DNA of 44,974 nucleotides from IMG/VR virus record IMGVR_UViG_3300011432_000024, positions 1-44,974 of that record. The stretch is one strand, 5' to 3'. The stretch is from a virus. Of this stretch, positions 1 to 44,974 are shown piece by piece. The notes below the pieces were generated by a model. It had not been told where the DNA came from. It saw only the letters and a program-made list of their open reading frames with translations, and ran no database searches. The position numbers and the translations under genes are program-made. Every line of letters begins with the position of its first letter. The stretch's first letter is position 1.

Positions 1-21
1 CAAACGCTCTCGCCAACTCAT
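1..21 (-). CDS. 5' part of a 36-aa gene that crosses the circle junction
   Basis: Leftward ATG at 21-19, overlapping the TGA (20-18) of the nuclease gene above it in an ATGA arrangement. Seven whole codons (MSWRERL) fit between 21 and 1. Continuing at 44974 without a gap gives VAACDYSYEGARRVAL... and a stop at 44885. The in-frame join, the conserved overlap style and the absence of any base missing or extra show that the two window ends are adjacent on the molecule. The product is a short protein of unknown function. It links the early block to the late block in one continuous leftward chain. Confidence 0.75.
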
Positions 22-422
22 ACGCTCGGCTCCTGCGCCCGCCCGGTGAGCGCCGCTTCAATCCAGCGTATCGCTTGCCCGTTCTTCACCTGCTGCGGCA
101 CGACGCGCATGACGCGCCAGCCGAGAATCGCCGCGTGCGCGAACTTCTCGCAGTCCTTCACGTAGCCGGTCCCGCGCGTGTGCCGGCCCTGCGTCCACAC
201 GCCGCCGTCGATCTCCACGGCCAGTTTCTGCGCCACGAACGCGAGGTCGAAGCGCCACCGACGCGGCGGGGCGAAGCGGTGCTCCAGCACGGGCGTCGCC
301 AGCCCATAGACCTGCGATTGGAGCACGAGCGCCTGCTGTGACGCATTGCCCGCACTTGCGCCCAACTGCCGACGTTTCGACACACGCTGCACGCGCTGCG
401 TCCACGCGCCTCTCGCGCTCAC
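18..422 (-). CDS. DUF559/Vsr-like PD-(D/E)XK endonuclease
   Basis: 134 aa from a GTG start that overlaps the previous stop (GTGA at 422-419). The C-terminal half has the pattern of small phage nucleases of the DUF559/very-short-patch-repair type: WRFDLAF (D59), then a hydrophobic strand KLAVEIDGG (E70, D72), then GRHTRGTGYVKDCEK and GWRVMRV. D59 with E70-x-D72 would be the metal-binding core. It is the last gene of the early block and is followed by the 36-aa gene that leads into the late block. Similar proteins sit near replication genes in many temperate phages; the biological substrate is not established here. The N-terminal 35 residues are basic and not recognised. Confidence 0.75.
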   Translation of the reverse strand: MSARGAWTQRVQRVSKRRQLGASAGNASQQALVLQSQVYGLATPVLEHRFAPPRRWRFDLAFVAQKLAVEIDGGVWTQGRHTRGTGYVKDCEKFAHAAILGWRVMRVVPQQVKNGQAIRWIEAALTGRAQEPSV

Positions 423-616
423 GGCTGCACCACCTTCATCGGCGGCGGCTGCTGACACGACGGGCAGTAGACGCGCCCCGCGCAATTCTCCGGCGTGATC
501 CCTTTGGCCCACCACGCGCCCGGCAGAATGTTCGCGCAGTGCCAGGAATGACCGCAGGACGGGCAGGCCGTGAACACGTCAATCGACGCCACGTCGAACA
601 GGCTCGGCTGGTTCAT
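419..616 (-). CDS. small zinc-ribbon protein
   Basis: 65 aa, ATG at 616 overlapping the upstream stop (ATGA) and overlapping the nuclease start downstream (GTGA). Two Cys pairs are visible: CPSCGHSWHC near residues 18-27 and CPSCQQ near 51-56, spaced as in a zinc ribbon. The start MNQPSLFD is typical of short early phage proteins. Binding to DNA or RNA is a guess; no catalytic residues are seen. One of more than ten such proteins in this genome. Confidence 0.7.
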   Translation of the reverse strand: MNQPSLFDVASIDVFTACPSCGHSWHCANILPGAWWAKGITPENCAGRVYCPSCQQPPPMKVVQP

Positions 617-840
617 GCGCCCCTCTGTCCGCAGACGAAGCTCTCGACCTGCTGATACTCCCGACCCCTGCGGCGCTTTCGGCTGTAGGCCGCTTCGTAG
701 CCGTTGCGCCGGCCGAGCCGATAGGCGGTGAGCACGGCGTCCTTGAACGGCAGCGCCGCGAGCCGCTCCAGTAGCCGCCCCTCGAAGTTGCGCGTCCGCG
801 CCTTGCCGCCTTCGCGGCCCCATGCGGCGTGCTGGTTCAC
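613..840 (-). CDS. hypothetical basic protein
   Basis: 75 aa, GTG start at 840 overlapping the upstream TGA (GTGA), end overlapping the next ATG (ATGA). The middle carries LERLAALPFKDAVLTAYRLGRRNGYEAAYSRKRRRGREY, a predicted helical and strongly basic stretch that could contact nucleic acid. I do not recognise the family. Its place directly after two replication-type genes suggests an early role. Confidence 0.6.
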   Translation of the reverse strand: MNQHAAWGREGGKARTRNFEGRLLERLAALPFKDAVLTAYRLGRRNGYEAAYSRKRRRGREYQQVESFVCGQRGA

Positions 841-1199
841 CACAGCCGCACGCCCCGCGTGAACGCCTTCAGCTTCTCCATGAACGCCGCGAGTTTGTCC
901 GGGTCCACCGGCTCCGGCGGCAGGTACCGCGCTCGGTGCGCCGCTTCCATCTGCTCGTGTTTCGCCCGTGCTACTGAGACGCATTCGCTGAACAACTCCG
1001 CTTTCTTCGGGAACCAGTCCGATTTCGTCTCGAGCCGCCGGCACGCCTCGACGAACGTCCGCGTATCAAACTTCTCGTGATCGTCCAGAAACACCTTGAA
1101 GAACGCCGCCCGGTCGTCCTTATGTTCTGGCAGCCGCTCACGAACGGCGATCGCCAATCTGGTCAGGGCGGCGCGGCGTATCGCTTCGTCGTTCGTCAT
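837..1199 (-). CDS. putative replication-associated protein
   Basis: 120 aa from ATG 1199. It overlaps the end of the previous gene by 62 bases, much more than is usual here; no other plausible start was found. Helical throughout, with AFFKVFLDDHEKFDTRTFVEACRRLETKSDWFPKKAELFSEC, a pattern that recalls the helicase-loader/replication P type proteins of temperate phages (a short helical protein with a W-F-P-x-x-x-E-L segment). This is a resemblance only. Position between a probable replication gene and the terminal nuclease supports a replication role. Confidence 0.5.
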   Translation of the reverse strand: MTNDEAIRRAALTRLAIAVRERLPEHKDDRAAFFKVFLDDHEKFDTRTFVEACRRLETKSDWFPKKAELFSECVSVARAKHEQMEAAHRARYLPPEPVDPDKLAAFMEKLKAFTRGVRLW

Positions 1200-1572
1200 A
1201 GACGGCCTCGAGCTCGTGAAGCGCCGCCAGGTCGTCCCTGAACCCGCGCAGGTTGCTTTCGACGGCCGTCGGCCGCAGTCTCGGATCTCTCGCCTGTGGC
1301 AGCCGCGCCGCGTGCCGCCGCGCAATCAACTTCGCCGCCTGTGACACGAACACGCCCACCGAATACCCCGCCTGCTGAATCCAGGCGTCGTCCGTGGCGA
1401 AGAAGTCGGCCATGAGCTCGCGCACGAGGTCGCCGTGCGACTGCCACAGGCCCGCGAGCAGCTTCGCGTCCTTGCCGCCGTTAATCACCGACGCCACACC
1501 GAACAGTTCGCGGTGCAGCCTGTCGAACTCTGTCAACAGTTCGCGCGTCGGCGCTGTCTGTTGTCCTGCCAT
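1138..1572 (-). CDS. putative replication protein (C-terminal organiser-like segment)
   Basis: 144 aa. The start MAGQQT at 1572 is chosen because GGCGG lies 4 bases upstream of it; an upstream in-frame start at 1596 is possible. The segment FFATDDAWIQQAGYSVGVFVSQAAKLIARR looks like the C-terminal motif seen in a number of phage replication and helix-turn-helix initiator proteins, but I cannot assign a family. First gene after a 355-base gap with a possible promoter, so it may begin a separate transcription unit with the genes down to 18. Confidence 0.6.
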   Translation of the reverse strand: MAGQQTAPTRELLTEFDRLHRELFGVASVINGGKDAKLLAGLWQSHGDLVRELMADFFATDDAWIQQAGYSVGVFVSQAAKLIARRHAARLPQARDPRLRPTAVESNLRGFRDDLAALHELEAVYDERRSDTPRRPDQIGDRRS

Positions 1573-1601
1573 GTCGCCGCCTTTCAGTCGATACACCGCG
1601 C

Positions 1602-1635
1602 CCTATACCCCGCGATCTTAGAGATCGCAGGCACC
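1602..1635 (-). promoter_or_regulatory. candidate promoter with palindromic operator
   Basis: On the leftward strand a -10-like TATAGG (1607-1602) lies 17 bases after a weak -35-like CTGCGA. The spacer holds the perfect inverted repeat GCGATCT-CTA-AGATCGC (1628-1612). A palindrome placed between the -35 and -10 is a classic operator position. The rest of the gap, 1636-1927, shows no gene I can support: short frames there lack start signals. Confidence 0.35.
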
Positions 1636-1927
1636 AGCACGCACGCTGAGGCTGCAGTGACCCCGCCAGACAAGTACGCTTGCAGCGTCAACCTCTCGTC
1701 TTAGCCTCACACTGCACGCGCGGTCGCACCGTGAACCGGCTTGGTTCGCCGGCATCGCGTCTGGTCGCGGGTTGACGGCGCGTAGTCAGCGCCCGCTTCA
1801 GCACGAACCGCTCACACCCAGGTGGGCGACACCTTGTAGTCCCGTCGCCCGCATCGGACATCTCTGCGCGTCTCACCGTCCGAGTCGCAGGTCAGCCACG
1901 CGATACCGCGCGCGTGGGCGCGAAGTG

Positions 1928-2569
1928 CTAACCGAAAATATCGTCTGCGGTCGGCGTTGCGGCACGCTCGTGCGGCTTCGCCGTGACCGTCATGGAGGTC
2001 GATAAAACGGCCGCGTCTGGCGGCTTGGTATAGATACTCACCTTGAAGCCCAGCCGCCGCATCTGGTCCCAGTCCACCACCCAGAAGCTCGCGTTCGTCG
2101 TGCTCTGTTCGCGGCAACCACCCGAGCTGATCATCTTCACGATGTCGTCTGTGCGCGCGAGAGCTACCGCGATCAGTTCGCCTTCGCGCTTCGGCTGTGA
2201 CAAGTAGGCGTGACAGGTCAGATAGGGATACAGCCAGCCGCCAGCGGCGTTGATCGCTAGCGTCCGCTTAGCAAACTCCGTATCCGATCCGTTAAAACGT
2301 CGCTTGCGGATCGTGAACGTGCGATACGGGAATCCCGATCGGCTGTCATCCCACTGCACGCGGCTGGCGATCCCCCTGATCCCCTGTTTGCCGTGGATCT
2401 GCCACGCGTCGATACCGGCGAGCGTGTCCAGTTGCTTCGTGAAACCTTCAGCGTTCACGGCCTCGACTGGCATCACGTCTCCGCCGCCGCACCAGCGGCT
2501 CACCTGCGGCCACACGACTCGCTGAAACTCAAACGCGCTATCGCTGAGGTCGGTGCGCCAGTCAGCCAC
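1928..2569 (-). CDS. hypothetical protein beside the methyltransferase
   Basis: 213 aa from a GTG at 2569, chosen because a G-rich GATCGGGGGTG precedes it and it overlaps the methyltransferase stop by only 8 bases; a longer form could start at ATG 2641. Soluble, with the conserved-looking core GIDAWQIHGKQGIRGIASRVQWDD and FAKRTLAINAAGGWLYPYLTCHAYLSQP, and a C-terminus ending PTADDIFG. I do not recognise a named family. Its tight coupling to a DNA methyltransferase makes a nuclease or modification partner worth considering, but no catalytic triad is clear. Confidence 0.65.
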   Translation of the reverse strand: MADWRTDLSDSAFEFQRVVWPQVSRWCGGGDVMPVEAVNAEGFTKQLDTLAGIDAWQIHGKQGIRGIASRVQWDDSRSGFPYRTFTIRKRRFNGSDTEFAKRTLAINAAGGWLYPYLTCHAYLSQPKREGELIAVALARTDDIVKMISSGGCREQSTTNASFWVVDWDQMRRLGFKVSIYTKPPDAAVLSTSMTVTAKPHERAATPTADDIFG

Positions 2570-3749
2570 GGACGCACCCCCGATCGACGCACAGTTCGAC
2601 TTGTTCGGGGTTGACGTCCGCGCCTTCAGAGTGACGGCCAAGCTTCGCCGCCATCACGAGAAATGTGCCGGTCCCAGCGAACGGGTCCACCACCCGCGCA
2701 CCAGGCTCGGACGCGTGCCTAATCAACATCTCTGCAAGTTGGTCCGGCTTCTGCCACGCGTGCAGACGCCCAGAGTCTTGGCGGCCGTCTGGCGCGGACA
2801 TATCGATCACCGAGAATTGCTCTGTCATTAGCGGGCAGTTCAACGGCGGCGCAGACGGCCCCCACACGTAGAAGCACGCCTGCCAATTCAGCTTGTAGGC
2901 ATGCGCCGGCGCAGGGCCGAGGGTGTTGCGGTACGTCCAGACGAGCACCTGGTATCGGCCGTCGAGCCCTTGCGCGCCGAGCACGCGCAGATACGCAGCG
3001 AGTTCGTTGGGGTAGGCACCAGTAAAGATATAGGCGCGGGCGTCAGCCTTCAGGCGCGACAGCGCCAGCGGCAACCAGCCATCAACGAAGGCGTCGATGT
3101 CCGCAATGTCGGTGCTGTACGGCGGGTCCGTCAGCAGCAGATCCACCGAGTTCGGATCGACGCCAGAGAGAAACGTCTCAGCTTCGGCATTGTGGACGAC
3201 GGCGCGCACACCCGAACGCTCTGTCGCTTGCCGCGCCACGTCCGACTGAGCTTCGAGAAACTTCTCTCGCTTAATCGCCGAGCGCAGTTCGTTTCGGCTC
3301 CAACTCTCGGCCTCAGCCCTGTCGAGCCACGCGTCCTGCTCTTGCGTGGACTTAAACCCGGCCACCTCGGCGTGATGACTCCACGAGACATTTAACCGCC
3401 GGCGGTTAGATTCAGAGAACTTCTGCGCGACGTTCGCGGCGTTGACGATGGTCTGGTAGTCGTAACCAGTGGCGTCGATCTCCTGCGCGTACTTCTCGCC
3501 GTACTTGCGCTCACCGAAACGCACCCAGTCCCCCAGCCACCACATGACCCCACCGGCGATCGATCGCAACTGCGCGCCGACGTCGCGCCAGTCGTCGTAT
3601 GCCGTGTCCTCTGGCAGCAAGAGACTCGTCTGCGTCCACGATCCGCCAGCAGACAGCACGCTCGATTGAAGTTCGGTAATTTCGCCGGTGCGTCGGTCGA
3701 CGACTTCAACAGTCGCCAGCGCCGTTGCGTTAGACTTTGGCTTAGCCAT
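2562..3749 (-). CDS. DNA methyltransferase (N4/N6-type) with N-terminal helical domain
   Basis: 395 aa, overlapping both neighbours by 8 bases. The C-terminal half is a type II amino-methyltransferase: catalytic motif DPPY at 208-211, a KP motif at 334-335, and the S-adenosylmethionine-binding DPFAGTGT at 355-362. Catalytic motif before the SAM motif is the beta-class order. Residues 50-160 (DDWRDVGAQLR...GDWVRFGERKYGEKYAQE...SWSHHAEVAGF) form a helical domain often found in phage and plasmid DNA-binding proteins. It would methylate adenine N6 or cytosine N4 in phage DNA, perhaps for protection against restriction. Target site unknown. Confidence 0.85.
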   Translation of the reverse strand: MAKPKSNATALATVEVVDRRTGEITELQSSVLSAGGSWTQTSLLLPEDTAYDDWRDVGAQLRSIAGGVMWWLGDWVRFGERKYGEKYAQEIDATGYDYQTIVNAANVAQKFSESNRRRLNVSWSHHAEVAGFKSTQEQDAWLDRAEAESWSRNELRSAIKREKFLEAQSDVARQATERSGVRAVVHNAEAETFLSGVDPNSVDLLLTDPPYSTDIADIDAFVDGWLPLALSRLKADARAYIFTGAYPNELAAYLRVLGAQGLDGRYQVLVWTYRNTLGPAPAHAYKLNWQACFYVWGPSAPPLNCPLMTEQFSVIDMSAPDGRQDSGRLHAWQKPDQLAEMLIRHASEPGARVVDPFAGTGTFLVMAAKLGRHSEGADVNPEQVELCVDRGCVRG

Positions 3750-4059
3750 GGTTCGCGGGCTCCAATTCCGCGGGCTTGGTTAGGGCGCCGGCAGCCGGTG
3801 ACACGGTTGTCGGTGTCCCGATCTTACCACGGCCGCTGGTGACTTTCGCCTCGTTACTCTCCAAAATTGGCCCACCTTTCGCCTCTACGTGCCATTCGTA
3901 CCAGCCGCGATCGTCTTTGCGGCACACCGCGCCCGCTTCGCGCGCCCACACGAGCGCGGTCTTCTCGCTGATCCCGAACCTCTGCCGCAGTTGCCCGGCG
4001 GTCAGCCAGTGCTGCGTCAGTAACTGCTGCACCCGGAGACGGCGTTCGAGACGGGTCAC
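3742..4059 (-). CDS. small helix-turn-helix protein
   Basis: 105 aa from a GTG at 4059 overlapping the upstream TGA (GTGA). Residues 1-55 read as a winged-helix or HTH unit (RRLRVQQLLTQHWLTAGQLRQRFGISEKTALVWAREAG) followed by an RGWYEWH wing. The C-terminal 45 residues are low complexity. It follows another winged-helix gene. The pair may form a regulator of the early operon or take part in replication initiation. Confidence 0.7.
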   Translation of the reverse strand: MTRLERRLRVQQLLTQHWLTAGQLRQRFGISEKTALVWAREAGAVCRKDDRGWYEWHVEAKGGPILESNEAKVTSGRGKIGTPTTVSPAAGALTKPAELEPANHG

Positions 4060-4325
4060 GGCTTTGCGCCTTTCAGCGTCACCCGCCACAGCCCGCCCTG
4101 CACGCGCTGGACGGTGATGGGATAGCCCGCCAGCACCAACTCGTTCACGCGGCCCATCGCCCGCAAGCCGCCGACGTGCTTCACCAGTTCGACATTCGTG
4201 GCCGAGCCGTGCTGCTGCAGATAGGCCAGCACCTTGTCGCGGTTCGACGCCTGCCGCGCCTTCTCGACCGCCACTGGCGCGAGCACGACCGCGTCGCTGA
4301 ACATCGGCAGCACGCCCGGCCTCAT
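4056..4325 (-). CDS. winged-helix DNA-binding protein
   Basis: 89 aa, ATGA overlap with the gene above and GTGA with the gene below. The segment NRDKVLAYLQQHGSATNVELVKHVGGLRAMGRVNELVLAGYPITVQRVQGGLWRVTL is a clear winged helix: three helices with a recognition helix around VGGLRAMGRVNEL, then a beta wing GYPITVQRV-GGLWRVTL. Such domains are common in phage replication and regulatory proteins. Neighbours are zinc-binding peptides and a second HTH protein. Confidence 0.75.
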   Translation of the reverse strand: MRPGVLPMFSDAVVLAPVAVEKARQASNRDKVLAYLQQHGSATNVELVKHVGGLRAMGRVNELVLAGYPITVQRVQGGLWRVTLKGAKP

Positions 4326-4570
4326 GCGGTCCGCCAGCCCGGCCGCTTGGCCGCGTGCGCCCGCGCCAGGATCGCCTCGATGACATGCGCGGGCAGATCC
4401 GGTTGCTGCTGCCACTCGCGGACAAGTGGCGTGGATTTGACCCGCGGCGCCGTCCCGCGCTGCTGATGGCTGCGTCCGTGCTTGCGACACCACGTCGCGC
4501 GCTCGTCAATCGGAATCTTGCAGACGCGGCAGTGCGCCTTGACGTTCGTCAACAGCGGCTTCCACGGCAT
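4322..4570 (-). CDS. small zinc-binding protein
   Basis: 82 aa; its ATG shares a base with the upstream TAA (TAATG). A CRVC pair at residues 14-17 and CRKHGRSHQQRG at 28-39 could coordinate one zinc. The C-terminal half is basic and helical (LPAHVIEAILARAHAAKRP). No family recognised. Confidence 0.6.
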   Translation of the reverse strand: MPWKPLLTNVKAHCRVCKIPIDERATWCRKHGRSHQQRGTAPRVKSTPLVREWQQQPDLPAHVIEAILARAHAAKRPGWRTA

Positions 4571-4695
4571 TACTTCGCCCTCGCCGGCGGCAGCGCGACG
4601 ACGGAATGCCCGCAGTGCTCGCAGGTCAGATGCGTCACGCCGCCGCGACGGTCCCAATAGCGTTCGTGTCGGCAGAACCAGCGCCAGAGGTTCAT
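4570..4695 (-). CDS. 41-aa zinc-finger peptide
   Basis: ATG at 4695 overlaps the TGA above it (ATGA) and the TAA at 4572-4570 overlaps the next ATG. The peptide MNLWRWFCRHERYWDRR...CEHCGHSVVALP contains C-R-H and CEHCGH, enough for one zinc site, and WFCRHxxY resembles short zinc ribbons that occur beside phage replication genes. Its place in an unbroken chain of overlapping genes is the main support. Confidence 0.6.
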   Translation of the reverse strand: MNLWRWFCRHERYWDRRGGVTHLTCEHCGHSVVALPPARAK

Positions 4696-4937
4696 CGCGC
4701 CCCCAGTCCGATCACTGTCGCGGCGTGCCCAGCCAGCGCCGCCTCGCGCGTGGCGTAGCGCCGCAACTCGCCGTCATACCGGCCGCCGAGGATCTGCGTC
4801 TCGTACTGGCCGTTGAAGTAGACCGTGCTGACGCGGCAGTCGGTGAGTTCCGTCACCGCGATCTGCTCCCACAGGTGCCGCCAGTCGCGGGCGCGAGCTC
4901 GCATCCGCGCTCGGACGTGCTGTAAGGCGGTTCTCAT
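4692..4937 (-). CDS. hypothetical protein
   Basis: 81 aa, overlapping both neighbours by 4 bases. Basic N-terminal helix (QHVRARMRARARDWRHLWEQ) then a beta-rich part, VSTVYFNGQYETQILGGRYDGELRRYATREAALAGHAATV. The second half looks like a small domain with conserved GQYET-GGRYDGE; I do not recognise it. Confidence 0.6.
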   Translation of the reverse strand: MRTALQHVRARMRARARDWRHLWEQIAVTELTDCRVSTVYFNGQYETQILGGRYDGELRRYATREAALAGHAATVIGLGAR

Positions 4938-5314
4938 CGTGTGCTCTCCCATCGGCGCAGGACCGCGCCGGTCTTGTCGTACTGTTCCAGGTGCAGCGTC
5001 CGCTCCGCGTTGCCGAAGATGTGCAGCCGCCGCGTGACGTGCCGCTCGTCGTGACAGGATTTGCACAGCAGGCAGATGTTCTGCTCTGACTCGGCCCCGC
5101 CGATGCTCCGCGGCACGACGTGGTGGTGCTCCGCGCGTTCAGGCACCGCCGCCAGCGTCTGCGTCGTCTTGCGCCCGCACGCCCGGCAGCAGCCGCCATC
5201 CCGCGTCGTCACGTAGCGGCACAGCGCCTGCCACGCCTTCACCTTCGCCCGCTTGTCCGCCGTGGACGACTGCAAGCGCGTGGGCTGGTCGTGCTTAAAG
5301 TTAGTGACGTGCAT
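4934..5314 (-). CDS. HNH endonuclease
   Basis: 126 aa from an ATG at 5314 that shares a base with the upstream TGA (TGATG). Classic HNH layout: first zinc pair CRACG at 43-47, AEHHHVVPRS at 62-70 (catalytic His), IGGAESEQNICLLCKSCHDERH at 71-92 with the Asn, the second Cys pair and the final His. Zinc-stabilised beta-beta-alpha-metal nuclease. It sits between zinc-ribbon and helical genes in the early block, not beside the terminase, so it is more likely a recombination or homing-type nuclease than a packaging partner. Confidence 0.85.
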   Translation of the reverse strand: MHVTNFKHDQPTRLQSSTADKRAKVKAWQALCRYVTTRDGGCCRACGRKTTQTLAAVPERAEHHHVVPRSIGGAESEQNICLLCKSCHDERHVTRRLHIFGNAERTLHLEQYDKTGAVLRRWESTR

Positions 5315-5475
5315 CAGAACGGCTCCATGCCATCGCCGGGGTCGCCGTCGGCCTGTGGCTGCGCGGCCGGCTTCGGGGGCGTCACGTCGGCTTCGTCGTC
5401 GTCCACGGGCGGCGGGTCGCACCACTCGCAGCCGTCCTTCCCGATGAACGCTCCGCAGTAGTCGCAGCGGTTCAT
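5314..5475 (-). CDS. zinc-ribbon protein with SSB-like acidic tail
   Basis: 53 aa. CDYCG at 4-8 and CEWCD at 16-20 form a small zinc site. The remainder is Asp/Glu/Pro-rich and ends DGDPGDGMEPF, an acidic tail closing in a hydrophobic residue, Pro and Phe. That is the pattern of the C-terminal tip of bacterial single-stranded DNA-binding proteins (D-D-D-I-P-F). It lies 9 bases after the ERF gene, whose product has a similar end. I infer a link to ssDNA metabolism; the zinc site alone is not diagnostic. Confidence 0.65.
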   Translation of the reverse strand: MNRCDYCGAFIGKDGCEWCDPPPVDDDEADVTPPKPAAQPQADGDPGDGMEPF

Positions 5476-5484
5476 GGCAGCACC

Positions 5485-6243
5485 TCAAAACGGTATCGAC
5501 GATTCGTCCGGCGCTTCGACGCGGTAGTCGTCCACCGGCAGTTCCGGCGCGTCGTCGTCCGCGCCGCGCTTCTTCAGGCCCATCAGGTTCACGAAGCGGC
5601 CCTTGTGCTCCAGCGTGGCGACCACGGGCACCTTCGCGTTCCAGAGTGTCGTCGCGTTCTGGCCGATGGCCGGGTTGATGGTGGTGGCCGTCACGTTGTC
5701 GCTGAACGTCACCGCCCACTGCGTCTTGCCGGTGCTGGTCTTGTTCACCGCGACGTTCGTGATGGTCTGGCCCACCGAGGCGCTGCGTGGAGCCGTGGCT
5801 GACGGGGCGTGACCCGCGGCACCGTTCGTGTGCTTCGCGTGGCCCACGGCCGCGTTCGCGTCGTCATCTTCCGGCGCGACGCCGACCACCGCGCCGAGCG
5901 CGTAGCGCCGCGCGTAAGTGATCGCCGATCCGACACCCTGCGCGTCCGCCTTGGAGATGGGAACCGCGAGCGTGTCCGTCATCCACTGGCCCGACGTGTG
6001 CAGCAGCGTCGTCTCAATCTCGACGGCCCACGCCGACTCGCCGATGCTCGTCAGCCGCGGGAACTGCACGACCGAGAGGCCGTGCTTCGACAGCGGGCCG
6101 CGGCACGCATCCCACACCGACGCGAGGTCGGCGTAGCGGCTGCGGAAGTGGGGATTCTCGCTGTCCTTCTTCGCGCCCGCGACTTCGCCCTGCGCCTTCG
6201 CCATCGCCGCCGCGAGTTCGTTGATGTTCTCTGAGCGTGTCAC
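5485..6243 (-). CDS. erf: ERF-family single-strand annealing protein
   Basis: 252 aa from a GTG at 6243 (GTGA overlap). The first 130 residues carry the ERF signature: SENPHFRSRYADLASVWDACRGPLSKHGLSVVQ at 28-60 and QGVGSAITYARRYALGAVVGVAPEDDDAN at 102-130. ERF proteins form rings that anneal complementary single strands and act in phage recombination and circularisation. After a linker (130-160) there is a beta-rich second domain (SVGQTITNVAVNKTSTGKTQWAV...VATLEHKGRFVNL) that may be an OB-like fold. The C-terminus EAPDESSIPF resembles an SSB tip. Upstream is a zinc-ribbon gene, downstream another. Confidence 0.93.
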   Translation of the reverse strand: MTRSENINELAAAMAKAQGEVAGAKKDSENPHFRSRYADLASVWDACRGPLSKHGLSVVQFPRLTSIGESAWAVEIETTLLHTSGQWMTDTLAVPISKADAQGVGSAITYARRYALGAVVGVAPEDDDANAAVGHAKHTNGAAGHAPSATAPRSASVGQTITNVAVNKTSTGKTQWAVTFSDNVTATTINPAIGQNATTLWNAKVPVVATLEHKGRFVNLMGLKKRGADDDAPELPVDDYRVEAPDESSIPF

Positions 6244-6428
6244 TTTGTGTGCTCCTGTTCCTGATGGGCGGCCACGGCGCGTCGGTCCACGCGCATCCGG
6301 CCGCAGCCTTCGCAGATCCAGATGCCGGTGTCACCGAGGCAGTCGATGTCGCCGCACGCCCAGCATTTGGTTTGGTCGATCACGACGCGCCCGTCGCCGC
6401 GCGTGCCGTCCTTCTTGATGAACCTCAC
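6240..6428 (-). CDS. small zinc-ribbon protein
   Basis: 62 aa, ATG overlapping the upstream stop (ATGA). Cys pairs CWACGDIDC at residues 22-30 and CEGCG at 39-43 make a zinc ribbon; the tail AVAAHQEQEHTK is helical. The start MRFIKKDGTRGDGR is basic. It directly precedes the ERF gene and overlaps its GTG, so the two are translationally coupled. Confidence 0.7.
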   Translation of the reverse strand: MRFIKKDGTRGDGRVVIDQTKCWACGDIDCLGDTGIWICEGCGRMRVDRRAVAAHQEQEHTK

Positions 6429-6955
6429 AGCGGCCAGCCCTGCCGGTCCGCGAGCTTCCCGTAGCGTTCGGCGAGCGCGTCATACGCCGCCGCCGCGTTC
6501 CGCAAGGCTTCGGCTTCGCGCGGCTTCTCGTGGTCGTCCGCTTCAATCGCTTCCTGTCGGCAGCGGTCGCCCGCGAATCCCATCGCCAGCGACTCGGCCA
6601 TGCAGAGTCCGAGGATGTAGGCATCCGAGAGCAGCCAGTGGCGCTCCGCGTCCAGCGCGTTGATGTTCCGCAGCACCGGCCCGAGCCACATCTGCACGCC
6701 CGCCAGCCGCTGCCCGACTTCCTGGTCCCGGTGCAGAATCCGTGTGGCGGACAGGCCCCACCGCTGCACCAACTGCGCGGGCGGCACGTCCGAGATGCGC
6801 CGGCCGAACAGCGACAGCAGGCGGCCGTAGCACTGGACGAAGTCCACGAAGACCCCGCGCTCGCAGGCCCACAGCAGATCCCCGATGACCTCGGTCGCGC
6901 TGGCCTTGAGGCTCATGAAGCACTGCTCCTCAAATGTCGCGGTGGCGGGGCTCAC
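6425..6955 (-). CDS. hypothetical helical protein
   Basis: 176 aa if started at the GTG at 6955, which overlaps the upstream TGA (GTGA); an internal ATG at 6916 (MSLKASATEVIGDLL) would give 163 aa. Entirely helical and acidic, with CERGVFVDFVQCYGRLLSLFGRRISDVPPAQLVQRWGLSATRILHRDQEVGQRL and later DAYILGLCMAESLAMGFAGDRCRQEA. No motif recognised. Upstream of the ERF block. Confidence 0.6.
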   Translation of the reverse strand: MSPATATFEEQCFMSLKASATEVIGDLLWACERGVFVDFVQCYGRLLSLFGRRISDVPPAQLVQRWGLSATRILHRDQEVGQRLAGVQMWLGPVLRNINALDAERHWLLSDAYILGLCMAESLAMGFAGDRCRQEAIEADDHEKPREAEALRNAAAAYDALAERYGKLADRQGWPL

Positions 6956-7083
6956 AGCGCCACCAGCAGCACGGCCACGGCCGCCCACACGAGCCCGTTG
7001 AAGATCGCGACCATTGCGAACCGCTCCGGCCACGTCATCGGTTCCCACGAATCGTCCGTCCACATCGCGCGCATCCGCTTCAT
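6952..7083 (-). CDS. 43-aa single-pass membrane peptide
   Basis: ATG at 7083. The C-terminal half (RFAMVAIFNGLVWAAVAVLLVAL) is a clear transmembrane segment preceded by an acidic, Trp-containing head. Overlaps the next gene (GTGA). Small early membrane peptides in temperate phages often affect exclusion or host envelope processes; nothing specific can be said here. Confidence 0.55.
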   Translation of the reverse strand: MKRMRAMWTDDSWEPMTWPERFAMVAIFNGLVWAAVAVLLVAL

Positions 7084-7085
7084 GG

Positions 7086-7214
7086 CTACTGCTCCTCTCG
7101 GACATCGACGTCCACGCTGTTGCAGCGCGAGCACTGCGGGCCGGTCTTCGCGTCCGCCGCGACCTTCCACTTCTTGCCGCACTCGTTGCAGATGACCGGC
7201 ACCTTCGCGCTCAT
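7086..7214 (-). CDS. 42-aa zinc-ribbon peptide
   Basis: ATG at 7214 overlaps the upstream TGA (ATGA). The peptide has CNECGKKW at 9-16 and CSRCNSVDVDV at 28-38: a full two-pair zinc ribbon in only 42 residues. Function unknown; possibly nucleic-acid binding. Confidence 0.65.
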   Translation of the reverse strand: MSAKVPVICNECGKKWKVAADAKTGPQCSRCNSVDVDVREEQ

Positions 7215-7402
7215 GGCTGTTCGCTCCGTTTCGGTTTCGCGTCCGTCTTCTCGCCCCACATGCTCAGCACGACGTGCGCCCGCGTGCTCTCCCGCCGCAT
7301 CAACAACTCCTGCCGCGTCGTCGCCGTCTTCCGGCACTGCGGACAGAACGTCGCGCCCGTCAGGTCTTCCATCAGCGGCGAGTCGCAGCGGCGGCAGGTC
7401 AT
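7211..7402 (-). CDS. 63-aa zinc-ribbon protein
   Basis: ATG at 7402, ATGA overlap. MTCRRCDSPLMEDLTGATFCPQCRKTATTRQELLMRRE shows CRRC at 3-6 and CPQC at 20-23, a compact zinc ribbon followed by a basic helix. Third zinc-ribbon gene within a kilobase. Confidence 0.65.
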   Translation of the reverse strand: MTCRRCDSPLMEDLTGATFCPQCRKTATTRQELLMRRESTRAHVVLSMWGEKTDAKPKRSEQP

Positions 7403-7617
7403 CCCCGGCTCCCGCGTCCAAACTTCACGAGCGACTCGCCCCGCGCGTACTGCTCGAGCTTCGCCCGCGACCAGCGCGCCCGCGTCAACGGCCGCGCCAC
7501 CATGAAGCAGTCCAACTGCTTCGACCGGAGCAACTCGTAAAACTTCGACTTCTTGCAGCGCAGCCGCGCGCAGAGTTCGTCGTCCGTCAGTAGGTCGTGG
7601 TCGGTGGTCAGGTTCAT
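7399..7617 (-). CDS. MerR/excisionase-type helix-turn-helix protein
   Basis: 72 aa. LLTDDELCARLRCKKSKFYELLRSKQLDCFMVARPLTRARWSRAKLEQYARGESL has the layout of helix-turn-helix domain 17 (excisionase/AlpA type): a short HTH, a wing FMVARPLTRARW, then a final helix. It could serve as an excisionase directing the integrase, or as a regulator. It is far from the integrase gene (about 3 kb, other strand), as xis may be when it belongs to the early lytic transcript. Confidence 0.7.
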   Translation of the reverse strand: MNLTTDHDLLTDDELCARLRCKKSKFYELLRSKQLDCFMVARPLTRARWSRAKLEQYARGESLVKFGRGSRG

Positions 7618-7979
7618 GCGCGTCTCCGGTCGTTGGCCGTGAGCACGGTGTCAATGCGGATGACCGCGCATTCGGCCGCGAGCGCGATCACGAGTTCGCG
7701 CTGGAAGTCCGCGCCGAGGCTCCACAACTTGGCGAAGTTGGCCGTTTCAATGCCCGCGATCCAGCGCGACAGCGCGGACTGATCGGCGTAGCCCATGCTC
7801 GATGCCGCGGCTTTCTTTTCGATCCCGGCCGCGACGAGCGCGCGTTCAATCGAGCGGCCAATCACGCGGCAAAACTCGGCCAGCGCAAGTGGCTTGCGGT
7901 CGCCTTCGCCCCGAAGTGCGCGCATCGCTAGCATCTTGCGTGGACGCTCGCTGACGTCGTTCGCTACCGTGGAGCCCAT
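7614..7979 (-). CDS. helix-turn-helix protein, CII-like position
   Basis: 121 aa from ATG 7979; an in-frame ATG at 8030 and a later one at MLAMRALRG are alternatives. The part EFCRVIGRSIERALVAAGIEKKAAASSMGYADQSALSRWIAGIETANFAKLWSLGADFQRELVIALA reads as an atypical HTH in which ADQSALSRWIAG is the recognition region. Position: third or fourth gene behind the cro-like gene, where lambdoid phages keep cII. Whether it activates lysogeny promoters is not shown. Confidence 0.6.
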   Translation of the reverse strand: MGSTVANDVSERPRKMLAMRALRGEGDRKPLALAEFCRVIGRSIERALVAAGIEKKAAASSMGYADQSALSRWIAGIETANFAKLWSLGADFQRELVIALAAECAVIRIDTVLTANDRRRA

Positions 7980-8289
7980 GAACAAACCGCTAGCCTTCCT
8001 GCGCCACTTGGGCACATTCCAGGCGTTCATTGCGCTCGGAAAAATGTTGGAGAAGCGGCATCCCGCACTGCAAACAAATCCCGCCGCGGGCGCGGTGGGC
8101 GTGCGTGAACAACGCGCGGTCCTGCCGCCGGACCTTCAGCGACTGACTGAGCGCATCGAATATCGGACGCGCCAGTTGGGGCGGCTGCAACGTCGCCTGC
8201 GCCGCAGTGCGGCGGCCCTTGAAGATGACCTGCTCGCGCTGGCCCTTCACAGGGACACCGCCTGCTCATCCGATGAGGCGGTAGAATGA
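7978..8289 (+). CDS. possible rightward gene opposite the early operon
   Basis: 103 aa from an ATG at 7978 that shares a CATG with the leftward start at 7979; GGAG lies 3-4 bases upstream. The translation looks protein-like: a hydrophobic start (KPLAFLRHLGTFQAFIALGKML) and an amphipathic helix LPPDLQRLTERIEYRTRQLGRLQRRLRRSAAALEDDLLALAL. It runs against the early operon and competes for the same DNA with the leftward frame 7990-8250. Only one of the two is probably real. Confidence 0.35.
   Translation: MNKPLAFLRHLGTFQAFIALGKMLEKRHPALQTNPAAGAVGVREQRAVLPPDLQRLTERIEYRTRQLGRLQRRLRRSAAALEDDLLALALHRDTACSSDEAVE
7990..8250 (-). CDS. hypothetical protein (strand uncertain)
   Basis: 86 aa from a GTG at 8250 overlapping the upstream TGA (GTGA), with AGGCGG seven bases before it. 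It would fill the operon neatly, ending 10 bases before the next ATG. The translation has one Cys pair (CLQCGMP) and no clear domain. The opposite strand carries an equally long open frame (7978-8289), so the call is weak. Confidence 0.4.
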   Translation of the reverse strand: MKGQREQVIFKGRRTAAQATLQPPQLARPIFDALSQSLKVRRQDRALFTHAHRARGGICLQCGMPLLQHFSERNERLECAQVAQEG

Positions 8290-8819
8290 TTCGCCGGGAG
8301 AGAGGACAGAACCAGGCGGACATCGAAGCCGAGCGCCCGCGCGGCGGTAGACACCGCCTTGATTGTGCGGAAGCCGCCAGAGAACCAGATCGAGACCAAC
8401 GCACGGCTGCACCCGATGCGGCTTGCCAGTTCCATTTCAGTGACACCGAGGGACTGGCACAGGGTGCGAATGTCGTTCGTGATCGCAGCGATCGCATCGC
8501 GCGCCCCGCCGACATCAACGAACGTCCTGCTGCGTGGCGCAGCCTTCGCCGGAGCGACGCCATAGGGCACCTTGTTCGCCTGGTGCCACGCGCGGTGGCA
8601 CTTGCGGCACAGCCACCGAATCGCCAGCGGCTGCCCGTAGTCGTCGTGATGGGCTTCCACACCGCGAGCCTTTCCGCAGACTTCGCAGGGCTGTTTGACG
8701 AGTTCGCCTCGTCGGATGGCCGCTCGCGTGGCGCGAGTGGCGACACGCCGGGCGTCATCCTGTATGTACACCGTCGTAAACGGGAACAGTCGGCCCGTTG
8801 CCTCTTTCCGGCGGCTCAC
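8247..8819 (-). CDS. HNH-like zinc module fused to XRE-type helix-turn-helix
   Basis: 190 aa, ATGA overlap with the cro-like gene. Residues 45-79 form a four-Cys plus His module: CEVCGK (45-50), EAHHDDYGQPL (55-65), WLCRKCHRAWH (69-79), the pattern of phage HNH-like proteins that keep the zinc site. Residues 115-170 are a helix-turn-helix: LCQSLGVTEMELASRIGCSRALVSIWFSGGFRTIKAVSTAARALG. Probably a DNA-binding regulator with a structural zinc knuckle; nuclease activity is possible but not shown. It is the second gene of the leftward early operon. Confidence 0.75.
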   Translation of the reverse strand: MSRRKEATGRLFPFTTVYIQDDARRVATRATRAAIRRGELVKQPCEVCGKARGVEAHHDDYGQPLAIRWLCRKCHRAWHQANKVPYGVAPAKAAPRSRTFVDVGGARDAIAAITNDIRTLCQSLGVTEMELASRIGCSRALVSIWFSGGFRTIKAVSTAARALGFDVRLVLSSLPANHSTASSDEQAVSL

Positions 8820-9058
8820 CGCGCCACCGCCGCTTCTGGCTCCGCGGAGGGCACGATGTCTGCGGGCGATGCCTTCAGCGCCCGCGCGATTCGTGCGACC
8901 TCGCTGTTGTTTGGAGTTCGATACGCGTTCTCGATGTCCATGTACCGCCCGTACGGGAGGTCGGCCTTAATGGCCGTGTCGCGCTGGCTGATGCCGCGGT
9001 CCACGCGGAGCAGGCGTAACCGCTTCGTGATGGCTTTCATGAATCGAGAGTATTGCAT
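8816..9058 (-). CDS. Cro-like XRE repressor
   Basis: 80 aa from ATG 9058; MKAITKRLRLLRVDRG at 9040 is an equally good start and would fit the family's usual N-terminus. Helix-turn-helix: LRLLRVDRGISQRDTAIKADLPYGRYMDIENAYRTPNNSEVARIARALKASPADIV. First gene of the leftward early operon and divergent from the repressor gene at 9130, the standard cro/cI arrangement. No clear ribosome-binding site precedes either start. Confidence 0.8.
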   Translation of the reverse strand: MQYSRFMKAITKRLRLLRVDRGISQRDTAIKADLPYGRYMDIENAYRTPNNSEVARIARALKASPADIVPSAEPEAAVAR

Positions 9059-9129
9059 AACCGAAAGCGTAACGCAAACGAAAACTTTCTCGTCTGTAAC
9101 GCTTTGACGGATAGGGGGTTATCGGTTTT
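9059..9129. promoter_or_regulatory. divergent cro/repressor control region
   Basis: Seventy-one bases between divergent HTH genes. The heptamer GTAACGC occurs twice in direct repeat (9069-9075 and 9096-9102). The first lies in the palindrome GCGTAACGC (9067-9075), and AAAGCGTAAC (9064-9073) is nearly the inverse of GTAACGCTTT (9096-9105). AACCGA (9059-9064) and TCGGTT (9122-9127) form an outer inverted pair. These are candidate operators. A related GCGTAACCGC occurs just inside the cro-like gene (9014-9023). Promoter hexamers are not clear. Confidence 0.5.
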
Positions 9130-9720
9130 ATGTATTGCGACGTGGCTAAGACGTGGGGCGAGCGTTTTAAGGAAGTCCGGGCACATCTCGGCCTGACGCA
9201 GGAGCAGGCGGCGCCGAAACTGGGCTACAAGCGGGCCGCCCAGACGTCGAACCTGGAGCGCCGCGACTTGCCGAAGCCGGGCACGATCATTGAGATTGCG
9301 CGGAGGCTCGGCGTCCCGACGTCGTTTCTCTTAGAGGGCGTGGATGACGAGTACGATCCGCTCCGGCGCGATGAGATCGCCACCGTGACAGGGCAGGCCA
9401 CACCCATCGCAGATACTCCCCCCGTACGAAATGAGAGCGAATCTGTTACAACCTCCGCGACAACACCACTCGGAGGTACTTCTCGTGAACGAAGCAGCCC
9501 CCCAGCTTCTGCTCCCGATGCCGACGATGAAGCTCGTCGTCAGCAACTCGCCGCACTCCAAGCGGAGGTACAGCGGACCCAGTTCCCATCCACGACTCGA
9601 CGCGCTCCTGCACAAGTACAGTCAGATCGTGCGGACCGAGCCGGAGATCGCCCCCATTCTGGACGCCCAAGCCGACCGACTGCTCGGCACTCTCGCAAAG
9701 GACACAAGCGTGGCGCGTAA
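9130..9720 (+). CDS. XRE-type phage repressor (CI-like, no peptidase domain)
   Basis: 196 aa. Residues 8-70 are an XRE domain: WGERFKEVRAHLGLTQEQAAPKLGYKRAAQTSNLERRDLPKPGTIIEIARRLGVPTSFLLEG. The region after about residue 75 is low complexity and the last 80 residues overlap another gene in a different frame. There is no LexA/S24-type self-cleaving domain, so induction by RecA-stimulated cleavage is not expected. Divergent from the cro-like gene and upstream of the integrase, so it probably maintains lysogeny. The open frame may be longer than the functional protein, or the two frames may be joined. Confidence 0.8.
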   Translation: MYCDVAKTWGERFKEVRAHLGLTQEQAAPKLGYKRAAQTSNLERRDLPKPGTIIEIARRLGVPTSFLLEGVDDEYDPLRRDEIATVTGQATPIADTPPVRNESESVTTSATTPLGGTSRERSSPPASAPDADDEARRQQLAALQAEVQRTQFPSTTRRAPAQVQSDRADRAGDRPHSGRPSRPTARHSRKGHKRGA

Positions 9721-9982
9721 GATCGACCCGAAGCCGGAACCCCAGCGCATCCTGACGTGGCGGCGCGGCACGCCCCAAGTCGGCACCGCGAACCCGCGCC
9801 CGCCGACGCTCCCGGCCGGGCTCATCACCACCAGCGAGGAATATCACGCCGCCTGCGCGGCCATCGGCACGCTCGCCGCCCAACCCGAGGAGCCCGACAT
9901 CGAGGGCATCGTCAAGTTCTCATGTGACTATGGCGAAGCGATGGCGGCCGAGATCCGTCGTCGCGGCTGGAGGAAACGATGA
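9485..9982 (+). CDS. hypothetical protein overlapping the repressor
   Basis: 165 aa from a GTG at 9485 with a perfect GGAGGT seven bases upstream (9472-9477), the strongest ribosome-binding site near here. It overlaps the repressor frame by 236 bases in the +1 frame. Helical parts: PRLDALLHKYSQIVRTEPEIAPILDAQADRLLGTLAK and a C-terminal EEYHAACAAIGTLAAQPEEPDIEGIVKFSCDYGEAMAAEIRRRGW. No family recognised. Ends in an ATGA overlap with the lipoprotein gene, so the three are one operon. Confidence 0.65.
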   Translation: MNEAAPQLLLPMPTMKLVVSNSPHSKRRYSGPSSHPRLDALLHKYSQIVRTEPEIAPILDAQADRLLGTLAKDTSVARKIDPKPEPQRILTWRRGTPQVGTANPRPPTLPAGLITTSEEYHAACAAIGTLAAQPEEPDIEGIVKFSCDYGEAMAAEIRRRGWRKR

Positions 9983-10365
9983 AGCCCGCCGTACTCGCCA
10001 TCGCGCTCCTCTCCGTCGGCTGTGGGGCTGAACCCGCCCCCACGCCCGTGCCCGTTCCGCAACCGGCCCCGGCCGCCATCGCCTCGGAAGGCTCCCTCGC
10101 CTTCGAGCTCTGCGGCCCCGGCGGCTCCCTCTGCCTGTTCTCCGGCACGGCCCGCAACACCGGCACGGGCTGCGCCGAGAATGTCCGCGGCGTGACCAAG
10201 GTCGTGGACGCGGCCGGAGTCCAGGTGGGCGCGACCGCCGCATGGTCCTACCTGTCCCGCGTGCGGGCGGGGGAGACGTTCGTCTACCGCGAGTGCTGCT
10301 TGAGTCCCGGCTTGGCCCCGGTCACGTACTCGACCGCGATCAGTTGGGACACGGTCTGGTGCTAG
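9979..10365 (+). CDS. lipoprotein with FxLYD-like domain
   Basis: 128 aa, ATGA overlap with the gene above. N-terminus MKPAVLAIALLSVGCGAEPAP is a lipoprotein signal with a lipobox-like S-V-G-C (Cys15), then a Pro/Ala linker. The rest matches the FxLYD layout: LFSGTARNTGTGCAENVRGVTKVVDAAGVQVG followed by LSRVRAGETFVYREC, an immunoglobulin-like fold of secreted bacterial proteins. Six or more Cys suggest disulphides outside the cytoplasm. It is in the lysogeny operon between repressor and integrase, so it is probably made by the lysogen and placed on the cell surface or in the periplasm. Confidence 0.75.
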   Translation: MKPAVLAIALLSVGCGAEPAPTPVPVPQPAPAAIASEGSLAFELCGPGGSLCLFSGTARNTGTGCAENVRGVTKVVDAAGVQVGATAAWSYLSRVRAGETFVYRECCLSPGLAPVTYSTAISWDTVWC

Positions 10366-11439
10366 GTGGGGGAGAAGGGGCCGGGCGTCCATCGGCACGG
10401 GGCGGGCTGGCGGGCCGTCGTCAGCCAAGGCCGAGACCGGCCCCCGCTCCGTCGGACGTTCCCGCTCGAGACGAGCGCGGCCGAGATGCAGAACTGGCGG
10501 CGGGACGCGCAGGCGAGCCACCGTGTCAACCGGAAGCGCCGCGCCACCCGCGGGGCGTTCTCGAGCGATGCCCGCCGCTATCTGGCCGCCGTGACGGCCA
10601 TGCCGTCCTATAAGGAGCGCGTCTACCAGATCGGCCTGTGGGTCACGGAGTTTGGCGATCGCCAGCGGGACAGCCTACAGGCGTCTGACATCCGCGCCGT
10701 GCGCGACCGCTGGCTGACGCAGCCGCGGAAGCGGGACGACCCGCGGCCGTTATCCCCGCACACCGTCAACCTGCGCCTACGCGCCCTCAGCAACCTCTAC
10801 CGCGTGCTGGACGGCCGGCGGGCTGAGAACCCGGTGCGCGAGGTGGACGAAGCCCCAGAGCCCGACGCGCGGCCCCGGGCGCTGTCCTACGAGGTCATCG
10901 AACAAGTACTGGCGGCCTTGCCAGACCGCGGGCGGGCGGGGAAGGGCGACACGCGGCCAAAGTGGTCGCAGACGCGCATCCGGCTCCGCTGTCTCGCCTT
11001 CTGCCAGATCACCCCGAAACAGCTGAAGACGATCATGCCCGCCGACTTGGACCTGACCCGTGAACGGTTGCGTCTGCCGGCGAGAGGGAAGGGGAAGGGC
11101 TCCGAGGCCATCTGGGTGCCGCTGGTGCCCGCCGCCGTGGAGGCGTTTCGGGACCTCGTGGCCAATGGGCTGTGCGGGCCGTTCTCGTGGGGCTCGCTGT
11201 CGAAAAGCTGGCATCGGGCCGTGAAGGCCGCCGGGCTGCCGCGCATGACGCCCTACCAGCTTCGGCACACGTTCGGCACGCTCATCTACCGGGCCACGCG
11301 GAGCCGGGACGCCGTCCAGCAGTTGATGCAACACGCCTCGTGGAAGACCAGCCGCCGGTACACGCTGGACGCGGAGGACGACGTCCGGGCCGCCCATGCC
11401 GAGACGGTCGCTGACGCGCTGGCGAAGCTCACGAAGTGA
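10366..11439 (+). CDS. int: tyrosine recombinase / integrase
   Basis: 357 aa from a GTG directly after the lipoprotein TAG. Arm-binding region at the N-terminus, core-binding helices about 65-165 (FSSDARRYLAAVTAMPSYKERVYQIG...SPHTVNLRLRALSNLYRVL), catalytic domain 170-345. Visible catalytic residues: beta-hairpin Lys (GKGKGSEAIWVPL), R300 in YQLRHTFGTLIY, H323 in QHAS and Tyr332 in SRRYT. The first Arg is missing: the box-I segment reads CQITPKQL with Thr216 where Arg is expected, and the usual His of HxxR is Tyr297 (a tolerated change). It would integrate the phage at a tRNA-Arg gene. Confidence 0.9.
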   Translation: MGEKGPGVHRHGAGWRAVVSQGRDRPPLRRTFPLETSAAEMQNWRRDAQASHRVNRKRRATRGAFSSDARRYLAAVTAMPSYKERVYQIGLWVTEFGDRQRDSLQASDIRAVRDRWLTQPRKRDDPRPLSPHTVNLRLRALSNLYRVLDGRRAENPVREVDEAPEPDARPRALSYEVIEQVLAALPDRGRAGKGDTRPKWSQTRIRLRCLAFCQITPKQLKTIMPADLDLTRERLRLPARGKGKGSEAIWVPLVPAAVEAFRDLVANGLCGPFSWGSLSKSWHRAVKAAGLPRMTPYQLRHTFGTLIYRATRSRDAVQQLMQHASWKTSRRYTLDAEDDVRAAHAETVADALAKLTK

Positions 11440-11485
11440 CTTTCGCTTTCCCTTCAAGAATCTTCGCCCAGCCTGTCGATTCTAC

Positions 11486-11514
11486 TTGCGCTTACATGCT
11501 TGCGCTTGTATAGT
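11486..11514 (+). promoter_or_regulatory. rightward promoter for a leaderless transcript
   Basis: TTGCGC (11486-11491), a 17-base spacer, TATAGT (11509-11514): the best sigma-70-like promoter seen in the window. Transcription would start about 11521, next to the ATG at 11522, and no Shine-Dalgarno is present, so the message is probably leaderless. CTTGCGCTT occurs twice (11485-11493, 11499-11507), 14 bases apart, which could be a regulator site. The gap 11440-11521 holds nothing else. Confidence 0.65.
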
Positions 11515-11521
11515 CTCTCTC

Positions 11522-11728
11522 ATGACGAACGCGAAGATGTGCGACGGTAGTTACGGCGACGGCGTTCAGAATACATACCGCTTCCCGGCTGACGGCGTTC
11601 GTAAGGGCCGCGTCACCGCACAATGCCCGGTCTGTGGACGCCGCGTCGCGCTCGTCACCCTATACGCCGACGCTAACAAGGGGCGCGGCCTTGGACGCCA
11701 CGACGCGCCCGCCGCCTCCCAGCAGTAA
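11522..11728 (+). CDS. small zinc-binding protein
   Basis: 68 aa from the ATG just after the promoter. MTNAKMCDGSYGDGVQNTYRFPADGVRKGRVTAQCPVCGRRVALVT has Cys7 and a CPVC pair at 35-38, a partial zinc ribbon, and a Gly/His tail. First gene of a rightward operon of short genes up to 12898. Confidence 0.65.
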   Translation: MTNAKMCDGSYGDGVQNTYRFPADGVRKGRVTAQCPVCGRRVALVTLYADANKGRGLGRHDAPAASQQ

Positions 11729-11743
11729 CAGGAGCACAGGACC

Positions 11744-11950
11744 ATGACGCCACTTGATTCCGGCTGCCGCGACTGCAAGCACAGCCCCGCCTACCAGACC
11801 AGACAGCGCCAACTCGGCCGATCGTTCGTGCCGGGCTGGCGTCAGGCGTGCGAGAAGCACGCGCCCGAGACGAACAGGTTTCACGAGACGCAGCCGCTGC
11901 CGCACGCATGGCCGGACGAACTGCTGAACCGATGGAAGGCCGCGCGATGA
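11744..11950 (+). CDS. hypothetical small protein
   Basis: 68 aa with AGGAGC upstream. CRDCKHSPAYQTRQRQLGRSFVPGWRQACEKHAPETNRF contains CRDC and CEKH, enough for a zinc site. Ends in ATGA with the methyltransferase-like gene, so translation is coupled. Confidence 0.65.
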   Translation: MTPLDSGCRDCKHSPAYQTRQRQLGRSFVPGWRQACEKHAPETNRFHETQPLPHAWPDELLNRWKAAR

Positions 11951-12498
11951 GAGTCCTCGTCGCGTGCGAGTTCTCTGGCGTCGTGCGGGATGCATTCAGG
12001 GCGCAGGGCCATGACGCATGGTCGTGCGACCTGCTACCGACCGAGACGCCGGGGCCACATATCCGCGATGACGCCCGCGTGCATCTGCGCGACGGCTGGG
12101 ATCTGATGATCGCCCATCCGCCATGCACGCATCTGGCGGTGAGCGGGGCGCGGTGGTTCGCGGCGAAGCAGGAGGAGCAGGCGCTGGCGCTCGACTTCGT
12201 GCGGACGCTACTAGACGCGCCGATCTCGCATATCGCGCTGGAGAATCCTGTCAGCGTCATCAGCAGCCGCATACGCAGGCCTGACCAGATCGTGCAGCCG
12301 TGGATGTTCGGCCACGGCGAGGTCAAGGCGACGTGCCTCTGGCTGAAGGGCCTGCCGCCGCTCCGGCCGACACAACTCGTGGACGGGCGCCACGCCAGAG
12401 TCCACCGTGAGCCGCCCTCGCCTGACCGATGGAAAAAGCGCAGCCGAACCTATCAGGGCATCGCCGACGCGATGGCCCAACAGTGGGGCACTCTATGA
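11947..12498 (+). CDS. C5-methyltransferase-like protein (short)
   Basis: 183 aa, overlapping both neighbours by 4 bases. It has the order of cytosine-C5 methylases: SAM loop VLVACEFSGVVRDAF (3-17), acidic D28 in SCDLL, the PPC catalytic loop HPPCTHLAVSG (57-67, Cys60), and ENPV (99-102) at motif VI. It is about half the length of typical enzymes and has no room for a normal target recognition domain. Such short proteins are common in phages. It may modify phage DNA in the lysogen or use another substrate. Leu/Trp-rich C-terminus WLKGLPPLRPTQ is typical of this phage family. Confidence 0.75.
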   Translation: MRVLVACEFSGVVRDAFRAQGHDAWSCDLLPTETPGPHIRDDARVHLRDGWDLMIAHPPCTHLAVSGARWFAAKQEEQALALDFVRTLLDAPISHIALENPVSVISSRIRRPDQIVQPWMFGHGEVKATCLWLKGLPPLRPTQLVDGRHARVHREPPSPDRWKKRSRTYQGIADAMAQQWGTL

Positions 12499-12743
12499 AG
12501 CCGAAGAACGAAGCCGCCGCGACCTTGGGCCGCGCCAGGTGCTTCGCCTGCAAGCACGCCATTCCAGGCAAGCCGCGCCGCGTCATAACCGCTGACCGGG
12601 CGCAAATGGTCTACGTCGGGCCATGCTGCTATCAGCGCGTCCGCCGCGCCGTCGAAGGGTATCAGCCCGCACTCGGTGGTCCGCGGCTCGTCATGCCGAC
12701 GCCCGAAGAACTCGTCAATCACGCGCTGGAGTATCTACGATGA
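12495..12743 (+). CDS. small zinc-binding protein
   Basis: 82 aa, ATGA overlap at both ends. CFACKHAIPGKPRRVITADRAQMVYVGPCCYQRVRRAVEG has CFAC and a later CC, a compact metal site. The C-terminus MPTPEELVNHALEYLR is a helix. No family recognised. Confidence 0.6.
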   Translation: MKPKNEAAATLGRARCFACKHAIPGKPRRVITADRAQMVYVGPCCYQRVRRAVEGYQPALGGPRLVMPTPEELVNHALEYLR

Positions 12744-12898
12744 CCGCCAAGAAGAACCCCGCCGCCCAAGCAATGGGCCGCGCCCGCTGGGCGAAGGTGA
12801 CGAAGGAGCAGCGCACCGCCCATGCCGCGAAGATGCTGACCGCCCGCTGGGGCAAGACCCGCAAGCCGAAGGCGAAGAAGCCCGCTGGGACGACCTAA
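12740..12898 (+). CDS. small basic Lys/Ala-rich protein
   Basis: 52 aa, ATGA overlap. QAMGRARWAKVTKEQRTAHAAKMLTARWGKTRKPKAKKP: two repeats ending in ARW, then a Lys/Pro tail like that of histone H1. Similar peptides (GRARWAKVTKEQR...AARW) are widespread in bacteria. DNA or RNA binding is likely from charge alone. Last gene before attP. Confidence 0.55.
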   Translation: MTAKKNPAAQAMGRARWAKVTKEQRTAHAAKMLTARWGKTRKPKAKKPAGTT

Positions 12899-12950
12899 TG
12901 GAACGACACTGGTTGGACTCTCGCAGATTTGCTTAGACATTTTTGGACCG

Positions 12951-13173
12951 TGGGACGACGCGCAACCAGGGGCCGTCGTCGCTGCCTGCCGAGCGGAGCC
13001 CCTGCCGAACACGCGAAATGTGGCGTATTTACTGAGGTTTACGATGACACAGCAGGATGCGCGCCCGGGAGGTCTCGAACCTCCGACCCTCGGCTTAGAA
13101 GGCCGATGCTCCAGCACGAACACGCCTGTTTGCAACAACTTATCAGTGAGGACATCTTCCTGGGACGACGCGC
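12951..13173. other. probable attP region with flanking 13-bp direct repeats
   Basis: The gap 12899-13208 between two rightward genes has no credible gene. Its centre is the tRNA fragment at 13058-13112. On either side TGGGACGACGCGC occurs in the same orientation (12951-12963 and 13161-13173), placed like integrase arm sites about 95 and 49 bases from the core edges. Together they suggest a phage attachment site. The integrase gene ends 1.5 kb away, farther than usual. Confidence 0.6.
13058..13112 (-). tRNA. 3' fragment of tRNA-Arg(TCT), attP core
   Basis: Read leftward: GGAGCA, an anticodon arm TCGGC-CTTCTAA-GCCGA (anticodon TCT), a variable loop, a T-arm GGAGG-TTCGAGA-CCTCC, then CGGGCGC as the 3' acceptor strand and a G discriminator. 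The 5' acceptor strand GCGCCCG and the D-stem are absent upstream, so this is about 55 bases of the 3' end and not a working gene. Phages that integrate into tRNA genes carry exactly such a 3' portion so that the gene is rebuilt at the junction. Confidence 0.8.
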
Positions 13174-13208
13174 GCCACGCGATGTCGTGGGATAGACTAG
13201 GCGACCCC

Positions 13209-13349
13209 ATGCGCTGGCTCAAGGCGAAGACCGTGGACGCGCTGGCGCTGGCCGTCTTCGGGTTGGTGGTGGTGTACGCCGTGCTCGACGTGAGCGTGAC
13301 GTGGATCTGGCAGCGCGTGCGCCGTCAGCGAGGTGCCCAATGCATATGA
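13209..13349 (+). CDS. 46-aa single-pass membrane peptide
   Basis: ATG at 13209 after TAGGCG. MRWLKAKTVDALALAVFGLVVVYAVLDVSVTWIWQRVRRQR: a basic head, one transmembrane segment about 12-35, and a basic tail. It overlaps the next gene. Downstream of attP and close to the late block, so in a prophage it may lie at the right end and be expressed on its own. Confidence 0.5.
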   Translation: MRWLKAKTVDALALAVFGLVVVYAVLDVSVTWIWQRVRRQRGAQCI

Positions 13350-13540
13350 AGGCGAAGATCACGCTGTGTGAAGCGACGTGGACGCCGAAAGACGGCGCAC
13401 CGCAATCGTGCCTGCGTCAAGCCGTGATGGGCGTCACCTTGCCCGACGCGCCAGGCACGCCGACGAAACTCTGCCGCACCTGCTGGGGCTTGTTTCGGCA
13501 GGGCCGCACGGACTGGATCATCTCGCCGCTGACGGACTAG
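13340..13540 (+). CDS. small zinc-binding protein
   Basis: 66 aa from ATG 13340 (GAGGTG just upstream); ATG 13346 would give a plain ATGA overlap. LCEATWTPKDGAPQSCLRQAVMGVTL...KLCRTCWGLFRQGRTDWI has CEA, SCL and a CRTC pair. It meets the leftward MazZ-like gene tail to tail, and their TAG codons share the palindrome CTAG (13537-13540). No terminator hairpin is seen between them. Confidence 0.55.
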   Translation: MHMKAKITLCEATWTPKDGAPQSCLRQAVMGVTLPDAPGTPTKLCRTCWGLFRQGRTDWIISPLTD

Positions 13541-13890
13541 TCTTCGGCCGGCACGCCGGGCAGGTCGTCCAGTTCGGCCGGCAGCAGCCCGGCCTTGATA
13601 CGCGCCCGCGTCTCGATGAAGCAGAGATGGTTCCATGCCGCTGCGGCGGCGTGGTTCTCGTCGGTCTTGCCTTCGAGCACCGCGAACGTGTGACGGAGCG
13701 CCGAGTCGAGATACCACGACAGCGGCTGGCCCTTTTCCCAGTTGCGGTCGCCGAATCGGCTGGCGCCGCCCTCGAAGTGGATCGCCACTTCCGACATCGC
13801 CCGCGGGGGGAGCAGGTCGAAGCGGCCCTTCCCGGCGCGACTGTTGCGTTTCGATCCAGTGTGGATCTCTCTTACGGGGTTCGGCGTCAT
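13537..13890 (-). CDS. MazZ-like dATP/dGTP diphosphohydrolase (DUF5664)
   Basis: 117 aa. The order of motifs fits DUF5664 of the MazG/HisE-related all-alpha pyrophosphatases: GKGRFDLLPPRAMSEVAIHFEGG (21-42), ASRFGDRNWEKGQPLSWYLDSALRH (43-67), EGKTDENHAAAAAWNHLCFIE (73-93). The acidic residues (D25, E34, E40, E73, D77) would bind Mg and the nucleotide. Members such as MazZ of aminoadenine phages convert dATP and dGTP to monophosphates. No PurZ-like synthetase is seen in this window, so a role in general nucleotide pool control is likely. Last leftward late gene, possibly with its own promoter. Confidence 0.8.
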   Translation of the reverse strand: MTPNPVREIHTGSKRNSRAGKGRFDLLPPRAMSEVAIHFEGGASRFGDRNWEKGQPLSWYLDSALRHTFAVLEGKTDENHAAAAAWNHLCFIETRARIKAGLLPAELDDLPGVPAED

Positions 13891-13893
13891 CGT

Positions 13894-13940
13894 TATTACA
13901 AGCTCCGTAATAGTGGTCAGGTGACCACGGATCGTGGTCA
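13894..13940. promoter_or_regulatory. triple half-site palindrome upstream of the MazZ-like gene
   Basis: GTGGTCA (13913-13919), TGACCAC (13922-13928) and GTGGTCA (13934-13940) alternate in orientation, so the middle copy can pair with either side: GTGGTCA-GG-TGACCAC, or TGACCACG-GAT-CGTGGTCA. Next to it is TATTAC-N7-GTAATA (13894-13912), an AT-rich island. On the leftward strand this gives CTGACC, 16 bases, TAATAA just before the ATG at 13890, a possible weak promoter. Either an operator with three sites or two mutually exclusive hairpins. Confidence 0.5.
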
Positions 13941-14174
13941 GCGGCCCAGCCACATGCCAAATAGTGTCCCGGCGCCCGCCCCGAGCGCGTACGCCCAGCG
14001 TGCGCCGCGGACCTCGACGTGCGCCGCGGATTTGCTGTTGCCCCACCAGACGAACGAGATGGCGCAGCCGGTGAGAAACGCCCGCGAGTAGTCCAGCGCC
14101 GCGATGTGCCGCGTGTTCAGCGCGACGAACGCGACAATGAGAAAGCCCCGCGCGAACAGCCGTAGCCAGATCAT
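13938..14174 (-). CDS. small two-pass membrane protein
   Basis: 78 aa, ATGA overlap with the HExxH gene. Hydrophobic stretches 2-20 (IWLRLFARGFLIVAFVALN) and about 34-50 (RAFLTGCAISFVWWG), with a further apolar C-terminus (YALGAGAGTLFGMWLG). Similar short membrane proteins are common in temperate phages near the lysis or conversion genes. A holin role is possible but not supported beyond topology. Confidence 0.6.
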   Translation of the reverse strand: MIWLRLFARGFLIVAFVALNTRHIAALDYSRAFLTGCAISFVWWGNSKSAAHVEVRGARWAYALGAGAGTLFGMWLGR

Positions 14175-14515
14175 CGGGCCTTTCGCGGTCGCCGCCGCGG
14201 CTTGGTCACCGCCACCGCGAGCAGGCCGTACAACGTGTCGATCTCCTTGCGGCTCAGTTGGCGCATCAGCCGGCACGTCTTGATCCGCACCGCCCGCTCT
14301 GTCCACGCTGGCCGGAGTCGATGGAGACATTCGTGTAACAACGTGTCTGTCACGTCGATGCTGGGGTCGATTACGATGCTGCCGTCTGGCCGCGCGAACC
14401 CATGCACGAGCTCGCGTTCGTCCTCGATGCCGCCGACGCGAATCCGCCCCGCGCCGATGGCCGCGGCAATCTCCAGCAGGATCGGATCACGCTCCGGCCG
14501 CTTGCGGGTCTTCAC
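14171..14515 (-). CDS. HExxH-type putative metallopeptidase
   Basis: 114 aa. DTLLHECLHRLRPAW contains HECLH, a zinc-peptidase HExxH motif in a helix, preceded by a beta stretch GSIVIDPSIDV, as in small gluzincin or minimal zincin proteins of phages. C-terminus RRRPRKAR is basic. A third zinc ligand is not obvious (E78 of WTERA is possible). Lies between the phosphoesterase and the membrane gene; 64 bases upstream without a gene separate it from the phosphoesterase. Confidence 0.6.
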   Translation of the reverse strand: MKTRKRPERDPILLEIAAAIGAGRIRVGGIEDERELVHGFARPDGSIVIDPSIDVTDTLLHECLHRLRPAWTERAVRIKTCRLMRQLSRKEIDTLYGLLAVAVTKPRRRPRKAR

Positions 14516-14579
14516 TTCGCCTCGGTGATTTCCCAGTCGAGAATCGAATCGCGCTTGCCGCTCGCGCCGTACTTGAGCT

Positions 14580-15401
14580 TCAGCCTACGGGCTTCGGGGC
14601 CGCGCCGCGCTCGATGTGCCAGCCGCCGTACCCATCGCCGTATTCTTCCTTGTAACCGGCCCCGCGGACATGCACCTGCCGCGTGTGCTCCACGGCGTCG
14701 AGGTCCGCGTTCAGCCGCACCCGCGCGATGGGCACCTGCCAGGTATCATGCGTGTGGCCCGTCCAGACGATGTCAGCATCCGCAAGGAACACCGCCTGCC
14801 GGTTGGTCTGGATGACGCCTCGCGTGACCGCGCCGCCGCCGCCGAAGCCGTGGTGGTAGTGGAGTTTGATGGGCTTGTGCCGAGTCTGGCACATGACGAC
14901 GTCGAACACGACCCACCCGGAGTACCCGCCGAGTTTGACCGTGTCGCTGCCTTGCGTCTTCAGCCGCTCCACCAGCCGTTCGGTCAGGTTCGTCTCGTGG
15001 CGCTTCAGGATGCTCGTCTCGTGATTGCCCTGCCCGCGCACCGCGAGCAGGTCGCCGTAGGGCTTGAGCGCCGCCGCGGCCGTGTCCACGAGCGCGTCGA
15101 GGTAGTCGGCCCGCTGGTGCTCCGGTCGTAGGTCGTCCTTCGTGTGGCGTTTGTCGAACTTTCCCTGCATCGCGCAGAAGAAGTCGCCGTTGTCGAGAAT
15201 CGGCGCGTCGCGCTCGCGGGCTTCGTCCAGATGCCGCGCGAACATCTCGCGGTCGGCCTTGGGATTGTCCCAGTGGACGTCCGATTGCAGGAGCACCCAC
15301 TGCTCGTCCCCGACGTAGGGCAGGTCGATGACGATCCGATGGATGTTCCGTGCCCGTTCGTCGATCCGCCACCGTCGCGCTGTCGCGGCTTTGGCCTTCA
15401 C
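14580..15401 (-). CDS. calcineurin-like metallophosphoesterase
   Basis: 273 aa from a GTG at 15401, one base after the TAA of the gene above. All five metal motifs are present: SDVHWD (D41, H43), DNGD (D73), GQGNHE (N126, H127), HYHHG (181-185) and GHTH (215-218). These bind two metals in phosphoesterases acting on phosphoproteins, nucleotides or nucleic acids. The rest includes an ERLVERLK helix and a TVKLGGYSGWVVFDVV strand. It is at the end of the late operon, away from the early replication genes, so a DNA-end repair role of the SbcD or Mre11 kind is not implied. Substrate unknown. Confidence 0.85.
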   Translation of the reverse strand: MKAKAATARRWRIDERARNIHRIVIDLPYVGDEQWVLLQSDVHWDNPKADREMFARHLDEARERDAPILDNGDFFCAMQGKFDKRHTKDDLRPEHQRADYLDALVDTAAAALKPYGDLLAVRGQGNHETSILKRHETNLTERLVERLKTQGSDTVKLGGYSGWVVFDVVMCQTRHKPIKLHYHHGFGGGGAVTRGVIQTNRQAVFLADADIVWTGHTHDTWQVPIARVRLNADLDAVEHTRQVHVRGAGYKEEYGDGYGGWHIERGAAPKPVG

Positions 15402-15402
15402 G

Positions 15403-16143
15403 TTAGGCCGTCGGGGCGCCGATGGTGCCGCGCGCCGTGCCGAGAATCGGAACGCTCACCGTCAGCGGGCGCGGCTGTTTGGCGACCGCGATAATGTCAT
15501 CCTTCGCGTGGCGAATCGCATCCACCGCCACCTGCACGTCCACGATCTTCGTGTCTCGTAGGAGCGCCAGAATCGCGCGCATCTCGTCCAGTTTGCGGTC
15601 GAAGGCCACGAGCAGCGCGATCACGGCCGCGAGGTCAATGCCCGTCGGCGGTGGGTCCACGGGCGGCGGGTCGGCCGGGTCCACGACCGAAGGCTGGCGC
15701 GGCGCGACCCATCGGCCGCTGTGCGTGCCCTTGTCCTGCCACGAGATGGTGGCCGAACCCTCCTGGTCGATGAAGACGTCGAAGTGCAGCCGCGAGTCGC
15801 GGTTGAATACGATGTCGCACGCGATCCGCTCGTCGCCGCACGGGCAGTTGTTCCCGTCCGGCTTCGCCAGCAGGCCCCACGGCCCGCCGACGCGGAAACA
15901 GGCGTCGTTCAGGATCGCGGCCTTTTGTTCGGCCGTCAGGCCAGACGGCGGATACTTCGCGCGTTCCACGCGGAGCGCCTCCACCATCGTGAGCTGTTCG
16001 GTGAGTTCCAGGCGAGCGCGCGACGAGGCGACCGCGCTGACCGCGACGGACTCGTTCCGCGCGTCGTCGGCCTCGGGGTCGAAGGCGTCCGCGAACTCCT
16101 GACGGAGCCGGTAGAGATACTCGAGCAGTTGGGTAATGGTCAT
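15403..16143 (-). CDS. hypothetical late protein
   Basis: 246 aa, ATGA overlap. N-terminal helix with acidic charge (TITQLLEYLYRLRQEFADAFDPEADDARNES), a central domain with FRVGGPWGLLAKPDGNNCPCGDERIACDIVFNRDSRLHFDVFIDQEGSATISW, then a Pro-rich linker and two C-terminal helices. The middle may be a carbohydrate- or protein-binding domain. It follows the lysis cassette. Confidence 0.6.
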   Translation of the reverse strand: MTITQLLEYLYRLRQEFADAFDPEADDARNESVAVSAVASSRARLELTEQLTMVEALRVERAKYPPSGLTAEQKAAILNDACFRVGGPWGLLAKPDGNNCPCGDERIACDIVFNRDSRLHFDVFIDQEGSATISWQDKGTHSGRWVAPRQPSVVDPADPPPVDPPPTGIDLAAVIALLVAFDRKLDEMRAILALLRDTKIVDVQVAVDAIRHAKDDIIAVAKQPRPLTVSVPILGTARGTIGAPTA

Positions 16144-16301
16144 GCGGATGCGCCTTTCTGTGCGTCTTCGATCTGCTTCTGCACGCGCTCAATCAGCAGC
16201 CAGAACGCCTTGCGCTGGTCGGGCGTCATGTCCTCACGGATGGCGAGGAACAGCTCGATGAGTTTCGTGGCGAAGACAATCAGGAGGTCGAGCGTGATCA
16301 T
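16140..16301 (-). CDS. 53-aa amphipathic peptide
   Basis: ATG 16301 overlaps the upstream TGA and its own TGA overlaps the next ATG (both ATGA). MITLDLLIVFATKLIELFLAIREDMTPDQRKAFWLLIERVQKQIEDAQ: an apolar N-terminal helix then a charged helix. Likely part of the lysis cassette. Confidence 0.6.
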   Translation of the reverse strand: MITLDLLIVFATKLIELFLAIREDMTPDQRKAFWLLIERVQKQIEDAQKGASA

Positions 16302-16594
16302 CGAGGCACCATCTTGGGCGCGACGTCCGCCGGCAGCATGGCCGGGGCCCCGCCCGTCTCCTTGATGGCCGCCTGCACCGTCTCGACCGTGCTGCCCTTC
16401 GGCAGCGCCAGCGCGGTATGCGTTTCCTTCTGCGAGCGAATCTTCTGGATCACGGACCAGCCGCCCACGGCGACCACGATCAGCGCATCCACGTACGTCT
16501 CGATTTGCGAGTCGCTCACGTCCACCGCGATGGCGGCCGTCGTGAGCACATAGCGAATCCCCGCGCCGATGAGTTTCTTGACCAGCGGATTCAT
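16298..16594 (-). CDS. putative holin
   Basis: 98 aa. Apolar helices 9-24 (IGAGIRYVLTTAAIAV) and 33-50 (YVDALIVVAVGGWSVIQKI) around an acidic loop, then a charged C-terminal tail: a two-pass holin-like protein of ordinary length. Placed between a small membrane peptide and the 53-aa peptide, downstream of the DUF5675 protein. The class is not certain. Confidence 0.6.
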   Translation of the reverse strand: MNPLVKKLIGAGIRYVLTTAAIAVDVSDSQIETYVDALIVVAVGGWSVIQKIRSQKETHTALALPKGSTVETVQAAIKETGGAPAMLPADVAPKMVPR

Positions 16595-16603
16595 AGCGTC
16601 CTT

Positions 16604-16738
16604 TCAGAACAGCGGCAGCGCCAACGCGAGCGCCAACGCGAACACCGCCCAGTTGAGGGCGCCACGGCCGCGCGACTCGATCAGCGCGTAGCCACTCAGC
16701 ACGACCGCCGCGACGACCAGCAGAGCAGGGATACTCAT
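16604..16738 (-). CDS. 44-aa two-pass membrane peptide
   Basis: ATG at 16738. MSIPALLVVAAVVLSGYALIESRGRGALNWAVFALALALALPLF has two hydrophobic segments (3-19 and 29-44) separated by a basic loop ESRGRG. Hairpin topology of short holins. With the 98-aa protein it forms a possible holin pair. Confidence 0.6.
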   Translation of the reverse strand: MSIPALLVVAAVVLSGYALIESRGRGALNWAVFALALALALPLF

Positions 16739-16747
16739 GTCTCTCCT

Positions 16748-17194
16748 TCAGATAAACAGCGGGTTGCGAACGTCAATCTCGACGCGCTCCCCCGCCAGCA
16801 GCGCCTCGTTGATTTGGTGCAGCAGTAACTCCATCGCGGCGCGGCTGTCGAACACGTAATCCGCCGACTGCCCAAGGCCGGGGATGATGCAGCCCTCGGT
16901 GTCCTTCTTCGTGTTACCGGCGTGGATGCGAATCCCCGTGAACCCCGGCACGTTCAGCAGTAGCGGTAACTTCCGGTGAAACCGCTTGGACGGCGTGACG
17001 ACCACTTGATAGACGCCCGCGGGAATCGCCGTCTCGCCCAGCACCTTCCAGGTGCTCACCGGCTGGCCCTCGACTTCGCGGATCGCGTCTTCCAGCGTCC
17101 AGCACAGCGGGATGCGGTCGTCGCCATACACGAGTTGGAGATGGCCGATGGTCGTTCCATTCTTCGTCGGCGTGCGCTGGAGAATGAACGTCAC
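16748..17194 (-). CDS. DUF5675-family protein, possible cell-wall enzyme
   Basis: 148 aa, ATGA overlap upstream. FILQRTPTKNGTTIGHLQLVY...CWTLEDAIRE, AIPAGVYQVVVTPSKRFHRKLPLLLNVPGFTGIRIHAGNTKKDTEGCI: the DUF5675 layout. GIRIHAGNT...TEGC (H91, C102) recalls the His...Cys arrangement of L,D-transpeptidase (YkuD-like) active sites. Its place between a coiled-coil membrane protein and two holin-like genes suggests that it is the endolysin or a wall-modifying partner. No muramidase or amidase gene was recognised elsewhere. Confidence 0.7.
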   Translation of the reverse strand: MTFILQRTPTKNGTTIGHLQLVYGDDRIPLCWTLEDAIREVEGQPVSTWKVLGETAIPAGVYQVVVTPSKRFHRKLPLLLNVPGFTGIRIHAGNTKKDTEGCIIPGLGQSADYVFDSRAAMELLLHQINEALLAGERVEIDVRNPLFI

Positions 17195-17514
17195 GGCCCT
17201 GCCAACTTGAACGCGGCCGCGACGAGCGAGCCGCCAATCGCCAGCAGCGTAAAGATCCAGCGCAGGTCCGCACGCTTGACGTTCTTCGCCTCGTCGCTGG
17301 CGTCCACGAGCCGCGCCCGCTCCAAGGCCGCGATCCGATGCTCGTGGACCAGGATCGTGCCGTTCGTCTTCCGCACCTGCACTTCGAGTTCTTTAATGTC
17401 GCCGCGCATCCCGATGAGGGCTTCGAGGTTCGCCTTGTGCTGCTCGGCGTTCTGCACCGCGATGTGCTCGACGGCGCTTTGGAGACGGACGAACGCGCGC
17501 TGTTCGTCGGTCAC
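17191..17514 (-). CDS. coiled-coil membrane protein, XhlA-like
   Basis: 107 aa from GTG 17514 (GTGA). Residues 1-75 are a long charged helix (DEQRAFVRLQSAVEHIAVQNAEQHKANLEALIGMRGDIKELEVQVRKTNG) suited to a coiled coil; the C-terminal 17 residues (WIFTLLAIGGSLVAAAFKLAG) are a membrane anchor. Architecture matches XhlA haemolysin-type proteins and some phage spanin or holin-assistants. Start of the lysis cassette. Confidence 0.7.
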   Translation of the reverse strand: MTDEQRAFVRLQSAVEHIAVQNAEQHKANLEALIGMRGDIKELEVQVRKTNGTILVHEHRIAALERARLVDASDEAKNVKRADLRWIFTLLAIGGSLVAAAFKLAGP

Positions 17515-18836
17515 TTGGCCCCGTCGCTTTCCAGCAGCTTCATGGCCGCGAGTCGGATCACCTGCGGTGTGACGCCAGTCGCCAGCGCCGCTTCGTTGTA
17601 GAGCCCGCGCGCCAGTAGTGACTTGAACGCATCGCTGCGCTGCGCGAGCGCCACGAGAAACGCGCCGGGGTTGCCGGCGATCCATGTGAGCCCGCCTGGG
17701 TCGCGGTTGCCAGACAATGCCAGTCGCCGGCCGACAGCCTCCTTCGCCGTGATGGCCGCGCCTTCGCGGGCGTTCATTGGGGCAATGTCAATGCCGGTCT
17801 TGGCGACCTCGGTCTGCACGTCTTCTTTGAGTCCGCGGGCGATAGCCTTCTGCGCTTCAATGCTTGGTCCCTTGAGTTCGCCGTACGCTTTCTGGCCGAG
17901 CGCGCGGTACGTGCCCTTCTTGAACGCCTGCGCCTCTTGGACCGTCATGTCGCGCGGGACTTGCCCGGCGACGTCCTCGATGCTGATGACCGGGCGGCCC
18001 TGCGCGTCGAGCACCGGGCCGACGACTTCGCGCTGGCCGACGATGCCGGGCTTGGTCGTGACGCCCGGCTGTGACAGGAACTCCTCGCGGGCGCGTTGCA
18101 CGAGTGCGACGTCATCGACGGGGTTGACCTGGGTCGCCACGCGCCGCTCCAAGTCGGTCAAGCGCGAAGCGACATGCTGCGGGCTTACAAATCCAGGCGC
18201 GTTCGCAATCGCATCGTCAATCTGGCCGCTGGTCGTCTCGATGATCTGGTTGAGCTTGGCGAGCCCGCCCGGTGTGACGCTCACGCCCTCGTCGAGCAGC
18301 GTCTGCACGACCTTTGGGATCTCTGCGCCGCCGATGGCATCCTTCAGATTCGTGGCGGTCGGCTTCAGCGCGGATTGCATGAGTTTTGCGCCGCCGCGCC
18401 GCATGACTGAGCCGAGCATGTTGCCGGCCGCCTGCGCGCCGCCCTGCACGCCGGCCTGCTTACCGATGGCGAGCGCGGCATCCAGCGGCGAAGACGGGGC
18501 CGGAGCACCAACGAGCCTCGCCAGTAACTGGCTCACCGCCTCACCGCCAGCGCCCAGAATGCCGGCGCCAACTGGCCCGCCGAGCATGCCGCCGACGAGT
18601 CCGCCCGCCGCTGGCAATGTCTCGCGCAGGGCCTGACCGATGGGCGTGGTCTTCGTGGCTTCGTGGGCCTGATACTGCGCGATCAACTGGTCGCGCTTCG
18701 TCGGCGGGGCCGGCATCGTCGGCGCCACCACCGGAGGTCGCCCCTCGCTGTCCAGCTTCGTGCCAGCCGGATAGCTGATGACGTTCCCGTCCTTGTCGAG
18801 TCGGGTGCCAGATGGATACTGCGAGTTCTGCGGCAT
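17511..18836 (-). CDS. ejection-type internal virion protein
   Basis: 441 aa from ATG 18836, sharing a base with the TAA above. The N-terminus repeats a YPxGTxLDxxG motif (NSQYPSGTRLDKDGNVISYPAGTKLDSEG). A Gly-rich apolar part (AAGGLVGGMLGGPVGAGILGAGGEAVSQLL, about 70-100) is a probable membrane-inserting segment. The rest is helical with coiled parts (QKAIARGLKEDVQTEVAKTG). Three such long proteins in a row (17511-21973) are the pattern of podovirus ejection proteins. No lytic transglycosylase motif seen. Confidence 0.6.
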   Translation of the reverse strand: MPQNSQYPSGTRLDKDGNVISYPAGTKLDSEGRPPVVAPTMPAPPTKRDQLIAQYQAHEATKTTPIGQALRETLPAAGGLVGGMLGGPVGAGILGAGGEAVSQLLARLVGAPAPSSPLDAALAIGKQAGVQGGAQAAGNMLGSVMRRGGAKLMQSALKPTATNLKDAIGGAEIPKVVQTLLDEGVSVTPGGLAKLNQIIETTSGQIDDAIANAPGFVSPQHVASRLTDLERRVATQVNPVDDVALVQRAREEFLSQPGVTTKPGIVGQREVVGPVLDAQGRPVISIEDVAGQVPRDMTVQEAQAFKKGTYRALGQKAYGELKGPSIEAQKAIARGLKEDVQTEVAKTGIDIAPMNAREGAAITAKEAVGRRLALSGNRDPGGLTWIAGNPGAFLVALAQRSDAFKSLLARGLYNEAALATGVTPQVIRLAAMKLLESDGAK

Positions 18837-20410
18837 TACCGGGCCACCCACGCAGTGCCGTCCCACACGTACACCTGACCGAGCCGATCCCACGTGTCGT
18901 TCTTCTTCGGATTCGCAGGGGGCTTCGGTGCCGTTGCGGCGCCGGACTCGGGCGACTTCGCCTCATACGGGTCGAAGTCCAGCCCGAGCAGTTCCTCTGG
19001 AATCTGGTACCGCTGCGCGGTCTTCGTGATGCGGTTCTTGACCGACGCGAGATAGCCGTCGTTCTGCGCCTGCGCGGCTTCCTCTGCCAACTTCGCGTAT
19101 TTCTGCAACTGCTCCAACGGCACGCCCGCGCCGCCAGCATGCAACTGCTCGTACCAGCCGCGCACGCGGTCCAGCAGCGCCAGCCCAGCCGCGCTTCGCA
19201 TGTACTCCGACTCGCGCACGACGGACGGCGGGTCGAGAATCTTCTGGAAGGTGACGAGGATGACCTGCGCGCCTTGCGCCATGTCGCCGCGCTCGGCCGC
19301 CTTCACGCCGGTTCGCATCAGCGCCAGTTGCCGATTGAGTTCGCGGGACGGAGCCGTGGCGGTCGTCCACTGGCCCGACAACTGGCGGATCAGATTCGCT
19401 TCGGCTGTCTCCGTGATCGGGCGACGGCCGCCCGACTGGCCCATCTGCTGGAGCCTGAGCGCGTCGATAGCGTCTTGGATCTTGTTCGGGTCAGCGGTCT
19501 TGACGCTGTCGAGGACGGTCGAGATTTCTGCCGGGGTGAGCGGCGAACCCTTCGCCGCAGAGGCGCTCGCCAACGCGGGCCGCGCCTTGATCGAGAACTC
19601 GCTCTGTCCCGGCGCGGCCTTGTTCAACCAGTCTTCAGCGGCTGCGATTGGCGCGACCGGCTTGCCGTCCGGTCCCATCGCGTCCGCTTCGCCAACGAGT
19701 GCGCGGTAGTGGCTGATGGGGCGGTCAACTTGCGTGCCCGCGACGCGGATCGGCGCGTCCCGCGCGATCAGTTCGGCGAGTTGATCGGGCTGGTCTTTGA
19801 ACTTCTTCTCCAGCCCGTCGAGCACGGCCTGCGCCGCTTTGCGCTCACGTTCGACGTCCGCCTTTGTGCGGCCCTCGAACGGCTGCACGTTGACCCAGCC
19901 TGCGCCGTAAATCTGACGTCCGCGCTCGTTGCCCTGCCGCACGAGTTCCGCCCGCGCGCCGGGGTCCATCGCGGCTTCCGCCTTCGCCAGAATGCTGTCG
20001 CCGAACGCGGCGATCTCGGCCTGGCGCTTGAACTTGAACTCGTCGAGCCGCTGCTGCCGCGCTTCCGCCGTCAGTTGCGCCTGCGCCTCGTTCTCCGCCT
20101 GCTGCTGCTCCAGCGCCTTCGCGCGGGCCGCGCCCTGACTGAACCCCTGCAGCATCGCGCCCGCCGCGACCTTGCCGCCGTTCTTCGCCGCCAACCCCGC
20201 CAAGACAAACGGCATCACCGTCTGCAGCGTCTGGCCGATGCGATTCGGCTGCGGTGGCCGCGGGATGCCGGGAGGCGGCGCGCCGGCCGGTGGCGCACTC
20301 GGTGGCGGTGGTGGAGCCATCGGTGCGGGCGCAGCGCCACCCATCGGCGCCAGCGGCGCGAACGACGCGGGCGTCCCAATCGACGCGAGCAGGTTGGCGA
20401 GGTTATCCAT
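18836..20410 (-). CDS. large helical internal virion / ejection protein
   Basis: 524 aa. Pro/Ala-rich start (residues 15-55), then TVMPFVLAGLAAKNGGKVAAGAMLQGFSQGAARAKALEQQQAENEAQAQLTAEARQQRLDEFKFK, an apolar helix followed by a coiled coil; further long helices to 440; a C-terminus with DTWDRLGQVYVWDGTAWVAR, a short WD-containing module found at the ends of several phage structural proteins. Family and membrane topology inferred only. Confidence 0.6.
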   Translation of the reverse strand: MDNLANLLASIGTPASFAPLAPMGGAAPAPMAPPPPPSAPPAGAPPPGIPRPPQPNRIGQTLQTVMPFVLAGLAAKNGGKVAAGAMLQGFSQGAARAKALEQQQAENEAQAQLTAEARQQRLDEFKFKRQAEIAAFGDSILAKAEAAMDPGARAELVRQGNERGRQIYGAGWVNVQPFEGRTKADVERERKAAQAVLDGLEKKFKDQPDQLAELIARDAPIRVAGTQVDRPISHYRALVGEADAMGPDGKPVAPIAAAEDWLNKAAPGQSEFSIKARPALASASAAKGSPLTPAEISTVLDSVKTADPNKIQDAIDALRLQQMGQSGGRRPITETAEANLIRQLSGQWTTATAPSRELNRQLALMRTGVKAAERGDMAQGAQVILVTFQKILDPPSVVRESEYMRSAAGLALLDRVRGWYEQLHAGGAGVPLEQLQKYAKLAEEAAQAQNDGYLASVKNRITKTAQRYQIPEELLGLDFDPYEAKSPESGAATAPKPPANPKKNDTWDRLGQVYVWDGTAWVAR

Positions 20411-21973
20411 TTACGTCGTCCCTTGCGGCTGCGGCTTGAACCACTGGCCCCACGGCAGCCCCGCCACCGCCTGCCCGAGCCCGAGCCAGAACTGCGAGTT
20501 GTTCGCGTTCTGCTGGATGTTGTTCGCCTGCGTCTGCGCCGACAGTTGCGCCAGCGACGAGAAGATGCCCTGCGGATTCGGCTGCCCGCCGAGGCCGAGC
20601 ACCTGGAGCGCCGCCTGCAGCCGCTGGTCGCCCAACTGCAGCGGAATCGACGCGAGCGGCAACGCCTTATCCAGCCGCGCTTCGTTCTCGTTCCGCTGAT
20701 TGCGCAACTGGCCCACGACCGAATCGAGGATGCCGAGCCCCTGCGCCTTGCGGCCTTCGTTCAGCGCCTGCTCGCGGCCCGTCAAGTCGCTCAGCAGTTG
20801 CGCCGTGGACGTCGCCGTCTGCCGGTTGCGGTTGATCTGGTCGATGCCCGCGAGCGTGATCGCGCGCTGGTTCAGCCCGCGCTGGTTGTCGTACTCGCGG
20901 TCCACGTCGCCAATCGCCTGCTGGATCGTGCCGGAACCCGCGCCGTGCCCGAGGCCCGCCATGCGTGCGGTCGTGCGGTGCGTGGCCGCGGCCCGGTCGC
21001 GCTCCAGTTGATCCGTCGCCTGCGCCTGCAAGGCGGCTGACTGAGAATCAGAGAACGGCTTGCCCTGCACGTCGTTCAGAATCTGCTGCAGCACGCTCTG
21101 CGTCTGCGCCATCTGCGGGTTCTGGTACGGCGTGTTCAGGTCGTTCGCAAAGCCGGTCGCGCGGTTCAGATAGTTCGTGAGCGACGGATCTTCCTGCGGC
21201 GTCGTCAACATGGCGAGCCGCGAATTGATCAAGTCGAACAGGCGCATCGTGTCGTGGTCATCGAACTGCGACGGCCCGAGCCCGAACGCCCCACCCGGCA
21301 GGCCGAGCCCGCCCTGCAGAATCTGGTCGAGCTGCGCGTTGCCGGTGGACTGGAACCCGCCGCTGCCGCCTGATCCGCCATTCGGGAACGCGCCCGCCTG
21401 TGCGAAGTTGCCGCCGCCCGCCTGCCCCTGCTGGGCGGCCTGCGCGGCTTCGGCGGCGATGTCGCGCCATGAGATGCCGTAGGTCCCGTCCCCGGCCCCT
21501 TGGAACAGGTCCACCTGCCCGATACCGTTCATGCCCTGCACGCCCGAGAAGTCGGCGAGGTCTTTCCCGTTGAACGTCACCCCCGGATATGCCTGCTGCA
21601 GTTGCGCGATCATGTTCGCGCGGCCTTCGGGCGTGTTCGGGTTGGAGGCGTAGATGCGGCCCCATGCGTACTTCGGTGACTGGTGGTTCGGGTCCGCCCA
21701 CTTCGTCTGGTCCCAGCCACTCGGCGCAAACTGCGGCACATTCGACGCCGTGTAATTCGGCTGCGCGTAGCCGTTCGTGTTCCAACTGTTCGCGCCGGGG
21801 CCGGGCGCGTTCGGGTTCGGCGCGGGCACGCCCGGCGGCGTCGGCAACGTCAACCCATTCGGCGGCTGGTTCGGCAGCGACGCGGGATTCTCGACCGGCG
21901 GCGCCTGACTCGGCAGCAACGGCGATACGCCGCTGCGGCTTTTCTTCGATAACTGATCCCAGAGCGATGCCAT
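20411..21973 (-). CDS. internal virion-type structural protein
   Basis: 520 aa; ATG shares a base with the upstream stop. Pro/Asn-rich N-terminus (30-110), then TPEGRANMIAQLQQAYPGVTFNGKDLADFSGVQGMNGIGQVDLFQGAGDGTYGISWRDIAAEAAQAAQQGQ, a Gly-rich patch, and long Gln-rich helices QSVLQQILNDVQGKPFSDSQSAALQAQATDQLERDRAAATHRT. Such PNTPEGR-VDLFQGAGDG modules occur in other short-tailed phages. Likely packaged in the virion. Confidence 0.6.
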   Translation of the reverse strand: MASLWDQLSKKSRSGVSPLLPSQAPPVENPASLPNQPPNGLTLPTPPGVPAPNPNAPGPGANSWNTNGYAQPNYTASNVPQFAPSGWDQTKWADPNHQSPKYAWGRIYASNPNTPEGRANMIAQLQQAYPGVTFNGKDLADFSGVQGMNGIGQVDLFQGAGDGTYGISWRDIAAEAAQAAQQGQAGGGNFAQAGAFPNGGSGGSGGFQSTGNAQLDQILQGGLGLPGGAFGLGPSQFDDHDTMRLFDLINSRLAMLTTPQEDPSLTNYLNRATGFANDLNTPYQNPQMAQTQSVLQQILNDVQGKPFSDSQSAALQAQATDQLERDRAAATHRTTARMAGLGHGAGSGTIQQAIGDVDREYDNQRGLNQRAITLAGIDQINRNRQTATSTAQLLSDLTGREQALNEGRKAQGLGILDSVVGQLRNQRNENEARLDKALPLASIPLQLGDQRLQAALQVLGLGGQPNPQGIFSSLAQLSAQTQANNIQQNANNSQFWLGLGQAVAGLPWGQWFKPQPQGTT

Positions 21974-22794
21974 TACCGGCCTCCACGCGCGATGAGGTCC
22001 GCGACCATCTGATTCATCGGAGACGGCCCCGCCGGGGGCGCGGGCGGCCCCTGAAAGCGGCTACCGATGCTGTGCGAAGGGCCCGTGGGCATGGTGTTGC
22101 CCGAGTTGGGCAACGGCCCCTGTGGGCCAACGGCCGCCGATGTCCCGGACGAACCGGACAACGCGCCGAAGTTGCCGCGCGACCACATTGGCAGTTGTCG
22201 CCCCGCCATCTGCAACACCTGCTGATAGAGCGGGTCAGACGCGCGCTGCCGCGCCAGTTGCGAGCGGAACATCGCCTGCATGTCGGGCAAGAGGCCGGCG
22301 AGCATCGGATCGACGCCGCTACCGTTGTTGCCGCCGCCTCCGGGGCCGCCGTTGCCGTTGCCCATGTTCGCCAGAAACGGCGTGATCGCGGAGATGATCG
22401 ACGGCAGGTACTGCTGCCACGAGTTGTTCCCGCTGCCGCTGTTGGGCTGATTCGGGGTATTCGGTACGGTCGGCATGTTGTTGCCACCTGACTGCCACGG
22501 CTGGCGCGGTTCGGGAAACGCGGTGCGGGTCGGGCCGGTCGGATTCGCGCCGCCCGGATTCGGCATCTGAAACGGCGACGGCATCACGAACGGTTGCTCC
22601 ACCCACTGCCCGCCCGTGCCGAGGATGTACTGATAGCCGTTATCCGTGATGTAGAACGGCGGCGCGTAGAAGCCCGGCCCCGGCGGCGGCACGTTGCCGC
22701 TGTTGTAGTTCCGCGCGTAGTCCGCCTGCTGGTTCTGATGGCGCAGGCGCAACTGCTGCACTTGCTCGGGCGTGGCGGGGGAAAATCTCGGCAT
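21973..22794 (-). CDS. Pro/Gly/Asn-rich structural protein
   Basis: 273 aa from ATG 22794, five bases after the previous stop. Helical start (TPEQVQQLRLRHQNQQADYARNYNSG), a low-complexity middle, and a helix LLPDMQAMFRSQLARQRASDPLYQQVLQMAGRQ. Near the C-terminus is SGTSAAVGPQGP, also found (SGTSAAVGPMGP) in the 205-aa protein at 25546-26163. Unrecognised; virion role inferred from position. Confidence 0.6.
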   Translation of the reverse strand: MPRFSPATPEQVQQLRLRHQNQQADYARNYNSGNVPPPGPGFYAPPFYITDNGYQYILGTGGQWVEQPFVMPSPFQMPNPGGANPTGPTRTAFPEPRQPWQSGGNNMPTVPNTPNQPNSGSGNNSWQQYLPSIISAITPFLANMGNGNGGPGGGGNNGSGVDPMLAGLLPDMQAMFRSQLARQRASDPLYQQVLQMAGRQLPMWSRGNFGALSGSSGTSAAVGPQGPLPNSGNTMPTGPSHSIGSRFQGPPAPPAGPSPMNQMVADLIARGGR

Positions 22795-22799
22795 CGTCG

Positions 22800-23153
22800 T
22801 CAACCTTCCAACAGCACGCGAAACGGCGCGTCCCCGACCGAGCTCGACAACCGGATAAACCGCTCGTTCGCGCTCACGACTTTCAGCGGCACGAGTTCCT
22901 GATTCGCCGTGTTCAAGTCCACGCACGGAATCAGCAGCCGCGGCGTCTTCCCCAGCCCGTGTTCCACGTCGAACGCGGTATCCGGCGTCGCGTGCGTCCG
23001 GCCTTCGACGCCATACAGCGCGAGGTTCTGCGGGCGGTCCACGCCGATGCGCAGGTTCGCCTTCAGAACATGCAGAAAGATGTTCTTCAGCGACACCCGC
23101 TGCGGCCCGTCGAAGGCTCGCAGTTGCGACTCCACGTAAGAGACGTCCGCCAT
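22800..23153 (-). CDS. small structural protein
   Basis: 117 aa. DVSYVESQLRAFDGPQRVSLKNIFLHVLKANLRIGVDRP then beta-rich VEHGLGKTPRLLIPCVDLNTANQELVPLKVVSANERFIRLSSS. Resembles short proteins next to tail-fibre genes in podoviruses (the beta-rich part looks like a tail adaptor). Unassigned. Confidence 0.55.
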   Translation of the reverse strand: MADVSYVESQLRAFDGPQRVSLKNIFLHVLKANLRIGVDRPQNLALYGVEGRTHATPDTAFDVEHGLGKTPRLLIPCVDLNTANQELVPLKVVSANERFIRLSSSVGDAPFRVLLEG

Positions 23154-23156
23154 CGT

Positions 23157-23666
23157 CTACGCCTTCACAAACTCGACGTCAACGATGAGCACGTCGGTGG
23201 CCGCCCACGCGAACGGCACGGCTGGCGCCGCCGCGGCGCTCGCCCCGTGCGCCAAGAGCGAAATGGTGGCGGTGGTGGCGATGGTCGCCACGCCAACGTG
23301 GAAGCCGGTCCCGCCGGTGTCGCTCATGAGTGCGCTGCCCACGACATAGCCAGCCGTCGCGTCCGCCGTAAACGGCAGCGTGATCGACCACGCGCCAGTG
23401 CCGTATGTTGTGGTCGAGCCCATGTTGATCGCGATCCGAGCCTTCACCAATTTGCCGACTTGGTGGTACGCGCCGACAATCGTGCCGTCGCCAATCGCCG
23501 GGTTCACGCTCGCGCCGGTCCAGACCGGGACGTACGCCGTCCAGCCGAGCAGCAACTGCGTCTCGATGGCCGTCACCTCGGTCTGCAGGCCGTTGACGTG
23601 CGAGGTCGCAATGACGTCGCCGTCGTTCTTGGTCGTAAACGTCGTGACTGAAGTCGGGTACGCCAC
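23157..23666 (-). CDS. tail-fibre-type protein
   Basis: 169 aa from a GTG at 23666 sharing bases with the upstream TAG. Begins YPTSVTTFTTKNDGDVIATSHVNGLQTEVTAIETQL, the standard start of phage fibre-associated proteins (a T-T-F-x-D-G-D segment followed by a short helix ending Q-L), then a beta-rich C-terminal domain (GWTAYVPVWTGASVNPAIGDGTIVGAY...). Probable tail-tip or receptor-binding part. It directly follows the gp10-like gene. Confidence 0.65.
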   Translation of the reverse strand: MAYPTSVTTFTTKNDGDVIATSHVNGLQTEVTAIETQLLLGWTAYVPVWTGASVNPAIGDGTIVGAYHQVGKLVKARIAINMGSTTTYGTGAWSITLPFTADATAGYVVGSALMSDTGGTGFHVGVATIATTATISLLAHGASAAAAPAVPFAWAATDVLIVDVEFVKA

Positions 23667-25546
23667 TAGATGCCTCGAATCTCGGGCTCGGTGTGCGACA
23701 CGAAGCCGTAGCCAAACTGCCGATACGCGGCCTGTCCGGTGTACTGGAAAATGAACTGAATCGTCCCGCCCTCGGCCGTCACCGGCAGATCGACCGGGAC
23801 ACGAATCCGCCCCGGCCCGCCGTAGACCGCGGTGCCGTATTCGCCCTCGCCGTAGACGTCCAACCCCGCGCCGATGTCCACGGTCGTCTCCAGCACCGTG
23901 CGGCCGTCGCACTTCACTTCCAGCGCGAGCAACCCTTCGTTCGGCGCGAACTCGACAAACGCGGCCGGGAACCGCGCGACCTTCAGGTCATCGACCGGGA
24001 ACGACGGCCCTTCGTAATCCGCCACCGTGTCGCTGCCGTTCGCGGTCGTGCCGGTCGCTTCCTCGTACATCCGGCCAATCGTGTCGGACCACGAGAACAG
24101 CCGCCCGCTGTTGCCGGTCGTGCTTTCTGCGCCGTCCCACTGGACGTACCCGCCGATGGCGCGATCCGTCGTCGCCCACGCCGGGATGTCCTTGATCCGC
24201 GTCCGCGCCAAGTCCAGCGCCCATTCACCGGCACTGCCCGTCATTGGCAGCGACGGAATCGCTACGCGCACTTCCTTGCGGTTCCGGTGGTAGATGACCG
24301 GCACCTTTTCCAGATTCGCTTCGGTCGTCGCATTGACGAACGCGCGCCAGTCGTCCTCGAAGTCGTACGACAGCAGCCGATCCGTCGCGCCGTCGAAGAT
24401 GTAGACGCCCTCCGGCCCCGCGTGCACGATGCCCTGTTCCACGACATCCGCCGCCCGTGGCCCGAACGCGCCGGCTTCAATCGCCGCCGACGGCTTGACC
24501 TCGAAGTCCAGCGACGTCTGGCCGATGATGAGAAACGCCTGCTTGGCGCGGCCGAACACGACCAGCACATCGCCCAGCGGCACCACGCAGGTAATCTCGT
24601 CGCCGCGCGTGAACGGGATCTGGATGTAATAGAGCGTGGGCCAGCTCTGGTTCTCGAAGATTTCCGTGAAGCGGAGCAGTGTCGGGTCCACCGCATCGAC
24701 GGCCCACCAGCGGTTCTTCCACGGCACGCCAAAGGCCAGCGCCGGCGGGACGTTCCGGTTCGTGTGCGCTTCCGCCGCCGTGCTCGAGACCGGGGCCGTG
24801 ATATCCACGACGCCGTTGGTATTCGCGCGGGTGCCCGCGTAGCGTCGGACGGTTTCGCCCGCCGTGTCGTTCTTGATGTAGACGTCAATCGCCGTGACCT
24901 GCGGGTCCGCGCTCGCTACGAGCGTCACGCGGATCGACAGGTCCGCCGCGGCCACCGTGTGGGTCGCCGCCGCGCTGCTGTTCGACGTGGTCAGCGCCGA
25001 GCGGTATTCGCTCGTCACCGAGTAGATGTTCGTGTCCACGAGCGAGCCGCCCGCCAACCCCGCCAATGTCGGCGCGGCTGGTGGGGTGATGCCCATCTGC
25101 GTCCAGGTGGTGCCGTCGAGCGACTTCCGCGGCACGTTCGATGCGTCGAAGACGGCCACGAGCTCGGCGTCGTGCGGGAAGAACACCGCGTTCGTCGCGT
25201 GGAGCGTCGATTCGACCACCGCGCCGATCACGCCCGCATCGGTCGGCCGGTAGACGTCGCCGCCCCACGCAAACAGGTTGAACGGCGTCACGCCCGACAG
25301 ATACACCCGTGCGGCCCCTTGCGCCCGCCCCGCGCCCAGTGACGTCGTGTGCCAGTCCGCCCAGCCGGGACGTGGTCCCCATTCACCGGCGGTGCTCAAC
25401 GTCGCGTTCTTCAACCGCCGTGCCCGCTCCGGCTTCATCAGCGACGGCGAGACACGTCGATCCAACCCGCCCGTCATGTCCGTGACGCGGGTCAGTTCGC
25501 GCTTCGCTTTCGGCGCGGCCGGGCGAGACTGAAGGGCCGCCGGCAT
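23666..25546 (-). CDS. P22 gp10-like tail hub/stabilisation protein
   Basis: 626 aa. Repeated beta strands with NAVFFPHDAELVAVFDASN, YSVTSEYRSALTTSN, RWWAVDAVDPTLLRFTEIFENQSW, GDEITCVVPLGDVLVVFGRAKQAFLIIG and GPEGVYIFDGATDRLLSYDFEDDW suggest a beta-propeller of the size of gp10-type tail proteins. These seal the portal-adaptor tube in P22-like virions. Neighbours are the adaptor-like 260-aa protein and a fibre. Identification is by pattern and context; no sequence search was possible. Confidence 0.65.
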   Translation of the reverse strand: MPAALQSRPAAPKAKRELTRVTDMTGGLDRRVSPSLMKPERARRLKNATLSTAGEWGPRPGWADWHTTSLGAGRAQGAARVYLSGVTPFNLFAWGGDVYRPTDAGVIGAVVESTLHATNAVFFPHDAELVAVFDASNVPRKSLDGTTWTQMGITPPAAPTLAGLAGGSLVDTNIYSVTSEYRSALTTSNSSAAATHTVAAADLSIRVTLVASADPQVTAIDVYIKNDTAGETVRRYAGTRANTNGVVDITAPVSSTAAEAHTNRNVPPALAFGVPWKNRWWAVDAVDPTLLRFTEIFENQSWPTLYYIQIPFTRGDEITCVVPLGDVLVVFGRAKQAFLIIGQTSLDFEVKPSAAIEAGAFGPRAADVVEQGIVHAGPEGVYIFDGATDRLLSYDFEDDWRAFVNATTEANLEKVPVIYHRNRKEVRVAIPSLPMTGSAGEWALDLARTRIKDIPAWATTDRAIGGYVQWDGAESTTGNSGRLFSWSDTIGRMYEEATGTTANGSDTVADYEGPSFPVDDLKVARFPAAFVEFAPNEGLLALEVKCDGRTVLETTVDIGAGLDVYGEGEYGTAVYGGPGRIRVPVDLPVTAEGGTIQFIFQYTGQAAYRQFGYGFVSHTEPEIRGI

Positions 25547-26163
25547 CAGAGGAATCCGAACCGGCGCAGGATGTCTTCGCCGCCGTCAAACTCGGTCGGC
25601 GTCCCGCGCTCAATGCCTGGGAAGCGTGGTGGCGGCGTTTCAATCGGTCCCGGTCCCGGCGGCGGCGCTGGCGGCGGGGTCGGCGGTGCCGGGGGTGGCG
25701 TTTCCGGTCCACCCACACCGGGGATGATGTTCGGCCCCTGCGGCGGTGCGCCCACGCTGCCGAGCAGGGCTTCGATGAGGCGGCGCAGTTCGTCGTCCTC
25801 ACCGCCACCCGCACCCGGGGCCGCGCCACTGAACGACGGGCCCATCGGGCCAACGGCGGCCGATGTCCCGGACGGAGGCAATCCCGCCAGCGACGTCGGC
25901 CCACCCGGCGCGAGCGCGGACGGCGCCGGTTGATCTGAGCGCAGGAACGTCTGCAGCATCGACTGCAACACCGCGCTTTCCGGAGACGGCGCACCCGCGG
26001 ACGGGGCCAGCAGCGACGGCGCGGCAATCGCGCGCGCGCCTGTGACCTTCGGCAGGTTCAGGTTGAGCGTCTTGACCGGCGTCTCCGACGGCTGCAGCGA
26101 CGACGCGCCACGCTGGCCTTTCTCCGGGGTCGCGGGCGGCATGAACGAAAGTCCTGACGGCAC
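25546..26163 (-). CDS. Pro-rich structural protein
   Basis: 205 aa. Mostly disordered: Pro/Ser/Gly, with a poly-Pro/Ala stretch at about 155-185. A short helix DDELRRLIEALLGSVG and a closing FDGGEDILRRFGFL are the only ordered parts. Contains SGTSAAVGPMGP, shared with the 273-aa protein at 21973-22794. Such linkers occur beside ejection and adaptor genes. No function assigned. Confidence 0.6.
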   Translation of the reverse strand: MPSGLSFMPPATPEKGQRGASSLQPSETPVKTLNLNLPKVTGARAIAAPSLLAPSAGAPSPESAVLQSMLQTFLRSDQPAPSALAPGGPTSLAGLPPSGTSAAVGPMGPSFSGAAPGAGGGEDDELRRLIEALLGSVGAPPQGPNIIPGVGGPETPPPAPPTPPPAPPPGPGPIETPPPRFPGIERGTPTEFDGGEDILRRFGFL

Positions 26164-26165
26164 GG

Positions 26166-26360
26166 TTACGCTCCCTTGAACAACTCACGAAACGGTTCGA
26201 CGGGCTTCTCAATCGCCCGCGGCCCACGCACCGCACCCGTAAACGTCGGCGGTGGGGCCGTCACGCGCACCCGCTGCGTCTCCCCACAACTGGGGCAGAC
26301 CATCGCCTGCCCGTCCGCCCACTCCTGCGTGTGGCCGCAGTCATACAGAATCTTCACCAT
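26166..26360 (-). CDS. small zinc-ribbon protein
   Basis: 64 aa from ATG 26360 (7-base overlap with the gene above). YDCGHTQEWADGQAMVCPSCGETQRVRV: C-G-H...C-P-S-C, a zinc ribbon, then a basic tail ending FRELFKG. A zinc ribbon inside the tail block is unusual; function unknown. Confidence 0.6.
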   Translation of the reverse strand: MVKILYDCGHTQEWADGQAMVCPSCGETQRVRVTAPPPTFTGAVRGPRAIEKPVEPFRELFKGA

Positions 26361-27136
26361 CGGCGCGGCCCATCGCTGATCCACTGCCCGCCAATCGTGC
26401 GTGCCTCACGGCGATAGCTCGTCCGCACCGTCAGCGACCGGCCCAGCGTCGGCCGCTGCTTGTCGAGGTAGTCCAACACGCGCGTCTCCGCCTTCGCCCG
26501 GAAGTACTGCGCCCGTTCCAGGTCCTTGCGGAGCTGCTCGAGCTCGCCCGCGGCGTAGTCCGCCAGCGCGTCATGCCACGGCGTCAGCGCCTTCAGCGCA
26601 TCGCTGCCGACCGTGAACGGCTCGTCGGCGTCGTCCACCATCGCGGTCGGCTGCACGACGTACGGCACGTTCAGCGTCCACACGTCCGCGGCATCCGCAA
26701 ACAGCGGCGCGGGAACGAGGCCGAGAAACACCCGCCCGGCGTCCATGCGCTCGTAGTGCAGTTCCGGCTGCCCCGGGGCTTCTTCGCGCCAGCCGCTGCG
26801 GTAGCGGTTCATCCATGCAATCGGCTTCCGCGGCAGGTCGTCGCCCGCGATGTACCGGGTGATGCCCGTCGCATCGGGCGTGATGGCAATCTCGACGCCC
26901 TGCTTGGCGATGCTGAGAAAGTCTTCGTCGGCGATTTCCGCTTCGAGGTCGTACTCGCCCTGCTCGTCCACGATGGTGATCGCGGCCGTGCGGGTGAGGC
27001 AGTTCGTCTGCGTCACGAACCACGTCTGCGCTTCGTTCACGGCGGCCTTGCGAATTGCCGTGGTGAACAGATTGGTGGTGTCCGCCGAGCCGAGGCGGCG
27101 CGTCAACTGCGTCCCGTACAGCGCGGCGAAATCCAT
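26354..27136 (-). CDS. head-tail adaptor-like protein
   Basis: 260 aa, ATG in TAATG overlap. Helical start (ALYGTQLTRRLGSADTTNLFTTAIRKAAVNEAQTWF) then EYDLEAEIADEDFLSIAKQGVEIAI, FHERMDAGRVFLGLVPAP-like strands and a C-terminal helix pair ending KAETRVLDYLDKQRPTLGRSLTVR. Length and layout fit head-completion/adaptor proteins found between portal and gp10-type genes in podoviruses. Not a confirmed gp4 homologue. Confidence 0.6.
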   Translation of the reverse strand: MDFAALYGTQLTRRLGSADTTNLFTTAIRKAAVNEAQTWFVTQTNCLTRTAAITIVDEQGEYDLEAEIADEDFLSIAKQGVEIAITPDATGITRYIAGDDLPRKPIAWMNRYRSGWREEAPGQPELHYERMDAGRVFLGLVPAPLFADAADVWTLNVPYVVQPTAMVDDADEPFTVGSDALKALTPWHDALADYAAGELEQLRKDLERAQYFRAKAETRVLDYLDKQRPTLGRSLTVRTSYRREARTIGGQWISDGPRRW

Positions 27137-27336
27137 TACTTCAGGCCCGCGGCCTTCTCGACCACCGGCATCCGCTTCTGGAGGTCGATGACGATGTTCT
27201 TCATGGTGTCGTGCTCACCGCGCCGGAAGAGGTAATCGCTCACGGCGAGCCACGAGCCGACGAGAGCGAGCACCAGCACCATGCCGAGCGCCCCGCCCGC
27301 AATCGCTTTGCCGTTCTGACGGAAGAAAGCCTTCAT
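27136..27336 (-). CDS. single-pass membrane protein
   Basis: 66 aa: short basic head, transmembrane segment IAGGALGMVLVLALVGSWLAVSDYLF (12-37), then a helical tail NIVIDLQKRMPVVEKAAGL. Follows the 885-aa exported protein in an ATGA overlap, so the two are coupled. Confidence 0.6.
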   Translation of the reverse strand: MKAFFRQNGKAIAGGALGMVLVLALVGSWLAVSDYLFRRGEHDTMKNIVIDLQKRMPVVEKAAGLK

Positions 27337-29990
27337 ACACTCCTTCGTGTGGTGAGGGTCACGAGCAGTCCCGCGAGGGGCACAAGAAACAGCACCGGCA
27401 GCACGTCGCCGCCTTTGATGCGGAGCGGGAATCGGCGAATCGCCGGGTCTGGCGGGTCGCCGGGCGGGTCTTCCGGCGCGGCTTCACTGTTCGCGTGGAA
27501 CCGCGCATACAGCCGCGCCATCTCCAGCGACTGCGCGTCGTTGGCAATCTCCGCGGGCCAGTCCATTCCCGCGTCAATCTCCTCGTCGGTCGAATCCTGG
27601 TCGAACAACCACGCATCGGGCAGGCCGATGATGTTGTGGAGGTTCCACCCGTAGAAGATCGAGAGCGAGGACGCGGTGTCGATCTCCGTGCGGAGGTCAT
27701 ACTCCCCCGATGAGGAGAACGGCCCGCGCGTGCCGCCGACCACCAAGAATCGCCAATCGCGCTCGCGCTCGCTGGCGACGTCGCTCAGTGTCTGCGCGTA
27801 GGTCGGGTCCGATGAGCGGCGCTTGCGAATCCGCGTAATGCCGTGCGAGCCGATGCCCGCGACATACAGCGCGCCGTTCGGATCGACCATCAGGAGCCAG
27901 GGATAATGCGGCGGGCGCGACAAGCCCGGCGGGCCTTGGCCGACTGGACGCCCATTCTGCGACGAGCCGAAGATCCACGACGACACGTCGGTATAGACCG
28001 TGGCGAACCGATAGTCTTCGTTGAACCGCCCCTGCACTTCGTCACCGGGCGGCGGGTCGAGCGTCGTCGCGTTGCCGAAGTAGACGGAATCCTGCGGCCC
28101 GACTGCGCCCCAGCGGTCCACGTCAAGCCAGACCCAGCCGCGTGCCCACTCGCCGAATGCCCCGTTGCCGAGCGCGCCGCCGTCGCCCATCACGTCGGTG
28201 ATGATCGTCGCGGCGTCATCGGTGCCGTCGTTCGATCCGAGGTCGATATAGCGCAGCGTCTTCAGGCCGTAGTCGTAGAGCACCAGATCGCCCGTGCTCG
28301 TGATGCGGATCGGGCCGGGGAAGTAGAGCGTGTAGCTCGCGCCCTCGAGCGTTACGTCAGAACTCGCCCGCACCGCGTTCAATGGCCCCGTCGCCGACCA
28401 GCACACGGTGCGCTCGTCCGTGCCACAGCTCACACCCGTGTCGCCGTTCAGCGCCGCGCTCAGGCCCGTCGTCTTGTGGATCGTCGTGGTCGCGCCCGTG
28501 GCCGTGTTGATCTTGCGGATCGCGTCGTTGTTGTGCTCGCTGACATAGAGCCATGCGCCATCGAGCGACGTCACCAGCGAGATCGGGCCGAAGAATCGGG
28601 CCGAGGTGCCGGTCGCGTGGTCGGTATACCCAGACGAGTGGTTCGGGTCGCCCGCGAGCACGCTGACCGTGCCCTCCCACGTGTCGCGGTCGAGATCGAC
28701 CTTGTAAATCGCGTTGTCGTAGTAGGCGGCGACGTAGAGGACTTCGGGATCGGCTGGGTTGACCGCGACGTCCATCGGCTGGTGCCAACCTGGGTTGATC
28801 GCGTCGGCCCACTCCCCGTTGGTGATCGTCCCGCGGAACTCCATCCCGGCGCGGATCGACGTCATCGGCTTGAGGAACCAGATCGCGCCCTGACCGGGCG
28901 GCACGCGCCAGCCGACAATCGTGGTGAGTTCGCCGTCCGGGTGGAGCACTCGGAGCTGGCCCGAGATGTTCACGAAAAAGCAGTAGTTTCCCTCACCGAG
29001 CGCAGCCTGATCTTCACAGACGCCTTGGATGTAGCCGTTCGTCCAGCCGACGCCACGCGGGCCGTCCTTGACCGGGAACGACTGATGCCCGGTATATCCG
29101 TGGTTGGCGTAGTCCACCTGACCGCCGAAGTTCCACAGGCTCAGGAAGCCTTCGCCCGCCTTCGCGTCCATCGAGCGCAGAAACAACATCCCCGCGTCAA
29201 TCGTTCCGGCCGGTTCCTGCCACCACATCTGCTGCCCGACGAACTGTTCGTTCCCCGGCTGCATCATTTCTTGCCAGAGATCCTCTTGCGAGTACATCGG
29301 GGTCGTCGTCCAGCGCGTCAGCGTCGTCGCGGCGGGGAACCCGGTCAGTGTCGGGAACGACGCCGACGGGATGTAGTTCGTCCCACGCGCCTGGATCAGC
29401 AGCGTTTCCTGCTCGTTCTGCGGGATGACCGGCGCGGTGGTCGCTTCCGTCTCGCGCCCGCCGAGATGCAGGAACGACGCATACGGCGCGAAGTCGTAGC
29501 GGTCGTCGCAGTTGCAGCCAAACGGCGCCATCGCGGGCGGGTCCGCCGGGGTCGTGCCGTTGACGCGGATTTCCAGAGAGAAGTCGTAAATCCCGCCCGC
29601 TGCCGGGAGGTCGGCGTCGTCGTTCTCCAGCGTGAACGAGAACGGATACTCGGTGAGCCAGTCGGACACCGGCACGCCCGCCACCGTATAGCGGACCTCC
29701 ATGTCGAGCTCGTCTTCGATCTCGTCCTCGTCCAGCGCAATCGTGCCCGTGGCATCGAACAGCGGCTGGTTGATCAGGTGGTCGCAATACATCTGCACGG
29801 TCACGTCGTCGGCCGCGCCTTCGCCGTTGTGCAAGTGGAACCACCGCACGTCGGTCATTTCCAACCCGTCGGTCTTGTTGACCTTGCAGTTCCAGTAGGC
29901 GTAGGGATCTGGCCACTCGTCGCCGCGCCGAGACGCGACGTTCGCTGACGCGATGAAGACGAACGCAATCAGGATAAGGAGGTGACGCAT
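27333..29990 (-). CDS. large exported NHL-propeller-like protein with CTERM-like tail
   Basis: 885 aa. The N-terminus MRHLLILIAFVFIASANVAS is a Sec signal peptide. Middle: repeats such as VAVNPADPEVLYVAAYYDNAIYKVDLDRDTW and GPISLVTSLDGAWLYVSEHNNDAIRKINTATG, the spacing of NHL-type beta-propeller blades. Cysteines come in pairs (FGCNC, GVC/NYC, VSC/TVC), fitting an oxidising location. The end KGGDVLPVLFLVPLAGLLVTLTTRRSV has a Gly-Gly, a hydrophobic segment and a basic cap, like cell-surface sorting signals. Start shares a base with the upstream stop (TGATG). It is odd among virion genes; see findings. Confidence 0.75.
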   Translation of the reverse strand: MRHLLILIAFVFIASANVASRRGDEWPDPYAYWNCKVNKTDGLEMTDVRWFHLHNGEGAADDVTVQMYCDHLINQPLFDATGTIALDEDEIEDELDMEVRYTVAGVPVSDWLTEYPFSFTLENDDADLPAAGGIYDFSLEIRVNGTTPADPPAMAPFGCNCDDRYDFAPYASFLHLGGRETEATTAPVIPQNEQETLLIQARGTNYIPSASFPTLTGFPAATTLTRWTTTPMYSQEDLWQEMMQPGNEQFVGQQMWWQEPAGTIDAGMLFLRSMDAKAGEGFLSLWNFGGQVDYANHGYTGHQSFPVKDGPRGVGWTNGYIQGVCEDQAALGEGNYCFFVNISGQLRVLHPDGELTTIVGWRVPPGQGAIWFLKPMTSIRAGMEFRGTITNGEWADAINPGWHQPMDVAVNPADPEVLYVAAYYDNAIYKVDLDRDTWEGTVSVLAGDPNHSSGYTDHATGTSARFFGPISLVTSLDGAWLYVSEHNNDAIRKINTATGATTTIHKTTGLSAALNGDTGVSCGTDERTVCWSATGPLNAVRASSDVTLEGASYTLYFPGPIRITSTGDLVLYDYGLKTLRYIDLGSNDGTDDAATIITDVMGDGGALGNGAFGEWARGWVWLDVDRWGAVGPQDSVYFGNATTLDPPPGDEVQGRFNEDYRFATVYTDVSSWIFGSSQNGRPVGQGPPGLSRPPHYPWLLMVDPNGALYVAGIGSHGITRIRKRRSSDPTYAQTLSDVASERERDWRFLVVGGTRGPFSSSGEYDLRTEIDTASSLSIFYGWNLHNIIGLPDAWLFDQDSTDEEIDAGMDWPAEIANDAQSLEMARLYARFHANSEAAPEDPPGDPPDPAIRRFPLRIKGGDVLPVLFLVPLAGLLVTLTTRRSV

Positions 29991-30817
29991 CAGCGGCCCC
30001 TCACGCAGCAGCGGATTGGGCTGTTGATGAGCGCGGGCGCCGCCGTGGTCGAGCCCGCAGACAGGGGATAGGCGAGCCCGTTCCCGCTGTTGTACAGGTC
30101 CGTCCGCTCCTGCGACGTCAGCACCTTCTTCCAGAAGCCGACCTCGTCAATCAACCCGTCCCACTGGCCCGACGCGCCGAAGCCTGGGCTGATCATCCCC
30201 AGCGTGAAGTTGGCCGACGTATCTGCGGGGGCGCCCGTCGTCGCGGCGGTATCCGCCGTCCCATCGTTCACCGAGATCCCGACGAGGTTGTTGGCCGCGT
30301 CGTGCCACGCGACGACGTGATGCCACGTGCCCGTGCCTGGGGCGCCGAAGTTGTTCGCCGAGACGTCTCCCACCGCCACGGGCCCCGCGCCGAACACGAT
30401 CCAGCGATAGCGGGTCGTCGCGTTGTGGTAGAAGAGCTGATACTCGAGCACGCTGGCGTCGTCGTTGATCTTGGCGATCAGATGCGGGTTCGCCCCGTCG
30501 AACGACTCGGCGTTCACCCATACGCTCAGGCTGAAGTCAATATCGCCCGTGCTCAGGTCCGCGTTGTCAGACCGCGAGAGACTCTCGACGCCGACGCTCA
30601 GTTCAAAGTCGCCCGCGTTGCTGATCTTGCCCGCGGCGCTAGCGACCGTGTTGTTGTCGGTGAGGTTGTTGCCGGCGTGCGCGTCGTTCCGCTGGCCTGA
30701 CGCCTCATCGAGCGCCCAATAACTGATCAGGCTCGTCAGCAGATCGACACGCGCGGCCGACAGGTCCAGCCCTGCGAGCATCAGGGCCAGCAGGAGCGAG
30801 GCGAGAATCTTCCGCAT
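29990..30817 (-). CDS. exported LamG/concanavalin-like protein
   Basis: 275 aa, overlapping both neighbours by single bases (TGATG). Signal peptide MRKILASLLLALMLAGLDLSA, then a laminin-G/concanavalin A-like lectin domain: LISYWALDEASGQRNDAHAGNNLTDNN, DFSLSVWVNAESFDGANPHLIAKIND, GTWHHVVAWHDAANNLVGISVND and GQWDGLIDEVGFWKKVLTSQERTDLYNSG. The IDEVGFWxKxLTxxER tail is the typical end of this domain. Would bind a carbohydrate or protein at the cell surface. Ends with Cys-Cys-Val-Arg-Gly-Arg. Confidence 0.85.
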   Translation of the reverse strand: MRKILASLLLALMLAGLDLSAARVDLLTSLISYWALDEASGQRNDAHAGNNLTDNNTVASAAGKISNAGDFELSVGVESLSRSDNADLSTGDIDFSLSVWVNAESFDGANPHLIAKINDDASVLEYQLFYHNATTRYRWIVFGAGPVAVGDVSANNFGAPGTGTWHHVVAWHDAANNLVGISVNDGTADTAATTGAPADTSANFTLGMISPGFGASGQWDGLIDEVGFWKKVLTSQERTDLYNSGNGLAYPLSAGSTTAAPALINSPIRCCVRGR

Positions 30818-32667
30818 CAGATCGCTCGACGCACGGTGAAGACCACCGAGTACAGGCGCACCTCCTGATCGAGCGTGTCGCCAGCCGTATCGGTGTCGCG
30901 GTGAATGATGAAGTAGGCGGTTTCGCCCGCGGCGCAGCCGGTCGTCGTGATGCCGGTCTTCGTCGCCGTGTTCAACTGCAACACCGCGCCCGTGTTGTTC
31001 GCGTCCGCCGTGAAGGCCGTCTCGTTCAGCGACACGGTCGTCGGCGCTTCCGCCGCCGCCACGCAGCCGAACGCAATCTCCCACACGACGTCGCCCGAGC
31101 CGGTCGAGTTCGCGCCCCACTTGAGGGTCACGTCAATCGCGCCCGTCCAATCGGCCGGGAGTTCAAAGCGGTCGTGCCACTCGGTATCCGCGCCCGCGGC
31201 GGGGAACGCGACGTAGCCGAGCGCCGGGTCACCGGACGCCGCGGTCGTGCCCTGACAGCCGGCCGCCGCGCCCAGCGTGGTCGGGCTCGAACCGCCAGCC
31301 GATGCCGTCGCGTTCTGGCAGACCGCCGTGTTGAACTGGTACAACTGCGGAATCGTGAGGACGTTGCCCGTGCCTTCCGCGTCCAGCGTCTTGCCCGTGA
31401 GGGTCGCCGTTGAATCAACCGTCAGCACCGTGCCGCTGCCCGACGGGAACGCAAAGCTGGTGGAATCCGTGCCCGTGAACGTCAGCGAGCCCGTCACCGT
31501 CAGCGTCTTCGCCGCGGTAATCGCCAGCGTGCCCGCGCTGAAGACCACCTTGCCCGTGCCCGTCTCGTCCGTGAGAATCGCGGCCAAGGTCGCGCTCAGG
31601 CCGGAACTGTCCACCAACCCGGTCGTGTCGTTGAAGTACAGGAACTCGTCCGCGCCCGGATCGGTCAGGCCCGTGCCCAACCCCGTGAACAGTTGCCAGT
31701 TCGTGCCGTCCGAGTAGATGCCAATCGCATCGCCGATGCCGATGGCGTAATTCGCCGCGCCGCTGATCGTCTCCGCGCCGTTCCCGTCAATCGTGAGCGA
31801 TCCGTCCACGTCGGTGTCCAGCCGAGGGAACCAGTAGACGCGCCCGCCCACGCTCGCCGCCGTGGGCAGCGTGTGGACAATCACGACGTCCGTGCCCGCC
31901 GCGCTCGATGGCACGACGCAATCCGCCGCGCCCACGGTGTAGTCGGCCGTTTTGACCGCCGTCGCCGCGCAGCGGAACCCGTTGAGAATCGGCACCGCCA
32001 GCGTCGGCCCAGTGGCAAACGCCAACGCGCCTGTGCCGGTTTCGTTGGAGATGACGCCGAGCAGTTCCAGCGACGTCGTCGCCGCAAACTGCGCCAGCGA
32101 GGACGCCACGAGGGCATCGCCGCCGCCAGGGATCTCTTGATACGTCGAGTCTTCGCGTAGGAACTTCGTCGCCCCGCCACCGCCGGAGCCGAGCCGCGCG
32201 TGGCCAATCGTGCCCGCGGTGATGACCGCCGCGTTCAGCGTGCCGCCGTCGTCGGCGTCGCCGTGGTCGTGGACCGCGTTCGTGAAGTTCGCAATCGTCG
32301 GCGAGAGAATCGTCGGCGAGTCGTTGAAGACGAGCACGCCGCCGCCCGTCTCGTCGTCCATGATCGCGGCGAGTTCCGACGAGGCGTCGATGTCATTCGC
32401 ATCGAGGTCCCCGCCGCCCCCACCGCAGCCATCACCCGTACAGGTGCCGTCCTCGGCAATCGAGAACACGGACACGCCATCCGAGCCGCGCAACTCGAAG
32501 ATCGGCCCCGAGCTGTTCTGCTGCACGACCACGGCCGGGATAGCACCGGACGTGGCCCCGCGGTACGTCTGGCTGCCCCCGATGAGCACCCAGACCCCCT
32601 GTTGCGCCGAGACGAGGCCTGACGCGAGCAGGACGCCTGCGAGAAATCCGCCGAGCCCGCGGCGCAT
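30817..32667 (-). CDS. long exported fibre-like protein
   Basis: 616 aa, ATG sharing a base with the upstream TAA. Signal peptide MRRGLGGFLAGVLLASGLVSA. Then three copies of an A-A-I-x-x-DETGTG-x-x-x-F motif (about 100, 205, 365), the Thr/Gly/Val-rich repeat of phage tail fibres. TLTVTGSLTFTGT and FASGSGTVLTVDSTATLTGKTLD suggest a beta-rich rod. Cys pairs (76/81 and others) fit an extracytoplasmic protein. C-terminal beta domain with DVTLKWGANSTGSGDVVWEIAFGC. Tail fibre or cell-surface protein. Confidence 0.75.
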   Translation of the reverse strand: MRRGLGGFLAGVLLASGLVSAQQGVWVLIGGSQTYRGATSGAIPAVVVQQNSSGPIFELRGSDGVSVFSIAEDGTCTGDGCGGGGGDLDANDIDASSELAAIMDDETGGGVLVFNDSPTILSPTIANFTNAVHDHGDADDGGTLNAAVITAGTIGHARLGSGGGGATKFLREDSTYQEIPGGGDALVASSLAQFAATTSLELLGVISNETGTGALAFATGPTLAVPILNGFRCAATAVKTADYTVGAADCVVPSSAAGTDVVIVHTLPTAASVGGRVYWFPRLDTDVDGSLTIDGNGAETISGAANYAIGIGDAIGIYSDGTNWQLFTGLGTGLTDPGADEFLYFNDTTGLVDSSGLSATLAAILTDETGTGKVVFSAGTLAITAAKTLTVTGSLTFTGTDSTSFAFPSGSGTVLTVDSTATLTGKTLDAEGTGNVLTIPQLYQFNTAVCQNATASAGGSSPTTLGAAAGCQGTTAASGDPALGYVAFPAAGADTEWHDRFELPADWTGAIDVTLKWGANSTGSGDVVWEIAFGCVAAAEAPTTVSLNETAFTADANNTGAVLQLNTATKTGITTTGCAAGETAYFIIHRDTDTAGDTLDQEVRLYSVVFTVRRAI

Positions 32668-32984
32668 TAGCTCACCGCCTCGGCCGTGACCGTGACCGTT
32701 CCATCTACGACTGTGGTGGAAATGCGCGCCCGCACATGGCGGTCCGCGGTTTCAAACGCGGTGCGCACGGTGGCGCTCGCCACGACCGTCACGACCGCGA
32801 TGGACGACCACGTCCCTGCGTAGGCCGCGGTCGGCGCGGATTCGATGGTCACGACACCCGCTGAGACGCCGGCCGACCCGGTGACGTGAATCGCCCACGC
32901 CGCCTTGTCGCAGGCGAGGCCGAGCGAGGCAATCCCGCTGCCCGTCGTGGTTGCGGAGATGAGCGTGCCGCTGTATTCCAGCAT
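32667..32984 (-). CDS. small beta-rich structural protein
   Basis: 105 aa: MLEYSGTLISATTTGSGIASLGLACDKAAWAIHVTGSAGVSAGVVTIESAPTAAYAGTWSSI then VASATVRTAFETADRHVRARISTTVVDGTVTVTAEA. Alternating strands, Ala/Thr/Val-rich; likely a decoration or fibre adaptor. It overlaps the 616-aa gene by one base. Confidence 0.6.
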   Translation of the reverse strand: MLEYSGTLISATTTGSGIASLGLACDKAAWAIHVTGSAGVSAGVVTIESAPTAAYAGTWSSIAVVTVVASATVRTAFETADRHVRARISTTVVDGTVTVTAEAVS

Positions 32985-32988
32985 GGCG

Positions 32989-33882
32989 TTACGCCGCCAC
33001 GGCCTTGATCACCGCGAAGTTCACCACGAGCACCGCATTGAGCGCGTCGGTCGCGTGGACGTTCGTGATCACGATCTTGCAGGACCCGGCCGCGACACCC
33101 TTCACGCTCACAATCGGCGTGCCCGCGCCCGCGTACGTCGTGCTCACGCAGACCACATCGGTCGCCGCGAGCAGCGTATTGGTGAGCTGGAACACTTCCT
33201 CAGCCGCCGCGGCGGTCGTCAGCGCGACGGTCGTGATCTGACCGCAGGGCTTCGACAGCACCACGGTAGTCGTCGCGTCCGTCGCCTGTGTCTGCGCCCC
33301 GCCCGCGCCGGTCGCGTAGCCGCTGAGCACCGTCGCGCTCGTCGACTGCAGGCCCGCCGTCGCCGTCACCAGCCCGGCGCTGGACACGGACACCGCCTGC
33401 ACCGCCTCGTTCAGCATGATCAGGCTGTTTGTGGTCGCGTCCGACTTGATCGTCCACGTGTCGCCCGCGTTGTCGCCGTTGTCCGCGTCGAGAATCAGCG
33501 AGGCGTCGCCCGCTTCCGTGCCGATGACCGAGATGGAGCCCGCCGCGAAGTTGATCGGCGCGTCCGTGGTGGCCGCGTTCAGGAGTTGCAGGGTGGCCGA
33601 CGCCGCGAGCGCCGAGACGGACCAACGATCCGCCGTGTCGTCGCCGTCATCCGCCGCCAGCGTGATCGTGCCGTTGTTGCCTTCGTTGCCGTTGAAGGTG
33701 ATCGAGCCCGAGCCCTTCGGCACGAGCTTTAGGCTGATGTTCGTGTCGTCGCCGACCGCCGTGATCGTCGGCACGCCACTCGCGGCGGCTCCGTCGATCT
33801 GAATCGCATTGGCGAGTTCGTCCTTGGCTCCGGCCACAATTGAGCCGAAGTGGGACGACGCGCCGTCATTCCGGTAATTCAT
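32989..33882 (-). CDS. beta-rich fibre or decoration protein
   Basis: 297 aa. Repeats such as GDDTNISLKLVPKGSGSITFNGNEGNNGTITLAADDGDDTADRWSV and SISVIGTEAGDASLILDADNGDNAGDTWTIKSD follow a GD-x-ADRW/TW pattern, typical of beta-helix fibres in phage heads or tails. C-terminal part has TTVALTTAAAAEEVFQLTNTLLAATDVVCVSTTYAG. Directly downstream of the capsid gene, after a hairpin. Confidence 0.65.
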   Translation of the reverse strand: MNYRNDGASSHFGSIVAGAKDELANAIQIDGAAASGVPTITAVGDDTNISLKLVPKGSGSITFNGNEGNNGTITLAADDGDDTADRWSVSALAASATLQLLNAATTDAPINFAAGSISVIGTEAGDASLILDADNGDNAGDTWTIKSDATTNSLIMLNEAVQAVSVSSAGLVTATAGLQSTSATVLSGYATGAGGAQTQATDATTTVVLSKPCGQITTVALTTAAAAEEVFQLTNTLLAATDVVCVSTTYAGAGTPIVSVKGVAAGSCKIVITNVHATDALNAVLVVNFAVIKAVAA

Positions 33883-33902
33883 GATCTCTGCTCCAGACGT
33901 GA

Positions 33903-33957
33903 CCCGGAGCCCAGCGTGTCTGGACTCGCCACGCGCGCCGCTCGCGCAGGCTCCGGG
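33903..33957. other. inverted repeat after the capsid gene
   Basis: CCCGGAGCC (33903-33911) pairs with GGCTCCGGG (33949-33957), a 9-base perfect stem with a 37-base loop; CCAGAC/GTCTGG form another nearby pair. The 94-base gap between the capsid stop (33977) and the next ATG (33882) has no gene. No T-run follows, so it is a structured intergenic region rather than a standard terminator. It could tune the level of the genes downstream. Confidence 0.45.
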
Positions 33958-33976
33958 CCGAATGCGGCGTGGTTAC

Positions 33977-34888
33977 CTAGACGCCCACCGAACCGACAAT
34001 CCCCTGCGCCCGATCCGCGCCCCACGACCGGCGGAAGCGGATCTTCGAGATCAGGTTGTTGTTGTACGGGTCCTTCACGACGGGCTCGACGTTCATCGGC
34101 ACGCGCGTGTACGACAGCAGGCCGTGGTTCTTGCCCTTCGACACCACGCGCCACGAATCCGTGTCCGAGAAGTACGGATTGACCGCGACGTCAATCGAGT
34201 ACCGATCCCGGAGCGCGTTCGTGTCGTTGTCCGCGACACCCTGCAGGAGCTTGCTGGCGACGATCCGATGCGCCAGGAACTCGAGCGCGGGCGGCACTTC
34301 AAGGATGTAGCCGTCCGACGGCTCCATGAAGTGCCCCTCGTCCGACTTGTGGTCGGTGTGGAACAGCGTGATCGCGCTTTCGAGCGACGACCGCGACAGG
34401 TCCGCGAGGACACGGTTGGTGAACGTCCCACCCTTCACGAGCAAGTGGCTCGCGTGGTAGATCGCCAGCGCGTCCGGGGTCGTCTCCGTGGACGTGGCGA
34501 GGTTGTGCAAGCGGGCCGCGTACTGCTCCTCGGTGACGATGGCGGCCATCGTGAGGCCGCGCGCCTTCTCCGCGAGCACGCCGTACTCGTCGTCTTCCTG
34601 CGCCGTCTGCGTGTGCACGAACGCCAGACCGAACTCCAAGGCCGTGAAGTCCTTGGTGAATCCCTGGTCAATCGTCTGCGTCACGAAGTCGTCGCCTTCG
34701 GACTTCTCGGGCACCGTGGTGAACATGCCCATCGAAACGCGCCGCTCGAACTTGCGATCCGAGGACTCGATCCGGAAGATGGGCTTCCAACACGGGGCCT
34801 TCTTCTTCATCGTGGTTTTCGCCACGCTGAAGATGACCTTGTCGACATTGTCGACGTTGGCTGGGAAATGCGAACGTACTTGGGCCAT
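33977..34888 (-). CDS. major capsid protein (probable HK97 fold)
   Basis: 303 aa. First structural gene after decoration and scaffold. N-terminus AQVRSHFPANVDNVDKVIFSVAKTTMKKKAPCWKPIFRIESSDRKFERRVSMGMFTTVPEKSEGDDFVTQTIDQGFTKDFTALEFGLAFVHTQT; spine-like helix EKARGLTMAAIVTEEQYAARLHNLATSTETTPDALAIYHASHLLVKGGTFTNRV; and a C-terminus ending YSIDVAVNPYFSDTDSWRVVSKGKNHGLLSYTRVPMNVEPVVKDPYNNNLISKIRFRRSWGADRAQGIVGSVGV. The VNPYFSDTDSWRVVSK and the closing RRSWGADRAQGI are usual ends of Mu- and P22-like capsid proteins. Size fits. Confidence 0.85.
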   Translation of the reverse strand: MAQVRSHFPANVDNVDKVIFSVAKTTMKKKAPCWKPIFRIESSDRKFERRVSMGMFTTVPEKSEGDDFVTQTIDQGFTKDFTALEFGLAFVHTQTAQEDDEYGVLAEKARGLTMAAIVTEEQYAARLHNLATSTETTPDALAIYHASHLLVKGGTFTNRVLADLSRSSLESAITLFHTDHKSDEGHFMEPSDGYILEVPPALEFLAHRIVASKLLQGVADNDTNALRDRYSIDVAVNPYFSDTDSWRVVSKGKNHGLLSYTRVPMNVEPVVKDPYNNNLISKIRFRRSWGADRAQGIVGSVGV

Positions 34889-34901
34889 GTGACGTCAGCT
34901 C

Positions 34902-35387
34902 CTAGTTCTTGCTCAGGCCGCAGGCGCCCGGCATGAATTTGAAAATGACGCGGCCATTGACGTCACCGATTGCGTCTTCGGGCCAGAAGCCCGTCACGGT
35001 GACCGAGACGTTCGTGGTGTCGCTCGTGTCCACGCGCCAAATCGCATTGGTCGAGTCGTAGACGACGGCGTAGTTGGTGCCGAGATTGCCGACGGCGGTC
35101 GCCGCGGCATCTTCGACGTGCGCGACGAACTCGGCGTCGGGGCCGGCGAGCGCGACCGAGATCATCGTGTCGGCGACGCCCGTGGCGGCTTCGTCCGCGA
35201 TCCCGAGGATGCCGGCGACGGGGTCTGCGCCCGCCGTTTCGACTTCGTCCTTGGTCGTCGCGTCCTGAATGACAATCGCCCCGCGGACAAACGTCTGCGA
35301 GGCCTCTTCCTTGAAGCGGCGGTGCTGCACATGGGCGGCACGCGCGGGCCGGATGTAGCCCCGGCTGGTGACAGTGATGGTTGCCAT
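34902..35387 (-). CDS. head decoration protein
   Basis: 161 aa with GGAGGG nine bases upstream of the ATG. ATITVTSRGYIRPARAAHVQHRRFKEEASQTFVRGAIVIQDATTKDEVETAGADPVAGILGIADEAATG is the pattern of small capsid decoration proteins that precede the capsid gene (an R-R-F at the start, then an A-G-I-L-G-I-A-D strand). Immediately upstream of the major capsid gene. Confidence 0.75.
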   Translation of the reverse strand: MATITVTSRGYIRPARAAHVQHRRFKEEASQTFVRGAIVIQDATTKDEVETAGADPVAGILGIADEAATGVADTMISVALAGPDAEFVAHVEDAAATAVGNLGTNYAVVYDSTNAIWRVDTSDTTNVSVTVTGFWPEDAIGDVNGRVIFKFMPGACGLSKN

Positions 35388-35642
35388 AGCGGCAAGCCCT
35401 CCAAACTGGGAGTTGGAGCCGGGCTTGATTGCGCTCGCCGCGTCCGACTGAAACGCGCGACGAACTCATCACCGCCTGTTAGGGCCGGCGGTGCCGCCTA
35501 CAGTCCCGAGAGGGTGGTACGAGTCGCGCGGGCTCGGGACAGCCTCCCGCGGCGACCAACGTCAGACGGCGTGCCCGCGATGTATCCCCGGTCTGCGAGC
35601 GGGTCTACACTCTCAGAATCGCATGGGCGTCAAGCAGAAAAC
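35388..35642 (-). promoter_or_regulatory. late promoter-like element and structured leader
   Basis: The 255-base gap has no gene. It begins with a 20-base element related to the one at 41653-41630: TTGACGCCCATGCGATTCTG (35633-35614). Downstream lie an 8-base inverted repeat GTCCCGAG/CTCGGGAC (35503-35510 and 35533-35540) and a GGCGG-TG-CCGCC hairpin (35487-35498), then the ribosome-binding site of the decoration gene. A TGTAGA follows TTGACG after 18 bases; a sigma-70 match is weak. It likely starts or boosts transcription of the capsid genes. Confidence 0.5.
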
Positions 35643-35864
35643 CTAGTCGCGCTGGCCGCCGCGCCATTGCCACCACTGCACCAACAGCTCGGCCGCCCCG
35701 TCTTTGTCGATGACCTGTGCGCCGATTTCGCCGTTCCCGTGATTGATCGACAACAGGACGACGCTACCGAGCCTGTCGAGGATGTCCACGGCTTCCGCCG
35801 CATAGGCGATCTGGCTGCCGATCTGCCGCAGAGAACACACGCGGCTTGACGTGGGGACGCTCAC
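35643..35864 (-). CDS. hypothetical late protein
   Basis: 73 aa, ATGA overlap. Helical with QIGSQIAYAAEAVDILDRLGSVVLLSINHGNGEIGAQVIDKDGAAELLVQWWQWRGGQRD. No motif recognised. It is the last gene before the structured leader and ends 255 bases upstream of the decoration gene. Confidence 0.55.
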   Translation of the reverse strand: MSVPTSSRVCSLRQIGSQIAYAAEAVDILDRLGSVVLLSINHGNGEIGAQVIDKDGAAELLVQWWQWRGGQRD

Positions 35865-36499
35865 TTGCGCTCGACCGGCACGCGGTCCACGACCTGCCGA
35901 TACTCCGTCTCGATGAACCCGCCGAGATGCCCCGCCGTGCGCTCGAGCTCGTCCTTCTCGTCCTGCGTGTCCACCGTCTTCTGCTCGCGCTCCAGCGCCG
36001 CCATCGCCGCCGCCCGCCGCTTCTTCTCCGACTGCATGCTGCGCTCGATGCGGTCGCCCTTCGCCTTCTGGATCGCGTTGAACACCGAGGACGGCATCTT
36101 CATCAGCACTTCCTTGCCGTTCGCGCCGACATGCACGCGGTCGTTGATGAACGACATGCCGGGGGCGTCGTTCGCCGCCATGTCCGTCGGGGCCACCGGC
36201 TCCCAGCCCGCTTCGACCGCTTCGGCGTACCGCGAGCCGTCGCTGTGCATGTCGAGATAGACCGTGCGCACGACCATCGGCTCGTCCTGCTTGCGGAGCC
36301 GGTACTCGCGGGGCTTGGCGCGGTTGGGTTCGCCCGTGCGGATACGGCGCTGGCGAATCGCGCGGGTGTCAATCACGATGGCGTCATCGCCCTGTGCGAC
36401 GACGGAGGCGGCTTCGCCTTTGGGGCGGCCGGGGTCCTTCTTCGGGCGTCCGCCGCGATGCTTGGCTGATGCGGGCGTGACCGTCTCGTCGTTACTCAT
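35861..36499 (-). CDS. hypothetical basic protein, possible scaffold/head maturation partner
   Basis: 212 aa, 8-base overlap with the scaffold gene. N-terminal GRPKKDPGRPKGE looks like two AT-hooks. The middle is mixed: MVVRTVYLDMHSDGSRYAEAVEAGWEPVAPTDMAAND and VLMKMPSSVFNAIQKAKGDRIERSMQSEKKRRAAAMAALEREQKTVDTQDEKDELERTAG, a long charged helix. Co-encoded with the scaffold, so a DNA- or capsid-associated head protein is likely. Confidence 0.6.
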   Translation of the reverse strand: MSNDETVTPASAKHRGGRPKKDPGRPKGEAASVVAQGDDAIVIDTRAIRQRRIRTGEPNRAKPREYRLRKQDEPMVVRTVYLDMHSDGSRYAEAVEAGWEPVAPTDMAANDAPGMSFINDRVHVGANGKEVLMKMPSSVFNAIQKAKGDRIERSMQSEKKRRAAAMAALEREQKTVDTQDEKDELERTAGHLGGFIETEYRQVVDRVPVERK

Positions 36500-37526
36500 C
36501 GCTGTCCTCCAGAATGTAGCCGCCGCCCTTGGTCACCTTCACCGTGCCCATCGCCGCCACGTTCGCCGCGTGCTGCTTCTGCGACATGCCCACCGCCCGC
36601 GCCGCAATCTGCTCCGCGCGTGAGAGCGACAACGGAGCCGTGGGCCGCGTCGGCGCTTCCGTAAACTGCGGACGCGGGACAGCCACCGGTGGCGGGGGAG
36701 GGGGAGCCGCCGCCGGAGCCGTCACCGCGCCCGTAGACCGTTGCAACTGCTGCTGTCTGAGGTAATGCACGCCCGCGGCGCCGACAATCGCGCCCAGCAC
36801 GCCCTGCGGGGTCGCCGCCTGTTCTGGCGTCATCGTGGCGAGGGCTTCCTGCGCGACTTCAGGCGGCACGCCGTACTGCTGCGCCACCTGATACGCCTGC
36901 GCGGTCAAGTGCTGCGCTTTTTCGTTCGTCCGTTCCTGGTGGAGCGGGGCCAGTGCCGCTTCGACGGTCGACCGAACCTGCTTCGTGATGCGCGTGTGGA
37001 TCTTCTTCGCCGCCTCCAAGTCCCACTGCTGCGTGGAGACGTTCACCAGCCCGTACTCGCTGGCGATCTGCGTCAGTTCGTCGTCGCTCGGGCCGTCCGG
37101 CTTGGCCGGGGCGGCTGGCGTTGTTGCCTGCGGCTGCACGCGGCCGTCGAGCTCGGCCAGAATCTGCTGCTGGCGGTCCAGCGGCAACTGCTGGAGCTGC
37201 TGTTGGAACCGCTTGGCGAACGCGGCCACTTCTGCGGCGGCTTGCTTCGTCTGCTGTTCCGATTGCTTGGCTTCACGCACCTTGGCGCGGAGCCGTGTGA
37301 CTTCGCCGTAGATGCCACGCTCCTGCTCATCGCGGGGCTCAGGCAGGGCGGGCTCGTCCGGCTCCACTGGGGCCGCCACAGCGGGCGTGGCGACAGGTTC
37401 TGGCGTCGTGGCGGGCGTGGCGACAGGTTCGGGGGCGGGGGCTGGGACATCGGCCGCCGTCGTCCCCGCGGGTTCGTCCGGGCCGTCCAGCACGAACGCG
37501 CCGGGCGTCAGGATGTCATCACTCAT
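36492..37526 (-). CDS. scaffolding protein
   Basis: 344 aa, ATGA overlap. Acidic, Pro/Ala-rich N-terminus with EPVATPA repeats (28-60); a long charged helix with Gln-rich coiled coil (VTRLRAKVREAKQSEQQTKQAAAEVAAFAKRFQQQLQQLPLDRQQQILAELDGR); a second helical part and a Pro-rich stretch; a C-terminus RAEQIAARAVGMSQKQHAANVAAM. This shape and the position just before the capsid gene group are those of phage scaffolding proteins. No protease motif is seen. Confidence 0.75.
   Translation of the reverse strand: MSDDILTPGAFVLDGPDEPAGTTAADVPAPAPEPVATPATTPEPVATPAVAAPVEPDEPALPEPRDEQERGIYGEVTRLRAKVREAKQSEQQTKQAAAEVAAFAKRFQQQLQQLPLDRQQQILAELDGRVQPQATTPAAPAKPDGPSDDELTQIASEYGLVNVSTQQWDLEAAKKIHTRITKQVRSTVEAALAPLHQERTNEKAQHLTAQAYQVAQQYGVPPEVAQEALATMTPEQAATPQGVLGAIVGAAGVHYLRQQQLQRSTGAVTAPAAAPPPPPPVAVPRPQFTEAPTRPTAPLSLSRAEQIAARAVGMSQKQHAANVAAMGTVKVTKGGGYILEDSDE
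37381..37430. repeat. tandem 20-base repeat in the scaffold gene
   Basis: The 20-mer GCGGGCGTGGCGACAGGTTC occurs at 37381-37400 and 37411-37430, with 10 bases between. It encodes the duplicated EPVATPA stretch of the acidic linker. A recent slippage duplication in a disordered region; no other function implied. Confidence 0.7.
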
Positions 37527-37681
37527 GCTTTCGGCTCCTTCAGCGCGGCCTTCGCCTGCGCCAAGACGTCACGCGCGTTCCGTAAGATCGCCGTGCCCGG
37601 ATGGTCGCCGGGCTTGCCCGCGATCACGCGCTCCAAGTCCACGATGGCGAACGTGATGCGCTCGGTCAGGGTGGACGTCAT
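37523..37681 (-). CDS. 52-aa hypothetical protein
   Basis: ATG at 37681, ATGA overlaps at both ends. MTSTLTERITFAIVDLERVIAGKPGDHPGTAILRNARDVLAQAKAALKEPKA: two helices around a Gly/Pro turn. It lies between the co-chaperonin and scaffold genes. Unassigned. Confidence 0.6.
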   Translation of the reverse strand: MTSTLTERITFAIVDLERVIAGKPGDHPGTAILRNARDVLAQAKAALKEPKA

Positions 37682-37974
37682 TCCGCCTCCGCAAACGCGA
37701 GCACATCGCGCAGGCGCAGTTCCCACAGATGCTCGTCGCCGATCTCGAAATCGTCCACGACCGTGCCCGGTGCCCAGTACACCGTCATGCCCGGTTGGAG
37801 CTCGCTCGCCATCGGGCCATCGCAGTCGGGGCAGATGCCGTCACCGACCGCCACGACGACGCCGCACGTGGGCGGGTTCTTGGCGATCTCGGGCGCGGCG
37901 ATGAGGGTATCGGGCAAGTCGGCTGGCCAGAGCGGGCGGACGAACACGCGCGGGCCGATAGGGCGGAGTGTCAT
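37678..37974 (-). CDS. GroES-like co-chaperonin
   Basis: 98 aa, ATGA overlap at both ends. The GroES layout is complete: LRPIGPRVFVRP (first strand), LIAAPEIAKNPPTCGVVVAVGDG (the mobile-loop region then V-V-A-V-G), PGMTVYWAPGTVVDDFEIGDEHLWELRLRDVLAFAE (P-G-M-x-V-x-x, D-x-E-x and the final strand). An extra CPDCDGPM sits in the middle (about 50-57). It probably works with the host GroEL to fold a capsid protein, as T4 gp31 does. Placed just before the scaffold and capsid genes. Confidence 0.85.
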   Translation of the reverse strand: MTLRPIGPRVFVRPLWPADLPDTLIAAPEIAKNPPTCGVVVAVGDGICPDCDGPMASELQPGMTVYWAPGTVVDDFEIGDEHLWELRLRDVLAFAEAE

Positions 37975-38435
37975 CGCGCCACCGAGTTCGCCGCCGTGCA
38001 TGTGGCTGGCGCTGGCGTTGGGCCGGTGTCTCGGCACACGGCGGTCGTGTACGTCACTTCGGTCGGGAATACGACAGCGCCCGTGCCGGTCTCGTTGGTC
38101 AGCACGCCGCTCATCTGCGCCGATGTTGTGGCAGACCACCGCGAGAGGTTGCCGCTCGTCACGCTGTCGGCGTTCACTATTCCGGCGTCGCTCATGTCGC
38201 TGAGAATGCACCTGTAGCCGTTGGGACACGGCGGGTTGATGGCCTCATAACGGCCGGACGACTGCACGAACGTCATCCCTTCGTACTCGTCGCGCTCGAT
38301 GGGAATCTTCGCCCACTCCGCGATCTGTTCTGGCGTCGGCTGCGGCTCGCGTCGGTCATAGCCGATCACAGCCGCGAACACGAGTGCGTAGATGAGAAAC
38401 TCCCACTGGCGACCTGTCGGGCGATGTTCGCTCAT
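37971..38435 (-). CDS. membrane-anchored protein with fibre motif
   Basis: 154 aa. A single apolar segment near the start (WEFLIYALVFAAVIG, 11-25), then a polar part with Cys pairs (CPNGYRC, CRDT...TCTA). The C-terminal third carries SGVLTNETGTGAVVFPTEVTYTTAVCR, the same motif as in the long fibre-like protein at 30817-32667. Both the ATGA overlap and the repeat indicate a real gene; likely duplicated from the fibre gene. Function unknown. Confidence 0.6.
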   Translation of the reverse strand: MSEHRPTGRQWEFLIYALVFAAVIGYDRREPQPTPEQIAEWAKIPIERDEYEGMTFVQSSGRYEAINPPCPNGYRCILSDMSDAGIVNADSVTSGNLSRWSATTSAQMSGVLTNETGTGAVVFPTEVTYTTAVCRDTGPTPAPATCTAANSVAR

Positions 38436-38734
38436 GAGCGGCGTCGGGCCTCCGGCACCTGACTCTCGCGGTGCTCTTTGGACTTCGCGGAACGGTCTAA
38501 GGCGTCAATCCGAAACAGCGGGTACTTCACGAGCTCGCTAGCGACTTCCGCTTGTGCGTGCATGATCCGCATGACCAGCCCGAACGCCGCCGTGTCAAAG
38601 CCCGCCTGCTTCATCTGCGCGTTCGACGCATTTAGCAGCGCGCCTGCGCCGTACTTGCTCGCCACGTACTGCGTGAACAACTGCCAGCCGTCGCTGTGGA
38701 GCAGTTCCTGCCACGCGGTGCGCTCGTCGGTCAT
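38432..38734 (-). CDS. hypothetical helical protein
   Basis: 100 aa, ATGA overlap. Helices: WQELLHSDGWQLFTQYVASKYGAGALLNASNAQMKQAGFDTAAFGLVMRIMHAQAEVASELVKYPLFRIDALDRSAKSKEHRESQVPEARRRS. Unassigned; similar short helical proteins are found between portal and scaffold genes. Confidence 0.6.
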   Translation of the reverse strand: MTDERTAWQELLHSDGWQLFTQYVASKYGAGALLNASNAQMKQAGFDTAAFGLVMRIMHAQAEVASELVKYPLFRIDALDRSAKSKEHRESQVPEARRRS

Positions 38735-38802
38735 TCGTCACCGTCGTTAAAGAACACGATCAGGCAGATAATGGCTATCATCGCCAGCAGGATCATGCTC
38801 AC
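38731..38802 (-). CDS. 23-aa single-pass membrane peptide
   Basis: GTG at 38802 in a GTGA overlap and TGA at 38733-38731 overlapping the next ATG. VSMILLAMIAIICLIVFFNDGDE: one transmembrane segment and an acidic end. Shorter than most annotated genes but integrated in an unbroken chain of overlaps, which a random frame would not show. Function unknown. Confidence 0.45.
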   Translation of the reverse strand: MSMILLAMIAIICLIVFFNDGDE

Positions 38803-38891
38803 AGCCGTCTCCGGTCGCCGCGCTCGAGCCACGTCGCCACGGCGAGAAACGCCACGAGCGTCACCACCGCCAGGATCGCGTCGCTGCTCAC
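38799..38891 (-). CDS. 30-aa single-pass membrane peptide
   Basis: GTG at 38891 (GTGA overlap) and TGA at 38801-38799 overlapping the next start. VSSDAILAVVTLVAFLAVATWLERGDRRRL: an apolar helix about 5-22 and a basic end. With the 23-aa peptide it forms a pair of opposite C-terminal charge (RGDRRRL against NDGDE). Confidence 0.45.
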   Translation of the reverse strand: MSSDAILAVVTLVAFLAVATWLERGDRRRL

Positions 38892-39076
38892 AGCGCCGCC
38901 TTGCGCGCCTTGGGCTTGCGCCTCGGGCGCGGGGCAGATGTATCCACGAGGTCAGCCGTGAAAGGCTTGCCGCGCTTGAGATGGCTGAACTGGCTCGGCG
39001 GGGTCAGGCCGAACTCATCACACAGCGCCGCCACCGCTTTCGCTGAACACGCCGCGCACAGCGTGAAGTCGCTCAC
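38888..39076 (-). CDS. 62-aa hypothetical protein
   Basis: GTG 39076 in a GTGA overlap. SDFTLCAACSAKAVAALCDEFGLTPPSQFSHLKRGKPFTADLVDTSAPRPRRKPKARKAAL: a CAAC pair with a further Cys, then a basic tail. Start coupled to the gene above, end coupled to the 30-aa peptide. Confidence 0.55.
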   Translation of the reverse strand: MSDFTLCAACSAKAVAALCDEFGLTPPSQFSHLKRGKPFTADLVDTSAPRPRRKPKARKAAL

Positions 39077-39324
39077 AGCGCCGCCTTGTTGATGGCCGCC
39101 GCCAGCCGCCGCGCTTCCTGCTTCGTCAGCGTCGCTTTTTCGTTCTTGAAATGCACCACAATGAATCCGCCGGCCGATGTGACGCGGAACGAGTCGCGCG
39201 TTTCGGCGGTGGGCGATGCGTATTCTGCGTCCAGCCTCGCGCGAGCCTCTGTCAGTTCCGTCAGCAGCGGGTTGTCGCCCAATGCAGCGGCCCATTCGGG
39301 TTCGGTCGTTGGCGTGTCGCTCAT
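39073..39324 (-). CDS. 83-aa hypothetical protein
   Basis: ATG in an ATGA overlap. Acidic start (MSDTPTTEPEWAAALGDNPLLTELTEARARLDAEYAS) then a small alpha/beta domain with RVTSAGGFIVVHFKNEKATLTKQEARRLAAAINKAAL. No family recognised. Confidence 0.6.
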   Translation of the reverse strand: MSDTPTTEPEWAAALGDNPLLTELTEARARLDAEYASPTAETRDSFRVTSAGGFIVVHFKNEKATLTKQEARRLAAAINKAAL

Positions 39325-39539
39325 GTCGTCAGGAGGTTGCGCCCGCTCTGGACGCCGGGGTCGTCCGTGAGGTCAAACCAGAACGCCGCTGCGAATATCG
39401 CCGGGATTAGCGTCGCCCCAGCCATGATCGCGACGAGTTGCAATCGCCGCCAGTCCCAACCGTGGATGAAGCAGTACGCGATTCCGTAGACGAGGCCCGC
39501 GAGCGCCAGCGCCGTCACTACCGAAAACACCCACGCCAT
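39321..39539 (-). CDS. two-pass membrane protein
   Basis: 72 aa, first of a group of small membrane genes after the portal. Segments WVFSVVTALALAGLVYGIAYCFI (3-25) and LQLVAIMAGATLIPAIFAAAFWF (34-56), then an acidic tail. Holin-like topology, but far from the lysis cassette; may act in the envelope during assembly. Starts 32 bases after the portal stop. Confidence 0.6.
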   Translation of the reverse strand: MAWVFSVVTALALAGLVYGIAYCFIHGWDWRRLQLVAIMAGATLIPAIFAAAFWFDLTDDPGVQSGRNLLTT

Positions 39540-39571
39540 GACCCACGATTCCTTCGCGGCGCGGAACTGCC

Positions 39572-41599
39572 TCACATCACACCCGGCGGCGCGTCCATCG
39601 GCGGCATCGGCGGCGCCCCTTGCGACTGGCCCTGTCCAAGCATCCCCATCAGCCCCTGTAGCATGTCCGGCCCACCGCCCGGCATCGCGCCCGGTGCCCC
39701 CGGCCCAATCCCCTGCGGCGCCGACACGCCCGGCGTCTGCTGCAGAAACACCTGCAGATTCGGCATCCGGTACAGCCGCAGCACCTGCTCCATCATTTCG
39801 CGCCCCGCCTCCGGGTTCATCGCCAACTGCTGACCCATCGCCGGGAACATCTGCCCAATCGTCTGAATCGCCTTCGTGAACTCGCTGAGGTCGGCGCGCA
39901 GTTTCGCGTAGTCGGACGTCTCGACCGAGCCCCGCGGCTTGAACCGGAACGACCCAGTGAGGTCCGCCGCCGTCACCTTGAACGGCCCCTGCGACGGCAT
40001 CGCGTACCCGCGCAGCTCCAGCCCCTGCTTGAGCGACTCGGGCGCAATCATGCCGTCCGCATCCCGCGCGAGCGCCCGCTGCCAGAGCACAATCCGCAGA
40101 TCCCACAGATCCGCCACGCCCTGCTGGAGATGCTTGGCGACTTCGTCCACGCGCACATACGCGGCCTGCGCGACGATGCTGTTCTCGGTCGCCGTGCGCC
40201 CCGTCTGCGGCGTCACGCCCGAGATCGCCGTGTCCGACATGCCAGACACGCGCTCGGCCGCCGCGAGAATCCCGCGCTCCTGATCGATGACCGAGTTCGG
40301 CACATCGGGGATGATCATCGGCTCGACGTCGCCCATCGACCGCACCGGGATGATGGCAGACGGGCCAATGGGCTCGTGCTCCGGGTCCCAGATCGCCGTC
40401 GTCAGCATCTTCAGCGGCGCGTTCAGCACGACCGCTGACCGATCCGCCTTCATGTTCCGCAACGCCGTGTGCTCGTCCACGATGGTCACGAGCTTGTGGC
40501 CCGCGAGCGAGTAGCCGTACACCGACTGCGGGTTCGGGAACGGCACGAAGTCCACGAACCGCACCTGCTGCAAGTCGTCAAACGCCAGCCGCGGCAGGGC
40601 ATCGACGGTGAGCGACACAGTGGTGATCAACCACTCCGGCAGCCCGTCCTCGTCGATGTCCTTCAGCAGATGGACTTCCCACAGTTCGTATTCCGCCGTC
40701 GGCCCCTCTTGCGCCGCGACGTCCTGCCCCAATCGGGTATGTTCCTGCCGCGCTTCGCGGTCGCCGCCACCGCTGGCGACAATGCGGTCCACTTCGGCCT
40801 TGTCGTAGATGCCGGCGTCCACGCGCTGCCGCAGGTCCGTCTCGCGCAGCCAGAACCGCTTGGCAAAGCCCCAGACCTCGCTCCGGTCCTTCGCATGGCC
40901 CGGCAGGAACAGAAAGTCCTTGAGCGACAGCACGCGGTACTGCGGGCCGCGGCCGTACCACTCGACCTTGTCCACCTGGAGCGCCATGTACGGCTGCTGG
41001 TCGTCGCCGTCCCACTTCGTGACGCGCTGCTGGTCGTCAATGATCGGCATCGGCTCGAACTGCTCGTTGAGCACCGGCACGCCAAAGCCGTCCGTCTGGA
41101 TCGCGGCGTCCACCGTGATGCGCGATTTCTTGAGCTCGGCGCGCTCTGTGACTTCGAGAATGCCCGTACCCTCGATCAGCGCCATGTGAAACGCCTTCGA
41201 CAGCCACGTCGGCAGGCGCTCGTTGTCCTTCTGCCACTCCAGAAACGCTTCGACCTTGGCGACGCGGGCCGCGGGTTCGCCCCAGCCCTCGACCGTCACC
41301 ATCGGGTCGGCGGTGGTGATGATCTGCGTGAGACGCGCCCGGAGCGCGTCCGCTTTCTCGGTGAGGATGTACGACGCGAGGTCGGCCGCATCGGGCCAAT
41401 GGACGGCAGCGCGGCGGGGCCGGGGCGCCTGCTCGTACATCGCGTGGTAGGCGTCGATGAGCCCGCCTTCGCCGATGATGCTGGACCGGGCGCTGATGGC
41501 GTTCTGGAGTTCTTCGCTGATCCAACGCTTGAACGCGAGGCGGTCTTCGGGTGCAAGCGCGACCCGCTGCGGGTCCTTGGGGAGGCGTGAGCGCGGCAT
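39572..41599 (-). CDS. portal protein
   Basis: 675 aa from ATG 41599 (MPRSRLPKDPQ). A GTG ten codons earlier would start inside a repeated intergenic element, so the shorter form is preferred. Typical portal layout of P22-like and other podoviruses: SARSSIIGEGGLIDAYHAMYEQAPRPRRAAVHWPDAADLASYILTEKADALRARLTQIITTADPMV; DEHTALRNMKADRSAVVLNAPLKML; SDTAISGVTPQTGRTATENSIVAQAAYVRVDEVAKHLQQGVADLW. The C-terminal 60 residues are Gly/Pro/Met-rich (PGVSAPQGIGPGAPGAMPGGG), as in other podovirus portals. Ring-forming docking site for the terminase and tail. Confidence 0.85.
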   Translation of the reverse strand: MPRSRLPKDPQRVALAPEDRLAFKRWISEELQNAISARSSIIGEGGLIDAYHAMYEQAPRPRRAAVHWPDAADLASYILTEKADALRARLTQIITTADPMVTVEGWGEPAARVAKVEAFLEWQKDNERLPTWLSKAFHMALIEGTGILEVTERAELKKSRITVDAAIQTDGFGVPVLNEQFEPMPIIDDQQRVTKWDGDDQQPYMALQVDKVEWYGRGPQYRVLSLKDFLFLPGHAKDRSEVWGFAKRFWLRETDLRQRVDAGIYDKAEVDRIVASGGGDREARQEHTRLGQDVAAQEGPTAEYELWEVHLLKDIDEDGLPEWLITTVSLTVDALPRLAFDDLQQVRFVDFVPFPNPQSVYGYSLAGHKLVTIVDEHTALRNMKADRSAVVLNAPLKMLTTAIWDPEHEPIGPSAIIPVRSMGDVEPMIIPDVPNSVIDQERGILAAAERVSGMSDTAISGVTPQTGRTATENSIVAQAAYVRVDEVAKHLQQGVADLWDLRIVLWQRALARDADGMIAPESLKQGLELRGYAMPSQGPFKVTAADLTGSFRFKPRGSVETSDYAKLRADLSEFTKAIQTIGQMFPAMGQQLAMNPEAGREMMEQVLRLYRMPNLQVFLQQTPGVSAPQGIGPGAPGAMPGGGPDMLQGLMGMLGQGQSQGAPPMPPMDAPPGVM

Positions 41600-41627
41600 C
41601 GCTGGTGGGAGCGACCGTTGCGCGGTC

Positions 41628-41653
41628 ACTTCCAGAATCGCATGCGCGTCAAA
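41628..41653 (-). promoter_or_regulatory. conserved element upstream of the portal gene
   Basis: TTGACGCGCATGCGATTCTG (41653-41634) followed by GAAGTG, almost the same as the element upstream of the decoration gene. It contains the palindrome CGCATGCG. Read leftward it begins with a -35-like TTGACG; no clear -10 is seen in this copy. Immediately after it, GACCG-CGCAA-CGGTC forms a small hairpin. The gap between terminase and portal, 41600-41683, has no gene. Confidence 0.55.
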
Positions 41654-41683
41654 TAGTTTCCGCGATTGTCCGCAGACGTGCGG

Positions 41684-43150
41684 TTAGTAGCCGCCGCGAC
41701 CAATGCGGACGTTGCGCCCGCGCCGCCCATCGGCCGGGTCGTGGTCCATCTGCGCCCGCTTCAGTTCCCGTCGCTCCTGCTTCGCCAGCGTCACCTGCGT
41801 CGGCTGCGCCGGCTCGAACGCAATCACCCCGTAGTTGAGCGCCCGCTGCCCGTGGTCGTACAACCCGTCGTTCTTCGCCTGCCGAATCCCCGCCTTCATC
41901 CCGAGCGCGGCCTTGTCAGACCACACAAACCCGGCCTCAAACGCATCGGCCACGAACGGCATCGGCGTGTGCTTCACCTGCCCCTGCTCGACGCTGACCA
42001 GCATCGCCCGCGGGTTCACCTGGAACGCGGGCTGGCCGTCCAAGGCAATGCGCCGCATAAACCGGCCCACCGACTGGATCGCGTTGAACTGCGCTTCCAC
42101 CGAGTTCGCAAACGGCTGCGACTGCGGGAAGATGCCGTGGTCCGCCAAGACGTCGCGCACCTTCGTCGTCCGCACGCCTTGGTTGTTGCTATCCAGCGCG
42201 GACGGGTCGCCGGCCGCCCAGATGTCCAGCGGGTTCGGGCACCACTGCCGCCGATACGTGTCCACGATGGGCGCGAAGTCCTCTAAGAACATCTTCGTCC
42301 CCATAACCGCCCCGAGAATCTGCAGCCGGCCCACGCTCAGGAACTGCAGCCAGACCACGCACGGATGGCTGTGGCCGAAGTCCCACGCCTCGATGAGCGG
42401 CGAGCTCGGCACCATCTCCAGCGCGTCGTTGACGTGCAGCCGCCGCGAGAAGTAGCCCGCGTACACGGCTTCACCCTGCACCGCCAAGCCGCGCCGGCCC
42501 TCGAGCAGCGTGCGCCGGAGCGCGGAGCCCTCGGGGTAGGCTTCTTCCAGCGAGGCGATGTACGCCCGCCCCAGATTGACCTCGTTGTCGTAACAGTTCG
42601 TGCGGACGTAGTAGTGGTCGGGGCGGCTGTTGTCGGTCGGGAACTGCGTGGCAATCCAGTGGCCTGGATTCACCGGCTGCGGCGTGTACCAGAGCTGCTG
42701 CGGGTAGCCCGGCTGGCTGATGCGAGCGACGAGTTCCCCGTGGAACTCGCCCGGCATTTCCTCCGGCTGGTCGACGCCGACGAACGCCAGCGTCGGGCCG
42801 CGCACCTTGGAGAATTTCGCGGCTTCGTTGCTCGACTTCAGCCCGTGGATGTACACGCGCGAGCCGTTCGGCAGGATGTCGCAACTCTCCGACGGGTCCC
42901 ACTGGACCGAGACGCCGCAGAGGTCCAGGTATTCGCGCCACTTCGGCTTGAGCAGGCTGTTGGTCGCGTCGTCGGTGTAGCGGGCGAGCAGCAGCCGCAT
43001 GCCCGGGTGTTCGCCGGCCAGGATCAAGGCCCGTGCACATAGCGCCGTGGTCTTCTGGGCGCGCACGCCGCCTTCGAGGTCCACGTAGCGGGCGGTTGAT
43101 TGCAGGGCCTTGGACGCGCCCGGCCCCCAGCGCCAGAGGACTTCAGGCAT
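41684..43150 (-). CDS. terL: terminase large subunit
   Basis: 488 aa; ATG follows the upstream stop with no gap. ATPase: Walker-A-like GGVRAQKTT (27-35), an unusual form with V-R-A-Q before K-T-T, Walker B LAFVGVDQPEEMP (121-133, D127 and E130/E131). Nuclease: D257 in EAWDFGHSH and D315 in AGDPSALD, the two acidic centres of the RNase H-like fold. It packages DNA into the prohead and cuts it. Upstream are the small subunit candidate and two small genes. Confidence 0.88.
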   Translation of the reverse strand: MPEVLWRWGPGASKALQSTARYVDLEGGVRAQKTTALCARALILAGEHPGMRLLLARYTDDATNSLLKPKWREYLDLCGVSVQWDPSESCDILPNGSRVYIHGLKSSNEAAKFSKVRGPTLAFVGVDQPEEMPGEFHGELVARISQPGYPQQLWYTPQPVNPGHWIATQFPTDNSRPDHYYVRTNCYDNEVNLGRAYIASLEEAYPEGSALRRTLLEGRRGLAVQGEAVYAGYFSRRLHVNDALEMVPSSPLIEAWDFGHSHPCVVWLQFLSVGRLQILGAVMGTKMFLEDFAPIVDTYRRQWCPNPLDIWAAGDPSALDSNNQGVRTTKVRDVLADHGIFPQSQPFANSVEAQFNAIQSVGRFMRRIALDGQPAFQVNPRAMLVSVEQGQVKHTPMPFVADAFEAGFVWSDKAALGMKAGIRQAKNDGLYDHGQRALNYGVIAFEPAQPTQVTLAKQERRELKRAQMDHDPADGRRGRNVRIGRGGY

Positions 43151-43474
43151 CTAGTCCGGGCTGATCTGCCACGCCTGCAGCATGGCGAGGTCGAACGGGT
43201 TATACCCCCGCGCGTGCGCCTCCGCCAGATAGGCCACCGACGGCTCAGGCGGCGCGGTGGGCGGACTTGGGACACCGGCCGCCGTTGTCCCTGCCTTCTG
43301 GGTGTTCGTCGGTCCTGTGGGCGCCGGGACGGCCTCACCGCACCCCGCACACGTCCAGCCGCGCACGACCAGCGTGGCATCCGTCATGCGGGCCATCTTC
43401 GCCTGCACGTAGCGGTGGGTACAGCCGGCCTTCGCCTGCTGGCGGGAGCGCATGAACCAGTCGAAACTGTCCAT
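43151..43474 (-). CDS. hypothetical protein
   Basis: 107 aa from ATG 43474 in a TGATG overlap (GTG 43477 is possible). DSFDWFMRSRQQAKAGCTHRYVQAKMARMTDATLVVRGWTCAGCGEAVPAP has CTHR and a CAGC pair, a possible zinc site, then a Pro/Thr linker and AYLAEAHARGYNPFDLAMLQAWQIS. Between the two terminase genes. Confidence 0.55.
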   Translation of the reverse strand: MDSFDWFMRSRQQAKAGCTHRYVQAKMARMTDATLVVRGWTCAGCGEAVPAPTGPTNTQKAGTTAAGVPSPPTAPPEPSVAYLAEAHARGYNPFDLAMLQAWQISPD

Positions 43475-43707
43475 CACGTCGCCTCCGGCTTCGTCAGCAT
43501 GTCGAAAATCGACCGGCCGTAGTAAGGCCGCGGGTCCGGCTTCGGCTCGCCGCAGAACATGCACACGTCCGGCACGCGCGGCGTGTAGCAGCAGCCTTGA
43601 ATCAAGCAGCGAGCGAGTTGAGCGCCATCGACCGGGTCCGTGACCCACTGGCTCACGCGCACGTCGTCGCGGTAGATGCCGTCAGGCCGAAATGTGTATG
43701 CCGCCAT
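43474..43707 (-). CDS. small zinc-binding protein
   Basis: 77 aa, ATG in a TGATG overlap. CLIQGCCYTPRVPDVCMFCGEPKPDPRPYYGRSIFDMLTKPEAT has CC and CMFC pairs spaced for one zinc site. The start YTFRPDGIYRDDVRVSQWV is beta-like. Unassigned; located between the small terminase candidate and the 107-aa gene. Confidence 0.55.
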   Translation of the reverse strand: MAAYTFRPDGIYRDDVRVSQWVTDPVDGAQLARCLIQGCCYTPRVPDVCMFCGEPKPDPRPYYGRSIFDMLTKPEAT

Positions 43708-43979
43708 CAGCCCCTCGCCTGTGCAAACTCGTGGATGATCTTCACTGTCTCCGGCAGCGTCACGTTCATCGACTCGCTCGGCTTCCCATACGCATAGTGG
43801 TGCAGCAGCGTCTCCATGTGCGCCGCCTGCCCCTGCATCAGCCGGTACTTCAGCGATTCGATGTACTTCGGGTCCTCGAGCAGGTTCCGCGCGACGTCGC
43901 GGATCTCGATGGTCGCCTTGTTCAGCGAGCCTTTCGGTCGGCCGGGACCTGGAGGGGGTGGAATGCGGTTGCGTGGCAT
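43707..43979 (-). CDS. putative terminase small subunit
   Basis: 90 aa. NRIPPPPGPGRPKGSLNKATIEIRDVARNLLEDPKYIESLKYRLMQGQAAHMETLLHHYAYGKPSESMN: the G-R-P-K-G-S-x-N-K start and the long helix with H-M-E-x-L-L-x-x-Y-A-Y-G-K-P are standard for a group of small DNA-packaging proteins found directly upstream of terL. It would recognise the pac or cos site. Not shown to be the small subunit in any case. Confidence 0.65.
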   Translation of the reverse strand: MPRNRIPPPPGPGRPKGSLNKATIEIRDVARNLLEDPKYIESLKYRLMQGQAAHMETLLHHYAYGKPSESMNVTLPETVKIIHEFAQARG

Positions 43980-44034
43980 AGCGGTCGCTTTTCGTAAGCC
44001 TTCGCCTGATCTAGTGTACGGCGTCCGTCAAGGG

Positions 44035-44643
44035 TCACGGCGTCCTCTCGTCTGGCGCGGACGAGCGCAAGCGATCCAGCAGCGTATTGACGTCGTGACA
44101 GATGCCGTGCGAGCACGACGGCTTGCCGCACGCCTTCATCTTGCCGAGCGCGGATTCTAATTCGGCGAGCGTCAGCCCCGGCGGGGGCGGGGGCTCCGCG
44201 ATAGGTGCAAGTCCATGCACATGCGCGAGCTGCGCCATGACTAGACGCGCACAGGCCAACGGGTTGTCGCCAAGGTGCATATTTGCGATCAATCGTCCGG
44301 GCGGAGAGATTTGTCCCGAATCCTCCCCGCTCGGGACCACACGGTGAAAGACGGAAGGGCGCTCGTGTGGCGCGATACTTCCGCCCGGAGACACGCAGTA
44401 GTGAGTCGGCGGCGCCGTCTCGATGGCCCCGTCTGTCCCCCTCTGGGGCTGGGCGCGCGACGCAGCGAGGGCGGCGCGGGCGATGCTGCCTGATACGCCC
44501 TGCTCATTCGCGGCAATCTTCGTCAGCGCCTGCGTGAGCCGCTGGACCTCCGCGCGGAGGGCGGTGAGTTCTTCGCCCTGCTGCTTCACCTTGTCCACGA
44601 GCGACCAGTAAATCTTATCGTCCGGGCTCAACCGTTCACTCAT
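44035..44643 (-). CDS. hypothetical protein with coiled-coil start
   Basis: 202 aa, ATGA overlap. DDKIYWSLVDKVKQQGEELTALRAEVQRLTQALTKIAANEQGVSGSIARAALAASRA is a coiled coil; a disordered centre follows; the C-terminus LTLAELESALGKMKACGKPSCSHGICHDVNTLLDRLRSS has C-G-K-P-S-C-S-H-G-I-C-H, a short Cys/His cluster. Function unknown. Followed by a 55-base gap without a gene. Confidence 0.6.
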   Translation of the reverse strand: MSERLSPDDKIYWSLVDKVKQQGEELTALRAEVQRLTQALTKIAANEQGVSGSIARAALAASRAQPQRGTDGAIETAPPTHYCVSPGGSIAPHERPSVFHRVVPSGEDSGQISPPGRLIANMHLGDNPLACARLVMAQLAHVHGLAPIAEPPPPPGLTLAELESALGKMKACGKPSCSHGICHDVNTLLDRLRSSAPDERTP

Positions 44644-44882
44644 CGATCACCTCTTTCTCGGCGTGGGTTTGCGCGCGTCTCGGACGCCTTGTCCGTCAGC
44701 ATTGCCGCCGCATCTCTCAGCAGTTTCGCAATTCGACGTTCATCTCCCGCGAACAACTCCCACGGATACGCCGATGGGTGCTCTTCGATGTCCTCGAAGG
44801 TTTGCGCCAATTCCGTCAGTTCGCCCGCCATTTTTTGGCGTGTTGGCTCATTTCTGAAATATTCCCACAGTGTCTTCGCCAT
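44640..44882 (-). CDS. hypothetical protein
   Basis: 80 aa from ATG 44882 after GTGAGG. MAKTLWEYFRNEPTRQKMAGELTELAQTFEDIEEHPSAYPWELFAGDERRIAKLLRDAAAMLTDKASETRANPRRERGDR: two acidic helices separated by a Pro/Tyr/Trp turn, a basic end. It directly follows the gene that crosses the junction, two bases after its stop. Confidence 0.6.
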   Translation of the reverse strand: MAKTLWEYFRNEPTRQKMAGELTELAQTFEDIEEHPSAYPWELFAGDERRIAKLLRDAAAMLTDKASETRANPRRERGDR

Positions 44883-44884
44883 CC

Positions 44885-44974
44885 TCACTGCTCCTCGCTG
44901 GACGCCGCGCCTGCAGTCAGGGCGTCGAGCGCCACACGTCGCGCACCCTCGTAGCTGTAGTCGCACGCCGCCAC
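44885..44974 (-). CDS. 3' part of the junction-crossing gene
   Basis: In-frame continuation of the gene that starts at 21: VAACDYSYEGARRVALDALTAGAASSEEQ then TGA at 44887-44885, two bases before the ATG of the 80-aa gene. The translation has no stop or frame break at the join. See the entry at 1-21. Confidence 0.7.
   Translation of the reverse strand: MAACDYSYEGARRVALDALTAGAASSEEQ

Follow-up and report, generated by a model that had tools for sequence, protein, structure and literature searches.

The window analysed in this work, a virus record of 44,974 bases, is linear and has no terminal repeats. A fragment of a tRNA-Arg(TCT) gene is located in the gap at 12899–13208, where no gene was found by the codon-usage gene model and where the neighbouring genes end at 12898 and start at 13209. 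One side of the fragment encodes the terminase large subunit, an SU10-type portal, and a capsid protein. The opposite side encodes an ERF annealing protein, a CI/Cro-like repressor, and a tyrosine integrase. The repressor is a Cro/CI-like HTH protein (8816–9040, minus strand) that matches phrog_3, phrog_8, and others, which is consistent with a temperate life cycle. The tyrosine integrase (10366–11439, plus strand) consists of 357 aa and matches phrog_1 with an E-value of 7e-27. The spacing between the integrase gene and the fragment is 1.6 kb (11440–12898) and is occupied by a putative DNA methyltransferase (11947–12498, plus strand, phrog_757) and small ORFs; the fragments of the integrase relatives lie within about 250–460 bp of their integrase genes.

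The tRNA-Arg(TCT) fragment

The fragment is encoded on the minus strand, where positions 13059–13111 read GAGCATCGGCCTTCTAAGCCGAGGGTCGGAGGTTCGAGACCTCCCGGGCGCGC. The Rfam tRNA model matches positions 13060–13123 with a score of 37.7 bits (E-value of 5.7e-6). The anticodon loop CTTCTAA is located at 13095–13101 with the anticodon TCT at 13099–13097, and it is enclosed by the anticodon stem TCGGC/GCCGA at 13106–13102 and 13094–13090. The sequence is complete through the T arm and along the 3' acceptor strand up to the discriminator G. It lacks the 5' acceptor strand and most of the D arm, and ARAGORN identified no full-length tRNA either in the window or in a second virus record of the same phage (L026). 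The encoded CCA is also missing from the phage tRNA half (GCGCGCAT versus GCGCGCCA).

The original prediction had described the last 55 bases of a tRNA-Arg(TCT) gene, complete from the anticodon arm to the discriminator but without the 5' half, in an otherwise gene-free gap. The Rfam match and the TCT anticodon confirm the identity of the tRNA, and the arms, the missing 5' half, and the empty gap are as described. The length differs slightly, as the exact match to a bacterial gene covers 53 bases, which is close to the 55 bases claimed.

Host match

A 49-base pattern from the fragment was matched in one of 84,980 bacterial and archaeal species genomes, which is the Acidobacteria MAG FW602_bin.51 (L002). 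The tRNA-Arg(TCT) gene of this MAG is complete at 7810–7885 of L002 and encodes the CCA. The phage and FW602_bin.51 are identical at 53 of 53 bases, which begin on the D-stem side of the anticodon arm and end one base beyond the discriminator, and these bases (13059–13111, minus strand) form the putative attP common core. Among the 193 genomes of the class, no genome besides FW602_bin.51 carries the core within two mismatches. The class also contains relatives of two phage proteins. The terminase has a relative at 38% identity (E-value of 1e-93) on a contig that also encodes a portal relative, and the integrase has relatives with E-values down to 1.6e-55. The top integrase hits among 50,697 phage records are only 24–30% identical across most of their length.

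It had been proposed that the fragment predicts the chromosomal target and thereby the host, and the genome search returned exactly such a tRNA-Arg(TCT) gene. The proposed check also included an adjacent phage with attL and attR, and this part did not follow. No phage adjoins the FW602_bin.51 tRNA gene, and the 7.8 kb beyond its 3' end reads as ordinary bacterial genes (identities judged from translations). Within the extent of its contig, the site is unoccupied. Scans of viral contigs with either attP flank returned no lysogen of this phage, and the exact 45-base tRNA 3' end has no match in viral contigs.

The host is most likely an Acidobacteria lineage near FW602_bin.51, because the exact core is present in only one of the roughly 85,000 genomes searched. 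The fragment could still be an attP whose host is an uncultured lineage other than that of FW602_bin.51, where the 53-bp identity reflects a conserved tRNA. This would be compatible with a MAG that is partial (2.8 Mb) and without a related prophage, with the missing lysogen, and with most lineages having no genome in the collection. We regard it as unlikely, though worth keeping in mind. The exact match in a single genome indicates that the tRNA core sequence is not generally conserved, and the integrase and terminase relatives are located in the class of FW602_bin.51.

Closed phage genome

The second virus record L026 was obtained from another sample. It contains positions 35674–44974 of the window at 100% identity and positions 1–5656 at 99.98% identity. 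Positions 5657–8176 of L026 form a stretch of 2,520 bp that bridges position 44974 of the window to position 1 and that is missing from the window. By these overlaps, the phage genome is closed or circularly permuted with a predicted length of about 47.5 kb.

The window might alternatively be an integrated prophage, where the fragment is attL or attR and the DNA on one side of it belongs to the host. The linear record without a terminal repeat is in favour of this reading. Since L026 joins both window ends into a circle, the fragment is internal to the phage genome and would be attP rather than attL or attR. Phage modules are also present on both sides, with the integrase module and the repressor on one side and the terminase, portal, and capsid on the other. 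In addition, a homolog of the window gene at 13.9 kb is located near the integrase gene in two relatives, L030 and L060. The prophage reading has next to no probability in our assessment.

Integrase relatives and their tRNA halves

The relatives of the integrase were collected from the genomes of the class of FW602_bin.51 and from viral contigs. The search of the viral contigs with the single integrase sequence returned no relatives, and the search with an alignment built with the genome relatives returned 14. The tRNA halves were identified by scanning for an anticodon arm and a T arm, by eye where needed. A tRNA 3' half was identified near the 3' end of the integrase gene in 13 relatives from viral contigs and class genomes, and most of these halves are tRNA-Arg.

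The closest relative, L052, has an integrase that is 56% identical to that of the window and carries an Arg(CCT) half. Arg(CCT) halves are also present in L056 and L062. Arg(CCG) halves are present in L053/L054 and L057, and Met(CAT) halves are present in L061 and L065. Among the genome loci, Arg(TCT) halves are present in L006 and L069, an Arg(TCG) half in L011, a Glu(TTC) half in L005, and an Asp(GTC) half in L068. L030 carries an Arg(TCG) half in a gap that was predicted by synteny, as homologs of the window genes at 13.9–14.5 kb adjoin its integrase gene; this half was read by eye and was given no score by Rfam. No tRNA half was recognised in L055, L058, and L059, so the association between integrase and tRNA is not universal. 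The aligned cores of the relatives share tRNA sequence from the anticodon loop onward and little ahead of the loop.

Related prophages that are integrated elsewhere had been named as a finding that would speak against the predicted site. The relatives do use other tRNA genes, which is elsewhere in a trivial sense only.

The halves of the relatives also bear on the possibility that the phage once carried a tRNA gene for translation, of which the fragment would be a decaying remnant and no attachment site. Many phages carry tRNA genes, and the matches in the phage collection are mostly tRNA-Arg genes of large phages. However, the window carries only a 3' half. This half is undecayed and identical to one host gene across 53 bases, and the integrase relatives carry comparable halves of different tRNAs near their integrase genes. 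A decaying tRNA gene is highly improbable on these findings.

A pair of intact and displaced tRNA sequences was identified in G092, a genome from the class of FW602_bin.51. Its contig C7 (L049/L048) carries an intact tRNA-Arg(TCT) gene at 7777–7853 and a displaced 3' half at 70795–70845. The two are identical over 51 bp that start just ahead of the anticodon loop, and they are 63 kb apart. Just outside the displaced half is the remnant of an integrase, which is interrupted by a single in-frame stop and is 37% identical to that of the window; being outside the 63 kb interval, it need not mark that interval as its own element. A third copy of the tRNA-Arg(TCT) 3' end is present on the same contig at 15840–15887 with 94% identity. 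The three copies (7806, 15840, and 70795) suggest that a single tRNA gene has received nested or tandem elements.

Proposed attachment site and mechanism

The findings in this work support the fragment as the attP of a temperate tailed phage, as had been proposed. The integrase of this phage would recombine attP with a host tRNA-Arg(TCT) gene, in an Acidobacteria lineage near FW602_bin.51, by exchange at the anticodon loop, and the tRNA gene would be restored. We assign a probability of about 0.94 to this reading. It draws on the 53-bp identity, the closed genome, the integrase with a predicted lambda-Int-like fold, the halves of the relatives including that of L030, and the pair in G092. The missing lysogen, the missing CCA, the integrase gene at a distance of 1.6 kb, and the replaced catalytic Arg I count against it.

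Under the attP reading, the strands would be exchanged in or beside the anticodon loop, which is the putative crossover position. At one junction, the 5' half from the host would meet the 3' half from the phage, and the tRNA gene would thereby be restored. The other junction would be marked by the displaced host 3' half. An unusual detail is the CCA, which is encoded in the host gene but not in the phage half; the rebuilt tRNA would therefore depend on a CCA-adding enzyme. Much as in lambda-type systems, the two 13-mers would probably position the complex by acting as integrase arm sites. We infer that this phage can lysogenise an FW602-like host.

Flanking direct repeats

The 13-mer TGGGACGACGCGC is present on both sides of the core in the same orientation, with the left copy at 12951–12963 and the right copy at 13161–13173 (both plus strand). 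This pair, which had been reported in the original prediction, is beyond chance, as a flanking repeat of 13-mer length was found in none of 2,000 dinucleotide shuffles of the region. Both copies are candidate integrase arm sites. This role is plausible at about even odds, because the closest relative lacks such repeats and the motif varies among relatives.

The 13-mers may instead be operators of a regulator or leftovers of a duplicated sequence, while the fragment is an attP all the same. A third exact copy is located at 33851–33863 within the reading frame of a structural gene, where 0.04 exact copies are expected per window, and the 13-mer is therefore not restricted to the attP site. No flanking repeat was found at the tRNA fragment of L052. 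These two findings fit a role other than arm sites. On the other side are the shared orientation around the core and the result of the shuffles. Direct repeats are also present on both sides of the tRNA fragments of L057 and L061, with sequences other than those of the window, and the modelled N-terminal sheet and helix of the integrase resemble those of arm-binding integrases. L005 matches 11 of the 13 bases beside its tRNA-Glu fragment, which likewise favours arm sites. A role other than arm sites falls somewhat short of an even chance.

The match in L005 (G186:C45) is GCGTCGTCCCA, which is located immediately 5' of the tRNA-Glu half at 2686 and is the sole exact copy in that 50 kb contig. 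The 13-mer was also considered as an arm motif of the whole family. This was rejected, as the exact 11-base part is present beside the fragment only in L005 and is absent from most relatives.

The integrase

The integrase of the window has core-binding and catalytic domains. Of the Tyr nucleophile and the RKHRH pentad of tyrosine recombinases, it retains Tyr332, His323, Arg300, and Lys242. Arg I is replaced by Thr216 (FCQITPKQ) and the first His is replaced by Tyr297. The AF2 model of the integrase has a mean pLDDT of 88.6, and Foldseek aligned it to the full-length lambda integrase over 366 alignment columns with 15% identity. Residues 8–57 of the model form three strands and a helix ahead of the core-binding domain, and this predicted sheet and helix is a candidate arm-binding domain. 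No Pfam arm-binding domain was matched.

Arg240 is located two residues before the beta-hairpin Lys242 (R-x-K). In the CTnDOT integrase, the substitute Arg is also located two residues ahead of the Lys. That integrase is reported to lack Arg I and to use another downstream Arg (PMC8138268). The integrase of the window is similar to IntCTnDOT-type integrases (PMC8138268) in the missing Arg I and in the availability of a downstream Arg, which here is the R-x-K at the hairpin Lys. Membership in the IntCTnDOT subgroup is not supported, as the CTnDOT-type arm-binding or N-terminal Pfam models matched none of the 12 aligned family members at E-values up to 1. Literature searches on Acidobacteria prophage att sites and on phage integrases without Arg I returned nothing closer than PMC8138268.

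The Arg I position was compared among 23 integrases. It is Arg in 12 integrases and is Thr, Ala, Pro, or Asp in 10 relatives, in addition to the Thr of the window. R-x-K at the hairpin was read by eye in all 11 integrases without Arg I and in three of the 12 with Arg I (L010, L014, and L023, as PRG-K), the latter count holding when the motif is used to align the hairpin. The three PRG-K sequences speak against the reading that all relatives with Arg I lack the hairpin Arg. The members without Arg I are not resolved as a single clade in the tree of the 23 integrases.

These sequences may represent a largely Acidobacteria-linked integrase group in which Arg I was replaced, the Arg two residues before the hairpin Lys compensates as reported for the CTnDOT integrase, and most members target the anticodon loops of tRNA-Arg genes. 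This grouping could equally well prove right or wrong. The activity of the integrase of the window would depend on such a compensation, as its Arg I is replaced.

Comparison with known systems

Exchange at the anticodon loop, where the host 5' half and the phage 3' half rebuild the gene, has been reported for Islander elements (PMC4383910) and for the attP of mycobacteriophages (PMC10865867). This exchange region corresponds to Islander subsite A (PMC4383910). The proposed attP shares a tyrosine integrase, a tRNA 3' half in attP, and a core of tens of bases with Islander (PMC4383910) and with Boilgate and Omega (PMC10865867). It also shares with them the putative anticodon-loop exchange, the restoration of the tRNA at one junction, and the candidate arm sites around the core. 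The core of 53 bases is longer than the usual 30–45 bases in mycobacteriophages (PMC10865867). Unlike these systems, the window has 1.6 kb with several genes between the integrase gene and attP, a half without CCA, an Acidobacteria host as predicted, and a replaced Arg I. Lambda integrase aligns over its full length with the integrase of the window, which differs in its tRNA target and in the replacement of Arg I.

The tRNA-dependent lysogeny of Fionnbharth and Gaia likewise employs a tyrosine integrase at the anticodon loop (PMC10865867). However, only about 8–10 bp are common to those phages and attB, the tRNA is not rebuilt, and the phages supply an entire tRNA gene of their own (PMC10865867). 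The 53-base half in the window reaches the discriminator and would restore the gene, and the window encodes no entire tRNA. The core of 53 bases and the absence of any ARAGORN tRNA in the window and in L026 speak against tRNA-dependent lysogeny for this phage.

The mechanism of such an attP is well known and ordinary, and the value of the finding is in the host link and the integrase variant. An environmental phage gains a precise and testable Acidobacteria host and insertion site. To our knowledge, few temperate phages of Acidobacteria have been characterised. The relatives provide a small catalogue of att sites within the lineage and might be turned into integration tools for bacteria in which genetic engineering is difficult. 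The replacement of Arg I provides a second place where the relocation of catalytic residues in tyrosine recombinases can be studied.

A different arrangement was observed in some relatives. L060 carries a tRNA-Arg(TCG) 5' half at 2578–2620, directly after the integrase gene and on the same strand. The genome loci L010, L014, L017, and L023 carry an integrase gene followed by a complete tRNA gene with its 5' end towards the integrase gene. These arrangements suggest that some relatives may restore the 5' half of the tRNA gene instead.
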